53,486 nt of DNA from Opitutaceae bacterium (lineage in GTDB: Bacteria; Verrucomicrobiota; Verrucomicrobiia; Opitutales; Opitutaceae), in NCBI GenBank assembly GCA_027485815.1, contig JAIXQE010000164.1, positions 1 through 53,486 of the forward strand. Reading direction: 5' to 3'. The position numbers were made by a program, and so were the translations under genes. How positions within the stretch are numbered: the first letter of the stretch is position 1; every line of letters begins with the position of its first letter. The notes under the pieces were generated by a model. That model had not been told where the DNA came from. It saw nothing but the letters and a program-made list of their open reading frames with translations, and did not search any database. Positions 1-53,486 of the stretch are shown one piece after another.

Positions 1-188
1 AGCGTGCCCAGCTTCAGGAGATTGGGCGCCGCCAGCAGGGTACCGGCGCCCGCGGCGCCGCCCCACTTGAGCACCGGCAACGCGGGACGCCACAGGATCG
101 CCACCACCGCGAGGAGAACCCCGCCGGTGACGACGGACAGCCAGTCCTCATTCGCCCACCAGGGCCGGCGGTCGGAGGGCGCGGACAT
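1..188 (-). CDS. Partial membrane protein, possible YeiH-type putative sulfate exporter (N-terminus only)
   Basis: The minus-strand frame starts at ATG 188 and runs off the left edge, giving about 62 residues. It begins MSAPSDRRPWWANEDWLSVV and continues into a hydrophobic segment (about residues 19-33), then a small Gly/Ala-rich segment, as expected of a polytopic membrane protein. A Trp-rich start with a 'EDW' motif followed at once by a membrane helix resembles N-termini of YeiH-like putative sulfate exporters in related bacteria, but too little is present to be sure. It lies 5 bp downstream of the stop of the HEAT-repeat gene on the same strand, so it may be co-transcribed with it. The existence of the gene is fairly secure; the family is a guess. 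Confidence 0.5.
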   Translation of the reverse strand, partial: MSAPSDRRPWWANEDWLSVVTGGVLLAVVAILWRPALPVLKWGGAAGAGTLLAAPNLLKLGT

Positions 189-193
189 CCCGA

Positions 194-2491
194 TCAGTCG
201 ACCAGCACCTCGCAGATGGTCCACGGGGTCTCGGCCCGGGCGGTGACGTTCCGCACGATCACGTACCGGCCGCGGGTGCCCGCGGGAAACTTCAGCACCG
301 TCCGGTTGCGCTGGCCCTTCCCCGAGAGCACGACGGGCCCGGGCACGGCGGGATCGTCGGTGACGTGGACCTCATACTGTTCCGGAAATTCCCCCGCCCG
401 CCCTGATTGGTCGAACGTCAGTTCCCGCAGCGGCCGCGCGACACGAAAATCGAGTTCCAGCCATTCCTCGCCGAGCGCCGGGGTGCTCCAGCGGGAGGTG
501 GTCTTGCCGTCGAACAGGTTGCCGAGGCCGGAGCCCTGCGAGGCGCGGGCGCGCGGGCGGCCGGCAAGGTTGGCCTGGACCGCCTCGGCGGCGTAAGCCG
601 CCTCCCCCCCGAGGAAGGGGTCGGAGCGCAGACCCTCCGCATACTTGAGGGCCGTGGGATCGTTCGCCCGCGCCAGCACGCGCAGCAGCTGGAGGTCATC
701 CTCCTTGGTGCCCGCCTCCATGAAGCGGCAGAACAATGCGGTCGTCCCCGGCGTCCAGGCGGTGCGGTCCCGCTCCAGTGCCTGTCGGCCCGCCGCCACG
801 GCGGCGGCCTTCACCTCCGGGGTGCGCGCGTTCTCGGCCGCGCTGGCGAGTCCCGGTAGATTGGTGGCGTCGGTCCAGCGGGCCAGCGTGTCGACCGCCG
901 CCCGAGCGAGGGCGGCATCGGGCGCCGCCGCCAGACGACCCGCGACGGCCGCCGCCTCCGGGGTGCCGAGGCGGACGAGGGCGGGAAGCAGGCGACGGGC
1001 GACCTCCGGGGCAGCTGCCTCCAGCCGGGTGTAAAATGTTCCCGCCAGTCCGGGCTCCGTGCGATGGCGCTGGAGGAGGGTGACCATCGCGCGCAGGGTC
1101 CGTCCCTGCTCGTCTTCGTCCTTTGCCTCTGCGGCCCAGTCGGTGAGGAGGGCCAGATCCGCCGGGGGCGCGATCTCGCCGAGGGCGGCCGCGGCGGCGC
1201 CGCGGATCGCCGCGGAGGGATCCGCGCGCAGGTTCCGGAGCAGGGCGAGCCCCTCGGTCTGGCGGCGGAGGGCCAGTTGCTCCACGCAGGCGAGGCGGCG
1301 CGGCTCGGGCCCGCGCTCGGAGCCCTCGAGCAGGAGGGCCGCGACCTCCCCGCCCTTGAGACGGGTCAGGCTTTGGCGCGCCTCTCGTTGCGCGGGGACG
1401 AGCTCCAGCAGCCGGTCGACGACCGCGCGGGAACCGGGCAGCGAGCCGAGCGCGCGGACGGCCTCCCCGCTCACTTCCGGATCGGGGTGGCCAACCGCCG
1501 CGAGCACGGCCGGAACGACCTCGCTGAGGCCGGAGCGTCCGAGGGCCGCCACCGCGCCCGCGGCCGTGGCCGGGTCAAGGGAGGGGATCAGGGCCGCCAC
1601 GGCGGAGAGGTGAGCTGGGTCGCGTCGATCCGCGAGGGCCTCCAGCGCCGCCGCCCGGCGCGGGAGGGAGGAGCCGGCCAGCGCGTCGCGGATGCGTTCC
1701 GGCGCCGCGGCGGGCTCGCGGTCCAGCAGGACGCGGAAGGCGCCGGTGCGCACGGGGAGCGGGAGCTGCGTGTCCGCCTCGAGGGTGCGCAGCACGGCGA
1801 CGGCCTCCGCGGCTGGCAGGTGGGCGGCGGCCTCGAGTCGGGCGGCGCCGATGATGGCGGGCGGCACCGTGCTCGCCCCGCGCAGGGCCGCTTCCGCGGG
1901 GGCGTTGCCGATCCGGCCAAGGGCGGCCGCGGCGGCCTTCACCGTGGCCAGGTCGGCGTCACCCAAAAGTGTCGCGAGGGCGGGGACGGCGCCGGCGTCC
2001 CGTCGGCGGCCGATGGAATCGAGCAGCCCGAGTCGCAGGCGGCCGGTCGCCTTGGCCAAGGCCTCGAGCAGGGCCTTTTCCGCGGCCGGGCCCGGCACCT
2101 GCTCCAACACCTGGCGGGCGAGGTCGGCGTCACGTTCGTCCGCGAGCATCGTGGTGAGGGCGCGGGCGGTCGCGGGGCGAAAGGCGCCCGCGGGGCCGCC
2201 GGCGAGCACGAGGGCCAGGCGCGGGGAGGCCGCCTGGCGCGCGGCGAAGGTCGATTCGGGCCGGCGGAGGAGCGCGACGAGCCGCTCCTCCAGGGCGGCG
2301 AGCTTGCGGGCGTCGCGCCCGGCCTCGCGCCAGTCCCGATCCAGGGCGTCGAGCGCGGCCTGGTCCCCGGAGTAGGTGAGGGCCTCGAGGGCGGGGCTGG
2401 GGGGAAGGGCGGGGCTCGCGGGTTCGCCGGCGGCGGCGGGAAGGTGGAGGCCCAGCAGGGCGAGGAGCGGGAGGGAGGAAGCGGCGCGCAT
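194..2491 (-). CDS. Secreted HEAT-repeat protein with C-terminal F5/8 type C (discoidin-like) domain
   Basis: This is a 765-residue protein. The start MRAASSLPLLALLGLHLPAA was chosen because it gives a clean signal peptide; the open frame extends further upstream but only inside the neighbouring gene. Residues from about 30 to 630 are Ala/Leu-rich helical repeats typical of HEAT/PBS-lyase repeats, with recurring 'AVPALATLLGDAD' and 'AAAAALGEIAPPAD' patterns. The last about 120 residues (from 'GLGNLFDGKTTSRW') form a galactose-binding-like discoidin domain, with 'EEWLELDF' and 'GRYVIVRN' strands. Such combinations are frequent in secreted Planctomycetes/Verrucomicrobia proteins of unknown function. 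The gene follows the Gfo/Idh/MocA gene by 17 bp on the same strand, so they probably form one operon. It has no CxxCH haem motif. A role in binding carbohydrate or an envelope partner is inferred. Confidence 0.85.
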   Translation of the reverse strand: MRAASSLPLLALLGLHLPAAAGEPASPALPPSPALEALTYSGDQAALDALDRDWREAGRDARKLAALEERLVALLRRPESTFAARQAASPRLALVLAGGPAGAFRPATARALTTMLADERDADLARQVLEQVPGPAAEKALLEALAKATGRLRLGLLDSIGRRRDAGAVPALATLLGDADLATVKAAAAALGRIGNAPAEAALRGASTVPPAIIGAARLEAAAHLPAAEAVAVLRTLEADTQLPLPVRTGAFRVLLDREPAAAPERIRDALAGSSLPRRAAALEALADRRDPAHLSAVAALIPSLDPATAAGAVAALGRSGLSEVVPAVLAAVGHPDPEVSGEAVRALGSLPGSRAVVDRLLELVPAQREARQSLTRLKGGEVAALLLEGSERGPEPRRLACVEQLALRRQTEGLALLRNLRADPSAAIRGAAAAALGEIAPPADLALLTDWAAEAKDEDEQGRTLRAMVTLLQRHRTEPGLAGTFYTRLEAAAPEVARRLLPALVRLGTPEAAAVAGRLAAAPDAALARAAVDTLARWTDATNLPGLASAAENARTPEVKAAAVAAGRQALERDRTAWTPGTTALFCRFMEAGTKEDDLQLLRVLARANDPTALKYAEGLRSDPFLGGEAAYAAEAVQANLAGRPRARASQGSGLGNLFDGKTTSRWSTPALGEEWLELDFRVARPLRELTFDQSGRAGEFPEQYEVHVTDDPAVPGPVVLSGKGQRNRTVLKFPAGTRGRYVIVRNVTARAETPWTICEVLVD

Positions 2492-2508
2492 GGCGGGAGC
2501 GGGGTGGT

Positions 2509-3777
2509 TCAGAGGGAGTAGCCCGCGCGGCGGGGGCGGTCGAGGAGGGTGGAGGCGGCCGGGTCGTCGAGCACGGCTTCGGCGCGCGGATCCCACCGGA
2601 CGGGCCGGCCGAGTTGGGCGGCGATCACGTTCAGGTGGCAGACGGTCGCGCTGCGGTGTCCAATCTCGACGTCGGCGATCGGCCGCTGGCGCGTGCGGAC
2701 GCAACGGAAGAAGTCCAGGTGGTGGTGGTCGCTCGCGTAGAGGTGGACGTCCTCGCCCCGGAGGGGCTGGCCCGCGAGGCGCGGCGGGTTGGTCTCGAGG
2801 AAGTCGTCGCGGGAGACCCAGACGGTGCCCTCAGTGCCTTGGAACTCGATCATCGACTTCTGCAGGTCGTCATCGCGCTCGACGCGGATGCCGTTGGCGT
2901 AAACGTGGGTCTGGAACCGGCACCCTTCGAAGCCCCTGGGGATGAACTCCACCGGTCCGGAGTGATCCATGCCCAGCGCGTTCTGGATGATGTCGAAGTG
3001 ATGCGCGCCCCAGTCCCCGTTCTTGCGGCCGCCGTATTCGAGGAAGCAGCGCCAGCCGCCGCCGTAGTCCCCCTTCACCCGCCGTTCGTTGTAGGGGCGC
3101 CACGGGGTGGGGCCGAGCCAGCGGTCGTAGTCGAACCCCGCGGGCACCGGCTCCTCCGGCAGGGGCAGGGCGGGCGGGAACTGCCCGAGGCGGGTGCGCA
3201 CCAGCTTGATCTGGCCGATCCAGCCGTTGCGGACGATCTCGGCCGCCTTGCGGAACGACTTGTTCGAACGCTGCTGCGTGCCCGTCTGCAGGATGCGCCC
3301 GTGCCGCCGGGCAAGGTCCGTCAGCACGCGGCCCTCGCGCACCGTCAGGGTCAACGGCTTCTCGCAGTACACGTCCTTCCCGGCCCGGATCGCGGCCGCG
3401 GACACGGCGGCGTGCCAGTGGTCCGGCGTGCACACGAACACGACGTCGATCCCGGGGTGGGTGAGCAGTTCCTCGTGGGTGCCGTAGACGGCGACGCTCC
3501 CCTTGGCCTCGGCGCCGTACGCCGTCTCGATGCGGGCGCGCACCTTTTCGGCCTTCGCGCGGTTGACGTCGCACGTCGCGAGGATCCGGCACTCGTCGGT
3601 CAGGCCGAGCAGGGTGCCGAGGTGGCTGGAGCAGATGAGGCCGTTGCCGACCAAGCCGACGCCCAGCCGGTTGGAGGGCGCCGCGGCCCCGAACAGGGTC
3701 CGCGGGAGCAGGAGGGGAGCGACGCCGGAGGCGAGCGCGGACTTCAGGAGGGAACGACGGGAGAGCGCGGGGGACAT
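2509..3777 (-). CDS. Tat-exported Gfo/Idh/MocA-family oxidoreductase
   Basis: This is a 422-residue protein starting MSPALSRRSLLKSALASG, a twin-arginine signal (S-R-R-S-L-L-K) ending near 'FGAAAPSN'. The start was chosen at ATG 3777 because the frame upstream encodes no plausible export signal. The Rossmann fold follows: 'LGVGLVGNG' for NAD(P) binding, 'CDVNRAKAEKVRARIE', and the family motif 'CEKPLT' with the conserved Lys (about residue 147). The C-terminal part contains 'GDWGAHHFDIIQNAL', which supplies the conserved catalytic-type His/Asp pair. Tat-exported members act on sugars or glycosides in the periplasm with bound cofactor in related bacteria; the substrate is unknown here. It is transcribed divergently from the PSD1 cytochrome gene across a 127-bp gap and probably in operon with the HEAT-repeat gene downstream. 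Confidence 0.9.
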   Translation of the reverse strand: MSPALSRRSLLKSALASGVAPLLLPRTLFGAAAPSNRLGVGLVGNGLICSSHLGTLLGLTDECRILATCDVNRAKAEKVRARIETAYGAEAKGSVAVYGTHEELLTHPGIDVVFVCTPDHWHAAVSAAAIRAGKDVYCEKPLTLTVREGRVLTDLARRHGRILQTGTQQRSNKSFRKAAEIVRNGWIGQIKLVRTRLGQFPPALPLPEEPVPAGFDYDRWLGPTPWRPYNERRVKGDYGGGWRCFLEYGGRKNGDWGAHHFDIIQNALGMDHSGPVEFIPRGFEGCRFQTHVYANGIRVERDDDLQKSMIEFQGTEGTVWVSRDDFLETNPPRLAGQPLRGEDVHLYASDHHHLDFFRCVRTRQRPIADVEIGHRSATVCHLNVIAAQLGRPVRWDPRAEAVLDDPAASTLLDRPRRAGYSL

Positions 3778-3904
3778 GGGGGAGCGGCGGACAGGGTAAG
3801 GGTGGGAGTAATGACGCCGCGGTGGAACCGTGCCGAGCCGATTCTGCGCGGGACGCGCCGGGCGGGTTTGACTCCGTCCGCGCGGGAGCCTGACGTTGTC
3901 GGAG

Positions 3905-6457
3905 ATGTCACCCCGCCGTCCCCGCGCGTTCCGCCGGCTGCTCGCCCTCCTCGGCGCGGTCTCATCCGCCGCCGCCGCGGAGCCGATCGACTTCAATCGC
4001 CAGATCCGGCCGATCCTCGCCGACGCCTGCTTCCATTGCCACGGCCCTGACGCGGCCGCCCGCGAAGCGAAGCTGCGCCTCGACGAGCGGGACGGACTCT
4101 ACGGGGTCCGCGAGGGCGTCGCGGTGGTGGTGCCGGGCAAGCCGGAGGAAAGTGAGCTCCTGCACCGGATCGTCAGCCCGCACGAGGACGAGGTGATGCC
4201 GCCGCCCCGCGCCGCGCGCCAGCTGCAGCCCGAGGAAAAGGAGTTGCTCCGGCGCTGGGTTGCCGCCGGCGCGCCCTGGGGCCGGCACTGGTCGTTCTCG
4301 CCCCCCGTCGCGGCGGCGGTGCCGGACGTGCCGGAACGCCGGGGTTGGCGGTCTACGCCGCAGGTGCGCAACCCGGTGGACGCCTTCGTGGTCGCCCGCC
4401 TGCAACGCGAGGGCCTCGCGCCCTCCCCGGAGGCGCCGCGCGCGGCCCTCCTGCGCCGGGTGAGCCTCGACCTCACGGGCCTGCCGCCGTCGCCGGAGGA
4501 GCTGGATGCCTTCCTCGCCGATTCCCGGCCCGACGCCTATGAGCGCCAGGTGGACCGCCTGCTCGCCTCCCCGCGCTACGGGGAGCGGTGGGCCTGGGAC
4601 TGGCTCGACGCGGCCCGCTACGCCGACACCAACGGATTCCAGGGGGATCCCGAGCGCACGATGTGGCCGTGGCGGGATTGGGTCGTGAATGCGCTCAACG
4701 CGAACCAACCCTTCGACCGTTTCTCGATCGAGCAGCTGGCCGGGGACCTGCTGCCGGGAGCCACGCGCGAGCAGAAGATCGCGAGCGGCTTCCACCGGAA
4801 CAACATGTTCAACGGCGAGGGCGGCCGCATCGCCGAGGAGACCCGCGTGGAAAATGTCTTCGACCGCGTCGAGACCACCGGGGCGATCTGGCTGGGGCTC
4901 ACGCTCTCCTGCGCCCGCTGTCACGACCACAAGTACGACCCCGTGACGCAGGCCGACTACTACGCGCTCTACGACGTCTTCAACCAGATGTCCGAAACCG
5001 GCCGTGGGGCAGGCGGTCGTAGCGGCGCCATCGCTCCGGTGATCGACCTGTCCACGCCCGCCGAAGCGGAAGCGGTGCGCAAGGCGCAGGCCGCCATCGA
5101 CGCCCTGGCGCCCGAGATCGAACGGTTCGAGCTCAAGAAATTCCCGCGGCCCGAGGGCAAGGCCGTCATTGATTCCCCCGCGGCGCAGCGGCTGCCCGGC
5201 AACCTGCCCGCCACCCACGCCCGCACCGAGGTGAAGCGGCGCAGCCTCGACGGGCTCCTCGAGGCGCTGCCTTTCTTCCGCGACACCGAGCCGGACCCGG
5301 CCTACGTGAAGCTGCTCCAGCGGCATATCGCCGCCCTGCGCGCCCGCGACCGGGCGAATGATAACATCACCCGGGTGATGATCATGGACCAGCTGCCGGA
5401 GCCGCGGGAAACGTTCGTGCTCAACCGCGGCAGCTACGAGGCGAAGACGGAGACGCGCGCTTACGGTGCCGTGCCCGCGTTGTTCCGCCCGGCCGGACCC
5501 GCCCCCGGTCCCGATCGCCGGCTCAACCGCCTCGACCTCGCGCGCTGGCTGGTCTCCCCGGAAAATCCGCTCGCCGCCCGCACCGCGGTCAATCGCGCTT
5601 GGCAGGCGTTCTTCGGCCACGGCTTCGTGAAGACCGCGGAGGACTTTGGCGTGCAGGGCGATCCGCCGTCCCACCCGGAACTGCTGGATTGGCTGGCCGC
5701 GGACTTCGCGGCCGCGGGTTGGGACGTGAAGCGGTTGCACCGGCAGATCGTCACCAGCGCCACCTACCGGCAGTCCTCCCGGGTCAGCCCCGCGCTGCGC
5801 GAACGCGATCCGGAGAACCGCCTCCTCGCGCGGGGGCCGCGGCATCGGATGCCCTCGTGGATGATCCGCGACCAGGCGCTCGCCGCGGCCGGGCTGGTGA
5901 ACCTCGCCGTGGGCGGTCCTTCGGTGCGGCCCTACCAGCCGGCGGGCATCTGGGAGGAGGCCACGTTCGGCAAGAAGACCTACGTGGAGGACCAGGGCGA
6001 CGCCCTGCACCGGCGCAGCCTCTACGTGTTCTGGCGGCGCATCGTCGGCCCGACGACGTTCTTCGACGCCGGCGCGCGTCAGGTCTGTACCCTCAAGGTG
6101 CCGATCACCAACACCCCGCTGCACGCGCTGGTGACGCTCAACGATCCCGCCTTCGTCGAGGCCGCGCGCGTGATGGCGCAGCGGGTCCTTGCCGGCGCGG
6201 CGGGCGACGCCGCGCGCCTCCGCCTCGCCTTCCGGCTGGTGACCGCCCGGCCGCCGTCCGCCGCCGAAGAAGGGGTCCTGGCCGCGCGGCTCACCCGCCT
6301 GCGAACCGACTTCGGCCGCGACGGCGAGGCCGCCCGGCAGCTTTCCGCCGCCGGCGCCTCGCCGCGGCCGGCCGGCCTCGCCCCCGATGAGCACGCCGCG
6401 TGGACCGCGCTCTGCTCCCTGTTGCTCAACCTGGACGAAACCCTCTGCAAGGAATGA
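3905..6457 (+). CDS. PSD1 (DUF1549/DUF1553) cytochrome c domain protein
   Basis: The protein has about 850 residues. The ATG at 3905 gives [27 protein letters not shown], a signal peptide; an in-frame TTG at 3896 is less likely. An N-terminal Planctomycete cytochrome-c (PSCyt1) domain carries a haem motif CFHCH near residues 42-46 with 'VMPPP' further on as a possible distal Met. Then come the DUF1549 region ('[10 protein letters not shown]', '[18 protein letters not shown]'), a second CARCH motif near residue 335 with '[13 protein letters not shown]', and the C-terminal DUF1553 region ('[20 protein letters not shown]'). The length is usual for the family. The family is found with DUF1501 partners in Planctomycetes and Verrucomicrobia, and its enzymatic role is not established. 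The stop overlaps the DUF1501 start by 4 bp, indicating translational coupling. Confidence 0.93.
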
Positions 6458-7932
6458 ACCCGCTGCCCCCGCTCGAACCCCTCCTGGACGCCCGCGCGCT
6501 CCACACGCGGCGCCAGTTCTTCGGCCGCTCCGCCCTCGGCATCGGCACGGCGGCCCTCGCCTCGCTGCTGGGGCGCGACGCCCGCGCCGGCGCGGCGCCG
6601 CGGGGCCAACCCGGGATCGGCGGCCTGCCCCACTTCGCGCCGCGGGCGAAGCGGGTCATCTACCTCTTCCAGAACGGTGCGCCCTCGCACGTCGACCTGT
6701 TCGACTACAAGCCGATGCTCCGCCAATGGCATGGCAAGCAGATCCCCGACGAGGTCGTCGGCGGCCGGCGCTTCTCCACGATGACCGGCGGCCAGACGGC
6801 ACGGCCGGTGCTTGGGGAGATCACGCGCTTCGCCCAACATGGTCGGAGTGGGGCGTGGGTTTCGGACTTCCTGCCGCGCACCGCGGCGATCGCCGACGAC
6901 CTTTGCTTCGTGAAGTCGATGCACACCGAGGCGGTCAACCACGCCCCGGCGATCACCTACTTCCTCACCGGCGCGGAAATGGCCGGGCGCCCCTCGATGG
7001 GGGCGTGGCTCAGCTACGGCCTCGGCAGCGAGAGCGAGGACCTGCCCGCCTTCGTGGTGATGACCTCCCGCGACAAGGAGGCCAGCTGCGGCCAGATTTT
7101 CTACGACTTCTACTGGGGCAGCGGCTTCCTGCCCTCGAAGTATCAGGGCGTCGCCTTCCGCGGCCGGGGCGACCCGGTGCTCTACCTCTCCAACCCCGCG
7201 GGCATGAGTCGCGAGATGCGGCGTGGGCTGCTCGATGACCTCGCTGCCCTCAACGAGGCCAAGCGGCGCGACTTCGGCGACCCCGAGATCGCGACCCGCA
7301 TCGCCCAGTACGAGATGGCCTACAAGATGCAGACCAGCGTGCCGGAGCTGACCGACTTCTCGCGCGAGTCGCCCGCGACCCTCGCGCTCTACGGTCCGGA
7401 CGTCACGAAGCAGGGCTCCTTCGCGTACAACTGCCTGATGGCGCGCCGGCTCGCCGAGCGCGGCGTGCGCTTCATCCAGGTGATGCACGCCGGATGGGAT
7501 CAGCACCGCAACCTGAACACCCAGCTCAAGATCCAGTGCCAGGACGTCGATGCCCCGTCGGCGGGCCTCATCCAGGACCTCAAGCAGCGCGGCCTCCTCG
7601 ACGACACACTGGTCATCTGGGGCGGCGAGTTCGGCCGGACGCCTTTCCTGCAGGGCAAGATCGAGGAGACCAAGCAGTGGGGCCGGGACCACCATCCTTA
7701 CGTCTTCACGATCTGGATGGCGGGCGCGGGGGTGAAGCCCGGGCTGACCTACGGTTCCTCGGACGACTTCGGGTTCAACCCCGCCGAGCGCAAGGTCCAC
7801 GTGCACGATTTCCAGGCCACGGTGCTCCACCTGCTCGGCATCAACCACGAGCGCCTCACCTACAAGTTCCAGGGCCGCAACTACCGGCTGACCGACGTGC
7901 ACGGGCACGTCGTGCGGGACCTGCTGGCGTGA
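6454..7932 (+). CDS. Tat-exported DUF1501 protein (sulfatase-like fold)
   Basis: This is a 492-residue protein starting at ATG 6454 within the stop of the preceding gene (ATGA). Residues 19-40 contain a twin-arginine signal (TRRQFFGRSALGIGTAALAS). The core carries typical DUF1501 features: 'RVIYLFQNGAPSHVDLFDYKP', 'FVKSMHTEAVNHAPAITYFLTG', 'RPSMGAWLSYGLGSE', 'VIWGGEFGRTPFLQGK' and 'GRDHHPYVFTIWMAGAGVKPG'. The family is distantly related to alkaline phosphatase/sulfatase folds and is almost always paired with a PSD1 cytochrome, as here; substrates are unknown. It overlaps the next gene by a GTGA, forming a three-gene chain. This is confident for family, open for function. Confidence 0.95.
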   Translation: MNPLPPLEPLLDARALHTRRQFFGRSALGIGTAALASLLGRDARAGAAPRGQPGIGGLPHFAPRAKRVIYLFQNGAPSHVDLFDYKPMLRQWHGKQIPDEVVGGRRFSTMTGGQTARPVLGEITRFAQHGRSGAWVSDFLPRTAAIADDLCFVKSMHTEAVNHAPAITYFLTGAEMAGRPSMGAWLSYGLGSESEDLPAFVVMTSRDKEASCGQIFYDFYWGSGFLPSKYQGVAFRGRGDPVLYLSNPAGMSREMRRGLLDDLAALNEAKRRDFGDPEIATRIAQYEMAYKMQTSVPELTDFSRESPATLALYGPDVTKQGSFAYNCLMARRLAERGVRFIQVMHAGWDQHRNLNTQLKIQCQDVDAPSAGLIQDLKQRGLLDDTLVIWGGEFGRTPFLQGKIEETKQWGRDHHPYVFTIWMAGAGVKPGLTYGSSDDFGFNPAERKVHVHDFQATVLHLLGINHERLTYKFQGRNYRLTDVHGHVVRDLLA

Positions 7933-8618
7933 GCGGCGGGGTGCTGGCGCCGGTTGCGGTGCTCCGCACGCCGTTCGGCGGCAAGTTCGGCGTGCCCCGG
8001 CAGGCCGGGCTCGTGCCGGTCGCCGAGGGCAGGGTGGAGTTCCTGCCGGCCTACGCCGCGCCGGAGTTCACCCGGGGCCTGGAGGCGTTCTCCCATCTCT
8101 GGTTGGTGACCGGCTTTCACCTGAACCCGCCGTGGAGCGGGAGCGCCGTGGTCCGGCCGCCGCGTCTGGGAGGGAACGCGCGGGTGGGAGTCTTCGCCTC
8201 GCGCTCGCCCAACCGGCCCAACGGGCTCGGCCTCTCCCTGGTGCGGCTGCTCGGCCTGGAGCCGGGGGCGTTGCGGGTCGGCGGAGTGGATGCCGTGGAC
8301 GGCACGCCGATCTACGACGTGAAGCCGTACCTGCCGTGGGCGGAGGCGGTGCCGGACGCGCGCGCGGATTGGGCGGATGAGCCCCCGGAGCGGCGGGAGG
8401 CGGAGGGGGTCGAGATTCCGACGGAGCTTGCAGCGCGCCTCGGACCAGAGCGGACCGCGCTGGTGCGCGAGCTCCTGCGGCTCGAGCTGAGGCCCGCCTA
8501 CCAGGACGCGGGCGAGCGGACCTATGGGATGACCGTGGCGGGCTGGAACGTCCGGTGGCGCACGTCCCCCGCCGGGGGGCTCGCCGTGGTCGAGGCGGAG
8601 CCCGTCCGGGCGGAGTGA
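7929..8618 (+). CDS. trmO: tRNA (N6-threonylcarbamoyladenosine37-N6)-methyltransferase TrmO
   Basis: This is a 229-residue protein. GTG 7929 overlaps the stop of the DUF1501 gene (GTGA) and places the conserved start 'VLAPVAVLRTPFGGKFGVPRQ' directly at the N-terminus. The hallmark motif 'FASRSPNRPNGLGLSLVRL' (about residues 90-108) and 'GVDAVDGTPIYDVKPYLPW' identify the TsaA/YaeB/TrmO family, which methylates N6 of t6A37 in tRNA-Thr(GGU) using S-adenosylmethionine. The C-terminal part (about 150-229) includes 'LRLELRPAYQDAGERTYGM', typical of the RNA-binding C-terminal lobe. A housekeeping gene coupled to a PSD1/DUF1501 pair is probably chance proximity. It converges on pyruvate carboxylase with only 10 bp between the stops. 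Confidence 0.92.
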   Translation: MSGGVLAPVAVLRTPFGGKFGVPRQAGLVPVAEGRVEFLPAYAAPEFTRGLEAFSHLWLVTGFHLNPPWSGSAVVRPPRLGGNARVGVFASRSPNRPNGLGLSLVRLLGLEPGALRVGGVDAVDGTPIYDVKPYLPWAEAVPDARADWADEPPERREAEGVEIPTELAARLGPERTALVRELLRLELRPAYQDAGERTYGMTVAGWNVRWRTSPAGGLAVVEAEPVRAE

Positions 8619-8628
8619 GGCGCCCCGT

Positions 8629-11600
8629 TCAGCTGGCGGCGGCGCGGATGCGCAGGAGAAGGTCCTTCGACTCGACCGTGTCGCCGAGGGCGACGTGCAG
8701 TTCGGCGACGACGCCGTCGCAGGGGGCGTAGACGGAGTTCTGCATCTTCATCGCCTCCATCATCAGCAGCTTGTCGCCCTTCGCGACCTTCGAGCCGACC
8801 GACACCGACAACTGGGCGACGAGGCCCGGGATCGGAGCCCCGACCTGCGTGGGATCCGCGAGGTCCGCCTTCGGCCGGGCCTTCGACTTCGGGGCCACCG
8901 ACTTGTCGAGGATCAGGGTCTCGCGGGCGATGCCGTTGAGCTCGTAGCTGATCGCGCGGCGGCCGTCCTTGTCCGGTTGGCCGACCGAGATCAGGCGGAT
9001 GATGAGCACCTTGCCCTCCTCGATGTTGACGGAGATCTCCTCGCCCGGCCGCAACCCGTAGAAGAAGGCCGGCGTCGGCAGGACGGAGACGTCGCTGTAG
9101 GTCGCGAGGTGCTTCGCGAAATCCGCGAACACCTGCGGGTACATCAGGTGGGAATAGAGATCGTCGTCGGTGATGGGCCGCCGGAGTTTCTCGACCAGTT
9201 CGGCGCGGGTGCGGTCGAGGTCGAGCGGGGGCGTGGCCGTGCGGCCGCGCTTGCGGCTGGCGGCGGCGTGGCGGGCGCGGGCCTCGCGGTGGCGCTTCTC
9301 GCCGAGCACAACCAGCGACACGCGTTCCGGCCAGCCCCCTTCGGGCCAGCCGAGGCCGCCCTGCATCATGTCGATCACGCTCTCGGGGAAGGGGAGCGAG
9401 CCAGGTTCCAGGTTGACCACGTCCGCGGGCTTGATGCCGCGGCTGAAGAGGAACAGCGCGAGATCACCGACGACCTTCGAGCTGGGCGTCACCTTCACGA
9501 TGTCGCCGAGCAGCTGGTTCACCTCGGCGTAGGTGCGGGCGATCTCCGGCCAGCGGTGGCCGACGCCCATCGAGGCGGCCTGCTCCTTGAGGTTCGTGTA
9601 CTGGCCGCCCGGCATCTCGTGGAGGTAAACCTCGGCCGAGCCGCTGCGGGGCGCCGTGTCGAACGGGCGGTAGTAGTCCCGCACGACCTCCCAGTAGTCC
9701 GAGAACTGGTTGAGGGCGTCGAGGTCGAGCCCGGTGTCGCGCGGCGTGTGCTGGAGTGCGGCGACCACCGAGTTGAGGTTCGGCTGGGAGGTGCTGCCGC
9801 TCATCGCCGCGAGGGCGAGGTCGACGACGTCCACGCCGGCGTCCGCGGCCCGGAGCACGCTGGCGGCCGCGATCCCGCTCGTATCGTGGGTGTGGAAGTG
9901 GATCGGCAGGTCGACGGCCTCCTTCAGCGCCTTCACCAGCTTGTGGGCGGCGTACGGGCGGCACAGGCCGGCCATGTCCTTGATCGCGAGGACGTGGGCG
10001 CCCATCTTCTCGAGCTCCCGCGCGAGGCGGACGTAGTACTGCAGGGAGAACTTGTCCCGGCGGTCATCCAGGATGTCGCCGGTGTAGCAGAGCGCGGCCT
10101 CGCACACGCCGTGCGTCTCCTGGACCGCCTCCATCGCGACGCGGAGGTTGGGCAGGTAGTTCAGCGAGTCGAAGACGCGGAAGATGTCCATCCCGCTGGC
10201 GGCGGCGTGGCGCACGAAGCCGGCGACGACGTTGTCCGGATAGCTCGTGTAGCCGACGGCGTTGGCCCCGCGGAACAGCATCTGGAAGCAGATGTTGGGC
10301 ACACGGGCGCGCAGCTGACGGAGGCGTTCCCACGGATCCTCGCTGAGGAAGCGCATCGCCGTGTCGAAGGTCGCGCCGCCCCACATCTCCAGCGAGTAGA
10401 GGCCGGGGGCGCGCCGGGCGAGGGCGTCCGCGCAGGCGAGCATGTCGAAGCTGCGCACGCGGGTCGCCATCAGCGACTGGTGGGCGTCGCGCCAGGTGGT
10501 GTCGGTCACCAGCAACCGCTTCTGGCGGGCGGTCCAGCGGGCGAACTCGCGGGGGCCGAGCTCCAGCAGGAGCTGGCGGGTGCCCGGGGGCGGGGAGACG
10601 CGGAGGTCGGCCGCCGGCGCCGGCGCGGCGGGCAGAGGACGGTCGGGCCGGTAGCCCTTGGCGTGGGGGTTGCCGTTGACGATGACCTGGCCGAGGAAGT
10701 TGAGCAGCTTGGTGGCGCGGTCGCGGCGGGGCTTGAACGCGAAGAGCTCCGGCGTGGTGTCGATCAGGGTCGTGGTGGCCTGCCCGGCGCGGAACTGCGC
10801 GTGGGCGATCACGTTCTCGAGGAACGGGATGTTCGTCTTCACGCCGCGGATGCGGAACTCGCTCAGCGTCCGGTGGGCGCGCCGCAGGGCGATGTCGTAG
10901 GTCTGTCCGCTGGTGATGCTCTTCACCAGCATCGAGTCGTAGAACGGCGTGATTACCGCGCCCGCGTAGCCCATGCCGCCGTCGAGGCGCACGCCGAAGC
11001 CGCCGGGGGAGCGGTAGGCGACGATGCGGCCGTAGTCGGGGACGAACTTGTTCTCCGGGTCCTCCGTGGTGATGCGGCACTGGATCGCGTAGCCGTTGCG
11101 CGGGATGTCGGCCTGCCGCGGCATCCCCACTTCGGGGGAATGCAGCGAGTGGCCCTGCGCGATCAGGATCTGCGCGCGCACCAAGTCGAGGCCGGTGATC
11201 ACCTCGGTGACCGTGTGCTCGACCTGGATGCGGGGGTTCATCTCGATGAAGAACCACTCGTGGTGGTCGAGGTCGTAGAGGAATTCCACCGTGCCGGCGT
11301 TGTCGTAGCGGATCTCGCGGGCGATCCGGGCCGCGGCATCGCAGAGCTCGTTGACGATCTTTTCCGGCAGGCCGAACGAGGGCGCGACCTCGATCACCTT
11401 CTGGTGGCGCCGTTGCACCGAGCAGTCGCGCTCGTGGAGGTGGATCACGTTGCCGTGCTGGTCGCCGAGCACCTGGACCTCGATGTGCTTCGCGCGGGGG
11501 ATGTATTTCTCGAGGAAGACGGCCGGATTGCCGAAGGCGCGGCCGGCTTCCGCCTGGGCCTCGTCCAGGAGGTTGGCGAGGTCCGCGGCGCGGTGCACGA

Positions 11601-12162
11601 CGCGCATCCCGCGGCCGCCGCCGCCGAAGGCCGCCTTGATGATGAGGGGGAAGCCGATCGTGCGGGCCGTGGCGAGGGCCTCCTCGCGGTCGGTCAGCGG
11701 ATTCTCGGTGCCGGGCAGCGTTGGCACGTTGATCCGTTGGGCGAGGGCGCGCGCCGCGGTCTTGTCGCCCATCATCTCCAGCAGCTCCGGTCGCGGGCCG
11801 ACGAAGATGATCCCCGCCTTGGCGCAGGCACGGGCAAACTCGGGATTCTCCGACAGGAAACCGTAGCCGGGGTGGATGGCGTCGACCCCCTTCTCGCGGG
11901 CGACCGCGATGATGCCCTCGATGTCGAGGTAGGCCGCGACGGGGCCCCGGCCCGTGCCGACGACGTAGGCCTCATCCGCCTTGTAGCGGTGGATGCACAG
12001 CCGGTCCTCCTGCGCGAACACGGCCACCGTGCGCAGGTTCAACTCCGTGCCGGCGCGGAAGATGCGGACGGCGATCTCGCTCCGGTTGGCGGCCATCAGC
12101 TTGCGGATGGGGCGCAGCGGAACGACGGGGGACGGCGGGGTGGGCTTGGCGGAGGAGGGCAT
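8629..12162 (-). CDS. pyc: Pyruvate carboxylase (biotin-dependent, single chain)
   Basis: This is a 1177-residue protein; the family is usually about 1150. It catalyses ATP- and bicarbonate-dependent carboxylation of pyruvate to oxaloacetate in the cytosol (anaplerosis). The biotin carboxylase domain spans about residues 16-475 ('IRKLMAANRSEIAVRIFRAG', Gly-rich 'FGGGGRGMRVV', 'FLEKYIPRAKHIEVQVLGD', 'EMNPRIQVEHTVTE'). The carboxyltransferase domain begins near 'VTDTTWRDAHQSLMATRVRS', with 'MEMWGGATFD'-like (here LEMWGGATFDTAMRFL) and 'HFHTHDTSGIAAASVL' metal-site histidines. The C-terminal biotinyl domain has EAMKMQ with the biotinylated Lys near residue 1139. The ATG at 12162 was chosen; an internal Met before 'AANRSEI' is also possible. 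It stands alone and converges with trmO. Confidence 0.97.
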   Translation of the reverse strand: MPSSAKPTPPSPVVPLRPIRKLMAANRSEIAVRIFRAGTELNLRTVAVFAQEDRLCIHRYKADEAYVVGTGRGPVAAYLDIEGIIAVAREKGVDAIHPGYGFLSENPEFARACAKAGIIFVGPRPELLEMMGDKTAARALAQRINVPTLPGTENPLTDREEALATARTIGFPLIIKAAFGGGGRGMRVVHRAADLANLLDEAQAEAGRAFGNPAVFLEKYIPRAKHIEVQVLGDQHGNVIHLHERDCSVQRRHQKVIEVAPSFGLPEKIVNELCDAAARIAREIRYDNAGTVEFLYDLDHHEWFFIEMNPRIQVEHTVTEVITGLDLVRAQILIAQGHSLHSPEVGMPRQADIPRNGYAIQCRITTEDPENKFVPDYGRIVAYRSPGGFGVRLDGGMGYAGAVITPFYDSMLVKSITSGQTYDIALRRAHRTLSEFRIRGVKTNIPFLENVIAHAQFRAGQATTTLIDTTPELFAFKPRRDRATKLLNFLGQVIVNGNPHAKGYRPDRPLPAAPAPAADLRVSPPPGTRQLLLELGPREFARWTARQKRLLVTDTTWRDAHQSLMATRVRSFDMLACADALARRAPGLYSLEMWGGATFDTAMRFLSEDPWERLRQLRARVPNICFQMLFRGANAVGYTSYPDNVVAGFVRHAAASGMDIFRVFDSLNYLPNLRVAMEAVQETHGVCEAALCYTGDILDDRRDKFSLQYYVRLARELEKMGAHVLAIKDMAGLCRPYAAHKLVKALKEAVDLPIHFHTHDTSGIAAASVLRAADAGVDVVDLALAAMSGSTSQPNLNSVVAALQHTPRDTGLDLDALNQFSDYWEVVRDYYRPFDTAPRSGSAEVYLHEMPGGQYTNLKEQAASMGVGHRWPEIARTYAEVNQLLGDIVKVTPSSKVVGDLALFLFSRGIKPADVVNLEPGSLPFPESVIDMMQGGLGWPEGGWPERVSLVVLGEKRHREARARHAAASRKRGRTATPPLDLDRTRAELVEKLRRPITDDDLYSHLMYPQVFADFAKHLATYSDVSVLPTPAFFYGLRPGEEISVNIEEGKVLIIRLISVGQPDKDGRRAISYELNGIARETLILDKSVAPKSKARPKADLADPTQVGAPIPGLVAQLSVSVGSKVAKGDKLLMMEAMKMQNSVYAPCDGVVAELHVALGDTVESKDLLLRIRAAAS

Positions 12163-12230
12163 GGCGCGGCAGGGTCGGGATTAAGGCCACGGGGCACGGC
12201 TTGGGAAGCGCGAAGCGTGCCAGACCGGCG

Positions 12231-12259
12231 AAAAAAAGGGCGCCCGGAGAGGGCGCCCT
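12231..12259 (-). terminator. Rho-independent terminator of the TonB-dependent receptor gene
   Basis: Read on the minus strand there is a 9-bp perfect stem AGGGCGCCC / GGGCGCCCT with a 5-nt loop, followed directly by seven T. It lies 28 bp beyond the stop of the receptor gene (12287) and before the pyruvate carboxylase start, so it should separate the two units. Confidence 0.9.
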
Positions 12260-12286
12260 GGGGCCTGCGGGGAGGAGCAACGCCGC

Positions 12287-14683
12287 TCAGCGGCCACGAC
12301 CGGTGCGGCCGAGCGTGTAGGTGAAGAACACCGAGCGTTCCTCGCCGAGGAGGCGGTTGGCGCGGCGGTAGTCCTGGTCCAGGGCGTTGTTCACGTTGAT
12401 CGCGAACGTCTGGTCGTAGGCCGAGCCGCGGCCCTGGAGCCGGTAGCGGACGCCGAGGTTCCAGAGGGTGTAACCGGGCGTGCGCAGCCGCCACTGGTAG
12501 GTGGTGCGCGTGACCACCCGCTGGCCGTTGGCGGTCGTGGCGTAGGTGTCGCCGGCGTTCGGGGCTTCGCTGGGCGTCGGTCCGACGTGGGTCACACCCA
12601 AGTTGGCGGAGAAGCCGCGCAGCGAGCCGGCAGTGGGCGCCCACTTCAGGTAGGCGCCGCCGTTGACGGGAGCGATGCCCTGCACGCGACGGCCGACCGC
12701 GAGGGGGAACGCGCTGCCGAAGTCGGTGTAGATCGAGTAGACGTGGCCCCAGCTGCCACCGGCGGACAGGGCGTCGGTCAGGCGCCAGTTGAGGTCGACC
12801 TCGAAACCGCGCACCAGTTGGTCGCCGTCGCGGCGCGTAGTCGTCTGGTAGTTGCCGGAGCCGGGCGGGGTCTCTTCCACCTCGGTGACCAGCACGTTCT
12901 CGCGGATGGCGTAGAAGCCGGACACGGTGAAGTTCAGGCGATCGTTCAGGAGGGATCCCTTGAACCCGTAGTCGTAGCCGCTGGCGACTTCGGACTTGTA
13001 GCCCGGATCGGCGACCACCGGGGTGGCCTCGGACTGCGGGACGAAGTAGCTCTCGCTGTAGTTCGCGAAGAACCGCAGGCCGGCGCCCAGCTTGTAATTG
13101 ATGCCGAGGTTCGGCTTCAGGGCGCTCATCGTCTTATCGAGCATCTGGCCCGGGGCGAAGCCCGGGGGCGGCTGGGTGAAATCGCGGTGGCGGAAGCGGA
13201 CCGTGTCGTAACGGCCGCCCGCGTAGGCCAGCAGGCGCCCGTCGAACAGGGCGGCTTGGTGCCGGATCAACCCGCCCACCACGGTGACGCGCTGCTTGCG
13301 GATGCGGGTCGCGACTTCCTGCCCCCATTGGAACCACTTCGGGAAATAGGCGACCGGGGTGGTCGGGGTGAGCGTGAGCGGATCCAGGCGGGCCGTCCGC
13401 ACCGCGTTCCAGGCCACGAGGTCCGGATTTGAGGCGTTCGCGAACTGGCGGATCGGGTCCCAACGGTAGTAGTCGTTGACGTCGATCGTCGCCAGGGAGC
13501 GGTGCTCGATGCGGCGATTGTTCGTCCAATAGTGGGCCAGCACGTCGCCTTGGAAGCCGCCGCCGTCCTCGAAGATCAGGCCCTTCTGGGGGGTGGCGCC
13601 GCGGGCCGATTGGACCGGCGTGGTGGCGACGGCGGGGTTGATGGTGATGCCGCCCCAACCGGTGTTCTGGTTGTAGTCCCAGCGGCGCACCAGATAGTAG
13701 TTGCCGGAGGCACGGACGCTCCAGACCTCGTTGATCCGCTTGTCGTAGTTGGCGGTCAGGCCGGAGTACCCGCGGTTGAGCTCGGAGTTGGGTCCGAACG
13801 GGTTGACGCGGGCGAGGTTCCACGCGTAGCCCACGGCCTCGTCGTCCAGGTTGGACGCGGTGCCCTTCTGGTCGGTGATGAGCGGCGCCGCGTTCAGCGG
13901 GGCGTGGCGCATCTGCAGCAGATACTCGGCGGCGACCAGGAGGTTGGAGGAGTCAGGGAAGGTGTGCTTCAGGGCGCCGTAATACTCATAGTTCCGGTTG
14001 CGGGCGTATTCCTGGCCGAAGTCCCGCTGGTAGTGGCTCGCCGTGACGATGTAGGAGGTTGTGCCCAGCGAGGATTTGGCGAGCGGTCCAGTGGCCTCGA
14101 GCGTCACGCGCTCGGTCCCGTAGGAGCCGTAGTTGAAGGTGACCTTCTGGTTCTCCCGGGTCTTGGGCGCCTTGGAGATCATGTTCACCATTCCGCCGGG
14201 CGAGGAGCGGCCGTAGATGGCGGCGTTGGAGCCCTTGATGACCTCCATCCGGTCGATGTTGGACGAGCCGTAGCGGCCCAGGCGGAAGAAGCCGTCGCGC
14301 AACTGGAAGCTGGAGCTGAAGCCGCGCAGGTTGAAGTTTCCGCCAATGTCGAGGCCGGTGAAGCTGCCGATGTGCACGATGTTGTCGGCGAGCTCGAAGA
14401 TGCCGAAGTCCTCGAAGAACTCCGCCGTCAGCACGTTCACCGTGTAGGGCAGGTCGATGATCTTGGTCGCAACGCGGGTGCCGGTCATCGTCTCGGCGGG
14501 CGCGTACCCGCGGTCGCCGCTCGCGGACACGCTGAACTCGGACAGGCGGACGACGTCCTCACCGGCGGGCGGTGCGGATTGCGCCGGGGCCGCGGCCCGC
14601 AGGGGCAGCGCGCAGCCGAGGGCGAAGGCCAGCAGCGCGGAAGCGCGGCGGCCGGAAGCGAGGCAGGGTCGGGTCAGGGTCAT
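12287..14683 (-). CDS. TonB-dependent outer-membrane receptor (siderophore-receptor-like)
   Basis: This is a 798-residue protein; the ATG at 14683 gives a signal peptide (MTLTRPCLASGRRASALLAF, cleavage near 'LRAAAPAQ'). A TonB-box-like segment 'VVRLSEFSVSA' is followed by the plug domain: 'MTGTRVATKIIDLPYTVNVL', 'FNLRGFSSSFQLRDGFFRLG', and 'NIDRMEVIKGSNAAIYGRSSPGG' split by standard plug signatures. The remainder is a beta-barrel with alternating aromatic strands. The plug wording ('TRVATKIIDLPYTVNV', 'YGRSSPGGMVN') is closest to FhuE/FoxA-like siderophore receptors. Oddly, the protein ends in YTLGRTGRGR rather than the usual terminal Phe/aromatic of outer-membrane barrels. It is a single-gene unit with its own terminator, and I saw no phosphate-type box upstream. 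The ligand is unknown. Confidence 0.9.
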   Translation of the reverse strand: MTLTRPCLASGRRASALLAFALGCALPLRAAAPAQSAPPAGEDVVRLSEFSVSASGDRGYAPAETMTGTRVATKIIDLPYTVNVLTAEFFEDFGIFELADNIVHIGSFTGLDIGGNFNLRGFSSSFQLRDGFFRLGRYGSSNIDRMEVIKGSNAAIYGRSSPGGMVNMISKAPKTRENQKVTFNYGSYGTERVTLEATGPLAKSSLGTTSYIVTASHYQRDFGQEYARNRNYEYYGALKHTFPDSSNLLVAAEYLLQMRHAPLNAAPLITDQKGTASNLDDEAVGYAWNLARVNPFGPNSELNRGYSGLTANYDKRINEVWSVRASGNYYLVRRWDYNQNTGWGGITINPAVATTPVQSARGATPQKGLIFEDGGGFQGDVLAHYWTNNRRIEHRSLATIDVNDYYRWDPIRQFANASNPDLVAWNAVRTARLDPLTLTPTTPVAYFPKWFQWGQEVATRIRKQRVTVVGGLIRHQAALFDGRLLAYAGGRYDTVRFRHRDFTQPPPGFAPGQMLDKTMSALKPNLGINYKLGAGLRFFANYSESYFVPQSEATPVVADPGYKSEVASGYDYGFKGSLLNDRLNFTVSGFYAIRENVLVTEVEETPPGSGNYQTTTRRDGDQLVRGFEVDLNWRLTDALSAGGSWGHVYSIYTDFGSAFPLAVGRRVQGIAPVNGGAYLKWAPTAGSLRGFSANLGVTHVGPTPSEAPNAGDTYATTANGQRVVTRTTYQWRLRTPGYTLWNLGVRYRLQGRGSAYDQTFAINVNNALDQDYRRANRLLGEERSVFFTYTLGRTGRGR

Positions 14684-14756
14684 GGTTTGACGGGGTGGGG
14701 AAGGAGACAACCGCGCCACTCCGAGGTCAAGGCTCCCGCCCGGGCTCGCCGCGACC

Positions 14757-15179
14757 TCAGCCGAGGATCCGTGACTGCTCCTCCGGCGTGAAGGGAACGG
14801 CCGTCGCCGCATCGCCCCGTCGCCGGCGCGCGGCCGCGACTCCGCGGTAGACGGCATCCAGCCACGCGGCGGGGAGGCAGCGCAGGGCGCCCACGGCCCA
14901 GCGGGTCCCAGGGAGGAGCGCGAGGGCGCGCAAGGCCCCGTCCGCCCGCAGGAACCACGGCCCCTCGAGCCGGCGACTCCAGTCCGCCACCAGGATCAGC
15001 GAATCCGGCGCGTCCCCCGCCGCGCCGAGGACCGCGCGGATCGCCCGGCCCTCTGCGCCGCCGAGGTCGGCGAAGCGCAGCCGCGCGCGCCGATCGCGCC
15101 GGATCAGCCACCGCACCGTCCGCCGGCAGAGCGGACAGGCGGCGTCGAAGAGCACCACGGGCTGTGCTTCGCGGGACAT
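14757..15179 (-). CDS. DCC-family (DUF393) thiol-disulfide oxidoreductase-like protein
   Basis: This is a 140-residue protein starting [20 protein letters not shown]. It carries the family motif D-x-x-C-P-L-C (residues 12-18) followed by '[20 protein letters not shown]', the core of DUF393. The C-terminal half is helical with '[20 protein letters not shown]'. Members are predicted thioredoxin-fold proteins with a CxxC redox pair; physiological substrates are unknown. It is transcribed divergently from uvrA across 93 bp. The 73 bp between its stop and the receptor start at 14683 hold nothing recognised. A very long open frame reading onward through uvrA on this strand is a G+C artefact, so the conserved start at 15179 was used. 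Confidence 0.88.
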
Positions 15180-15272
15180 TGTTTGCAGCGTGCGCGGACC
15201 GGACCTCGCCGCAATCCCGGGTTGCCCTGCGGCTTTGACGCGTCCGGATTTCCGCCCACGCTCCGCCCGCCG

Positions 15273-18146
15273 ATGCACGCCGCCACCCACATCCACATCA
15301 AGGGAGCCCGCGAGCACAACCTGCGGAACCTCGAGGTGAAGCTCCCGCGCGGGAAGCTGATCGTGATCACGGGCCCGAGCGGCTCCGGCAAGTCCTCGCT
15401 CGCCTTCGACACCCTCTACGCGGAGGGCTACCGGAAGTACATCGAGTCGCTCAGCGCCGCCGCGCGGGCCGCCCTCGACCAGCTGAAGCGGCCCGAGGTC
15501 GACTTCATCCACGGGCTCTCTCCCGTGCTCGCGATCGAGCAGCGCACCGGCGCCGGCGGGCCCCGGACCACGATCGCCACCGCCACCGAGATCGCGGATT
15601 ACGCGCAGCTCCTCTGGTCGCTGGCCGGCGAGCAGCGCTGCCCGGCCGACGGGGGGCGCGTGCTGCAGCGCTCGCTCGACGACAACGTGCAGCACGTGCT
15701 CACCGCGTGCGCGGGCGAGCGGATCCAGATCCTCGCTCCCTGCCTCCGGGCCCGCCCCAGCGTCCTGCGCGACGAGTTGCCCCGCCTGCGGCAACGCGGA
15801 TTCCAGCGCGTCCGGATTGCGGGCGAGGTCCGTTCCCTCGATGACCCGGGGCTGCTCCCGCCGGGCAGCGGCAACCGGGAATTGGAAGTGGAGCTGGTGG
15901 TCGACCGGCTCGTAGCGAGCGCGGAGCAGCGCAGCCGGCTCGCCGATTCGCTGGAGCTCGCCTTCCGGGAGGGCCGGGACCGCGCGCTGGTGCTGGCGCA
16001 GCCGAAGGCCGACGCGCCCTGGCGCGAGGTACCGCTGAGCCAGTCCCTCGCCTGCGAGGCCTGTGGGGAGGTCTTTCCCCGGCTGACGACCCGGCATTTC
16101 TCCTTCAGTCACCGCGACGGGGCCTGCCCCGACTGCGACGGCATTGGGCGGCGGCTGCGCTTCGCCCCGGAACTCGTGGTCCCGGATCCTGCGAAGTCCG
16201 TCGACGACGGCGCCATCAAGGCGTGGCGGATCGGCGGCAAGAACCTGATCATCCGCCACAACGCGCTCCTGCGGCAGCTGGCGGAGCAGCTGCCCTTCGA
16301 CGCCGGGCAGCCGTGGGCGGACCTGCCGGCGGACGTGCGCCGGATCCTGCTGCACGGCGCCGGCGAACGGCAGTTCGCGTTCAAGCTGCGCCGGATGCGC
16401 GAGGCGCGGGCGATGCCGTTCCCCGGCGTGATCGCCGACCTCGAGGAGAGCTTCCGGGAGACGGACAGCGATGGGTTCCGCGCCCGCCTCGCCACCTACA
16501 TGGTCAGCGGCGAGTGTCCGGGGTGCCGCGGGGCCCGCCTCAATCCGCGGAGCGCCGCCGTGCGGCTGGGCGGGGTTTCCTTCCCGGAGTTCATGCGCCT
16601 CGACGTCGCGGCGGCGGCCGCCGCGGCCGAAGCCCTGGCCGGCGGACCAGCGGCCGATCCGGCGCTCAAGGAAGTCGTCGGCGGCGTGCGCGAACGGTTG
16701 CGCTTCCTCCTCGAGACCGGCCTCGGCTACCTGACGCTCGACCGCGACTACGCCACCCTCTCCGGCGGCGAGGCCCAGCGGGTGCGCCTCGCCACCCAGC
16801 TTGGGATGGGCCTGATGGGGGTGATCTACGTCCTCGACGAGCCGAGCATCGGCCTGCATCCCCACGACAACCAGAAGCTCCTCGACACCCTCACGGCCCT
16901 GCGCGACCGGGGGAACACGGTGGTCGTCGTGGAGCATGATGAGGACACAATGCGCCTCGCGGACGAATTGCTCGAGCTTGGACCGGGTGCGGGGGTGGAG
17001 GGCGGACGCCTCCTCTTCCAGGGCAGCCCGGCGGATTGCCAGCGCCGGACGGCACGGGAATCCCTCACCGGGGCCTATCTCGGCCGGCGCCTGCGGGTCA
17101 CCCGGGAGGCCGCACCCAAGGCTCCGGATGGCGCTTGGCTCTCCGTACGCGGCGCGCGGGCCAACAACCTGAAGGAGATTGATGCCCGATTCCCCGTCGG
17201 GCTGCTCACCTGCGTCACCGGCGTCAGCGGCTCCGGCAAGAGCACCCTCGTGCTCGACATCCTCGCCGCGGAGGCGGCGCGGCGGCTCAACGGGGCGCGA
17301 ACGATTCCCGGGCCGCACCGGCGGATCGAGAACCTCGATTTCTTTGAGAAGCTCGTGCAGGTCGACCAGGAACCGATCGGCCGCAGCCCCCGCTCGAACC
17401 CCGCGAGCTACGTCGACCTGCTGCCCCTCCTCCGCGACCTCTACGCGCAGGTGCCGCTGGCCCGGGTGCGGGGCTACAAGGCCAGCCGCTTCTCCTTCAA
17501 CGTCCGGGGCGGCCGCTGCGAGCGCTGCCAGGGCGACGGGGCGATCCAGTTGGACATGCAGTTCATGCCGGATGCGTTCGCGCCGTGCCCAAGCTGCGGC
17601 GGCCGGCGCTTCAACCGCGAGACCCTGGAGGTCCTCTTCCACGGACATTCCATCGCAGATGTCCTCAACCTCTCGGTACGCGAGGCGCTCAAGCTCTTCC
17701 GGAACGTGCCCCGTGTCGTCGACAAGCTGGCCACCCTCGACGCCGTCGGCCTCGGGTACCTCGCGCTCGGCCAGTCCGCGACCACGCTCTCCGGCGGGGA
17801 AGCGCAGCGCATCAAGCTCGCCCTCGAGCTCAGCCGCCGCCAGCAGGGCGCGACGCTCTACATCCTCGATGAGCCGACGACGGGCCTGCACTGGGCCGAC
17901 ATCCAGCGGCTGATGGACCTGCTCTTCCGGCTGCGCGATGCCGGCAACACCGTGATCGTGATCGAGCACAACCTCGACGTGATCAACCTGGCCGACTGGA
18001 TCATTGACCTCGGTCCGGGCGGTGGCTCGGCCGGCGGGCGGTTGGTCTACGCCGGGGATCGGGGCGGCATCGAAGCCGGCGCGGAATCGCTCACCGGCCG
18101 CGCGCTGCGCCGCTGGCGGGAGGCCGTGCCCGCCGCCGGAGGTTGA
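15273..18146 (+). CDS. uvrA: UvrA excinuclease ABC subunit A (possibly a second-type UvrA)
   Basis: This is a 957-residue protein (family about 940) acting in nucleotide excision repair as the damage-sensing ATPase that loads UvrB. Start ATG 15273 ([20 protein letters not shown]) matches the family start. It has two ABC modules: Walker [10 protein letters not shown] near residue 35 and GVSGSGKST near 650, and two signatures 'LSGGEAQR' with Walker B '[11 protein letters not shown]' and '[11 protein letters not shown]'. Zinc-type motifs CEACG...CPDC (about 275-305) and CERCQGDG...CPSCGG are present. The region '[20 protein letters not shown]' and the insertion region '[15 protein letters not shown]' differ more than usual from the canonical UvrA. 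It could therefore be a paralogue beside a main UvrA elsewhere in the genome. No UvrB or UvrC is adjacent. Confidence 0.95.
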
Positions 18147-18207
18147 AGCGCCGTGCGGACCGGCGGGGCCCGCCCGGGGGTGGGGCGACGGTGACGGGAG
18201 AAGAGGG

Positions 18208-18240
18208 CCCGGCGCCGCGGCTGGGTCCCGCGGCGCCGGG
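18208..18240. terminator. Long G+C hairpin between convergent genes, probable bidirectional terminator
   Basis: A perfect 13-bp inverted repeat (CCCGGCGCCGCGG / CCGCGGCGCCGGG) with a 7-nt loop sits in the 99-bp gap between the convergent uvrA and EF-hand genes, ending 5 bp from the EF-hand stop. There is no T-tract on either side, so it is not a textbook intrinsic terminator. Position and stability suggest a transcription stop or mRNA-end protector. Confidence 0.55.
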
Positions 18241-18245
18241 GAGGC

Positions 18246-18539
18246 TTACTTGGCCTCCGGGGTCCGCTTCTGGCGGGCGCCCTTCCGCGGCGCCGCCGCG
18301 GCGTACTCGTCGCTGGCAAGCGCACCGTCCTGGTTCTTGTCCAGTTCCTTGAAGCGGGTCTTGGCGGCGCCCGCCGACAGGGTGCCCTTCATCGCGGTGG
18401 CGAATTCCCGCGACGTCACCTTGCCGTCGCTGTTGGCGTCGGCGGAGGCGAATGGCGGCGGGGTGGACGCGTTGGCGGCGGCGCGCACGGTGCCGGCGGC
18501 GAGCAGGAGGGCCACGAGGGCGGGGAGGATCGGGATCAT
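18246..18539 (-). CDS. Small secreted EF-hand protein
   Basis: This is a 97-residue protein; ATG 18539 begins a signal peptide (MIPILPALVALLLAAGTVRA). Two EF-hand calcium loops follow: DANSDGKVTSREF (about residues 33-45) and DKNQDGALASDEY (about 68-80), each with Asp at loop positions 1, 3 and 5 and an acidic residue at position 12 or nearby. The C-terminus is basic (RKGARQKRTPEAK). Similar small EF-hand proteins are common in Planctomycetes and Verrucomicrobia; the role is unknown and calcium binding is inferred from the motifs. It is divergent from the rhodanese gene across 163 bp that hold no recognised site. Confidence 0.85.
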   Translation of the reverse strand: MIPILPALVALLLAAGTVRAAANASTPPPFASADANSDGKVTSREFATAMKGTLSAGAAKTRFKELDKNQDGALASDEYAAAAPRKGARQKRTPEAK

Positions 18540-18702
18540 CAGGTTGCTTTCTCTTTCGGATTTTGCCGCCGGCCGGATTGGCCGGTTGGGCAGGGCGGAG
18601 GCTGGGCGCCGGGGAGGGGCGCGTGCCATCCGCGCTTGTCCCCGAAATTGAGGCCGACGCGGTCCGCTTGCGCGGCGCCCAGATGCCCCTACGGTCCGCG
18701 CG

Positions 18703-19092
18703 ATGAAACTCACCACCCTGCTCTGCTGCCTCCTCGGCCTCGCCGCCACCGCGTGGGCCGCCTCGTCCAAGGTTCCCGCGATCTCGCACGCGGACCTCGC
18801 CGCGGCAATCGCCGCCAAGTCGGTCACGATCCTCGACGTGAACGGGTCCAACTCCTTCAAGGAAGGGCGGATCCCCGGCGCGCTGGATTACGCGGCGCAG
18901 AAGGCGCAGCTGGCGGCGCTGCTGCCGAAGGACAAGAACGCGCTGGTCGTGGCCTATTGCGGCAACGAGCACTGCACGGCCTACCTTTCGGCAGCGACTG
19001 CCGCGCAGCAGCTGGGCTACACCAACGTGAAGCACTACGCCCCGGGCATCGACGGCTGGAAGCAGAGCGGCGCGAAGCTGGACCGCGGCTGA
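18703..19092 (+). CDS. Secreted rhodanese-like domain protein
   Basis: This is a 129-residue protein with a signal peptide (MKLTTLLCCLLGLAATAWAA). The single rhodanese domain has 'VTILDVNGSNSFKEGRIPGA' and the active loop YCGNEHC (about residues 85-91) with the catalytic-type Cys followed by a second Cys six residues on, then 'YLSAATAAQQLGYTNV' and 'GIDGWKQSG'. It probably acts in the periplasm in sulfur or persulfide transfer or redox; the exact substrate cannot be said. The gene stands alone and is followed by a strong terminator, which marks the boundary before the phosphate-related region. Confidence 0.92.
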   Translation: MKLTTLLCCLLGLAATAWAASSKVPAISHADLAAAIAAKSVTILDVNGSNSFKEGRIPGALDYAAQKAQLAALLPKDKNALVVAYCGNEHCTAYLSAATAAQQLGYTNVKHYAPGIDGWKQSGAKLDRG

Positions 19093-19129
19093 GTCCCGCC
19101 GGCGCCCCTCCGCGCGCCGGATCTTTCCG

Positions 19130-19160
19130 GGCGGCGTCCCCTGCGGACGCCGCCTTTTTT
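19130..19160 (+). terminator. Rho-independent terminator after the rhodanese gene
   Basis: A 10-bp perfect stem GGCGGCGTCC / GGACGCCGCC with a 5-nt loop is followed directly by six T on the plus strand, 38 bp after the rhodanese stop. It isolates the glycolipid operon from upstream transcription. Confidence 0.93.
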
Positions 19161-19191
19161 GCGCCCCGATGCCGCGCGTTCTTCGCGCAAA

Positions 19192-19219
19192 CGTAACCGG
19201 AGCGCCACGGATTCGCGAC
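19192..19219 (+). promoter_or_regulatory. Candidate Pho box upstream of the glycolipid operon
   Basis: Three hexamers lie in exact 11-bp register: CGTAAC (19192), CGCCAC (19203), CGCGAC (19214). The first matches the consensus seen before pstS; the other two keep the outer C-G and A-C. The array ends 31 bp before the GTG start of the first gene, so a promoter using it would give a very short or leaderless message. Confidence 0.6.
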
Positions 19220-19250
19220 AGAGCTGCCCCACGGTGACGCCAGCCAACCC

Positions 19251-20405
19251 GTGAACCTCGCCCTCGTCACCGAAACGTTTCCGCCGGAAGTCAACGGCGT
19301 GGCGATGACGTTCGGGGTCATCGCGCGGGAGCTCGGCCGCCGGGGCCACGCCCTGACGGTCTACCGGCCGCGCCGGGACGATCTCGCGGCGCTTCCGGCC
19401 TCCGATGATTATTCGGTCGTCTCGCTCCCGGGCTTCGCGGTCCCCGGCTATCCGCTGATCCGGCTGGGGCTGCCCGCGGGAGGCCGCCTCCGCGCCGCTT
19501 GGGTGAAGGCGAGGCCCGATCTGGTGCACGTCGCGACGGAGGGTCCGCTCGGGGCTTCCGCCGTCGCGAGCGCCCGGGCGCTGGGTATCCCGGTGACCTC
19601 GAGCTTCCACACCAACTTCCACGCCTACGCCCGCCACTATCGGGCCGGACCATTCCGTGGCATCGTGCTCGCGTGGCTTCGCTGGTTGCACAACCGGACC
19701 CGGCGGACCTTTGCACCCACCCGCGAACTCATCGCCGAGCTAGCCGGGGCGGGGTTCCGCGACCTGGCGCTGATGTCCCGCGGGGTGGATACCCTCTGTT
19801 TCCACCCGCTGCGCCGTTCGGCGGAACTGCGCCGGACCTGGGGGGCGGATGACGACCACCCCGTCGTGCTGCACGTCGGCCGGATGGCGCCGGAGAAGGA
19901 CTACGACCTCCTGTTCCGCTGCTACGCGGCGATGCGCGCGGTCCACCCCGGGCTGCGCTTCGTGCTGGCGGGGGAGGGACCGTTGCGGGCTGGGTTGGAG
20001 CGCGCGCATCCCGAGTGCCACTTCGCGGGCTTCCTGTCCCGCCCGGAGATCGGCGCCTACTACGCCTCCGCCGACCTCTATATCCACGCGAGCCGAACCG
20101 AGACCTTTGGTAACGTGCTGACCGAGGCGATGGCGAGCGGGCTGGCAGTGGCGGGCTTCGACTACGCGGCGGCCCGGCAGTTCGTGCGGCACGGGGAGAA
20201 CGGCCTCGTCGCCCCGCTCGACGCGCCCGAGGCGCTGATCGCCGCCGCGGAATTGCTGGCGGGTGATCCCTTCCTTCGCGCACAACTCGGGCGCGCCGCG
20301 CGGCTGGCGGTCGAGCAGCACTCCTGGGAACGGGTGATCGCGGATTTCGAGCGGGATCTGCTGCAGTCCGCGGCCCTGGCGCCCGCGGGCGGAGGCCTCT
20401 CATGA
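19251..20405 (+). CDS. GT4-family glycosyltransferase, probable glycolipid synthesis
   Basis: This is a 384-residue protein starting at GTG 19251 with the family N-terminus 'LALVTETFPPEVNGVAMTFG'. It has the GT-B layout of GT4 enzymes such as MgtA, SqdX and PimB: donor-site features 'HVGRMAPEKDYDLLFRCYA', the Ex7E motif in SRTETFGNVLTEAMASG (nucleotide-sugar binding), and 'PVTSSFHTNFHAYARHYRAG'. It is first of four genes joined by ATGA overlaps and followed by a diacylglycerol glycosyltransferase, a lipid kinase and a PlcP-like phosphoesterase. I infer it glycosylates diacylglycerol or extends a glycosyl-diacylglycerol at the cytoplasmic membrane. No SqdB homologue is nearby, so sulfolipid synthesis is less likely. 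A phosphate-type box precedes it. Confidence 0.85.
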   Translation: MNLALVTETFPPEVNGVAMTFGVIARELGRRGHALTVYRPRRDDLAALPASDDYSVVSLPGFAVPGYPLIRLGLPAGGRLRAAWVKARPDLVHVATEGPLGASAVASARALGIPVTSSFHTNFHAYARHYRAGPFRGIVLAWLRWLHNRTRRTFAPTRELIAELAGAGFRDLALMSRGVDTLCFHPLRRSAELRRTWGADDDHPVVLHVGRMAPEKDYDLLFRCYAAMRAVHPGLRFVLAGEGPLRAGLERAHPECHFAGFLSRPEIGAYYASADLYIHASRTETFGNVLTEAMASGLAVAGFDYAAARQFVRHGENGLVAPLDAPEALIAAAELLAGDPFLRAQLGRAARLAVEQHSWERVIADFERDLLQSAALAPAGGGLS

Positions 20406-21538
20406 CCCGGCGCATCCTCGTCCTTACCGCCGGCTTCGGCGATGGCCATAACGCCGCGGCCCGCGCGGTGGCGCAGGCGTGGGACGAGCGCGAGGGGGAA
20501 GGCGCCGCCGTCATCGCCGATCCCTTGGCCGACGCTTACCCCGCCACCAACGCGGTCCTGCGGCGGGCGTATTTGGCCGCCATCAACCGGCTGCCCGGGG
20601 CGTGGCGTGCACTCTACGGATGGATGGATCGATCCAAGCTGCTGCCGCAGCTGCTGGGGCGAGCTCCCGGCGATGCGCGGGTCCTCCGCGCGCTGCTCGA
20701 GCGCCATCAGCCCCTCGCGGTGGTCTCCACCTTCCCGGGACATAACTTCACGCTCCGGCACCTCGAGCGGGCCGGCGTGCCCGTGCCGCCGCGCTTCACG
20801 GTGGTGACCGACTCCATCAGCCTCAATTCGCTCTGGTGGACGGGGGAATCCACCGCGTGGTTCGTCCCGAACGAGGACTCCGCCGCCGTCCTGCGCGCGG
20901 CCGGCGTGCCTGACGAGCGGGTCGAGGTGACTGGGTTCCCGGTGCCCCCCGTCTTCGCGCGCCTCGGCAGCACGCTGGCGCCCCCGGCCCTCGGCGCCGG
21001 AGGGCGTCCCCGCATTCTGGTGATGATCCACTCCGGCCGGCGCGGAGCGGAGCGGACGGCGCGGCTCCTGCTGCGGGAGACCGGGTGGGACCTGACGTTC
21101 GCCGTGGGGCGGGACGACCGCCTGCGCGCGCGGCTGACCGCGCTCGCGGCCCACCGGACGGGTGTCACGCTGCTGGGTTGGACCCGCGAGATTCCGCAGC
21201 TGCTCCTGACGCACCACGTCGTGATCAGCAAGGCCGGCGGGGCCACGACCCAGGAGGCACTCGCCGCGGGCTGCCCGATGGTGGTCAGCCAGGTCGTTCC
21301 CGGGCAGGAGGAGGGCAATTACGAGTTGCTCCGCCGTCACGGGATCGGCGCGCTGGCGGAGACCCCGGAAGCAGTGGTGAGCGTGCTGCGGGAGGCGTTC
21401 GCGCGGGAGGGGGCCGTCCTCACCCGTTGGCGGACGGCAGTGGCGGGGCTGCGGCGGCCTCACGCAGCCAGGGAGATCGTGGACCGGGTTGAGGCGCGCC
21501 TCCGTGGCGAGGCCGCCGGGGCGGCGGTGGTCCGATGA
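20402..21538 (+). CDS. MGDG-synthase/UgtP-type diacylglycerol glycosyltransferase (GT28 fold)
   Basis: This is a 378-residue protein, ATG 20402 overlapping the previous stop. The N-terminal domain has 'LTAGFGDGHNAAARAVAQAW', the G-x-G-H-x-x-A-A signature of the MGDG synthase family, and 'VSTFPGHNFTLRHL'. The C-terminal donor domain has 'LLGWTREIPQLLLTHHVVIS' and 'KAGGATTQEALAAGCPMV', with 'PGQEEGNYELL' as in UgtP and MurG relatives. These enzymes transfer glucose or galactose from a UDP-sugar to diacylglycerol at the inner membrane face. Here it would consume diacylglycerol released from phospholipid by the fourth gene's product. The sugar cannot be read from sequence. Family assignment is confident, lipid acceptor inferred. 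Confidence 0.9.
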   Translation: MTRRILVLTAGFGDGHNAAARAVAQAWDEREGEGAAVIADPLADAYPATNAVLRRAYLAAINRLPGAWRALYGWMDRSKLLPQLLGRAPGDARVLRALLERHQPLAVVSTFPGHNFTLRHLERAGVPVPPRFTVVTDSISLNSLWWTGESTAWFVPNEDSAAVLRAAGVPDERVEVTGFPVPPVFARLGSTLAPPALGAGGRPRILVMIHSGRRGAERTARLLLRETGWDLTFAVGRDDRLRARLTALAAHRTGVTLLGWTREIPQLLLTHHVVISKAGGATTQEALAAGCPMVVSQVVPGQEEGNYELLRRHGIGALAETPEAVVSVLREAFAREGAVLTRWRTAVAGLRRPHAAREIVDRVEARLRGEAAGAAVVR

Positions 21539-22479
21539 AGGCGGTCTTCATCCTCAATCCCCACGCGGGGCACAACCGGCGGCGGCCCGGCCTGCGGCAG
21601 CAATTGCGGGAGTTTGCGGCCACCTGTGCCGGGGGGGGCAGGTTGGAGGTCACGGAGGGTCCGGGGCACGCGCGCGAGTTGGCGCGTGCGGCGGCCCAGC
21701 AGGGCGCCGAGGTGGTGGCGGCGGTGGGGGGAGATGGTACGATGAACGAGGTGGCGCAGGGCCTCCTGGGCGCGCCGACCGCCCTCGCGCTGGTGCCCTG
21801 TGGCTCGGGGAATGGCTTAGCCCTGCATCTCCGGGTCCCCCGGTCCCTGCCGGGCGCCCTGCGGCTCGCGATCGATCCGGAGGCCACGGTGCGGGAGATC
21901 GATTCCGGGGAGGTGGCGGGGCTGCCGTTCTTCAACGCGATGGGCATCGGGCTCGATGCCGACATCAGCCGTCGCTTCAACGGCTTGGAGCGCCGGGGCC
22001 TACCCGCGTACATCCGCGCGGGCTGGTCCGCGTGGCGGGAGCGCCGGCCGGTGCAGTGCACGCTGGAGGTCGGGGCCGAACGGCACGCCCTCGCGGCGCT
22101 GCTGGTCTCGGTGTTGAACTCGGATCAGTACGGGAACAACGCGCGCATCGCCCCCGGGGCGGAGGTCGACGACGGCGCCCTCGATCTGGTGGCGGTGACG
22201 GCGCCCGGCGTGTTGGGCGTCGCGCGCCTGCTGCCCCGCCTGTTCTTGGGCTCGCTCCAATCGGCGCCGGGGGTTCTGCGCCGCTCCGCCCGTCGTTTCG
22301 CGCTGGTCCGGACCGCGCCCGGTCCGCTCCACACCGACGGCGAGGTGCACGCCGGACCCGCGCGACTGGAGGTCGTGGTTCGCCCTCGCAGCCTTCGGGT
22401 GCTCGTGCCCGGGTTGCCCGGCCGCGTGGCCAGGCCCATCGACCAGGCCGCGCGTTCCTTCGCCCTCCTGATCCCATGA
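21535..22479 (+). CDS. Diacylglycerol-kinase-family lipid kinase (DAGKc)
   Basis: This is a 314-residue protein, ATG 21535 within the previous stop codon. The DAGK catalytic domain shows 'FILNPHAGHNRRRPGL' at the N-terminus, the glycine-rich nucleotide motif 'VGGDGTMNEVAQGLLG' (about residues 64-79), and 'VPCGSGNGLALHL'. The C-terminal lobe includes 'NALGIGLDAD'-like (here 'NAMGIGLDADISRRF') and 'HTDGEVH'. Members phosphorylate diacylglycerol, sphingosine or related lipids with ATP. In this operon it could return excess diacylglycerol to phosphatidate, balancing the glycosyltransferase; a different lipid acceptor is equally possible. It overlaps the next gene by ATGA. Confidence 0.92.
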   Translation: MKAVFILNPHAGHNRRRPGLRQQLREFAATCAGGGRLEVTEGPGHARELARAAAQQGAEVVAAVGGDGTMNEVAQGLLGAPTALALVPCGSGNGLALHLRVPRSLPGALRLAIDPEATVREIDSGEVAGLPFFNAMGIGLDADISRRFNGLERRGLPAYIRAGWSAWRERRPVQCTLEVGAERHALAALLVSVLNSDQYGNNARIAPGAEVDDGALDLVAVTAPGVLGVARLLPRLFLGSLQSAPGVLRRSARRFALVRTAPGPLHTDGEVHAGPARLEVVVRPRSLRVLVPGLPGRVARPIDQAARSFALLIP

Positions 22480-23276
22480 AGCTCAACGTCCGCACCGTGA
22501 TCCTCTCGGACCTCCACCTCGGCACGACCGATTCCAAGGTCGATGAGGTGAACCACTTCCTGCGCCACATCCACTGCGCGAAGCTGATCCTCAACGGTGA
22601 CATCATTGACGGCTGGCAACTGCGCCGCGGCGGGCGCTGGACCAAGGCCCATACCCGCTTCGTGCGGATCGTGCTCAAGAAGCTCGAGAAGCGCGACACG
22701 CAGGTCGTCTACCTCCGCGGCAATCACGACGATGTCCTGGGCGCTTTCCTCCCGCTCGAGTTCGAGGGCCTCGCCGTGGTGGAGGAGCACATCCACGAGG
22801 CCGCCGGCGGCCGCTACCTGGTGCTGCACGGGGACATCTTTGATACCGTAACCAAGAACTTCGTCTTCCTCGCGCACCTGGGCGACTGGGGCTACGGGGT
22901 GCTGCTGACCCTCAACCGCCTCTACAACCGCTGGCGCGCGTGGCGGGGGAAGGAATACTGGTCGCTGAGCAAGGCCATCAAGGCGCGGGTGAAGGAGGCG
23001 GTGAACCACATCTCCAATTTCGAGCAGCACATCGCCCAGCTCGCGCGCGAAAAGGGCTGCCAGGGCGTGATGTGCGGCCACATCCACACGGCCGCGGACA
23101 AGCGCATCGGCGACATCCACTACCTCAACTCCGGGGACTGGGTGGAGTCGCTGACCGCGATCGTCGAGCACTGGGACGGGCGTTTCGAGCTGGTGGATTT
23201 CGCGTCCTTCGTCCGCCGGTTTCCGCTGCCGGCCCCGGATGCGATCGAGCCGGGCGCGGAACTGGCCGAGGTCTGA
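22476..23276 (+). CDS. PlcP/LpxH-type metallophosphoesterase, candidate phospholipase C of lipid remodelling
   Basis: This is a 266-residue protein (COG2908 family), ATG 22476 overlapping the previous stop. Calcineurin-like metal motifs are all present: SDLHLG (D12, H14), NGDIIDG (D42), RGNHDD (N83, H84), HGD (H118, D120) and CGHIH (H202, H204). The stretches 'GKEYWSLSKAIKARVKEAVN' and 'YLNSGDWVESLTAIVEHWDG' fit the longer LpxH-like subgroup often annotated as UDP-2,3-diacylglucosamine diphosphatase. That subgroup includes PlcP, the phosphate-starvation phospholipase C of rhizobia and marine bacteria. The operon partners (two glycosyltransferases and a diacylglycerol kinase) and the phosphate context favour PlcP over LpxH; no lpx gene is adjacent. 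The function is inferred from context. Confidence 0.85.
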   Translation: MKLNVRTVILSDLHLGTTDSKVDEVNHFLRHIHCAKLILNGDIIDGWQLRRGGRWTKAHTRFVRIVLKKLEKRDTQVVYLRGNHDDVLGAFLPLEFEGLAVVEEHIHEAAGGRYLVLHGDIFDTVTKNFVFLAHLGDWGYGVLLTLNRLYNRWRAWRGKEYWSLSKAIKARVKEAVNHISNFEQHIAQLAREKGCQGVMCGHIHTAADKRIGDIHYLNSGDWVESLTAIVEHWDGRFELVDFASFVRRFPLPAPDAIEPGAELAEV

Positions 23277-23295
23277 TCCCCGGGGCTCGGCGCGG

Positions 23296-23312
23296 GTGAC
23301 AATTGCGTTACG
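23296..23312. promoter_or_regulatory. Candidate Pho box upstream of ppk1 (reverse-type repeat)
   Basis: GTGACA (23296) and GTTACG (23307) lie 11 bp apart, 50 bp before the ppk1 start. On the minus strand this reads CGTAAC-N5-TGTCAC, the same pair found before the pst region, but pointing away from ppk1. It implies ppk1 has its own promoter in addition to read-through from the glycolipid operon. Confidence 0.6.
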
Positions 23313-23361
23313 GCCGGTTTCGGCCTCGTTCCGGCTGCCCACCCCCGGTTACCCTTTCCCA

Positions 23362-25503
23362 GTGAGCCCTGCCCGCAAGTCCGCCTCCCGCCTCCGTCAT
23401 CCGGTTCGTACTGAGCCCGCCTTGCCGGCTGGCGACCCCGCCCGCTTCGGCAACCGCGAGCAGAGCTGGCTCGCCTTCAACCAGCGAGTCCTCGATCAGG
23501 CGCGAAACGAGGCCAATCCCCTGCTTGAGCGGGTCAAGTTCCTCGCGATCGCCAGTTCGAATCTCGACGAGTTCTTCGAGATCCGCGTCGCCGGGTTGCG
23601 GCAGCAGGCGGATTCCGAGGTGGCTCCGCTCAGCCTGGACGGGCTCACGCCGCGCGAGCAACTCCGGCGGGTGCGGGTCGAGGTTGGCGCGATGGTGGAC
23701 GCGCAGCATCGGTGCTGGCAGGAAGAGCTGGTGCCACTCCTGGCGCGCGAGCGGCTCGTCTTCCGTCCCGCCCAGGAGCTGGACGCCGCGGAGCTCGCCT
23801 GGGTCCGGCGTCATTTCAGCGAGCAGGTGCAGCCCGTCCTCACCCCCTTGGCGGTGGATCAGGCGCACCCCTTTCCGCTGCTCGGCAACAAGACGCTGAG
23901 CCTCCTGGTTCTGCTGCGCCAGGAGGAGGATCCCGCCGCGGAGCCCGTGCTCAGCATCGTGCCCGTCCCCCGCAGCCTGCCGCGCATCCTGCGTCTCTGC
24001 CCCGGCGAGCCCGGCCCGGACCGGTTCCTGTTCCTCAGCGAGATCCTCAAGCTGTGCGTGGGGGAGCTGTTTCCAGGCTACTGCGTCCTCGGGGCCCACG
24101 CGTTCCGCGTCACCCGCAACAGCGACCTCTACATCGACGAGGAGGAGGCGGAGAACCTGCTCAAGAAGATCGAGGACGAGCTGCGCAACCTCCGCCGCGG
24201 CGCCGCGGTGCGGCTCGAGGTCGAGCACGGCGTCGATCCCTGGGCCCTCGCGGAGCTGGTGCGCCACCTCGGCCTGCCGGAGGACGCGGTCTACGCGCAG
24301 CCCGCCCCGCTCAATTTCCTGCGCCTGATGGCGCTGCACGACCTCGTCGACCGGCCGGACCTCAAGTACCCGCCCTTCACCGGCGCCGACTGCGCGGCCC
24401 TCGCCGGGGGCCGCCCGGTCTTCGATGCCGTCCGCGAGCGCGACCTCCTGCTGCACCATCCCTACGACAGCTTCGCCCCCGTGGTGACCTTCGTCCAGGA
24501 GGCGGCGCGAGACCCTGAGGTGCTCGCGATCAAGCAGACCCTCTACCGCACCAGCGGCGACTCGCCGATCATCGAGGCCCTGATCGAGGCCTCACTGGCG
24601 GGCAAGCAAGTGACCGCCCTGGTCGAGCTGATGGCCCGCTTCGACGAGGCCAACAACATCAAGTGGGCCCGCGAGCTGGAAGAAGCGGGCGTGCACGTTG
24701 TCTACGGGGTGGTCGGCCACAAGACGCACTGCAAGTGCTGCCTCGTGATCCGACGGGAGAGCGGAGTGCTGCGGCGCTACGCGCACCTCGGCACCGGCAA
24801 CTACAATCCGCGCACGGCGCGGCTCTACACCGACCTGAGCCTGCTGACGGCGCGGGAGACGCTCACCGCCGAGGTGGCCCAGCTCTTCAATTCGCTCACC
24901 GGCCTCGGCCGCGCCCCTGAGTTCCGCCATCTGCTGGTGGCCCCGTTCAACCTTCACGCGCGGATCCTCGAGCTGATCGCCGCGGAGACGGCCCACGCCC
25001 GGGCGGGTCGGCCGGGACGCATCATCGCCAAGATGAACAAGCTGGTGGACCCGCACGCCATCGAGGCGCTTTACGCGGCGTCGCAGGCCGGCGTGGAGAT
25101 CGACCTCATCGTCCGTTCCACCTGCTGCCTCGTGCCGGGGGTGAAGGGGCTCAGCGAGAACATCCGGCTGCGCAACCTCGTGGGCCGGTTCCTCGAGCAC
25201 GCGCGGATCTTCGTGTTCGGCCAGGGCGGAAATCCGGCGGTGTACGCCGGGAGCGCGGACTGGATGCCCCGGAACTTCTTCCGGCGCGTGGAGGCGGTCT
25301 TCCCCGTGGAGGATCCGGTCCTGCGCCACCGGATCCTCGACGAGATCCTGGCCTCCGAGTTGCGCGACACGGTCGACGCCGCGGGTCTGCGGTCGGATGG
25401 GACGTACGCGTCGCTGGTCCCGGCGGAAGGCGCGGCGCCCTTCCAGGCGCAACGCCACTTCATGACCCTCGCGCAGGCGCGGACCGCGGCGGCCGCGCCT
25501 TGA
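23362..25503 (+). CDS. ppk1: Polyphosphate kinase 1
   Basis: This is a 713-residue protein (family about 690-730) that polymerises the gamma-phosphate of ATP into polyphosphate and runs in reverse at need. GTG 23362 was chosen: it precedes a short variable leader, then the family start 'FGNREQSWLAFNQRVLDQA' and 'LERVKFLAIASSNLDEFFEI'. Catalytic histidines are at about residue 456 (GHKTHCKC) and 475 (AHLGTGNYNP), the same 19-residue spacing as in the E. coli enzyme. 'IKQTLYRTSGDSPIIEALIE' and 'NIKWARELEEAGVHVVYG' are also conserved. It lies 85 bp after the PlcP-like gene with a phosphate-type box in the gap, and its stop is 13 bp from the convergent phosphatase stop. Confidence 0.97.
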   Translation: MSPARKSASRLRHPVRTEPALPAGDPARFGNREQSWLAFNQRVLDQARNEANPLLERVKFLAIASSNLDEFFEIRVAGLRQQADSEVAPLSLDGLTPREQLRRVRVEVGAMVDAQHRCWQEELVPLLARERLVFRPAQELDAAELAWVRRHFSEQVQPVLTPLAVDQAHPFPLLGNKTLSLLVLLRQEEDPAAEPVLSIVPVPRSLPRILRLCPGEPGPDRFLFLSEILKLCVGELFPGYCVLGAHAFRVTRNSDLYIDEEEAENLLKKIEDELRNLRRGAAVRLEVEHGVDPWALAELVRHLGLPEDAVYAQPAPLNFLRLMALHDLVDRPDLKYPPFTGADCAALAGGRPVFDAVRERDLLLHHPYDSFAPVVTFVQEAARDPEVLAIKQTLYRTSGDSPIIEALIEASLAGKQVTALVELMARFDEANNIKWARELEEAGVHVVYGVVGHKTHCKCCLVIRRESGVLRRYAHLGTGNYNPRTARLYTDLSLLTARETLTAEVAQLFNSLTGLGRAPEFRHLLVAPFNLHARILELIAAETAHARAGRPGRIIAKMNKLVDPHAIEALYAASQAGVEIDLIVRSTCCLVPGVKGLSENIRLRNLVGRFLEHARIFVFGQGGNPAVYAGSADWMPRNFFRRVEAVFPVEDPVLRHRILDEILASELRDTVDAAGLRSDGTYASLVPAEGAAPFQAQRHFMTLAQARTAAAAP

Positions 25504-25516
25504 GCGGGAGGCGGCC

Positions 25517-26878
25517 TCAGGGCTGCTTCGGCGCGCGGCGGTGCTCCCGCGGGAGCGCCTCTTCCAGCACGTTCGGCTGGCCGGTCCGCTTTCGCAGGGT
25601 GAACGCGTCGTAGAGGCGGTTGGTGGCGGTGCGGGCCTCATAGCGGAGCTCGTCGCCATCCACCGTGATCAGCTGGAACAACTGGGTGTCTTCGGCGAAC
25701 CGCACCGCCCACGCGTCGCCCGGGGAAAGATCGTACATTTTGGGCCCGCTCACCGAGACCACGTACACGGTGCCGATCGCCGGGTCGTAGGCCTGGTTGT
25801 AGCCCTTGGGCAAGTTGACCTCCGCCGCATGAGCCTTCCGGGTGACGTCGCCGCTGCGGGCATAGGTGTGGTCGTGGCCGGTGAGGACCAAGTCCACCTT
25901 GAACTCATCAAAGACGGGCTTCCAGAGCTCCCGGAGCTTCGCGTTGTCGCGGTTCCGGGCCGGCGAGAAGATCGGGTGGTGGAAGGTGATCACGGTCCAG
26001 CGCTGCGGGTTGTTCCGCAGCACCTCGCGCAGCCAGGGCACCTGCTCGGCCGGGAGGTCATTGGAATTGAGCGAGATGATGCGCGCGCCCTGATAGTCGA
26101 AGTAATACACGGTCTCGGCCAGCGCGGGCTGGTCGCGGGGCCCGTTCTCGGGGAGGGTGAAGTGCGGGCGCCAGTTGCGGCTGAGGATCCGCGGGGCCGC
26201 CGCGTCCTTCTCGTCGAGCTTCCCGTACTCGTGGTTGCCCGGGGTCGGAACGACCGGGATGGTGGCGTTGACCCAGCCGGGAGCTCCGAGCCACTCGCCC
26301 CACTGGGCGTCGTTGTGGGCGTTGTTGATCAGGTCGCCCGCGTGCAGCGTGAACGCGGCCCGCGGCGCCTCCTGGAAGGCCTCGCGGAAGACCCGCGACC
26401 AGTGCGTGCGGATGTCGTTCTGCGCATCCCCGAAATAGATGAACGTGAAGCGCGCGGGTCCCGCGGCGGCGGTGCGGAAGTGGAACCATTCGCTCCAATT
26501 GACCCCGTCGCCCACGCGGTACGCGTACAGCGTGCCCGGGGTGAGGCCGGTGAATTCCGCCGCGTGCGCGAGGGCGGAGCCGAGGCTGGACTCGTAGCGG
26601 GCGGAGCGCACCGGCACCGGAGTCCCCTTGAGCTCCTTCCCGGAATCCAGCGCGCGCGTCACCTCGGCGGTTGCCCGGGTCACGGAGAGATCGGTGCGCC
26701 AAGTCACCGCTTGAGTGGTCGCGGGGTCGCCGCTCCAGGTCAGCACGATGCGATCCGGGAGCGGACGCGGGGCGTGCGTCTCCTTTTCCGGGAAGGCGGC
26801 GGGGGTCGGAGCGGTCTGGGCGCCGGTGGAGACGACGGCGAGGGCCGAGCAGAGGGCGAGGGCGGGCAGGAATTTCAT
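25517..26878 (-). CDS. Secreted purple-acid-type metallophosphatase
   Basis: This is a 453-residue protein with a signal peptide (MKFLPALALCSALAVVSTGA). The N-terminal fibronectin-like domain ('PDRIVLTWSGDPATTQAVTW') is typical of purple acid phosphatases. The metallophosphoesterase core has 'YFGDAQND', 'HAGDLINNAHND', 'PTPGNHEYG', 'TFHHPIFSP' and 'LTGHDHTYARSGD', all expected metal ligands. It should hydrolyse phosphomonoesters outside the cytoplasm to release phosphate. It converges with ppk1 and has a triple 11-bp repeat 130 bp upstream, so phosphate control is likely. A leader of that length leaves room for another site: a single GTTACG also occurs at 26957. Confidence 0.93.
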   Translation of the reverse strand: MKFLPALALCSALAVVSTGAQTAPTPAAFPEKETHAPRPLPDRIVLTWSGDPATTQAVTWRTDLSVTRATAEVTRALDSGKELKGTPVPVRSARYESSLGSALAHAAEFTGLTPGTLYAYRVGDGVNWSEWFHFRTAAAGPARFTFIYFGDAQNDIRTHWSRVFREAFQEAPRAAFTLHAGDLINNAHNDAQWGEWLGAPGWVNATIPVVPTPGNHEYGKLDEKDAAAPRILSRNWRPHFTLPENGPRDQPALAETVYYFDYQGARIISLNSNDLPAEQVPWLREVLRNNPQRWTVITFHHPIFSPARNRDNAKLRELWKPVFDEFKVDLVLTGHDHTYARSGDVTRKAHAAEVNLPKGYNQAYDPAIGTVYVVSVSGPKMYDLSPGDAWAVRFAEDTQLFQLITVDGDELRYEARTATNRLYDAFTLRKRTGQPNVLEEALPREHRRAPKQP

Positions 26879-27007
26879 CGCGGGGAGGGGAGGGGACGGA
26901 CGGGGAAGGGCAGGTTGAATTGGTGGGACGCCGAATCGGGAAGCAAGCGGGTGGAGGTTACGATTTCGCGGCGAGGAGCGCGCTCCGGATGAGCGTACTC
27001 GGCTGCG

Positions 27008-27035
27008 GTTACGGAGGGGCGACGTGCCGGTGACG
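27008..27035 (-). promoter_or_regulatory. Candidate Pho box upstream of the metallophosphatase
   Basis: On the minus strand three hexamers follow in 11-bp register: CGTCAC, CGTCGC, CGTAAC (plus-strand positions 27030, 27019, 27008). They are oriented toward the phosphatase gene that starts at 26878, 130 bp away. Confidence 0.65.
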
Positions 27036-27074
27036 TCGCGGCAATACCGGTCCGGGACGCGCGGCGCCGGACGC

Positions 27075-27102
27075 AAAAAAGCCGCCGGGGGGCCGGCGGC
27101 TT
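27075..27102 (-). terminator. Rho-independent terminator of the TonB-dependent receptor gene
   Basis: Minus-strand stem GCCGCCGG / CCGGCGGC (extended by two A-T pairs) with a 4-nt loop, followed by a run of T (A-run at 27075-27080 on the plus strand), 35 bp after the receptor stop at 27137. Confidence 0.88.
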
Positions 27103-27136
27103 CGGGGTGAGGGAGCGGGGAATCGCGCGTGGCGCC

Positions 27137-30034
27137 TCAGAAGCGATAGGAAACGCCCGTCGTCGCCCGCCAGGAGTACGTCGTGTAGTCCTCCGGGTTA
27201 TCCGGCCGGCCCACGCCCTGATACGAGATCTGGGGCTCGTCGGTCAGGTTGTTCACGTTGAAGAAGAGCCGGGTCTGGCGGTTGAGCTGGTAGCTCGATT
27301 CCCAGTTGAGGGACTCGTAGGCGCCGAAGTAGTCGTCGAAGAAGTTGTTCGCGTCGAGGCCCTCGAGGAAGTCGGACCGGTAGGTGTAGGACAGCCGGGC
27401 CCGGAAGCCGCCGCCGGAATACTCCAGCGCCGCGTTGTAGATGCGGTCGCTGAACCCGTAGGTCGGGAGCTTCTCCTCAAGGCGGCCGGGGTACTTCCCG
27501 TCGCTCTTGGTCAGGGTGGCCGAGAGCGACACGCCGAGGCCGTTCAGCGGGGCCGGCAGGAAGAGCAGGCGCTGGCGGGCGATGAGCTCGAGGCCGTAGT
27601 TGGTCGCCCCGAGGGCGTTGTCCTGGGTGGTGTAGAGGCGCGCGCCATTGGGGTCCGCGATCGGGTAGCCGTTGGCGTCGGTGTTGGTGAAGCGCAGGGT
27701 CGAGTCGTAATAGAAGCCCTTCATCTTCTTGTAGAAGACGCCGGCGGAGTAGAGGCCGCCCTTCGGGGTGTAGTACTCCAGCTGCACGTCGAAGTTGTCG
27801 GCGGTCGAGGGCTGCAGGTTGGGATTGCCGCCGGAGATGTTGCCGGTTTCCGCGTTGAGGTTCAGGCCGGCGACGAGGGAATTGACGTCGGGCCGGCTGT
27901 AGCTGCGGTTGTAGCTCTCGCGCAGGATCAGGTTCTTCGCCAGCTCGTGGCGCAGGTGCAGGCCGGGGAGCCACATCGTGTAATCGCGCTTGGCCTTGAC
28001 CGGCGTAGGCACGGCCGGGGCGTTGCTGTTGTAGCGGTAGGTGAGGGACTCGAACGTGTTGTGCTCCATCCGCACGCCGGTGATGAGCGTGGTCCGGCCG
28101 AAGCGCAGCGTGCCCATCGCGTAGGCGGCGGAAGTGTCCTCCTGCGCGCGGTAGTCGTTGATCACGTCATTCTGGAGAGCCGACGCGGTCTGCAGGGCGA
28201 AGAGCTCCGGACGGGTGCGGCGGAGGTCATCCAGCTTGCCGAGGTCGGGGTACTGGTAGATCGGCAGGGCGCCGAAGACCTTGTAGTCCGTCCGCTGCAG
28301 GATGCTCGCGTAGGGGAAGCCCGCGGCGTTGGTCCCCGTCACGTACACGACCGAGGCCTGGTCCTGCTCCTTGACGTTGGAGCGGAACTTGCCGCCGAAC
28401 TTGAATGCGCCAGCGAGGCCATCGCCGGTAAACTTGCGCTCGACGTCCAGGCGCAGGCTGGAGGCCTTCTCCGCGGCATCCCGGGGGGAATAGGTGAGGT
28501 CGCCGCGATTGATGGAGGTGACGTCGTAGGGATCCTTGCCGTTCAGGATGGTGTAGACCGGCTTCCAGCGGATGGTCTGGTCGTAGCCGAACTGGTAGCC
28601 CTGGTTGCGGATCACGTACGCGAGGGAACGGTCGCGGTTGGACTCGTTGTTCGAGCGGAAGAGATCGAGCGTCACGGTCGTGGCGCCCATCTGGTGCTGG
28701 CCGCCGAGGGAGGCGCCGTACACGTCGTTATCCACCACGCTGAAGTCGTTCTGGTAGCGCAGTTCCGTGAGCACGGTGGAAAGGCTCCGGCCGGTGTTGT
28801 AGGAGGCCTCGGCGATGCTCTTCGTGCCCGTGGCCGAGTTGAAGTTGTGATTCGCGTTCACGTAGTAGCGGGCGCGGGGCTTCTCGGAGTCGGTCTCCTG
28901 CTGGCGGTAGAAGGGGCGGAAGTAGACCGTGGTCGCGGGGCCGACGCGGTAGTCCAGCGAGAGGTTCGCGCTCAGCGCGGCGGAGTCACGGTAGTTCGTC
29001 TGGGGGGCGGCGTTGGTATGGAAATAGAGCGGGCTGGTGAGCCGGAGCGCCGGCTCGAACTGCGGCTGCAGCACCGCGTAGTCCTTGTCGAGGTTGTCGT
29101 AGTCGCGCGAGGTCTCGGACCAGGCCAGGTTGAGGCCGACGCCGAGGTTCTTCCGCTCGCCGCCGACGTCGAGGAGGTCGAGGTAATTGAGGGAAGCGTT
29201 GCCGCTCCACGAACGACGCATGTCGTAATAGAGCCCGCCGACGTTCAGCTCGACCGCCCGCCCCTCGCGCTGGAAGGCGGAGCGCGAGATCACGTTGATG
29301 ATGCCGCCGAGGGCGTCGCCGTCGCGGTCCGGCGTCGCCGCCTTGATCACCTCGATGTTGGCCACCGCGTCCGCGTTGAGCTGGCCGACGGGGAAGGCGC
29401 GCGAGTTGCCGGAGGTAGGCATGCGGTTGCCATCCACCTGCACGGAATTGTACTTGGCCTCGAGGCCGCGGATGTTGACGCCGGAGGGCTCGCCGTCCTC
29501 GCCCTCATTGACGCTGAGGCCGGGCAGTTGCTGGAGCGTGAAGCCGAGGTTGCCGCCCAGATTGGTGCTGAAGGTCTCCTCCGAGACGATGTTCACCAGT
29601 CCGCTGGCGGTCTTCTGCTGGTTGATGGCGAGGGCTTGGCCGCGCACGGATTCGGCGACGGTGAAGGCCTCCAGCTGGAGGGTGCGGCTCTCGAGCCGGA
29701 GTTCGACTTCCACCGTGGTGCCGGCGGTGAGGGCGACGCTGCGCCGCAGCGGATCGAGGCCGACGTATTCGACCTCCAGCGCGCGGTTACCGGCCGGCAG
29801 GCCCGCGAGACGGAACCGGCCATTGGCGTCGGTGTACGCCACGGCGGAGGAACCGTCGACGCGGATCACGGCACCTTGGAGGGAGTAGCCGGTACGGGAG
29901 TCGGCGACGCGGCCGGCGACGGCGGCGGTGTCCTGAGCGGAGGCGAGGGCGGGCAGCAGGAGGGCGGCACAGAGCCGCAGGGCACGGGTGAAGCCGCGGA
30001 GGAGGCCGCGGGGTGCGATGGGATGGTTGGGCAT
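27137..30034 (-). CDS. TonB-dependent receptor with N-terminal carboxypeptidase-regulatory-like domain
   Basis: This is a 965-residue protein starting MPNHPIAPRGLLRGFTRALR with a signal peptide cleaved near 'LASAQDTA'. Residues about 40-120 form a CarboxypepD_reg-like domain ('VAGRVADSRTGYSLQGAVIR', 'RFRLAGLPAGNRALEVEYVG'). The plug follows: 'NQQKTASGLVNIVSEETFST', 'NIRGLEAKYNSVQVDGNRMP', 'NIEVIKAATPDRDGDALGG'. The rest is a beta-barrel ending in VSYRF, a proper terminal aromatic. Receptors of this layout import large substrates with TonB energy. The position among phosphatases and phytases and a phosphate-type box 51 bp upstream suggest uptake of organophosphate or polyphosphate; the ligand itself cannot be read. 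Confidence 0.93.
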   Translation of the reverse strand: MPNHPIAPRGLLRGFTRALRLCAALLLPALASAQDTAAVAGRVADSRTGYSLQGAVIRVDGSSAVAYTDANGRFRLAGLPAGNRALEVEYVGLDPLRRSVALTAGTTVEVELRLESRTLQLEAFTVAESVRGQALAINQQKTASGLVNIVSEETFSTNLGGNLGFTLQQLPGLSVNEGEDGEPSGVNIRGLEAKYNSVQVDGNRMPTSGNSRAFPVGQLNADAVANIEVIKAATPDRDGDALGGIINVISRSAFQREGRAVELNVGGLYYDMRRSWSGNASLNYLDLLDVGGERKNLGVGLNLAWSETSRDYDNLDKDYAVLQPQFEPALRLTSPLYFHTNAAPQTNYRDSAALSANLSLDYRVGPATTVYFRPFYRQQETDSEKPRARYYVNANHNFNSATGTKSIAEASYNTGRSLSTVLTELRYQNDFSVVDNDVYGASLGGQHQMGATTVTLDLFRSNNESNRDRSLAYVIRNQGYQFGYDQTIRWKPVYTILNGKDPYDVTSINRGDLTYSPRDAAEKASSLRLDVERKFTGDGLAGAFKFGGKFRSNVKEQDQASVVYVTGTNAAGFPYASILQRTDYKVFGALPIYQYPDLGKLDDLRRTRPELFALQTASALQNDVINDYRAQEDTSAAYAMGTLRFGRTTLITGVRMEHNTFESLTYRYNSNAPAVPTPVKAKRDYTMWLPGLHLRHELAKNLILRESYNRSYSRPDVNSLVAGLNLNAETGNISGGNPNLQPSTADNFDVQLEYYTPKGGLYSAGVFYKKMKGFYYDSTLRFTNTDANGYPIADPNGARLYTTQDNALGATNYGLELIARQRLLFLPAPLNGLGVSLSATLTKSDGKYPGRLEEKLPTYGFSDRIYNAALEYSGGGFRARLSYTYRSDFLEGLDANNFFDDYFGAYESLNWESSYQLNRQTRLFFNVNNLTDEPQISYQGVGRPDNPEDYTTYSWRATTGVSYRF

Positions 30035-30084
30035 AGGGCGGCGAGGACCCTGCCCGGCCCGAAAGGCATTTCCGCGTCGCCGCG

Positions 30085-30101
30085 GTTACGGTTGAGTTAA
30101 C
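30085..30101 (-). promoter_or_regulatory. Candidate Pho box for the minus-strand TonB-dependent receptor
   Basis: Plus strand GTTACG (30085) and GTTAAC (30096), 11 bp apart; on the minus strand GTTAAC-N5-CGTAAC, pointing to the receptor gene starting 51 bp away at 30034. Confidence 0.65.
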
Positions 30102-30289
30102 CCGGAGCTCGGGCACGCTGCGCCTTCCGCGAAATTCACGTGTCCGCCACATCCGGCCACCCTGTGTGGCGAAGCGGTCACGTGGCCGTGAAGATGCGGT
30201 GTCGGGGCCGAATTCGATTTGCCGGGTCCCGCCGCGCCGCTGTTGCTGCCTTCCGTCAGTGGTTTGTTCCAGGGTCAGGTGTCATAATG

Positions 30290-30317
30290 CCGGCCGCCCC
30301 AGGGGTGGGGCGGCCGG
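30290..30317. repeat. Perfect G+C hairpin in the divergent receptor gap
   Basis: Inverted repeat CCGGCCGCCCC / GGGGCGGCCGG with a 6-nt loop. No gene ends here and no T-tract follows, so terminator is unlikely. It lies 17 bp upstream of the repeat pair at 30334 and may be a protein-binding site or structural insulator. Confidence 0.6.
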
Positions 30318-30333
30318 TCCTGGAGCGGCCCCC

Positions 30334-30350
30334 GTTACAGCGGGGTTACG
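30334..30350. promoter_or_regulatory. Candidate Pho box for the plus-strand TonB-dependent receptor
   Basis: GTTACA (30334) and GTTACG (30345), 11 bp apart, 73 bp before the receptor start. The orientation is reverse-type, as before ppk1. Confidence 0.6.
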
Positions 30351-30369
30351 CTCCCCTTAAGAATGGGTC

Positions 30370-30399
30370 ACGGCGCCGGTTGAGGTTTGCCGGCGCCGT
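30370..30399 (+). promoter_or_regulatory. Leader hairpin immediately upstream of receptor gene
   Basis: Inverted repeat ACGGCGCCGG / CCGGCGCCGT with a 10-nt loop, ending 24 nt before the ATG at 30424. It would form in the 5' leader if transcription starts upstream of it, and so could affect message stability or translation; alternatively it is a dyad operator. No regulator is known from sequence. Confidence 0.5.
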
Positions 30400-30423
30400 T
30401 CGGGACGCGATCAACGCAGGCGC

Positions 30424-33400
30424 ATGTCCTTGCTTCCTTCGCTCCGTCCGCGCCCGCTCCCCGCGGTCGCGCTCCTCCTGCTCTCCGCCACCGCGCTGCC
30501 CGCGGCGACGCCCGCCCCGGCGGCCCGTGAGGCCGATCCCGTGCAACTCCAGCGCGTGCTGGTCACCGGCTCCAATATCCAGCGCGTCGACTCCGAGCGC
30601 TCCGTTCCGGTCAGTGTGATCGACCAGGCCGCGATGGAAGTCCGCGGCGCCCTCCTGCCCGTCGACCTGCTGACCTCGCTCCCTTCCGTGGTGAATCTGC
30701 CGGAAAACGAGACGCGGCTCGGCTCGTCGGGGGCCCGCGGCGACAACGCGAATCTCAACCTGCGCAACCTCGGCGCCACGGCGACGCTGATTTTGGTGAA
30801 CGGCCGCCGCATGGCGATCAACCCGATGACCGCCGGGCTCTCCCAAGCGGTGAACGTGAACCAGCTGCCGACCCGCGGGGTCGAGCGCATCGAGGTGCTG
30901 CGGGATGGCGCGTCGTCGATCTACGGCTCGGATGCCGTGGGCGGCGTGATCAACTACGTGCTCCGCCGCGATTACCAGGGGGCCGAGACGACCCTGCGGT
31001 TCGGGCTGCCGGAAGCCGGGGGCGGGGAGAGCGTGCAGGCCACACTCACCTTCGGCTCGCCGCTGGCCGGGGGCCGCGGGCGACTGTTTGCCACGGTGGA
31101 GAGCCTCTACCGGGACGCGATTTTCCTCACGGAGCGTGACTTCAGCCGCAGCGCGGACAGTTCCGCCCGCGCGGAGCCTCCCTTCAACCTCCCGGGCGGC
31201 CCCTTTGACGCGCGTTCCGCCCGCGGCTACTGGCCGACCTTCCGCGTGGGCACCGCCACCGCGGCCAATTACTTCCGCCCGGTCAACGGCACCCCGGTGC
31301 TGACGACGGCGGCCCCGAGTCGCGTGACGGACGGCGACTTCTTCCTCGACCTCAACCAGTTTGGCATGGCCGCCCCCCGCGTGCGGCGCGGCAACGCTTT
31401 CGTCTCCGCGGAGTTCGACGTCTTGCCCGGACTGACCGCCTTCGCGGACCTCTCCTATTATAAGTCGCGGTCGACGATGCGCCGGCAGCCCCTGGCGCTG
31501 AATGCTCCGACGTCGGACCAGCTCGCGGTGATGGCGGTGGACAACCCCTACAACCCGTACGGCTCCCGCTTCTACCACCCCACGGGCGCGGCGAATGCCG
31601 ACGGTTCGGCGCGGCTCACCGGTGCCCCGCGCACCGTCAGCTTCACCGCGATGACGCTCGCCGGCCTGGCCGCCGAGACCGTGAACACGCGCGCGGATGT
31701 GGTGCGCTTGGCCGCCGGCCTGCGGGGGCGCCTGGGCGGCACCTGGTCGTGGGAGGGTTCGGGCTTCTTCAACGAGGTCGCGGGCGTGGACGAGGCCTTC
31801 CCGGATGTGCGGGAGAGCCGCCTGCAGGCGGCCCTGCAGCGCACCGACGCCTCGGCCTATAATCCCTTCGGCTACACCTTCCGCGTGCAGGGCAACTCCG
31901 TCGTCGCCGACCGGCCCTACGTCAATCCCGCGTCCGTCGTCGATTCGTTCTCCGAGATCTACGCGCGTGAGGCGTGGAGTTCCATCGCCAGCGGCGATCT
32001 CCGGGCCACCGGCCGCCTGTTCCGCCTCCGCGGCGCTGAGGTGATGGCGGCCTTCGGGGCCGAGTATCGCGCCGAGGACCTGAAGGACCTGCGGCCCCCG
32101 TTCAGCGGCGAGAATCCCGAGGGTTCGGGCCTCGATCCCACGAACAACGACTTCCTCCTGCACCCGCCCCGGCCCGACGTGAGGGGCGACCGGCGGATCA
32201 GCAGCTTCTTCGGCGAGGTCATCGTGCCGCTCGTGGAGCGCGCGCGGCCCCTCCCGCTCGTCCAGTCGCTCGAGCTCACCGCGTCCGCGCGGCACGAGCG
32301 TTACAGCGACTTCGGCCAGACCACCAAGCCGAAGGTGGGCGTCAACTGGCGCCCCCTGCCCGCGCTGATGCTCCGGGCCTCCTACAACGAAGGCTTCATG
32401 GCGCCGAGCCTCGCGGCCCTCTTCACCAGCCCGCGCTGGTCCATCTCCGCCGGTGCCGGTGACGTCGACACGTACCGCAATCCGCTCCTCAACGAGGGCC
32501 CCTACGTGCAGCGGACCTATTTCGGCGGCAATCCGCGGCTGAAGGCGCAGGAGTCCGAGGGCCGCACCTGGGGCGTCGTGCTCGACATCCCGGCGTTCCC
32601 GGGCCTCAGCGTCACCGCCGACCACTGGGACATCCGCCGGACGAACCTGCTCGGCCAGCGCAGCGCGGCGCAGATCCGCGACAGCGACACCGGCTTGCTC
32701 CGCGCCTACACGCGCGCCCAGCTCGCCGCGGGCGTGCCGGCCGCGGCGATCGATCTCGGGAGCGGCACCCCGGCCTACAAGGGCGATCCCGATGTCGTCC
32801 GCTTCGCCCTCACGCCGGAGGATCGCGCCGCCTTCGCCGCCTACAACGCGGCCAACCCCGGTAATCCGCAGGCGGCCGCGGGACGCGTCTTCTCGCTGAA
32901 TCGGCCCTTCCTGAACCTCTCCTCCAGTGCGCACGCGGGCTGGGACCTCGGTGTGAACTACGTCGTGCCGCGGCTGCCCTTCGGGCAAGTCACCCTCAAC
33001 TCCGACTGGTCCTACCTCGCGAAGTCCGAGTCCACGCTGGCCCCGGCCAATCTGCCGCCGACCACCACCAACGGCCTCTACGCCGGCGGCGCCGCCCGCT
33101 GGCGCGGGACGACCAACGTCGCGTGGCGCCGCGGGGATTGGGCGGGCTCCTTCGGGGCCTACTACGTCGGCCGGACGCACGATGCCGGCGCGACGACCAC
33201 CGCCACCGTGTACGAGGCGCTCGGGCGCCCCGGGTACATCGAGCCGTTCTTCAACGCCGGGCAGACCGTTTACCGCCGCGTGATCGACCCGACGCTCAGC
33301 TTCAACCTGCTGGTCAGCCGCCGCCTGGGCGCGGGCGCTCCCGCGGTGCTCCGCGGGGTGCAGATCCGGGTGGGCGTGGTCAACCTGACGGACGTGGAGC

Positions 33401-33501
33401 CTCCCCTCGCGACCTCCGAGGGCTTCAGCTACGACGCCTCGGTCAATCAGGCGCTGCTGCCCGGTCGCACCTGGACCCTCGAGTTCGCGCGGCGTTTCTG
33501 A
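30424..33501 (+). CDS. TonB-dependent receptor (large, Oar/CirA-like plug)
   Basis: This is a 1025-residue protein with a signal peptide (MSLLPSLRPRPLPAVALLLL, cleavage near 'LPAATPAP'). The plug begins 'VQLQRVLVTGSNIQRVDSER' and continues with 'LNLRNLGATATLILVNGRRM', 'RGVERIEVLRDGASSIYGSD' and 'AVGGVINYVLRRDY'. The barrel is long, with 'LELTASARHERYSDFGQTTK' and 'PKVGVNWRPLPALMLRASYN' features and the C-terminal strand ending LEFARRF. It lacks the regulatory-like N-terminal domain of its divergent neighbour. Phosphate-type repeats and two hairpins precede it. It converges on the TPR gene 9 bp away. It is probably a phosphate-starvation receptor for an organophosphate; the ligand is unknown. 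Confidence 0.93.
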   Translation: MSLLPSLRPRPLPAVALLLLSATALPAATPAPAAREADPVQLQRVLVTGSNIQRVDSERSVPVSVIDQAAMEVRGALLPVDLLTSLPSVVNLPENETRLGSSGARGDNANLNLRNLGATATLILVNGRRMAINPMTAGLSQAVNVNQLPTRGVERIEVLRDGASSIYGSDAVGGVINYVLRRDYQGAETTLRFGLPEAGGGESVQATLTFGSPLAGGRGRLFATVESLYRDAIFLTERDFSRSADSSARAEPPFNLPGGPFDARSARGYWPTFRVGTATAANYFRPVNGTPVLTTAAPSRVTDGDFFLDLNQFGMAAPRVRRGNAFVSAEFDVLPGLTAFADLSYYKSRSTMRRQPLALNAPTSDQLAVMAVDNPYNPYGSRFYHPTGAANADGSARLTGAPRTVSFTAMTLAGLAAETVNTRADVVRLAAGLRGRLGGTWSWEGSGFFNEVAGVDEAFPDVRESRLQAALQRTDASAYNPFGYTFRVQGNSVVADRPYVNPASVVDSFSEIYAREAWSSIASGDLRATGRLFRLRGAEVMAAFGAEYRAEDLKDLRPPFSGENPEGSGLDPTNNDFLLHPPRPDVRGDRRISSFFGEVIVPLVERARPLPLVQSLELTASARHERYSDFGQTTKPKVGVNWRPLPALMLRASYNEGFMAPSLAALFTSPRWSISAGAGDVDTYRNPLLNEGPYVQRTYFGGNPRLKAQESEGRTWGVVLDIPAFPGLSVTADHWDIRRTNLLGQRSAAQIRDSDTGLLRAYTRAQLAAGVPAAAIDLGSGTPAYKGDPDVVRFALTPEDRAAFAAYNAANPGNPQAAAGRVFSLNRPFLNLSSSAHAGWDLGVNYVVPRLPFGQVTLNSDWSYLAKSESTLAPANLPPTTTNGLYAGGAARWRGTTNVAWRRGDWAGSFGAYYVGRTHDAGATTTATVYEALGRPGYIEPFFNAGQTVYRRVIDPTLSFNLLVSRRLGAGAPAVLRGVQIRVGVVNLTDVEPPLATSEGFSYDASVNQALLPGRTWTLEFARRF

Positions 33502-33510
33502 CCGCGCGGC

Positions 33511-34392
33511 TCACCGGCGGAGTTGCAGCTTCGCCAGGTTGAAATCGGGCTGGGCCCGGGTCGCGGCCGCATGGGCGGCGGCGGCGCGGGCCGGGTCCCC
33601 GACCTGCTCCCAGAGGTTGCCCAGCCGGTGGTGGACGAGCGCGAGCGTCGAGGCGTCGGCATCCGGCGGCGGCGGCAATTGGAGGCAACGCTCCAGGGCC
33701 GCGATCCCCTCGCGCTGACGGGTGCGGGCGAGGTCGGCGCAGCGGCCGAAGTGGTAGAGCGCCGACGGGTCGTCCGGGCGCTCCCGCAGCACGGCTTCGA
33801 ATTCCGCGAAGGCTGGCTCGGGGTTTTTTTCCAGGAGCGCGAGGGTGGCGCGCGCGATGCGGCCTTCCATCTCATCTAGCCCGGCCAGCGCCTCCGCCTG
33901 GCGCAGGGCTTCCGCGCGTTCGCCGCCGACCAGGCGGGGTGCAAGGGCATGGAAGCCGAGGAGGCTCCAGCGGTAGGCCGGATGCCGGGGCTGCAAGTTC
34001 GCCGCGCGCTCGTAGGCGGCGAGGCATCGCCGGGCCAGTCCCGGCTTGCGCCAGAGGGGCGCGGTCGTCGCCGCCAGCCCGTAGGCGTCGCCCAAGGCAT
34101 TGTGCAGCCGGGCGTCGCCGGGCTCGGCGGCGACGGCGCGCTCCAGCCGAGCGAGCGCCTCGCCGGCATCGTCGAACCAGAGTGCGAGTCGGCCGAGGTG
34201 AAATTCCAGGTCCACGTCCGCCGGTCGGCCGGTTTCGGCGGCCCGGAGGAGGCGCCGGGCTTCGGCGTAGCGCCCGGACTGGTAGCAGTCGAGGCCGCGG
34301 GCGATTTCGGTGGTGGCGCGGGCGGTCGAGCCCGCGAGCGCCGCGCCGAAGGCGAGCAGCGCCCAGCGGCGGATGCCGTGTGCGGAGGTCAT
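33511..34392 (-). CDS. Secreted tetratricopeptide-repeat protein
   Basis: This is a 293-residue protein with a signal peptide (MTSAHGIRRWALLAFGAALA) followed by several TPR motifs from about residue 28: 'IARGLDCYQSGRYAEARRLL', 'LEFHLGRLALWFDDAGEALA', 'LHNALGDAYGLAATTAPLWR', 'ALYHFGRCADLARTRQREGI', 'VHHRLGNLWEQVGDPARAAA'. No enzyme domain is visible; it is probably a periplasmic scaffold. It is convergent with the receptor gene and divergent from the phytase-like esterase gene, with a repeat pair oriented toward it 69 bp upstream. It may therefore belong to the same regulon and assist a receptor or secreted phosphatase. Confidence 0.88.
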   Translation of the reverse strand: MTSAHGIRRWALLAFGAALAGSTARATTEIARGLDCYQSGRYAEARRLLRAAETGRPADVDLEFHLGRLALWFDDAGEALARLERAVAAEPGDARLHNALGDAYGLAATTAPLWRKPGLARRCLAAYERAANLQPRHPAYRWSLLGFHALAPRLVGGERAEALRQAEALAGLDEMEGRIARATLALLEKNPEPAFAEFEAVLRERPDDPSALYHFGRCADLARTRQREGIAALERCLQLPPPPDADASTLALVHHRLGNLWEQVGDPARAAAAHAAATRAQPDFNLAKLQLRR

Positions 34393-34461
34393 GGGTGAAG
34401 CCGGGTGGGGAGCCGGCGGCGGGAGCGAGGCCGGTCGGCGTGGCGCGGGCAATCCGCGGGC

Positions 34462-34478
34462 GTGACAACCCCGTGAAT
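34462..34478 (-). promoter_or_regulatory. Candidate Pho box for the TPR gene
   Basis: Plus-strand GTGACA (34462) and GTGAAT (34473) are 11 bp apart; on the minus strand ATTCAC-N5-TGTCAC points to the TPR start at 34392. The second hexamer departs from consensus at its end. Confidence 0.5.
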
Positions 34479-34502
34479 TTCGGCGCCGGGAGTTCGGTTG
34501 AT

Positions 34503-34530
34503 TGTGACGCGGCCGCCGCGGGTTCGTAAC
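34503..34530 (+). promoter_or_regulatory. Candidate Pho box for the phytase-like operon
   Basis: TGTGAC (34503) and CGTAAC (34525) are 22 bp apart, two 11-bp turns, with a weak CGCCGC in the middle register (34514). The array ends 24 bp before ATG 34555 and points toward it. The same 22-bp arrangement occurs before pstS. Confidence 0.6.
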
Positions 34531-34554
34531 CCGGCTCCTCCATGGTCTCCCGCG

Positions 34555-36387
34555 ATGCGTCAACTCCCCCTCATCTTCGCCCTGTTCTCTGCCAGCCTTC
34601 CGGCCGTGGCGGCTGAGCCCGCCCGGGTTGCTGTCCTCGGCGGCCAGGTCTTCGTTAACCACGGCCTCGTCGGGGTCGGCCGGATCCCGGCGGCCCAACG
34701 CGACCGCTTCGGCGAGACGTTCGGCTCGTTTTCCGCCTTTGCGTTTCAGCCCGGCACTTGGCGGCGGGAGCGCGATGGCTCCTACCGCGGAATCCTCTAC
34801 GGCCAGCCCGACCGTGGTTATAACGGCGCGGGCACGACGAACTACATTCCGCGTTACAACCGTCTGGCGGTCACGTTCCGGCCCGCCTCGGCTGGCGCCG
34901 CCACGCAGGACCAGGTGCTGCTCGAGCTCGTGGATTCCGTCCGTTTCGCGGAGGCGGATGGTCGCCCCTTCACCTCCCTCGATCCGGTGAGCGCTGGCAC
35001 GGGCACCCGGCCCGGCTTCCCCGCCCTCCCGCAGGCCTTCAACGGCCGGCTTTCGCTCGACGCCGAGGGCATCGTGGTGAACGCCGACGGTTCCGTCTGG
35101 GTCAGCGACGAGTACGGCCCCTACGTCTTCCGCTTCAGCGCCGAGGGGCGCCTGCTCTCCGCGTTGCGCCCGCCCGAAGCGCTGATTCCCAAGCGCGGGG
35201 GCGCGGATTCCTTCGCTTCCAACAATCCCGGAGCGGGCCAGCCGGCCCCGTCCCCCGCCGACCCGGTCACCGGACGGCAGAACAACCAGGGGCTGGAGGG
35301 CCTCGCGCTTTCGCCGGACGGCAAGACGCTCTTCACCCTCCTGCAGTCGGCCGCCCGCCAGGATGGCGGCACCGGTGCCACCGGCCCGCGCCGCCACACG
35401 CGCCTGCTAGCCTATGACGTTACGGGCGCGGAGCCCCGCCTGACCGGCCATTACGTGCTCGCGCTGCCGACCTTCACGGTGGGGACCGCGACGCGGGTGG
35501 CCGCGCAGAGCGAAATCCTCGCGCTGAACAACCAGCAGATTCTGGTGCTGGCGCGCGACGGCAACGGTCGGGGGCTGCCGAATCCCGTCTCCGCGTACCG
35601 CTCCATCCTGGTATATGATCTGCGCGGGGCGACGAACCTGCTCGGCACGGCGTACGAGACCGCCGGCACGCCGGTGGCTCCCGGCGGCAACCTCGTGGCG
35701 GGCATCGTGCCTGCGAGCTCAACCCCGCTGGTCGACTTGAACGACGCGGCGCAGCTGGCGCGCTTCGGCCTGAACAACGGCCCCGTAGATAATGCCAATA
35801 CCCTCTCCGAGAAGTGGGAGGCGCTCGCCCTGGTGCCCGCCCTCGATCCGGCGGCGCCCGACGATTGGTTCCTCTTCGTCGGCAATGACAATGATTTCAT
35901 CACTACCGCGGGCTTCCAGGACGGCGGCACCTACGCGGAGCGCTTTGACAATGACAACATGGTGCTGGTCTACCGCCTCTCGCTTCCCACGCGCCTCGCG
36001 AATTCCTCGAGCCGGGGCATGGCGGGCGCCGGCGAGGCCGCGCACATCCACGGCTTCGTTGTCACCGGCGCGCGGCCGCGGCCCGTGCTGATCCGCGCGG
36101 TGGGCCCCTCGCTCGCCGCCTACGGCGTGGCGGGTCTGCTCGCCGATCCCCAGCTCGCGGTGCACGACGCGGCCGGCCGGCGGATCGCCCTGAACGACAA
36201 TTGGGCGGAAGCGGATGCGACGGTGGTGCGGGTGGCCGCCTCGCGCGCGGGAGCCTTCCCGCTCACCGAGGGTGGCCGCGACGCGGCGGTGATCGCCCAG
36301 CTGGATCCCGGCGCCTACACGGTCACGGCTTCCGCCGCGACCGGTGCCGGCGGCCTCGTCCTGGTTGAGGTTTACGAGCTGCCCTAA
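34555..36387 (+). CDS. Secreted phytase-like esterase (PF13449-type) with C-terminal Verrucomicrobia-type domain
   Basis: This is a 610-residue protein; ATG 34555 starts a signal peptide (MRQLPLIFALFSASLPAVAA). Residues about 30-480 match the 'esterase-like activity of phytase' type, a propeller-like fold: 'FSAFAFQPGTWRRERDGSYR', 'ILYGQPDRGYNGAGTTNYIP', 'VWVSDEYGPYVFRFSAEGRL', 'NNQGLEGLALSPDGKTLFTL' and 'LSEKWEALALVPALDP'. The last about 120 residues ('GFVVTGARPRPVLIRAVGPS', 'ALNDNW') form a domain I associate with secreted Verrucomicrobiota proteins. It probably releases phosphate from organic phosphate outside the cell or in the periplasm. It is first of a four-gene unit: the receptor gene follows by 10 bp. 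Confidence 0.88.
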   Translation: MRQLPLIFALFSASLPAVAAEPARVAVLGGQVFVNHGLVGVGRIPAAQRDRFGETFGSFSAFAFQPGTWRRERDGSYRGILYGQPDRGYNGAGTTNYIPRYNRLAVTFRPASAGAATQDQVLLELVDSVRFAEADGRPFTSLDPVSAGTGTRPGFPALPQAFNGRLSLDAEGIVVNADGSVWVSDEYGPYVFRFSAEGRLLSALRPPEALIPKRGGADSFASNNPGAGQPAPSPADPVTGRQNNQGLEGLALSPDGKTLFTLLQSAARQDGGTGATGPRRHTRLLAYDVTGAEPRLTGHYVLALPTFTVGTATRVAAQSEILALNNQQILVLARDGNGRGLPNPVSAYRSILVYDLRGATNLLGTAYETAGTPVAPGGNLVAGIVPASSTPLVDLNDAAQLARFGLNNGPVDNANTLSEKWEALALVPALDPAAPDDWFLFVGNDNDFITTAGFQDGGTYAERFDNDNMVLVYRLSLPTRLANSSSRGMAGAGEAAHIHGFVVTGARPRPVLIRAVGPSLAAYGVAGLLADPQLAVHDAAGRRIALNDNWAEADATVVRVAASRAGAFPLTEGGRDAAVIAQLDPGAYTVTASAATGAGGLVLVEVYELP

Positions 36388-36397
36388 GGACTCTCCG

Positions 36398-38821
36398 ATG
36401 AACACCTTCGCCTTCCCGGGGACGCCCTTTCGTCCCGCCTCGCTGCTCGCGCTCCTGCTCGCGGTCCCGTCCCTGCCGGGGGCGGCGCCGGCAGGTGAAC
36501 CCGAGCGGCTCGCCTCGATGGTGGTCACCGGCACGCGTCAGCTCGGTCGCTCCGTCACGGACTCCCTGGCGCCGATCGAGGTGGTGCCCTCGGCCGTGAT
36601 CCGCAGTTCGGTCTCCTCCGAGCTCACCGACGTCCTGACGCAGGCGGTCCCCTCCTTCAACGTGCAGCGCCTGACGATCGGGGAAGGGCTCGCGTTCGTG
36701 CGTCCGGCGCGGCTGCGGGGTCTTTCCCCGGACCAGACCTTGGTCCTGGTCAACGGGCGCCGGCGGCACCGCTCCGCGTTCATCAGTCCCTCGGGCTACC
36801 AGGCGGCGGATCTGGGTCAGATCCCCTCGTTCCTGCTGCAACGCGTCGAGGTGCTGCGGGACGGCGCCTCCGCGCAGTACGGTTCCGACGCCATCGCCGG
36901 GGTGATCAACCTCGTCCTGAAGGACAACCTCGGCTTCGAGGGCTATGGCCAGGTCGCGCAGTACTTCGGGGGCGACGGGCTGAACCGCCAGGCCGGGCTG
37001 CATTACGGGTTTCCCGTGGGGCGGAATGGGGTGGTTTCGTTCGGCTACGAGGCGTCGAACGCGGAACGCACTTCCCGCTCGGTGCAGCGCGCCGATGCGC
37101 TGGCCTACGTGCGCGCCCATCCGGAGCGGGCCCGGCTGGTGCCGGATCCCGTGCAGCGTTGGGGTCAGCCGGACCGGCGGGCCCAGCGGCTGGCCGTGAA
37201 CACCCGCCAGGAGGTCGCGCCCGGGGTCACCGCCTACGGGCACGTGTTGCTCGGGTTCAGCGATGGCCTGGACGACTTCAATTGGCGCAATCCGGACACG
37301 AATGCGGCGTTCCGGCGCTCGGCCTTCCAGAACGCACCGGCGTCGCTGCAGCCCGGCTACGCGCTGCTGGACTCCTTCCCCGGTGGCTTCACGCCCTACT
37401 TCGGCACGCGGGACCTCGACTGGTCCGTCGTGACGGGCGTGCGTGGCACCGCGGGCTCCGAGTGGCGCTGGGACGTCGCGGCCGGCGTCGGCCGCAATCG
37501 CTTGGACTACTTCCTGCGCAACACCGTGAACGCCTCGTTCGGCGCCCTCTCGCCCCGCGAGTTCGACGCCGGCGGGCTCCGTCAGCGCGAGCGCAACCTC
37601 AATGTCGACGTGGTCTATCAGCCGCGCGCCTGGGAACTTGCCGCGCCGACGACCCTCGCGCTCGGCGTGGAGACCCGCCGGGAGGAATTCCGCATCCGGG
37701 CGGGGGACCGCTTCTCGTGGGATGTCGGGCCCCTGGGGGATCTCCCGGTCGGCGCCAACGGGTTTCCCGGCTGGAGCCCGATCCAGGTGGTGGACGCCGC
37801 GCGTGACAGTCACGCCGCGTACGCCGATCTGGAGCTGAGGCCCCTCCGCGCGCTTTCGCTCGGAGCGGCCACCCGTGCGGAGCGCTTCGCCGATTTCGGT
37901 TCCACCCTCGACGGCAAATTGTCGGCGCGCCTGGAGCCGATCACCGGGCTCGCCTTCCGGGGCACCGTGAGCACGGGCTTCCACGCGCCCACGCCGGGCC
38001 TGTCCAATTACACGCGGACCAGTCAGGGCCTTCTGCCCGGGACCTCCACGTTGTTCACCTCCGGCCAGATCGCGGTTTCCAACCCCGTGGCCCAGTTCCT
38101 CGGCGCCAAGCCGCTCACGCCCGAAAGGTCCCGGCAGGGCTCGGCGGGGCTGGTGTGGTCGCTCGTCGGATTGGTCTTCACCGCGGACGTCTACCGCATC
38201 GACGTGCGGGACCGCCTCAACATCTCCCAGGGTTTCACGCTCACCGCGGCGCAAAGGGCGCAGTTGGTCGCCACGGGGGTGACCGATGCGGCGAACCTTA
38301 ACCTGGTGAATTTCCTCACCAATGCCTTCGACACGCGGACTGAGGGTCTGGATCTGGCGCTTACCCGGAGCTGGCGGCTGGAGCCGGGGCTGCGCCTGAC
38401 GGCCACGGCGGCCTTCAACCGCAACCAGACCACCGCGGTGCGGTTCGACCCGCGGATCATCTCGCGCGACGGGCGGCTCAACCTTGAGCGCCGCATCCCG
38501 GGCCGCGGCGGCAACCTGGTCGTGGCGATCGAGCATGCCCGGTGGTCGGGGCAGGTCCGAGTGCGCCACTTCGGCCCGTGGATCGACGCCCAGTCGAATT
38601 CCACGATCGTGCAGGAGTTCGGCGCGCAGACGCTGCTCGACCTGTCCGCCACCGTGAAGCTCCCCCATCGGGCGAGTCTCGTGGTCGGGGCGGAGAACGT
38701 GCTGGACCGCTATCCGGACAAGGCGCTGTTCAATGCCGCCAACGGGCTGCTCTACTCCCGGAATTCGCCTTACGACGCCGATGGGGGGCGCTGGTATGTG
38801 CGCCTGAATCAGGGCTTCTGA
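36398..38821 (+). CDS. TonB-dependent receptor in the phytase-like operon
   Basis: This is an 807-residue protein, ATG 36398 preceded by AAGGA about 11 nt upstream (just after the previous stop). The signal peptide (MNTFAFPGTPFRPASLLALL) ends near 'LPGAAPAG'. The plug includes 'LASMVVTGTRQLGRSVTDSL', 'RLRGLSPDQTLVLVNGRRRH', 'LLQRVEVLRDGASAQYGSDA' and 'IAGVINLVLKDNLG'. The barrel ends 'YVRLNQGF' with terminal Phe. Operon placement directly behind a secreted phytase-like enzyme suggests it imports that enzyme's product or substrate. The next gene follows by 7 bp. The plug resembles the receptor at 30424, so the two may be related paralogues. Confidence 0.93.
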   Translation: MNTFAFPGTPFRPASLLALLLAVPSLPGAAPAGEPERLASMVVTGTRQLGRSVTDSLAPIEVVPSAVIRSSVSSELTDVLTQAVPSFNVQRLTIGEGLAFVRPARLRGLSPDQTLVLVNGRRRHRSAFISPSGYQAADLGQIPSFLLQRVEVLRDGASAQYGSDAIAGVINLVLKDNLGFEGYGQVAQYFGGDGLNRQAGLHYGFPVGRNGVVSFGYEASNAERTSRSVQRADALAYVRAHPERARLVPDPVQRWGQPDRRAQRLAVNTRQEVAPGVTAYGHVLLGFSDGLDDFNWRNPDTNAAFRRSAFQNAPASLQPGYALLDSFPGGFTPYFGTRDLDWSVVTGVRGTAGSEWRWDVAAGVGRNRLDYFLRNTVNASFGALSPREFDAGGLRQRERNLNVDVVYQPRAWELAAPTTLALGVETRREEFRIRAGDRFSWDVGPLGDLPVGANGFPGWSPIQVVDAARDSHAAYADLELRPLRALSLGAATRAERFADFGSTLDGKLSARLEPITGLAFRGTVSTGFHAPTPGLSNYTRTSQGLLPGTSTLFTSGQIAVSNPVAQFLGAKPLTPERSRQGSAGLVWSLVGLVFTADVYRIDVRDRLNISQGFTLTAAQRAQLVATGVTDAANLNLVNFLTNAFDTRTEGLDLALTRSWRLEPGLRLTATAAFNRNQTTAVRFDPRIISRDGRLNLERRIPGRGGNLVVAIEHARWSGQVRVRHFGPWIDAQSNSTIVQEFGAQTLLDLSATVKLPHRASLVVGAENVLDRYPDKALFNAANGLLYSRNSPYDADGGRWYVRLNQGF

Positions 38822-38828
38822 CCGCGGT

Positions 38829-40070
38829 ATGCCCTGTTCCCGCCGCGCGTTCCTCGCCGGCGCTCTGGCCGCTGGGGCGCCCGGGCTCAGCCGGGCCGGC
38901 CCGGCGCCGCGCCCTCCGGTGCAGGAGTCGGACTGGGCGGAGGTAGCCCGGGAGTGGGCGGCGACCCCGGGTCAGCTCAACCTGGAGAGCGGCGGCGTGC
39001 AGCCGGTGCCCCTCGCCGTGAACGAGGTCTTTCGGCGGGCGTGGGCGGACGCCACGCGACTCCCGCCGGCCGAACTGGCGCGGGTGCAGGTCCCGGCGCT
39101 GGAGGAGGTCCGGAGGCGGTTGGCCGCGGCCTCCGGCTTTGCGCCGGACGAGATCGCCCTCGTGCGGAATACCACCGAGGGGCTGCAAAATCTGCTGCTG
39201 GGTTGGCCCCTCGTTCGCGGTGACCGGGTGCTGACCACGACGCAGGATTACTGGCGGTTCCAGGATGGCCTCGATCAGCGCGCCGCGCGGGAGGGGATCG
39301 AGGTGGACCGGATCCGCCTGCCCGTGCCGCTCCGCGACGCGGCTTCGGTCGTGGACTCCTTCGTCGCCGCCCTTCGGCCGGAGACGCGGGTGGTCTTGGT
39401 CTCCGAGATGATCAACCTGACCGGCCAGATCCTGCCGATCGCCGCCATTGCGGCCGCCATGCGGGCCCGCGGCGTAGCGGTGCTCATCGACGGGGCGCAC
39501 GGCTTCGGGCACCTCACCGCGCAGCCCGACACGTTCGGTGCGGACGGCTACGCGACCTCCCTGCACAAGTGGCTCGGCGCTCCCCACGGCACCGGCTTTC
39601 TGGCCCTGCGGCGCCGCTGGATTGGGGAGGTTTGGCCGCTCTTTCCCGCTCTTGCCTCGCGGCGTGAGGACATCCGGAAGTTTGAGGGTTGGGGTACCTT
39701 TGCGGCGGCCCCCTTTCTGGCCATCCCGGCGGCGCTGGACTTCTGGCGCCGCATCGGCCCCGAGGCCAAGCTGGCCCGTCTGCGCTGGCTCCGCGACCGC
39801 TGGCTCCAGGCCTGTGCCGGGGATCCGCGAGTCCGGCTGTTGACCCGCACGGCGGAGGAGGGGGCGGGAGCCATTGCGACCGTCGAGCTCCGCGGGCAAG
39901 ACCCGCGGTCGATCGCGGAGGCCTTGCGGGTCCGAGAGGGCATCTTTGTCCGCGCCATCGCGCATCCGGAATTTCGCGGCCTGCGCGTGACGCCCAATCT
40001 ATTCAACTCCGCGGCGGACCTCGATCGCTTCGCTGAACGCTTGCGGTTCCACCTTGATGCCGGGGGATGA
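38829..40070 (+). CDS. Tat-exported class V aminotransferase-fold PLP enzyme (PvdN/isopenicillin-epimerase-like)
   Basis: This is a 413-residue protein with a twin-arginine signal at residues 4-15 (SRRAFLAGALAA). The class V fold is complete: 'LVRNTTEGLQNLLLGWPLVR' at the N-terminal phosphate-binding region, 'AVLIDGAHGFGH' supplying the cofactor Asp and stacking His, and 'YATSLHKWLGAPHGTGFLAL' with the PLP-binding Lys at about residue 247. Periplasmic Tat-exported members are known, such as PvdN in pyoverdine maturation. In this operon, behind a receptor and a phytase-like enzyme, the substrate is unknown. An aminophosphonate is an attractive guess, since 2-aminoethylphosphonate transaminases share the fold, but nothing in the sequence proves it. 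Confidence 0.9.
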   Translation: MPCSRRAFLAGALAAGAPGLSRAGPAPRPPVQESDWAEVAREWAATPGQLNLESGGVQPVPLAVNEVFRRAWADATRLPPAELARVQVPALEEVRRRLAAASGFAPDEIALVRNTTEGLQNLLLGWPLVRGDRVLTTTQDYWRFQDGLDQRAAREGIEVDRIRLPVPLRDAASVVDSFVAALRPETRVVLVSEMINLTGQILPIAAIAAAMRARGVAVLIDGAHGFGHLTAQPDTFGADGYATSLHKWLGAPHGTGFLALRRRWIGEVWPLFPALASRREDIRKFEGWGTFAAAPFLAIPAALDFWRRIGPEAKLARLRWLRDRWLQACAGDPRVRLLTRTAEEGAGAIATVELRGQDPRSIAEALRVREGIFVRAIAHPEFRGLRVTPNLFNSAADLDRFAERLRFHLDAGG

Positions 40071-40126
40071 GGCAGAGCCCGGCCTTTTTCGTTCCCCCAG
40101 GTCCCCCTTTTCGCCTCCCTTTCCCC

Positions 40127-41029
40127 ATGATGCTGCGTCGACTCCCAGTCCTGCTCCTTTTGCTGGTGACGGCCCTGCCGGCCGCCGTCCCTTCCTCGCC
40201 CGCGGTGGAGGAGGAACGGGCGTGGCTGGCCTCGCTGCCGACCGCGCCGGTCCCCGAGCTCACCCGTCACGGGCTGCGCGCGACCGAGGTGCGGCGCTGG
40301 CCCGCCCGCGGCGCCAACCAAGGGGTGGCGGTCGATGCGGGCCACTTTTACGGCATCGGCAACTACGTGGTCGGCAAGTACGACAAACGCACCGGCGCAC
40401 GCGTCGCGGAATGGACTAGCCCGCGCGGCGGACCGGTGGTGCACCTCAACGGTGGCCTGGTGCAGGACGGAGTATTGGTCCTAGCGCACTCCAATTTCCC
40501 CCAGGTGCCGATGGCCAGCTCGGTCGAGTTCTTCGATCCGGCGACGCTCCGTCCGGTCCGCAGCCTCAGTCTCGGCCTGCGCCACGGTTCCCTCACGTGG
40601 GCGGAGCGCCGCGGGGGCGACTGGTGGGCCTGCTTTGCGCACTACAACGATCAGGGCTTCGAGCCGGGGCGCGACCAGCGTTGGACGCACGTCGCGCGGT
40701 TCGATGTGGACTGGCAGATCCGCGAATCGTGGCTCTTTCCTCCCCAGGTGGTGGCGACCTGGGGGAAGAGCAGTTGCTCCGGCGGAAGCTGGGGGCCGGA
40801 TGGCCTGTTGTATGTGACCGGGCATGACGCCCGGGAGCTCTACGTTCTCCGGTTGCCGCGGATGGGGTCCGTCCTCGAGTACGTGACGACGATCGAGGTG
40901 CCGTTCGAAGGGCAATCGTGGGCGTGGGACCCGGCCGAGGAGCGGACGATTTACGGCATCGTGCGTCGCACCCGCGAGGTGGTCGTCGCGCGCATCCCGG
41001 CGCTGCCGGACAGCCTGCGGAGCCGGTGA
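40127..41029 (+). CDS. Secreted propeller-like protein of unknown function
   Basis: This is a 300-residue protein. ATG 40127 was chosen because it opens a clear signal peptide (MMLRRLPVLLLLLVTALPAA). An ATGA overlap with the previous gene at 40067 would add 20 residues of proline-rich leader and cannot be excluded. The mature part shows short repeated strand patterns as in NHL or six-bladed propellers: 'GVAVDAGHFYGIGNYVVGKY', 'HSNFPQVPMASSVEFFDPAT', 'SSCSGGSWGPDGLLYVTGHD' and 'GQSWAWDPAEERTIYGIVRR'. I do not recognise a specific family or catalytic motif. It is last in the unit with the phytase-like esterase, receptor and PLP enzyme, so a role in handling their substrate is inferred. Confidence 0.8.
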   Translation: MMLRRLPVLLLLLVTALPAAVPSSPAVEEERAWLASLPTAPVPELTRHGLRATEVRRWPARGANQGVAVDAGHFYGIGNYVVGKYDKRTGARVAEWTSPRGGPVVHLNGGLVQDGVLVLAHSNFPQVPMASSVEFFDPATLRPVRSLSLGLRHGSLTWAERRGGDWWACFAHYNDQGFEPGRDQRWTHVARFDVDWQIRESWLFPPQVVATWGKSSCSGGSWGPDGLLYVTGHDARELYVLRLPRMGSVLEYVTTIEVPFEGQSWAWDPAEERTIYGIVRRTREVVVARIPALPDSLRSR

Positions 41030-41051
41030 GGCCTGTTTAGCCCCTGGTGGG

Positions 41052-41330
41052 CTATTTCAGGCGGGCCTCCAGGGCCCGCCAGCGCTCCTCGATCCAAGCG
41101 GGGTGAATGGGGCCGTTGCGCATCGCCTCGTCGAGCAAAGCGTAGAGGTCCACCGCGGCGTCCTCGAGCGGGAGGCTGCCGGCGCAGCGCGGTCCGAGTG
41201 CCTGCCAGCGCGCGGCAAGATCCGGGGAGTTCAGCAGGCCGCCTTCGGCCGCGGCTTCCGCCAGCGTGAAAAGGGTGCGGGCCTCAGCCCGCAAGGCGCC
41301 GGGCAGAGGGGAGGGCTTGCGGGAAGGCAC
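41052..41330 (-). CDS. Small hypothetical protein, possibly phosphate-regulated
   Basis: GTG 41330 opens a 92-residue protein beginning PSRKPSPLPGALRAEA (after the start) and continuing with amphipathic helices: 'TLFTLAEAAAEGGLLNSPDL', 'LPLEDAAVDLYALLDEAMRN', 'HPAWIEERWRALEARL'. The composition is protein-like rather than shadow-like, and the frame lies between two genes of which neither overlaps it. The open frame extends upstream to an ATG at 41546, but that would overlap the phytase lipoprotein signal, so the shorter start is preferred. I do not recognise the family. A repeat pair lies 55 bp upstream, in the forward-type orientation for this gene. Confidence 0.55.
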   Translation of the reverse strand: MPSRKPSPLPGALRAEARTLFTLAEAAAEGGLLNSPDLAARWQALGPRCAGSLPLEDAAVDLYALLDEAMRNGPIHPAWIEERWRALEARLK

Positions 41331-41384
41331 GGCGCGAGGGTGGGTCGCGCCAGAGGGGCGGCAAGCGTCGGGGCGGCGCGGGGC

Positions 41385-41401
41385 GTTAAGATTGAGTGAC
41401 G
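41385..41401. promoter_or_regulatory. Candidate Pho box between the small gene and phytase
   Basis: GTTAAG (41385) and GTGACG (41396), 11 bp apart. On the minus strand CGTCAC-N5-CTTAAC points to the small gene at 41330 (55 bp); the phytase start is 60 bp downstream on the plus strand. It may serve both. Confidence 0.55.
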
Positions 41402-41461
41402 CCCCTCCCGGGAGTTGGGCCCGGCGTTTGCCCGCGGCGACGATTCGAATAGCGGAGGTGG

Positions 41462-42532
41462 ATGCCTCGTGCCCTCGTGTTCCTCGGCAGCCTGCTGGGC
41501 GGCCTCCTCCTTGTAGGCTGCTCCCGGTCTCCGGCGCCGGATCCACTGGCGGGCCGACCGCCCGTCAAACCGAGGATCGTGACGGCTCCGGTACCGCACG
41601 ATGCGGACGATCCGGCCATCTGGATCCACCCGACCGATCCCGCGCGCAGCCTCGTGCTGGGGACGGACAAGCACCGCGAGGGGGGACTCTACGCGTTCGA
41701 CCTCGATGGACGGATCATCGCCCGGGTGGCGCCCCTTGCCCGCCCCAATAACGTGGACGTGCTGCGGGGCGTGCGGCTGGGCGGGACGGAGGTTGACGTG
41801 GCGCTCGTCACCGAGCGCGAGGCCGGCCGGCTCAGGGTGTTCCGCCTGCCCGACCTCGTTCCCGTTGATGACGGCGGCCTTCCCGTGATGGATGGCGATC
41901 CGGCGCGGGCCCCGATGGGCGTCGCCGGATATCGTCGCGCGCGCGATGGGGCCACGTTCGCCATGGTCGGAGGCAAGGGAGGGCCAACCGAAGGTTACCT
42001 TTTTCAATATCGGCTGGCGGAGTTGTCTCCGGGAGTGCTGGGCGCCACCAAAGTGCGATCCTTTGGTCGCTACAGTGGCCGCAAGGAGATCGAGGCGATC
42101 GCGGTCGATGCGGAGCGGGGCTGGGTCTACTTCAGCGACGAGGGATTTGGCGTCCGCAAATACGCGGCGGATCCGGAGGCGCCCGCGGCAGACGCGGAGC
42201 TGGCGGTGCTGGGGCGCGAGGGTTTCGCCGGGGATCACGAGGGCATCGCCATCCGCCGGGAGGCGTCGGGCCGCGGGATCCTCGTGGTCTCCAACCAGCA
42301 GGCGTGGACCTTCCGCCTGTTCGCGGCCGAGGGTCCGCCCGAGCGGCCCCACGAGCACCGGCTGCTCGGGAGCGTCCGCCTCTCCACGCGGGAGACCGAC
42401 GGCTGCGACGTGACCGCCGTCGAGCTGCCTGGTTTTCCGGGAGGACTCTTCGCCGCGATGTCCGACGATCGCACGTTCCACCTGTACGCCTGGGCCGATC
42501 TCTGGGCCGCCGTGAACCCAGCCACGCCGTAA
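41462..42532 (+). CDS. Beta-propeller phytase (3-phytase) lipoprotein
   Basis: This is a 356-residue protein. The N-terminus has a lipoprotein signal (MPRALVFLGSLLGGLLLVGC, lipidated Cys at about residue 20, lipobox LVGC). The mature part matches BPP phytases: 'DADDPAIWIHPTDPARSLVL', 'LARPNNVDVLRGVRLGGTEV', 'GRYSGRKEIEAIAVDAERGW', 'VYFSDEGFGVRKYAADPEAP' and 'GREGFAGDHEGIAIRREASG'. These contain the acidic calcium and phosphate site residues expected for calcium-dependent hydrolysis of phytate. It should be anchored in an envelope membrane and release phosphate from inositol phosphates. A repeat pair precedes it, and the next box begins within its stop codon. Confidence 0.93.
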   Translation: MPRALVFLGSLLGGLLLVGCSRSPAPDPLAGRPPVKPRIVTAPVPHDADDPAIWIHPTDPARSLVLGTDKHREGGLYAFDLDGRIIARVAPLARPNNVDVLRGVRLGGTEVDVALVTEREAGRLRVFRLPDLVPVDDGGLPVMDGDPARAPMGVAGYRRARDGATFAMVGGKGGPTEGYLFQYRLAELSPGVLGATKVRSFGRYSGRKEIEAIAVDAERGWVYFSDEGFGVRKYAADPEAPAADAELAVLGREGFAGDHEGIAIRREASGRGILVVSNQQAWTFRLFAAEGPPERPHEHRLLGSVRLSTRETDGCDVTAVELPGFPGGLFAAMSDDRTFHLYAWADLWAAVNPATP

Positions 42533-42576
42533 CCTCGCCGTCATCACGGTGACAAGCCGGTGGCGGAGCGGTGACT
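42528..42576. promoter_or_regulatory. Five-unit back-to-back Pho-type array before the hydrolase/GH3 pair
   Basis: CGTAAC (42528), N5, CGTCAT (42539), N4, GTGACA (42549), N5, GTGGCG (42560), N5, GTGACT (42571). A forward pair is followed by reversed units after a 4-bp gap. The first hexamer overlaps the phytase stop codon. The array ends 61 bp before the hydrolase start. The same pair-N4-reversed-pair plan occurs at 48259-48296. Confidence 0.7.
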
Positions 42577-42637
42577 TAATGGTGTCGCCGTGCCTTTCCG
42601 ATTGTGGGTGTCCGCGGATCACGGGTGGGTGGGGGGA

Positions 42638-43735
42638 ATGCCGCTCCCGCGTTTTTCCCCGCCCCAGACGTGGTACTCTCTGCTGCACGCCGCCCCGCTC
42701 CGGTCGCTGCACACCTTGGTTCGGACCGTGGAGGAGCGACGGCGTCCCGGCGGAGCACGGCCGTTCCGGCCGGCGGCGGAGCCCACGGCGGAGGCCTGTC
42801 CCGAGCAGGGTCCCCGGGCCGAGATCCGGCGCGAGGTCGGCCGGGGGCGGGTCCCGACGATCGTGCTGGGCGGTTTCGTGCCGGATGCCGGGGAGCAGAT
42901 CTTCCTCGTGCGGCGCTTCCTGCTCTCCGCCGGTGATGTCTACACGGTGCACTATCCCGTGCAGGGGTTCTCCCTGCCGCTGCTCCTCGCCCAGCTGGAC
43001 GACCTCGTCGCGGACCTGGTGGCGCGCGGAGAGCGGCCGGTCATCTTCGCGGTCAGTTTTGGCGCGGGCCTGGTCCTGGAGTGGCTCCGGCGCGCCCGCG
43101 CCCTAGGGGTGAGTCCGTCTCTGGGCGGGCTCGTGCTGGTGAGTCCCGTCGCCTGCGTGGCCGACGTCGTGGCCCCGGGTGCCGCCAAGCCGGGCTCTCT
43201 CATCGGGCGTGCGCTGAAGCCCTTCCTCGCCCAGGACCGGTCCCCGGGGGAGGCGGCGGTGGAGCGGGCGCGGGTGCTCTTCGCGCGGATGTTCGAGGCC
43301 GGGGCACAGAACCGCACCGCCCTCCGGCGCCTGATGACCGGGGAGGAGTTGCGCCGGCTCCACGAGGCCGTGCTGGGCACCATCCGCGGGCTCTCCGCCG
43401 AGGGGGCCACGGCCAGGATTCAGGCCCTGCGGGCGATGCAGGCCCCCACCGATTATTTTGCCGCCGGGCTCCTGCCCCTCACTTCGGCCCCGGCCCTCGT
43501 CCTCCTCGCCGAGCGCGAGGAGGGAATGCTGGACGCGGCGTCGCCGACGCTGTTCGCCTTCCGCCAAGCGCACCGCGCCTACTTCCCGCAGGGCGTGCTC
43601 CGGGAGATACGCGCTGCCCCCGGACAGCCGCCGGTGCAGCACGCCTCGCTCATCTTCCACGTCTTCGAGTTCCTGCCCTCCCTGCAGGCCTTTTACGCCC
43701 GCCTCCGGGCGCAACGCCTGCCGCTGGCCGCATGA
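42638..43735 (+). CDS. Alpha/beta-fold hydrolase, possibly lipid- or acyl-directed
   Basis: This is a 365-residue protein. ATG 42638, directly after a G-rich ribosome-binding stretch, was preferred over an upstream GTG at 42590. After a variable N-terminus the core begins 'VPTIVLGGFVPDAGEQIFLV' (oxyanion region) and has the nucleophile elbow AVSFGAG (Ser at about residue 140; the first Gly of GxSxG is replaced by Ala). Late candidates for the acid and base are in 'LVLLAEREEGMLDAAS' and 'PPVQHASLIFHVFEF'. No signal peptide is seen, so a cytosolic location is likely. The stop overlaps the GH3-like start by ATGA, so the two products probably act together. The substrate is unknown. Confidence 0.83.
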   Translation: MPLPRFSPPQTWYSLLHAAPLRSLHTLVRTVEERRRPGGARPFRPAAEPTAEACPEQGPRAEIRREVGRGRVPTIVLGGFVPDAGEQIFLVRRFLLSAGDVYTVHYPVQGFSLPLLLAQLDDLVADLVARGERPVIFAVSFGAGLVLEWLRRARALGVSPSLGGLVLVSPVACVADVVAPGAAKPGSLIGRALKPFLAQDRSPGEAAVERARVLFARMFEAGAQNRTALRRLMTGEELRRLHEAVLGTIRGLSAEGATARIQALRAMQAPTDYFAAGLLPLTSAPALVLLAEREEGMLDAASPTLFAFRQAHRAYFPQGVLREIRAAPGQPPVQHASLIFHVFEFLPSLQAFYARLRAQRLPLAA

Positions 43736-45321
43736 CGACCGCCGCCCGCCAGGGGGGGGAGGGGGGGGCCGCTTCCCTCGTGCAGGGGCTGGTGGCCTTC
43801 GGCGCTGGGATGGCGACGGCCCGGCTGCGGACCCGGCTGGCCCGGACCGGCGAGGCGGAGGCCGGGCAACGGGCCGCCGTCCGCCAGCTGCGCCGGGGCT
43901 GGGCGCGCACGGTCTTCGGCCGCGAGCACGGCCTCCACCCGGAGATGCGGGAGGCGGACTGGCTGGCCATCCCGCCCCGCCGCTACGAGGAGTTTCGGCC
44001 CTGGATCGATCGGATGAAGGGCGGCGAGGCCGACATCCTCTGGCCGGGCACCTGTCGTCATTTCGCCGTCTCGTCCGGCACCACGGCGGGGCGCACCAAG
44101 TATCTGCCGGTCACGTCGGCGCTGCTGCAGCACTTTCGTCGCGCGGGGCTCGACTCGCTTTTCCTCCACGCTGTCCGGGCAGGCCATCCCGGGATCTTCC
44201 GGGGACGCCATCTCTTTCTCGGGGGATCCACCGCGCTGAGTCCGGTGGCCGAGGTAAGCGGTGCCGGGGCCGTCTGCGGCGATCTGAGCGGCATCACGGC
44301 GCTCAACCTGCCCGCGTGGGCGGAACGGTACCTCTATGAGCCCGGCCGCGAGGTGGCCCTGATCGCGGACTGGCCCGCCAAGCTGGAGGCCATCGTGCAG
44401 CGGACGCGGACGCGCGATCTCACCCTCATCGCCGGGATTCCCAGTTGGCTGCTGATCCTGGCCGAGCGCGTCCGGGCGGTCACCGGGCGGGATACCCTCC
44501 GCGAGGTCTGGCCGCGCCTGCAGTGCATCGTCCACGGCGGGGTTCCGCTCGGGCCCTTCGCGCGGCAACTGGCCGACGTGGCGGGCCCGGGGGTTGCCTT
44601 CCACGAGGTCTATCCCGCCTCAGAGGGATTCATCGCGGCCCAGGAGGGCGAGGCGGCCGACGGCCTACGGCTGCTCACCGCGGCGGGCATCCAGTACGAG
44701 TTCCTCCCGTTGGCGCAGTATGACGAGGCCCGGCTGGATCAGTTGGCGGGGGCGATCCTGCCGCTGGCGGAGGCGCGTCCGGGGGTCGACTATGCCCTCG
44801 TGATGTCCACGCCGGGGGGGCTTTGCCGCTACGTGATTGGCGACGTGATCCGGTTCGTCACCGTGGATCCCCCGCGGCTGGTGTACCGGGGGCGCACCCG
44901 GCTGCAGCTGAGCGCGTTCGGGGAGCACGTGATCGAGCACGAGTTGACGGAGACCCTCGCGGAGGCCGGCGGCCGGATGAACCTCGCGGTGGCCAACTTT
45001 CACGTCGCCCCGCAGTTCGCCGCCGACGCGGCCACCGGGCGCCGGGGGCGCCACGAATGGATCATTGAGCTGACGGCCCCGCAGCCCGGATTGCCGCCTG
45101 ACCAGCTGGGCGCGCTGCTGGACGCGGGACTGCAGCGGCGCAACGAGGACTACGAAGCGAAACGGCGCGGCGGCGGGCTGGCGGCCCCGGAAGTCAGAGT
45201 GGTTGCTCCCGGAACCTTCGCCGGGTGGCTCCAACGGCGTGGGAAATGGGGCGGGCAGAACAAGATGCCGCGCTGCCGCAGTGATCGCGAGGTCGCGGAC
45301 GCGCTGGTTGAGGGGCGCTGA
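43732..45321 (+). CDS. GH3-family acyl-adenylating amido synthetase
   Basis: This is a 529-residue protein, ATG 43732 overlapping the hydrolase stop. GH3 signatures: ATP motif 'VSSGTTAGRTKYLPVT' (about residues 113-128), 'ITALNLPAWAERYLYEPG', 'FHEVYPASEGFIAAQEG' and 'GGLCRYVIGDVIRFVTVDP'. A small C-terminal lobe carries 'QLSAFGEHVIEHELTETLAE'. GH3 proteins adenylate a carboxylic acid and join it to an amino acid; the plant enzymes act on auxin and jasmonate. Bacterial substrates are largely unknown. Placement under a phosphate-type array next to a hydrolase suggests a product made when phosphate is scarce, perhaps an acyl-amino-acid lipid. That is speculation from context. Confidence 0.9.
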   Translation: MTTAARQGGEGGAASLVQGLVAFGAGMATARLRTRLARTGEAEAGQRAAVRQLRRGWARTVFGREHGLHPEMREADWLAIPPRRYEEFRPWIDRMKGGEADILWPGTCRHFAVSSGTTAGRTKYLPVTSALLQHFRRAGLDSLFLHAVRAGHPGIFRGRHLFLGGSTALSPVAEVSGAGAVCGDLSGITALNLPAWAERYLYEPGREVALIADWPAKLEAIVQRTRTRDLTLIAGIPSWLLILAERVRAVTGRDTLREVWPRLQCIVHGGVPLGPFARQLADVAGPGVAFHEVYPASEGFIAAQEGEAADGLRLLTAAGIQYEFLPLAQYDEARLDQLAGAILPLAEARPGVDYALVMSTPGGLCRYVIGDVIRFVTVDPPRLVYRGRTRLQLSAFGEHVIEHELTETLAEAGGRMNLAVANFHVAPQFAADAATGRRGRHEWIIELTAPQPGLPPDQLGALLDAGLQRRNEDYEAKRRGGGLAAPEVRVVAPGTFAGWLQRRGKWGGQNKMPRCRSDREVADALVEGR

Positions 45322-45339
45322 GCCGCCCGCCTAACGGCC

Positions 45340-45369
45340 AAAAAAAAGGCCGGCCCAAACGGGCCGGCC
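45340..45369 (-). terminator. Rho-independent terminator of the TonB-dependent receptor gene
   Basis: Minus-strand stem GGCCGGCCC / GGGCCGGCC with a 4-nt loop followed by eight T (A-run 45340-45347 on the plus strand), 16 bp after the receptor stop at 45386. The stem may also act as a weak stop for the convergent GH3 gene. Confidence 0.92.
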
Positions 45370-45385
45370 GGGAGGTCAGGTCGAC

Positions 45386-48172
45386 TCAGAGGCGCCAACG
45401 GACGCCGAAGTTGCCGGAGACGCCGTACTCCTCGAACTGCACGAAGCGCGAGGAGGTCTTGCCGAAGTAAACCCGGAAGGGCTCGTCGGTGAGGTTGAGG
45501 GCCTCGGCGTAGATCTCCCAGTTCCGGCTCAGGCGGTAGCTGGCGGAGAGATCCAGCTGGCGGTGGTCGTCCACCCAGCGATCCGTGGAGGCGTCGCCGC
45601 CCAGCGGCTCGTCCTCGCGGAGGCGCGGCGAGCGGAAGTTCAGCGCGAGGCGCAGGAAGAGGCCGCCGCGTTCGAAGGTGAGGGAGGCATTGCCGATCTC
45701 GCGGGACTGGCCGATGAACTCGATCCGCTCTCCGGGCCGGGTCGGGTAGGTCGCCTCGCTGTTGCTGCGGGTGTAGTTGGCCATGAAGCCCAGCCCGTTG
45801 AAGGGCGCGGGCAGCGAGCGGAACTGCTGCTGCCAGGCGAGCTCGAGACCCTCGATGTGCCCCTTCGGGCCGTTCACGAACGTCGTGAGGGTGTAGCCGG
45901 TGCCGGCGTCACCACCGGGCAGTTCCCGCTGGTAGGTGAAGTTCGAGATGTTCTTCCGGAAGACCGCGGCCGAGACGAGGCCGAGCGAGGGCAGGTAACG
46001 CTCGACGGAGGCGTCCCAGTTCACGGACTCCAGGGGGAGCAAGCGCGGATTGCCCTCGGTCACCCGGCGGGCCGTATCGTTCACGGTCCGGCGGAGGGCA
46101 CTGTCGTCGAAGGAGGGACGCGCGAGGGAATTGCTCCACGAGGCGCGGACGACGGTCTGGCGGTCGAGGTCGTACCGCAGGTGGAGGCCGGGGAGGAGGT
46201 TCTCATAGCTCCGGCCGCGCCGCACGGCCCGGACGGTGGTGCCGCTCAGCTCGTTGCCGCGGTTCTCGTAGCGGGTGCGCTCCAGGCGGGCACCGGCCAG
46301 CACGTTCAGCCGGCCGACGGTCGTGCCGCCCATCAGGTAGGCCGCGGTGATGTCCTCCGTGGATTCCCAGTCGTCCTGCACGCTCTCGAGGAGCAGGCGG
46401 GTGGGGACGAATCCGGCGCGGTTATCGGAGAAGGCCCGCAGCACCTTGGGCGTGCTGGCGCGGTAGCCGGAGGAGAAGAACGGATAGTCGTCCGGGGTCT
46501 GCCCCTCGAGCATCGAGGCGAAGGTGAAGGAGGCCGGCACCGTGTGGTCGACGGTCTCGTTGGCCGCGGACTTGTCCTTCTCGCGCAGCTGCAGGCCGAC
46601 CTTCACGTAGGCGGGAGCGTCCGCGAGCCGCAGGTTGCGGCGGGCGTTCACCCCGAGGTTGAGCTCGGACTCCTTACCGGGCGAGTTCACCAGCCGGAAG
46701 CGGCTGACTTCGCTGTACAGCGATGGGTCGGAAACATTGGCGCCCGTGACGGAGAAGTTGGGGGCATACATTCCGGGGGCGAAGGAGTAGGTCCAGGTGC
46801 TGGTGGTCGCCGGCTTGCGGAAGCGGACGGTGACTTCGTCGGGACGCTGCTCGTCGCCGCGTGACCAGCCGAGGCGCCCATCGAGCTGCCACGGCCCGGC
46901 GGTGCGCTCGAAGCCGGTCACCAGCGCCATGATGTACTGGTCCTTCTGGCGGTAGCGCATGTCGTGCCGCTCGCGGCGAAGGTTGGTCACGGTTGCACTG
47001 TTCGGGCTCAGGCTGCTGATGGTGCCCTCCAGGAAGGGAAGGGTGTAGACGTAGCGGATCTCGTGGTCGTTGAACTGGGAGAAAGTGCCGCGGAGGTACA
47101 GGTTGGTCTGGGCGTCCGGCCGGTACTCAATCGCCGAGGAAGCGCCGTAGCGGGTACGGGTGATTTCGTACTCGCGGAAGGCGATTCCGGTGAGGAACGG
47201 TGCAACGGTGCCCGCGGGGGCTCCCGGAACAGCCCGGAGCTGGTAGCCGCCATCCTCCTCAAAATTGTTGGTGCCGAAGCGGCGTGCCTGCCAATTCGGC
47301 GCGAAAATAAACCCCCACTTGCCGTCGGCCGAGCGGTCACTGTAGGTCACGCTGAACTTGCTGCTGAAGCGCTCCGCGAGGTGGTTGTATTGGCCCTGCG
47401 CCGTCGCTTGCAGTTGGCGTCCCTCCGCGTCAAAGGCGCTGCGGGTGCGCACATTGATGCTGCCGCCCAGCCCGTCCGCATCCATGTCCGGCGTGGGGAC
47501 CTTGGTGACCTCCACCGCCGCGAGCGAATCGGTCGGGAGAACGTCCAGCGACACGACCCGGTCTCCGCGCTCAGGGGTGGCAAGCGACACGCCGTTGAGA
47601 CGCACGCTGTTGAGGTCCGGCCGGATGCCCCGCACCACGATGAAGCGGCCCTCGCCCTGATCACGGTACAGCGCGAGGCCGGGGATGCGCTGCATCGTCT
47701 CGGCGACGTTCTGGTCGGCGAAGCGGCCGATTTCATCCGACGCGATGATGCTGGTCAGCGTGTCCGCGGCGCGCTGCTGGTTGAGTGCCCGGGCCGAGCC
47801 GACGGCGCTGCCGGCGATGACAAACTTGTCCATCGCCACGATCTCCGAACCGAAAGCGACGTCCGCTCGGGTGGTCGCCCCCGCGGCGACGGTCACACTG
47901 CGGGTCAATTCCGCGTAGCCGACGTAGCTGAAGACCAGCGTCCGGCTGCCCGCGGGGACCGCCGGCAGGCTGTAGTCGCCCGCGGCGTCCGCGAAGGCCG
48001 TGAGGCCGGTCTCGGCGACCGAGACGCGGGCGCCCGCCAGCGCGAGCCGGTTGCCGGCGTCGGTGATGCGGCCGGCGATGCCGCCGGTGCCCTGAGCCGC
48101 AAGGGTCAGGGCGAGTAAGGGGAAGAGCGCCGCAGTCAGGAAGCGGAGCCGTCGGGTAGGGTGAGCGATCAT
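45386..48172 (-). CDS. TonB-dependent receptor with carboxypeptidase-regulatory-like domain, next to pst
   Basis: This is a 928-residue protein with a signal peptide (MIAHPTRRLRFLTAALFPLL, cleavage near 'LAAQGTGG'). Residues about 27-110 form a CarboxypepD_reg domain ('GIAGRITDAGNRLALAGARV', 'DYSLPAVPAGSRTLVFSYVG'). The plug includes 'LNQQRAADTLTSIIASDEIG', 'RFADQNVAETMQRIPGLALY', 'IVVRGIRPDLNSVRLNGVSL', 'VEVTKVPTPDMDADGLGG'. The barrel closes with 'EEYGVSGNFGVRWRL'. The layout is similar to the receptor at 27137, so the two are probably paralogues. It diverges from pstS with an extensive repeat array between them and ends at a strong terminator. It is likely a phosphate-starvation receptor. 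Confidence 0.94.
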   Translation of the reverse strand: MIAHPTRRLRFLTAALFPLLALTLAAQGTGGIAGRITDAGNRLALAGARVSVAETGLTAFADAAGDYSLPAVPAGSRTLVFSYVGYAELTRSVTVAAGATTRADVAFGSEIVAMDKFVIAGSAVGSARALNQQRAADTLTSIIASDEIGRFADQNVAETMQRIPGLALYRDQGEGRFIVVRGIRPDLNSVRLNGVSLATPERGDRVVSLDVLPTDSLAAVEVTKVPTPDMDADGLGGSINVRTRSAFDAEGRQLQATAQGQYNHLAERFSSKFSVTYSDRSADGKWGFIFAPNWQARRFGTNNFEEDGGYQLRAVPGAPAGTVAPFLTGIAFREYEITRTRYGASSAIEYRPDAQTNLYLRGTFSQFNDHEIRYVYTLPFLEGTISSLSPNSATVTNLRRERHDMRYRQKDQYIMALVTGFERTAGPWQLDGRLGWSRGDEQRPDEVTVRFRKPATTSTWTYSFAPGMYAPNFSVTGANVSDPSLYSEVSRFRLVNSPGKESELNLGVNARRNLRLADAPAYVKVGLQLREKDKSAANETVDHTVPASFTFASMLEGQTPDDYPFFSSGYRASTPKVLRAFSDNRAGFVPTRLLLESVQDDWESTEDITAAYLMGGTTVGRLNVLAGARLERTRYENRGNELSGTTVRAVRRGRSYENLLPGLHLRYDLDRQTVVRASWSNSLARPSFDDSALRRTVNDTARRVTEGNPRLLPLESVNWDASVERYLPSLGLVSAAVFRKNISNFTYQRELPGGDAGTGYTLTTFVNGPKGHIEGLELAWQQQFRSLPAPFNGLGFMANYTRSNSEATYPTRPGERIEFIGQSREIGNASLTFERGGLFLRLALNFRSPRLREDEPLGGDASTDRWVDDHRQLDLSASYRLSRNWEIYAEALNLTDEPFRVYFGKTSSRFVQFEEYGVSGNFGVRWRL

Positions 48173-48236
48173 GGTGTCGGAGGTGAGTGGAGAGGGGCGC
48201 AGGTCCGGGAGGCCGGGGTCAATCGCGGCGGATCGC

Positions 48237-48296
48237 TGTCGCGGAGATGTGGCCCAAGCGTAACCTGAATGTCACCTGAGTGACGCGCGGGTGACG
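48237..48296. promoter_or_regulatory. Six-unit Pho-type array in the receptor/pstS gap
   Basis: TGTCGC (48237), TGTGGC (48248), CGTAAC (48259), TGTCAC (48270) lie in exact 11-bp register pointing right; after 4 bp, GTGACG (48280) and GTGACG (48291) are 11 bp apart and point left toward the receptor start at 48172. The two inner pairs fit best; the first two units are weaker. Confidence 0.75.
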
Positions 48297-48369
48297 GGGG
48301 AAGGTGGGGCGCGTCCGAGCCTTTCCGAGCGGCGCAATGCAGCTTGCGGGCTGCGCTTCTTCGTCCACT

Positions 48370-48397
48370 CGTAACGCTTTCGACGCGAATCCGTAAC
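48370..48397 (+). promoter_or_regulatory. Candidate Pho box for the pst operon
   Basis: CGTAAC (48370) and CGTAAC (48392) are identical hexamers 22 bp apart, with CGACGC in the middle 11-bp register (48381). They point to pstS, whose ATG is 193 bp downstream of the second hexamer. Confidence 0.7.
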
Positions 48398-48589
48398 AAT
48401 GCGCCGGCAGACTCTCCCCATGTCCTTCTCGTGGAGTTGTCCCAACACCGGGGCGGTAGCCTCGGTCAGTGCGCAGGCCCGTGTCGCGCGGACTCCGATC
48501 CGAAGCGCGAGGCCGGGCCGGGCTGTGCATGGGGTGCGCGCCGGTCAGCCGGACTGGGTCGCTGGGGCAGTTTTCGTCGCCACTCTGTC

Positions 48590-49393
48590 ATGAAATTCCC
48601 CGTCCTCTTCCTGCTGTTGTTGGCTGCTCCCGGGCTGCGTGGGGAGAAGCTGGTCATCAAGGGATCCGACACGCTGGGCGCGAAGCTGGTGCCCACCCTC
48701 GCCGAGGAATACAAGGCGACGCGCCCCGGGGTCGCCTTCGAAATTGCGGCCGAGGGGTCGACGACGGGGATCTCGGCCATCATCGAGGGCACGGCCCAGA
48801 TCGGGATGAGTTCGCGGGAGGCGAAGGCCACGGAGGTCTCCGCCGCCGCGGCGCGGGGCGTGCGCCTGAATGGCATCGTCGTGGCCTTCGATGGACTGGC
48901 CGTGATCGTTAATGCCCGCAACCCGATCGCCCGGCTCACCCCGCGGCAGGTCGAGCAGATCTTCGCGGGGGATGTCACCGACTGGTCCGCCGCGGGCGGC
49001 CGGCCGGGCAAGATCTCCGTCTATACCCGGAACACCTCCTCGGGGACGTATTCCGACTGGAAGGACCTTGCGATGCGCAAGCGCGACTACGCCCGGTCCT
49101 CGCAGAAACTGGCAGGCAACGAGCAGATCGTTGCCGAAGTGGCCCGGAACCCGAACGGCATCGGCTACGTCGGCCTGGCCTACCTCAAGGCGGCCGGGAT
49201 CAAGGTGCTGCCGATCAACGGGGTCGCGCCCACCCGGGAAAACATCTTGGGCAAGAAGTACGCCTACGCCCGGCCGACCTACTTCTATTGTAACGGGGAG
49301 CCGGCGGGTGAAGCCGCGCGGTTCGTGGAGTTCACCTTGGGTGACGGGGGGCAGGCGATCGCCGATCGCCTCGGCTTCGTGCCGGTACGTTGA
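48590..49393 (+). CDS. pstS: PstS phosphate-binding periplasmic protein
   Basis: This is a 267-residue protein with a signal peptide (MKFPVLFLLLLAAPGLRGEK). The phosphate-binding fold shows 'KLVIKGSDTLGAKLVPTLAE' at the N-terminus, 'IAAEGSTTGISAIIEGTAQI' and 'GMSSREAKATE' (Ser/Thr loop), 'TRNTSSGTYSDWKDL' (anion loop) and 'NPNGIGYVGLAYLKAAGIKV'. It binds phosphate and hands it to PstCA. It is shorter than the E. coli protein, as in the PstS-like group of many environmental bacteria. The MKF start was chosen for its signal peptide; the frame is open far upstream without a plausible start. pstC follows after 8 bp. Confidence 0.95.
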   Translation: MKFPVLFLLLLAAPGLRGEKLVIKGSDTLGAKLVPTLAEEYKATRPGVAFEIAAEGSTTGISAIIEGTAQIGMSSREAKATEVSAAAARGVRLNGIVVAFDGLAVIVNARNPIARLTPRQVEQIFAGDVTDWSAAGGRPGKISVYTRNTSSGTYSDWKDLAMRKRDYARSSQKLAGNEQIVAEVARNPNGIGYVGLAYLKAAGIKVLPINGVAPTRENILGKKYAYARPTYFYCNGEPAGEAARFVEFTLGDGGQAIADRLGFVPVR

Positions 49394-49401
49394 TCCAGCC
49401 C

Positions 49402-50991
49402 ATGTCTGCGACTGGTCCCCGCCCAACCCTGTTCGTCCGCCGCCGACTGCGGTTCCTTGGCTTGACGCCCGACGACGCGATCCGCGCGTTCTTCGGCGGC
49501 AACGCCGTGGTGGCGGTCGTGGTGCTGGCGCTGATCACGTACTTCCTCGTGCGGGAGGGGGCGGGCTTCTTCGGGCAAAACCGCCGCAATCTTGAGGTCT
49601 ACCGGCTGGCCGGGCTGGAATTCGTCGACCATCTCCGGGCGCAGGAGGAGGCGCATACGGCCCTCACGCGGCGGTTGTCGGAGCTGCGCCTGAAGGCGTT
49701 CGCCCGCCTGAGTGCCGGGACCGACGGGGCGGAGGCGGCCGAGCGGGCGCTGGCGGTGTTCGACGCCTACGCGGAGCGCTTTGGGGCGGCGATCGATCCC
49801 CTGCGGGCCTTGGGAAGCGAACTCGCCGAGGTCGCCACCGGCATCAAGACGAAGTTCATGGTCAATGAGGACCGCAAGGAGGAGCGGCGCCAGCTGATCG
49901 CGGAGGGAAAGGCCGGGGAGGCCGCCCGGGTCGGGGTGGTCCCGGTTGATTTCGCCGCCGAGGCGCGGCCGCTTTTGGCGGCGCGGGAGCGGCATCGGGA
50001 GGTCAATCGGGTGCTCGCGACGGAGTTGCTGGCGTTGCAGGCCGCCCCGCCCGCGCCGCCGGTGCCGGAGCTCCGGGATTTGCTCGAACGATTCGGCGCG
50101 GAGGTGCGTTCCTATGTGGCCGAATTGCCCGCCATCGAACGCCGACTCGAGACCTGGGACCAGGCCAAGCCCGTGGCCGCCGGGGAGGCGTTGCGCGCGT
50201 TTCTTTTCGGGCGGCAGTGGCTGACGGCCAGTTTCTGGCAGGATTGGTATGGGCTGCTGCCGCTGCTCACCGGTTCCCTGCTGGTCGCCGGCGTGGCCCT
50301 GACGTTGGCGGTTCCCCTCGGCGTGGGCGCCGCCATCTACGTCAACCAGTTCGCCTCCGTGCGGGAGCAGCGCGTGGTCAAGCCGGCCATCGAATTCATC
50401 TCGGCGTTCCCCTCGGTCGTCCTCGGGTTCTTCGGCATCGCGGTCCTCGGTGAGGTCCTGCGGCAGGTGTCGCAGCTTCCGTGGCTGGCCTGGGTCCCTG
50501 GCTTCCCCTTCAGCGAGCGGCTGAACGTGCTCACCGCGGGTTGCCTGCTCGCGCTGATCGCCGTTCCGACGATCTTCACTCTGGCGGAGGATGCGCTGAA
50601 CAACGTGCCCCGCGCCCTGCCCGAGGCCTCCCTCGCGCTCGGGGCTTCCCGCCTGCAGACCACCCTGCGCATCGTGTTCCCCGCGGCGCTGTCCGGGATC
50701 ATCTCCGCGGTCCTGCTCGGCCTCGGCCGGGTGATCGGGGAGACGATGGTGGTGCTGCTCTGCGCGGGGAACCGCATCGCGATTCCGGATTTCACCCAGG
50801 GGCTCGGCGTGATGGTCGAACCCGTGCACACGATGACGGGCATCATCGCGCAGGAGATGGGGGAGGTGGTCCGCGGCAGCATCCATTACCGCGCGCTCTT
50901 CATGGTCGGGCTGGTCCTCTTCCTGCTCTCCCTCGCGATCAACTTCCTCGCCCAGCGCATCCTCCGGCGCTACCGGCTGGCCCCCAGTTAA
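49402..50991 (+). CDS. pstC: PstC phosphate permease with large periplasmic helical insertion
   Basis: This is a 529-residue protein, far longer than the usual about 320. ATG 49402 was preferred to a TTG at 49390. The first membrane segment is at about residues 34-51. Residues about 60-265 form a hydrophilic, Glu/Arg/Ala-rich, mostly helical insertion before the permease proper, which resumes at '[20 protein letters not shown]'. The binding-protein-dependent transport domain follows, with '[20 protein letters not shown]', '[20 protein letters not shown]' and the EAA-type loop '[20 protein letters not shown]'. It forms the membrane channel with PstA. The insertion is probably periplasmic, since it follows the first helix. 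pstA follows after 4 bp. Confidence 0.94.
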
Positions 50992-50995
50992 GCCG

Positions 50996-52036
50996 ATGTC
51001 CGCGCCCACTCATCGTTTCACGCCCCGGTCCGGCGCCCGCCGGCTTCGCGAGGCCGTCGTGGTGGCCCTGTTCCGTGCCGCCACCTACGCCGTGCTGTTG
51101 GCGGGCGGCGGGGTGTTCGCGGACATCCTCTACAAGGGCAGCCGGACGGTGTTCCAGGCGGAGGCGCCCTTCATCAACACCACCTTCCTGTTCTCGTCGC
51201 CGGAGTCCCTGCACGTCTTCGAGTGGGAGGGCCGCCGGCGGGAGATGGGAGACCGCGAATTTCGCGCCTTCCGCGAGCGCGAACCGGGCGCGGCGGACGT
51301 GCGCGCGGAAAGCTTCGTCTATTCCGCGGGCGGCATCTGGCCATGCATCGCGGGGACGCTGCTGCTCGTGGCCGGCGCGATGAGCCTCGCCCTGGCCGTC
51401 GGCGTGAGCTCCGCCGTGTACCTGAGCGAATACGCCCGCGACGGAAGGTTCATCCGCTTCGTGCGCCTCGCGATCCTCAACCTGGCCGGAGTGCCCTCGA
51501 TCGTCTTCGGCCTGTTCGGCTTCGGGATGTTCGTCATCTTCTTCGGCTGGAACGTTTCGCTGATCGCCGGCTGGTTCACGCTCGCCTTCATGGTCCTGCC
51601 GGTCGTCATCACCGCCAGCGAAGAGGCGCTCAAGGCGGTGCCCCAAGGCCTGCGCGCCGCGGCGCTCGCCCTCGGGGCCACCCGTTGGCAGACGATCCGG
51701 ACGGCGGTGCTGCCCTACGCGCTCCCCGGGATCCTCACGTCCTCCATCCTCGGCATCGCGCGCGTCGCCGGCGAGACGGCCCCGATCATGTTCACCGCGG
51801 CCTACGTCGTGCGCGACCGACTCCCGTGGGAGGTGGAGCGGGCCGTGGACTTCCTCTTCCAGGGGGTGATGGCGTTGCCGTACCACATCTACGTGGTGAG
51901 CTCCAAGATTCCCCAGAACGAGTACACCGAGCGCGTGCAGTACGGCACGGCCTTTGTCTTCCTGCTGCTGGTCGCGCTCGTCGCGGCCGCCTCCATCCTG
52001 CTCCGCAACCGCCTGCGCGCCCGCCTGCGCTGGTGA
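50996..52036 (+). CDS. pstA: PstA phosphate permease
   Basis: This is a 346-residue protein (usual about 290-300). The first membrane segment lies at about residues 22-42. A charged segment at about 60-108 ('[20 protein letters not shown]') separates it from the second, so this subunit also has a modest extracytoplasmic insertion. The permease domain includes '[20 protein letters not shown]', '[20 protein letters not shown]' and the ABC-contact loop '[20 protein letters not shown]'. It pairs with PstC and the ATPase PstB. It begins 4 bp after pstC and ends 18 bp before pstB. Confidence 0.95.
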
Positions 52037-52054
52037 CGTCGCCTCCCGCGTCCG

Positions 52055-52834
52055 ATGCCGAACCAAACCACCGCCTCGTCCCCGATCGTCGAGATCAGCG
52101 AACTCGACTTCTGCTATGGGTCCGTGCCGGCCCTCCACGGGGTCAACCTCTCGATCCCCGCCCGCCAGGTCACGGCGCTGATCGGCCCGTCCGGCTGCGG
52201 CAAGTCGACGCTGCTGCGCTGCCTTAACCGGATGAACGACCTGATCGAGGGCGCCCGCGTGGTCCGCGGCTCCATCCGCATCCACGGGGTCGATATCCAC
52301 GGCCCGGAGGTTGACGTGATCGAGCTCCGCAAGCACGTCGGGATGGTCTTCCAGAAGTCGAATCCGTTCCCGAAGTCCATCTACGAGAACATCGCCTACG
52401 GGCTCAGGCTCCAGGGGGTCCGCGACCGGGCCCGCCTCGATGCGGTCGTGGAGCAGTCGCTGCGCGGCGCCGCGCTGTGGGACGAGGTCAAGGACCGGCT
52501 GCAGCAAAGCGCGCTCGGGCTCTCCGGCGGGCAACAGCAGCGGCTGTGCATCGCGCGCACGATCGCCGTCGAACCCGAGGTCATCCTGATGGACGAGCCG
52601 TGTTCCGCCCTCGACCCGGTGGCCACCGCCAAGATCGAGGAACTCATCCAGGAACTGAGATCCCGTTACTCGATCGTGATCGTCACCCACAACATGCAGC
52701 AGGCGGCGCGCTGCTCCGACCAAACCGCGTTCTTTTACCTCGGACGCCTCATCGAGCACGCCCCGACCCGTGACATCTTCACCAGCCCGGCCAACCCGCA
52801 AACCGAGGCCTACGTCTCCGGCCGGTTCGGCTGA
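52055..52834 (+). CDS. pstB: PstB phosphate-transport ATPase
   Basis: This is a 259-residue protein of normal length. Walker [10 protein letters not shown] (about residues 43-51) is followed by '[20 protein letters not shown]', the PstB-specific 'CLNRMNDLI' stretch. The Q-loop is in '[20 protein letters not shown]', the signature is [19 protein letters not shown], and Walker B is [13 protein letters not shown]. The late H-loop is '[17 protein letters not shown]'. It energises PstCA. phoU begins 20 bp downstream. Confidence 0.97.
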
Positions 52835-52854
52835 GTCAGGCCCATGCATTCCCT

Positions 52855-53486
52855 ATGACCCACTACGCTGAGGAGCTCTCGCGGCTGAAGGACAGCCTGC
52901 TGGCGATGGCCAGTCACGCCGAGTCCGCGGTTTCCCGCGCGATGCGCGCCCTCGTGGAGCGCGACGACACGCTGGCCCAGGCGGTGATCGACGACGACAA
53001 CATCCTCGACCAGTTCGAGATCGAGATCGACGACACCGCGATCCACCTCCTCGCCAAGGCCCCGCTCGCCACCGAGCTGCGCCTGATCACGGAGGGCATG
53101 AAGATTTCCCAAAACCTCGAGCGCGTGGGCGACGAGGCCGTCACCATTGCCCGGCGCGCGATCGAGCTCAGCACCGAGCCCCAGCTCAAGCCGTATGTGG
53201 ACCTGCCCCGGATGGCCACGATGTCGCTGGAGATGCTGCGGGGTGCGATCACGGCCTTCGTGCAACGCGACGCGGCGGGTGCGCGCCGCGTGATTCCGCG
53301 CGATCGGGAAGTGGACGAGCTCAATCGGCAGCTGCACCGCGAGCTCTCGAGCTTCATGGTGGAGCGCCCCCAGACCATCACGCGCTGCCTCAAGCTGATG
53401 GTCATTTCCAAAGCGATCGAGCGCATCGCGGACCATGCCACCAACATCGCCGAGGAGGTCGTCTATCTCTACGAAGCAAAGGATAT
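52855..53486 (+). CDS. phoU: PhoU phosphate signalling regulator (3' end outside window)
   Basis: ATG 52855 opens a frame that runs off the right edge (about 210 residues seen of about 220-240). It starts 'THYAEELSRLKDSLLAMASH' and shows the two PhoU three-helix repeats: 'DDDNILDQFEIEIDDTAIHL' with 'GMKISQNLERVGDEAVTIAR', and 'VDELNRQLHRELSSFMVERP' with 'VISKAIERIADHATNIAEEV'. The conserved E/D-rich metal-binding helices (R-x-G-D-E and R-x-x-D-H) are present in both halves. PhoU links Pst activity to the sensor kinase and represses the Pho regulon when phosphate is plentiful. Confidence 0.96.
   Translation, partial: MTHYAEELSRLKDSLLAMASHAESAVSRAMRALVERDDTLAQAVIDDDNILDQFEIEIDDTAIHLLAKAPLATELRLITEGMKISQNLERVGDEAVTIARRAIELSTEPQLKPYVDLPRMATMSLEMLRGAITAFVQRDAAGARRVIPRDREVDELNRQLHRELSSFMVERPQTITRCLKLMVISKAIERIADHATNIAEEVVYLYEAKD

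What the first reader, a model, noticed from the sequence alone, without database searches (positions are those of the whole stretch)
19251..23276. Four-gene ATGA-coupled operon looks like a phosphate-starvation lipid-remodelling pathway in a verrucomicrobial genome
A GT4 glycosyltransferase, an MGDG-synthase/UgtP-type glycosyltransferase, a diacylglycerol-kinase-family enzyme and a PlcP/LpxH-type phosphoesterase are joined by three 4-bp ATGA overlaps. PlcP-type phospholipase C releases diacylglycerol from phospholipid in rhizobia and marine bacteria, where glycosyltransferases then make glycolipid. Here both halves and a recycling kinase are one transcription unit, preceded by a repeat array and followed by ppk1. 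The combination with a GT28-type enzyme and a kinase is one I do not know as a described system.
Basis: partly seen in the sequence, partly recalled or inferred. Interest (0 to 1): 0.85.

Follow-up and report, generated by a model that had tools for sequence, protein, structure and literature searches.

The report
Phosphate-controlled membrane lipid swapping operon
Four overlapping genes in a verrucomicrobial bacterium, lying among phosphate-scavenging genes and behind what looks like the same phosphate-starvation control site, read as a kit that swaps phosphorus-containing membrane lipids for sugar lipids; the core of the kit is already known from other bacteria, while the extra sugar enzyme and the lipid kinase make a new combination.

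Summary
The four genes, coordinates and three ATGA overlaps are as described; ppk1 follows. The "repeat array" in front was not found; an 11-bp-periodic Pho-box-like element stands there. The phosphoesterase is PlcP-type, not LpxH: tree, motifs and identities agree, and the genome has LpxI. The GT4 resembles the glycosyltransferases beside plcP elsewhere. Phosphate control: a motif built from upstream regions of 23 other genomes also hits, within this window, sites upstream of pstS, a purple acid phosphatase, a phytase-like gene and TonB receptors. The window is a phosphate island. In the family the GT4-PlcP core recurs while GT28 and kinase come and go (A-D, A-C-D, A-B-D, A-B-C-D, A-D-B). In related families GT4 and PlcP are fused in one protein. 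Substrates, sugars and the kinase's role are inferred, not shown.

The parts
19129..19155 (+). terminator-like hairpin followed by a T run, between the upstream rhodanese-domain gene and the operon
   Evidence: 11 pairs, 9 GC; the scan expects 2.7 hits by chance in the region and found 2, so weak on its own; sequence
19192..19219 (+). Pho-box-like element: CGTAAC-N5-CGCCAC-N5-CGCGAC, three half sites 11 bp apart, 31 nt before the GTG start
   Evidence: found in 28 of 28 Opitutaceae-type upstream regions scored (28 of the 39 printed, the dropped ones are listed under Tried and rejected); same motif before pstS and phosphatase genes
19251..20405 (+). gene A: GT4 glycosyltransferase resembling the Agt-type enzymes beside plcP (predicted diacylglycerol glycosyltransferase)
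   Evidence: PF13439, PF00534; a profile of A hits the GTs beside plcP in Sphingomonas, Roseomonas and a Pseudomonas plasmid at 210, 210 and 175 bits; 31-38% identity
20402..21538 (+). gene B: MGDG-synthase/UgtP-type (GT28-like) diacylglycerol glycosyltransferase
   Evidence: PF06925; plant MGD1 (4wyi) and a processive DAG beta-glucosyltransferase (9wde) are the only PDB relatives found by sequence; His of the GxGH motif invariant in 14 of 14 rows
21535..22479 (+). gene C: YegS/DgkB-type lipid kinase (predicted DAG kinase)
   Evidence: PF00781 + PF19279; GGDGT motif invariant in 15 of 15 rows; a second gene of the family, 43% identical, lies on contig C214
22476..23276 (+). gene D: PlcP-type phospholipase C (calcineurin-like phosphoesterase)
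23359..25503 (+). ppk1, polyphosphate kinase 1; directly downstream, possibly co-transcribed, own promoter not shown
   Evidence: same adjacency in G007, G009, G019, G021 and G024
48259..48397 (.). Pho-box-like elements before pstS (48259+, 48370+) and, on the other strand, before a TonB receptor (48296-)
48590..53486 (+). pstS, pstC, pstA, pstB and phoU (phoU cut by the contig end): phosphate uptake operon in the same window
   Evidence: gene names given from Pfam domains and gene order
25517..26878 (-). purple-acid-phosphatase-like gene with a Pho-box-like site at 27035-

Best explanation
A phosphate-starvation lipid-remodelling operon of the PlcP-Agt type, enlarged by two modules. When phosphate is short, a PhoB-like regulator binds the 11-bp-periodic element at 19192-19219 and switches on the four genes. 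D (PlcP) splits phospholipids such as phosphatidylethanolamine or phosphatidylglycerol into diacylglycerol (DAG) and a phosphorylated head group whose phosphate is reused. A (GT4, Agt kind) puts a first sugar on DAG. B (UgtP/MGDG-synthase kind) makes either a second neutral glycolipid from DAG or lengthens the sugar chain. C (lipid kinase) turns surplus DAG into phosphatidic acid, so that DAG does not pile up and the lipid can go back to phospholipid. Shown by computation here: gene content, coupling, conservation, PlcP rather than LpxH kinship, recurrent modular association, shared Pho-box-like motif. Inferred from family knowledge: substrates and products. Least supported: the role of the kinase and the division of labour between A and B.
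For: PlcP side: D is 44-50% identical to phosphoesterases of Sinorhizobium meliloti, Roseomonas, Pseudomonas, Mitsuaria and Parabacteroides and 26% to E. coli LpxH over 196 residues; the tree parts 24 PlcP-side rows from 5 LpxH-side rows with support 100/99; GNHDD, HGDxFD and CGHIH against LpxH's GNRDFL, HGDxxC and xGHTH (alignment). LpxI in the same genome and in 35 of the 38 genomes searched, LpxC too. In 40 loci taken from that sample (37 with D, 3 with B only) the orders A-D, A-C-D, A-B-D, A-B-C-D, A-D-B and D-B all occur. Within the genus B and D are found in the same 19 of 25 genomes. GT4 and PlcP are one reading frame in 18 of 80 named loci. Phosphate control: motif from 23 other upstream regions, window and four near relatives left out; in this window the next 9 hits after the operon's own are all intergenic and 7 of 9 stand upstream of a gene in the right direction (background 0.070 and 0.039), among them pstS twice, the purple acid phosphatase and the phytase-like gene; 0 of 300 column-permuted motifs did as well. 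Mitsuaria sp. 7 also has its plcP-like gene directly before ppk1.
Against: No expression, lipid or enzyme data. The motif is not proven to be a PhoB site; no protein in the genome passes NCBI's PhoB cut-off (best 245.9 against 296.2 bits; only 2 of 14 control genomes pass it). I saw the 11-bp spacing by eye at pstS and the operon before the test, and the motif alignment was seeded with the operon's own three hexamers. The three-half-site motif does not carry over to other families: score 10 or more in 6 of 48 upstream regions, simulated p under 0.01 in 8 of 48; many best hits there read, by eye, as a two-unit TGTGAC-N5-CGTCAC form. The A-C-D loci L167, L176 and L178 did not show it either. 2 of the 9 further hits in the window (42576-, 42587-) face no gene, and 2 of 300 permuted motifs reached the top score. 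6 of 25 genomes of the genus lack B and D (three of these six are under 90% complete), and G018's copy looks broken. A passes no curated cut-off; its best NCBIfam model is N-acetylglucosaminyl phosphatidylglycerol synthase (139.4 of 480 bits), so its acceptor might not be DAG. The site near ppk1 (23312-) points away from ppk1. A kinase that returns DAG to phospholipid seems to work against remodelling.
Confidence: 0.85

Rival explanations
1. D is the lipid A enzyme LpxH and the operon belongs to lipopolysaccharide synthesis.
For: D matches Metallophos and, weakly, the LpxH models (45.3 bits against a cut-off of 134; 23.4 against 190.35); plasmid homologues are annotated 'UDP-2,3-diacylglucosamine diphosphatase'; the only PDB relatives found by sequence are UDP-2,3-diacylglucosamine hydrolases at E about 0.0006-0.009.
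Against: LpxI present; tree and motifs; far below both LpxH cut-offs; the partners are DAG-type enzymes; not found in 6 of 25 genomes of the genus (three of them under 90% complete), which an essential step should not be.
Confidence: 0.03
2. The operon makes structural glycolipids all the time and has nothing to do with phosphate.
For: No expression data; MGDG/UgtP enzymes make constitutive glycolipids in other bacteria (family knowledge, recalled).
Against: PlcP partner, Pho-box-like element also found before pstS and phosphatase genes, location in a window with pst-phoU, phytase, purple acid phosphatase and ppk1.
Confidence: 0.08
3. The kinase C does not act on free DAG as a recycling valve but on another lipid (for example a glycosyl-DAG, a sphingoid base or phosphatidylglycerol), making a phosphorylated product.
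For: The YegS/BmrU family has varied substrates (recalled); the profile also finds sphingosine kinase; the genome has a second DAGK-family gene, 43% identical, that could be the housekeeping one.
Against: The best relatives with structures are DAG kinases, BmrU and YegS (98-115 bits against 41 for sphingosine kinase); C is coupled to a DAG-releasing enzyme; C recurs with A and D without B, so it does not need B's product.
Confidence: 0.3

Closest known systems
PlcP-Agt lipid remodelling (marine heterotrophs PMC4796936; Pseudomonas aeruginosa PMC8528852; Methylosinus trichosporium PMC9239053; Sinorhizobium meliloti, recalled)
   Same: PlcP beside a GT4 DAG glycosyltransferase, often as an operon with a Pho box upstream (PMC4796936 section 13 read; passages of the others)
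   Different: Gene order with the agt-like gene first and plcP last; extra UgtP/MGDG-type glycosyltransferase and lipid kinase inside the operon; Pho-like element with three 11-bp units; Opitutaceae-type genomes instead of Proteobacteria
plcP beside a Bacillus-like DAG glycosyltransferase in type Ia methanotrophs (Crenothrix, Methylobacter; PMC9239053, passages)
   Same: PlcP plus a DAG glycosyltransferase likened there to the Bacillus subtilis enzyme
   Different: No agt immediately next to it there, and no kinase mentioned in the paper's main text (0 occurrences of 'kinase')
Bacillus UgtP / plant MGD1 (glycosyl-DAG synthases)
   Same: Gene B matches over nearly its whole length
   Different: Far under the equivalog cut-offs (130.4 of 500 bits); coupled to PlcP
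DgkB/BmrU/YegS lipid kinases
   Same: Catalytic and C-terminal domains, GGDGT motif
   Different: Inside a glycolipid operon; the TIGR00147 subfamily cut-off is just missed (114.4 of 118.65 bits)

Membership tests
PlcP | clusters with PlcP, apart from LpxH | tested here: met
   24 rows against 5, support 100/99, midpoint root; the tool warns of long branches (Bacteroides LpxH-like, Fuscovulum); the S. meliloti and other references were taken by similarity, not from a characterised accession
PlcP | metallophosphoesterase motifs of the PlcP form (SDxHL, GDxxD, GNHD[DE], HGDxFD, CGHIH) | tested here: met
   (the last motif read from the alignment: MCGHIH in the window's protein)
PlcP | DAG release from phospholipids | not testable with these tools
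   enzyme assay needed
PlcP | phosphate-starvation control | tested here: inconclusive
   strong motif evidence, no expression data
LpxH | GNRDF motif and score over the LpxH model cut-off | tested here: not met
   GNHDDV; 23.4 bits against 190.35 and 45.3 against 134
LpxH | sole UDP-diacylglucosamine hydrolase of a lipid A pathway | tested here: not met
   LpxI present; whether another LpxH exists in the genome was not tested
Agt (GT4 DAG glycosyltransferase) | sequence kinship with GTs beside plcP | tested here: met
   not compared with the characterised Agrobacterium or Pelagibacter sequences themselves
Agt (GT4 DAG glycosyltransferase) | over a curated equivalog cut-off for a lipid glycosyltransferase | tested here: not met
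   best 139.4 of 480 (GlcNAc-phosphatidylglycerol synthase), next 81.3 of 400 (monoglucosyl-DAG synthase)
Agt (GT4 DAG glycosyltransferase) | makes MGDG or GADG from DAG and UDP-sugar | not testable with these tools
   assay needed
MGDG synthase / UgtP | PF06925 domain over the cut-off, GxGH histidine | tested here: met
MGDG synthase / UgtP | over an equivalog model's cut-off | tested here: not met
   130.4 of 500 and 89 of 557 bits
YegS/DgkB lipid kinase | DAGK_cat and YegS_C domains, GGDGT motif | tested here: met
Pho regulon (PhoB) | direct repeats 11 bp apart upstream, also before pst genes | tested here: met
   published form CTGTCATNNNNCTGTCAT (PMC8528852, passage)
Pho regulon (PhoB) | PhoB binds and activates | not testable with these tools
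   a PhoB-like regulator at G000:C138 scores 245.9 of 296.2 bits

The most novel reading that the evidence does not exclude
The operon is a complete, reversible DAG hub: one Pho-controlled transcript makes the enzyme that strips phosphate off membrane lipids, two different glycosyltransferases that compete for or build upon the freed DAG, and a kinase that sends DAG back towards phospholipid, so the cell can set the ratio of glycolipid to phospholipid and undo remodelling when phosphate returns. The verrucomicrobial GT4-PlcP fusion proteins would then be the extreme form, in which DAG passes between two active sites of one protein.
Probability: 0.4. Interest if true: 0.68.

Novelty: new variant of a known kind. 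Interest (0 to 1): 0.52.

Why it matters
Lipid remodelling under phosphate shortage is a major phosphorus-saving device of bacteria, known best from marine Proteobacteria. This shows it, with a candidate control site, as a conserved and modular operon in Opitutaceae-type Verrucomicrobiota, adds two further enzymes to the unit, and points to named strains (Luteolibacter marinus, Haloferula sp., Persicirhabdus sediminis) in which lipase and glycosyltransferase are one protein. How a cell keeps freed diacylglycerol from accumulating, and how it reverses remodelling, becomes directly testable.

Tried and rejected
Repeat array before the operon: searched for three ways, not found. LpxH reading: tested and rejected. 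Pho control of ppk1 by its own box: the only site there (23312-) has two good half sites and points the wrong way; not claimed. Carry-over of the three-half-site motif to other families and to A-C-D operons: mostly failed (8 of 48 at simulated p under 0.01). The glycosyltransferase beside the Parabacteroides PlcP was suspected to be B-like; it matched none of the four profiles at 1e-3. The distant Fuscovulum homologue (34%) beside a ceramide glucosyltransferase was seen, kept as a row in the tree on a long branch and not used further. No structure prediction was run: I judged that it would not tell PlcP from LpxH or show the kinase's substrate.

Rows dropped before counts: of 39 upstream regions printed, 28 were scored; left out were L056 (broken operon), L057-L061 (other families of the order), L258, L267 (same upstream sequence and contig length as L045, a duplicate), L167, L176 and L178. 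Of these, L167, L176 and L178 were tested later and failed; L056, L057-L061 and L258 were not scored. In one search I used 16 of 18 fused loci (not L233, L247), 27 of 32 loci with separate A and D (not L202, L223, L225, L230, L260) and 5 loci. Related sequences are not independent, so the simulated p values are not those of 28 separate events; the independent support is the hits elsewhere in the window. The gene table for searches comes from a codon-score gene finder with some starts set by hand. The 80 loci are the best of a capped list, and several are cut by contig ends, so the tallies are not frequencies.
Full report
What is there. Four + strand genes, A 19251-20405, B 20402-21538, C 21535-22479 and D 22476-23276, overlap by ATGA at each junction. 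Domain searches give GT4 for A, MGDG_synth for B, DAGK_cat plus YegS_C for C and Metallophos for D; ppk1 follows. In front stand a rhodanese-domain gene, a terminator-like hairpin at 19129-19155 (not above chance on its own) and the control element described below. The window is one whole contig (C21) of a genome of 4.08 Mb in 232 contigs. A contig of the same-family genome G374 has the length of one titled Opitutaceae bacterium (148770; L182, L256), and one of the same-genus genome G012 has the length of one titled uncultured Opitutae bacterium, isolate ErkenSummer (29229; L045, L267). I therefore take the organism to be of the Opitutaceae, by inference.

Is it a real unit? Among 25 genomes of the genus, 19 have D and the same 19 have B; the other 6 show neither, apart from one weak partial hit to D in G001 (38% identity). 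Three of the six are under 90% complete. Of the 18 relatives with D, 16 show A, B, C and D in this order; in one (G015) the contig ends inside B, and in G018 the unit is broken. Four-base overlaps are seen at 17 of 17, 16 of 17 and 15 of 17 readable junctions; the exception at B/C (L040) is a reading frame that runs through B into C, perhaps an assembly error.

PlcP or LpxH? D is 44-50% identical to five phosphoesterases of the PlcP group and 26% to E. coli LpxH over 196 residues. A 29-row tree separates 24 PlcP-side rows from four LpxH and one Bacteroides LpxH-like row at 100/99; 9 of its 26 inner branches are open, and the tool warns of long branches (Bacteroides LpxH-like, Fuscovulum). D has GNHDD and CGHIH where LpxH has GNRDF and GHTH. 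The lipid A pathway has LpxC and LpxI. D is therefore PlcP-type; its activity is inferred.

Partners. A's profile finds the glycosyltransferases beside plcP of Sphingomonas (210 bits), Roseomonas (210) and a Pseudomonas plasmid (175); characterised enzymes of that kind make monoglucosyl- and glucuronosyl-DAG (PMC8231724 and PMC8528852, passages). Against this, A passes no curated model, and its best NCBIfam match is N-acetylglucosaminyl phosphatidylglycerol synthase (139.4 of 480 bits). B aligns with plant MGD1 over nearly its whole length and with a processive DAG beta-glucosyltransferase. C's nearest solved relatives are DAG kinases, BmrU and YegS. The genome has a second DAGK-family gene, 43% identical to C.

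A modular system. In a phylum sample 118 of 387 genomes have D (E 1e-20) and 139 of 387 a B-like gene (E 1e-10). Neighbourhoods of 40 chosen loci from 39 genomes (37 with D, 3 with B only) show, in the window's own family: A-B-C-D (L168, L169, L170, L173, L174, L175), A-B-D (L161, L171, L172), A-C-D (L167, L176, L177, L178; L179 has C-D), A-D-B (L162, L163), A-D (L184) and D alone (L180, L182, L183); elsewhere D-B (L164, L165, L166), A-D (L154, L185, L186, L187), D alone (L155, L156, L157, L181) and fused A-D (L148-L153). In 80 named loci from a genome scan, the best of a capped list, the tallies are A-D 30, D alone 18, fused A==D 17 plus one with a split A, A-B-C-D 7, A-B-D 2 and single cases of five other kinds. 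So GT4-PlcP looks like the core; GT28 and kinase vary separately. The fusion is a single open frame of 647-659 codons in the five looked at closely, four of them named strains: Luteolibacter marinus NBU1238, Haloferula sp. BvORR071, Persicirhabdus sediminis and Verrucomicrobiaceae bacterium E54. A fusion of the two enzymes is good evidence that they act in one pathway.

Phosphate control. The 11-bp spacing was first seen by eye before pstS and the operon. All 28 scored Opitutaceae-type upstream regions hold (T/C)GT(A/C)AC-like, CGCCAC-like and CGxxAC-like hexamers 11 bp apart, 29-76 nt before the start (the alignment was seeded with the window's own three hexamers); the weakest is L052. In the 16 genus loci the mean score was 23.5 and the lowest 10.4, against at most 0.9 in 48 coding stretches before B, C and D starts. 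A motif built from 23 regions (window and four near relatives left out) was run over the whole window. After the operon's own site (25.6) come 48296- (21.7), 42576- (21.6), 48370+ (19.4), 42528+ (18.9), 48259+ (16.7), 27035- (16.5), 30090- (16.0), 42587- (14.7) and 34503+ (14.4). Forty first-order Markov copies of the window gave on average 0 sites at 18.85 or more and 0.05 at 16.67 or more. All nine are intergenic (background 0.070) and seven stand within 350 nt upstream of a gene in the right direction (background 0.039): pstS twice, a TonB receptor beside it, a purple acid phosphatase, another TonB receptor, the phytase-like gene 34555-36387 and the gene at 42638; the two at 42576- and 42587- do not face a gene. 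Of 300 column-permuted motifs the best had 3 intergenic and 2 upstream sites among nine, though 2 of 300 reached the top score of 21.7. The spacing equals that of the published Pho box CTGTCATNNNNCTGTCAT (quoted in PMC8528852). The window also holds pstS, pstC, pstA, pstB, phoU, a phytase, a phytase-like protein and a purple acid phosphatase, so the operon lies in a phosphate island. The three-unit motif did not carry over to most loci of other families (8 of 48), where a two-unit form TGTGAC-N5-CGTCAC is common by eye. No regulator in the genome passes NCBI's PhoB cut-off.

Mechanism. Best reading: Pho-controlled release of DAG from phospholipid by D, glycosylation by A and B, and return of surplus DAG by C. 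Shown: sequence kinship, coupling, co-occurrence, shared control motif. Inferred: all substrates. Least certain: the kinase's role, since a return route to phospholipid costs phosphate; it may act as a safety valve or in recovery.

What is known. PlcP with agt or with bta genes in six neighbourhood types, with putative Pho boxes, was described for marine bacteria, and a verrucomicrobial single-cell genome was among the carriers (PMC4796936, section 13 and passages). A Bacillus-like DAG glycosyltransferase found with plcP is mentioned for type Ia methanotrophs, and PlcP was not found in verrucomicrobial methanotrophs (PMC9239053, passages and section 8). A search of the held library for plcP, diacylglycerol kinase, glycolipid and operon together found 0 papers; searches for a PlcP-glycosyltransferase fusion and for Opitutaceae listed none that by title and start of abstract describes it. 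The library lacks most subscription journals, so this is weak evidence of novelty.

Verdict.

Noticed in passing
L218:3355-5313, L220:3355-5313, L226:3349-5313, L266:3376-5355, L209:3349-5292; also L148-L153: GT4 glycosyltransferase and PlcP are fused into one protein of about 650 aa in Luteolibacter marinus, Haloferula, Persicirhabdus and relatives (18 of 80 loci; 6 of 6 loci L148-L153).
   Followed up: partly
window 23359-53486: The window is a phosphate island: ppk1, purple acid phosphatase, phytase (41579-42532), phytase-like protein (34555-36387), pstSCAB-phoU and several TonB receptors, some with the same Pho-box-like motif.
   Followed up: partly
window 42638-45321: A gene without Pfam match (42638-43735) followed by an overlapping GH3-family gene (43732-45321), with Pho-box-like sites at 42528+ and 42576-; what a GH3-like acyl-acid ligase would do in a Pho regulon is unclear.
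   Followed up: no
L280 (Mitsuaria sp. 7 plasmid): A plcP-like gene directly followed by ppk1 in a betaproteobacterium, the same neighbour pair as in the window.
   Followed up: no
L159, L160, L158: B-like glycosyltransferases inside much longer open frames (655, 656 and 994 codons) in loci without PlcP (families f21 and f25): possibly other fusions.
   Followed up: no
L056 (G018:C190): A degraded copy of the operon: truncated A, B present, no C found, D with a stop and a frame shift.
   Followed up: no
L272 (Fuscovulum blasticum plasmid): A 34% identical phosphoesterase lies in a run with a ceramide glucosyltransferase, a VTT-domain protein and another glycosyltransferase; perhaps a different lipid-remodelling set.
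   Followed up: no
G000:C138:1-660: The best PhoB-like regulator starts at base 1 of its contig, while the window ends inside phoU; the two contigs may adjoin.
   Followed up: no
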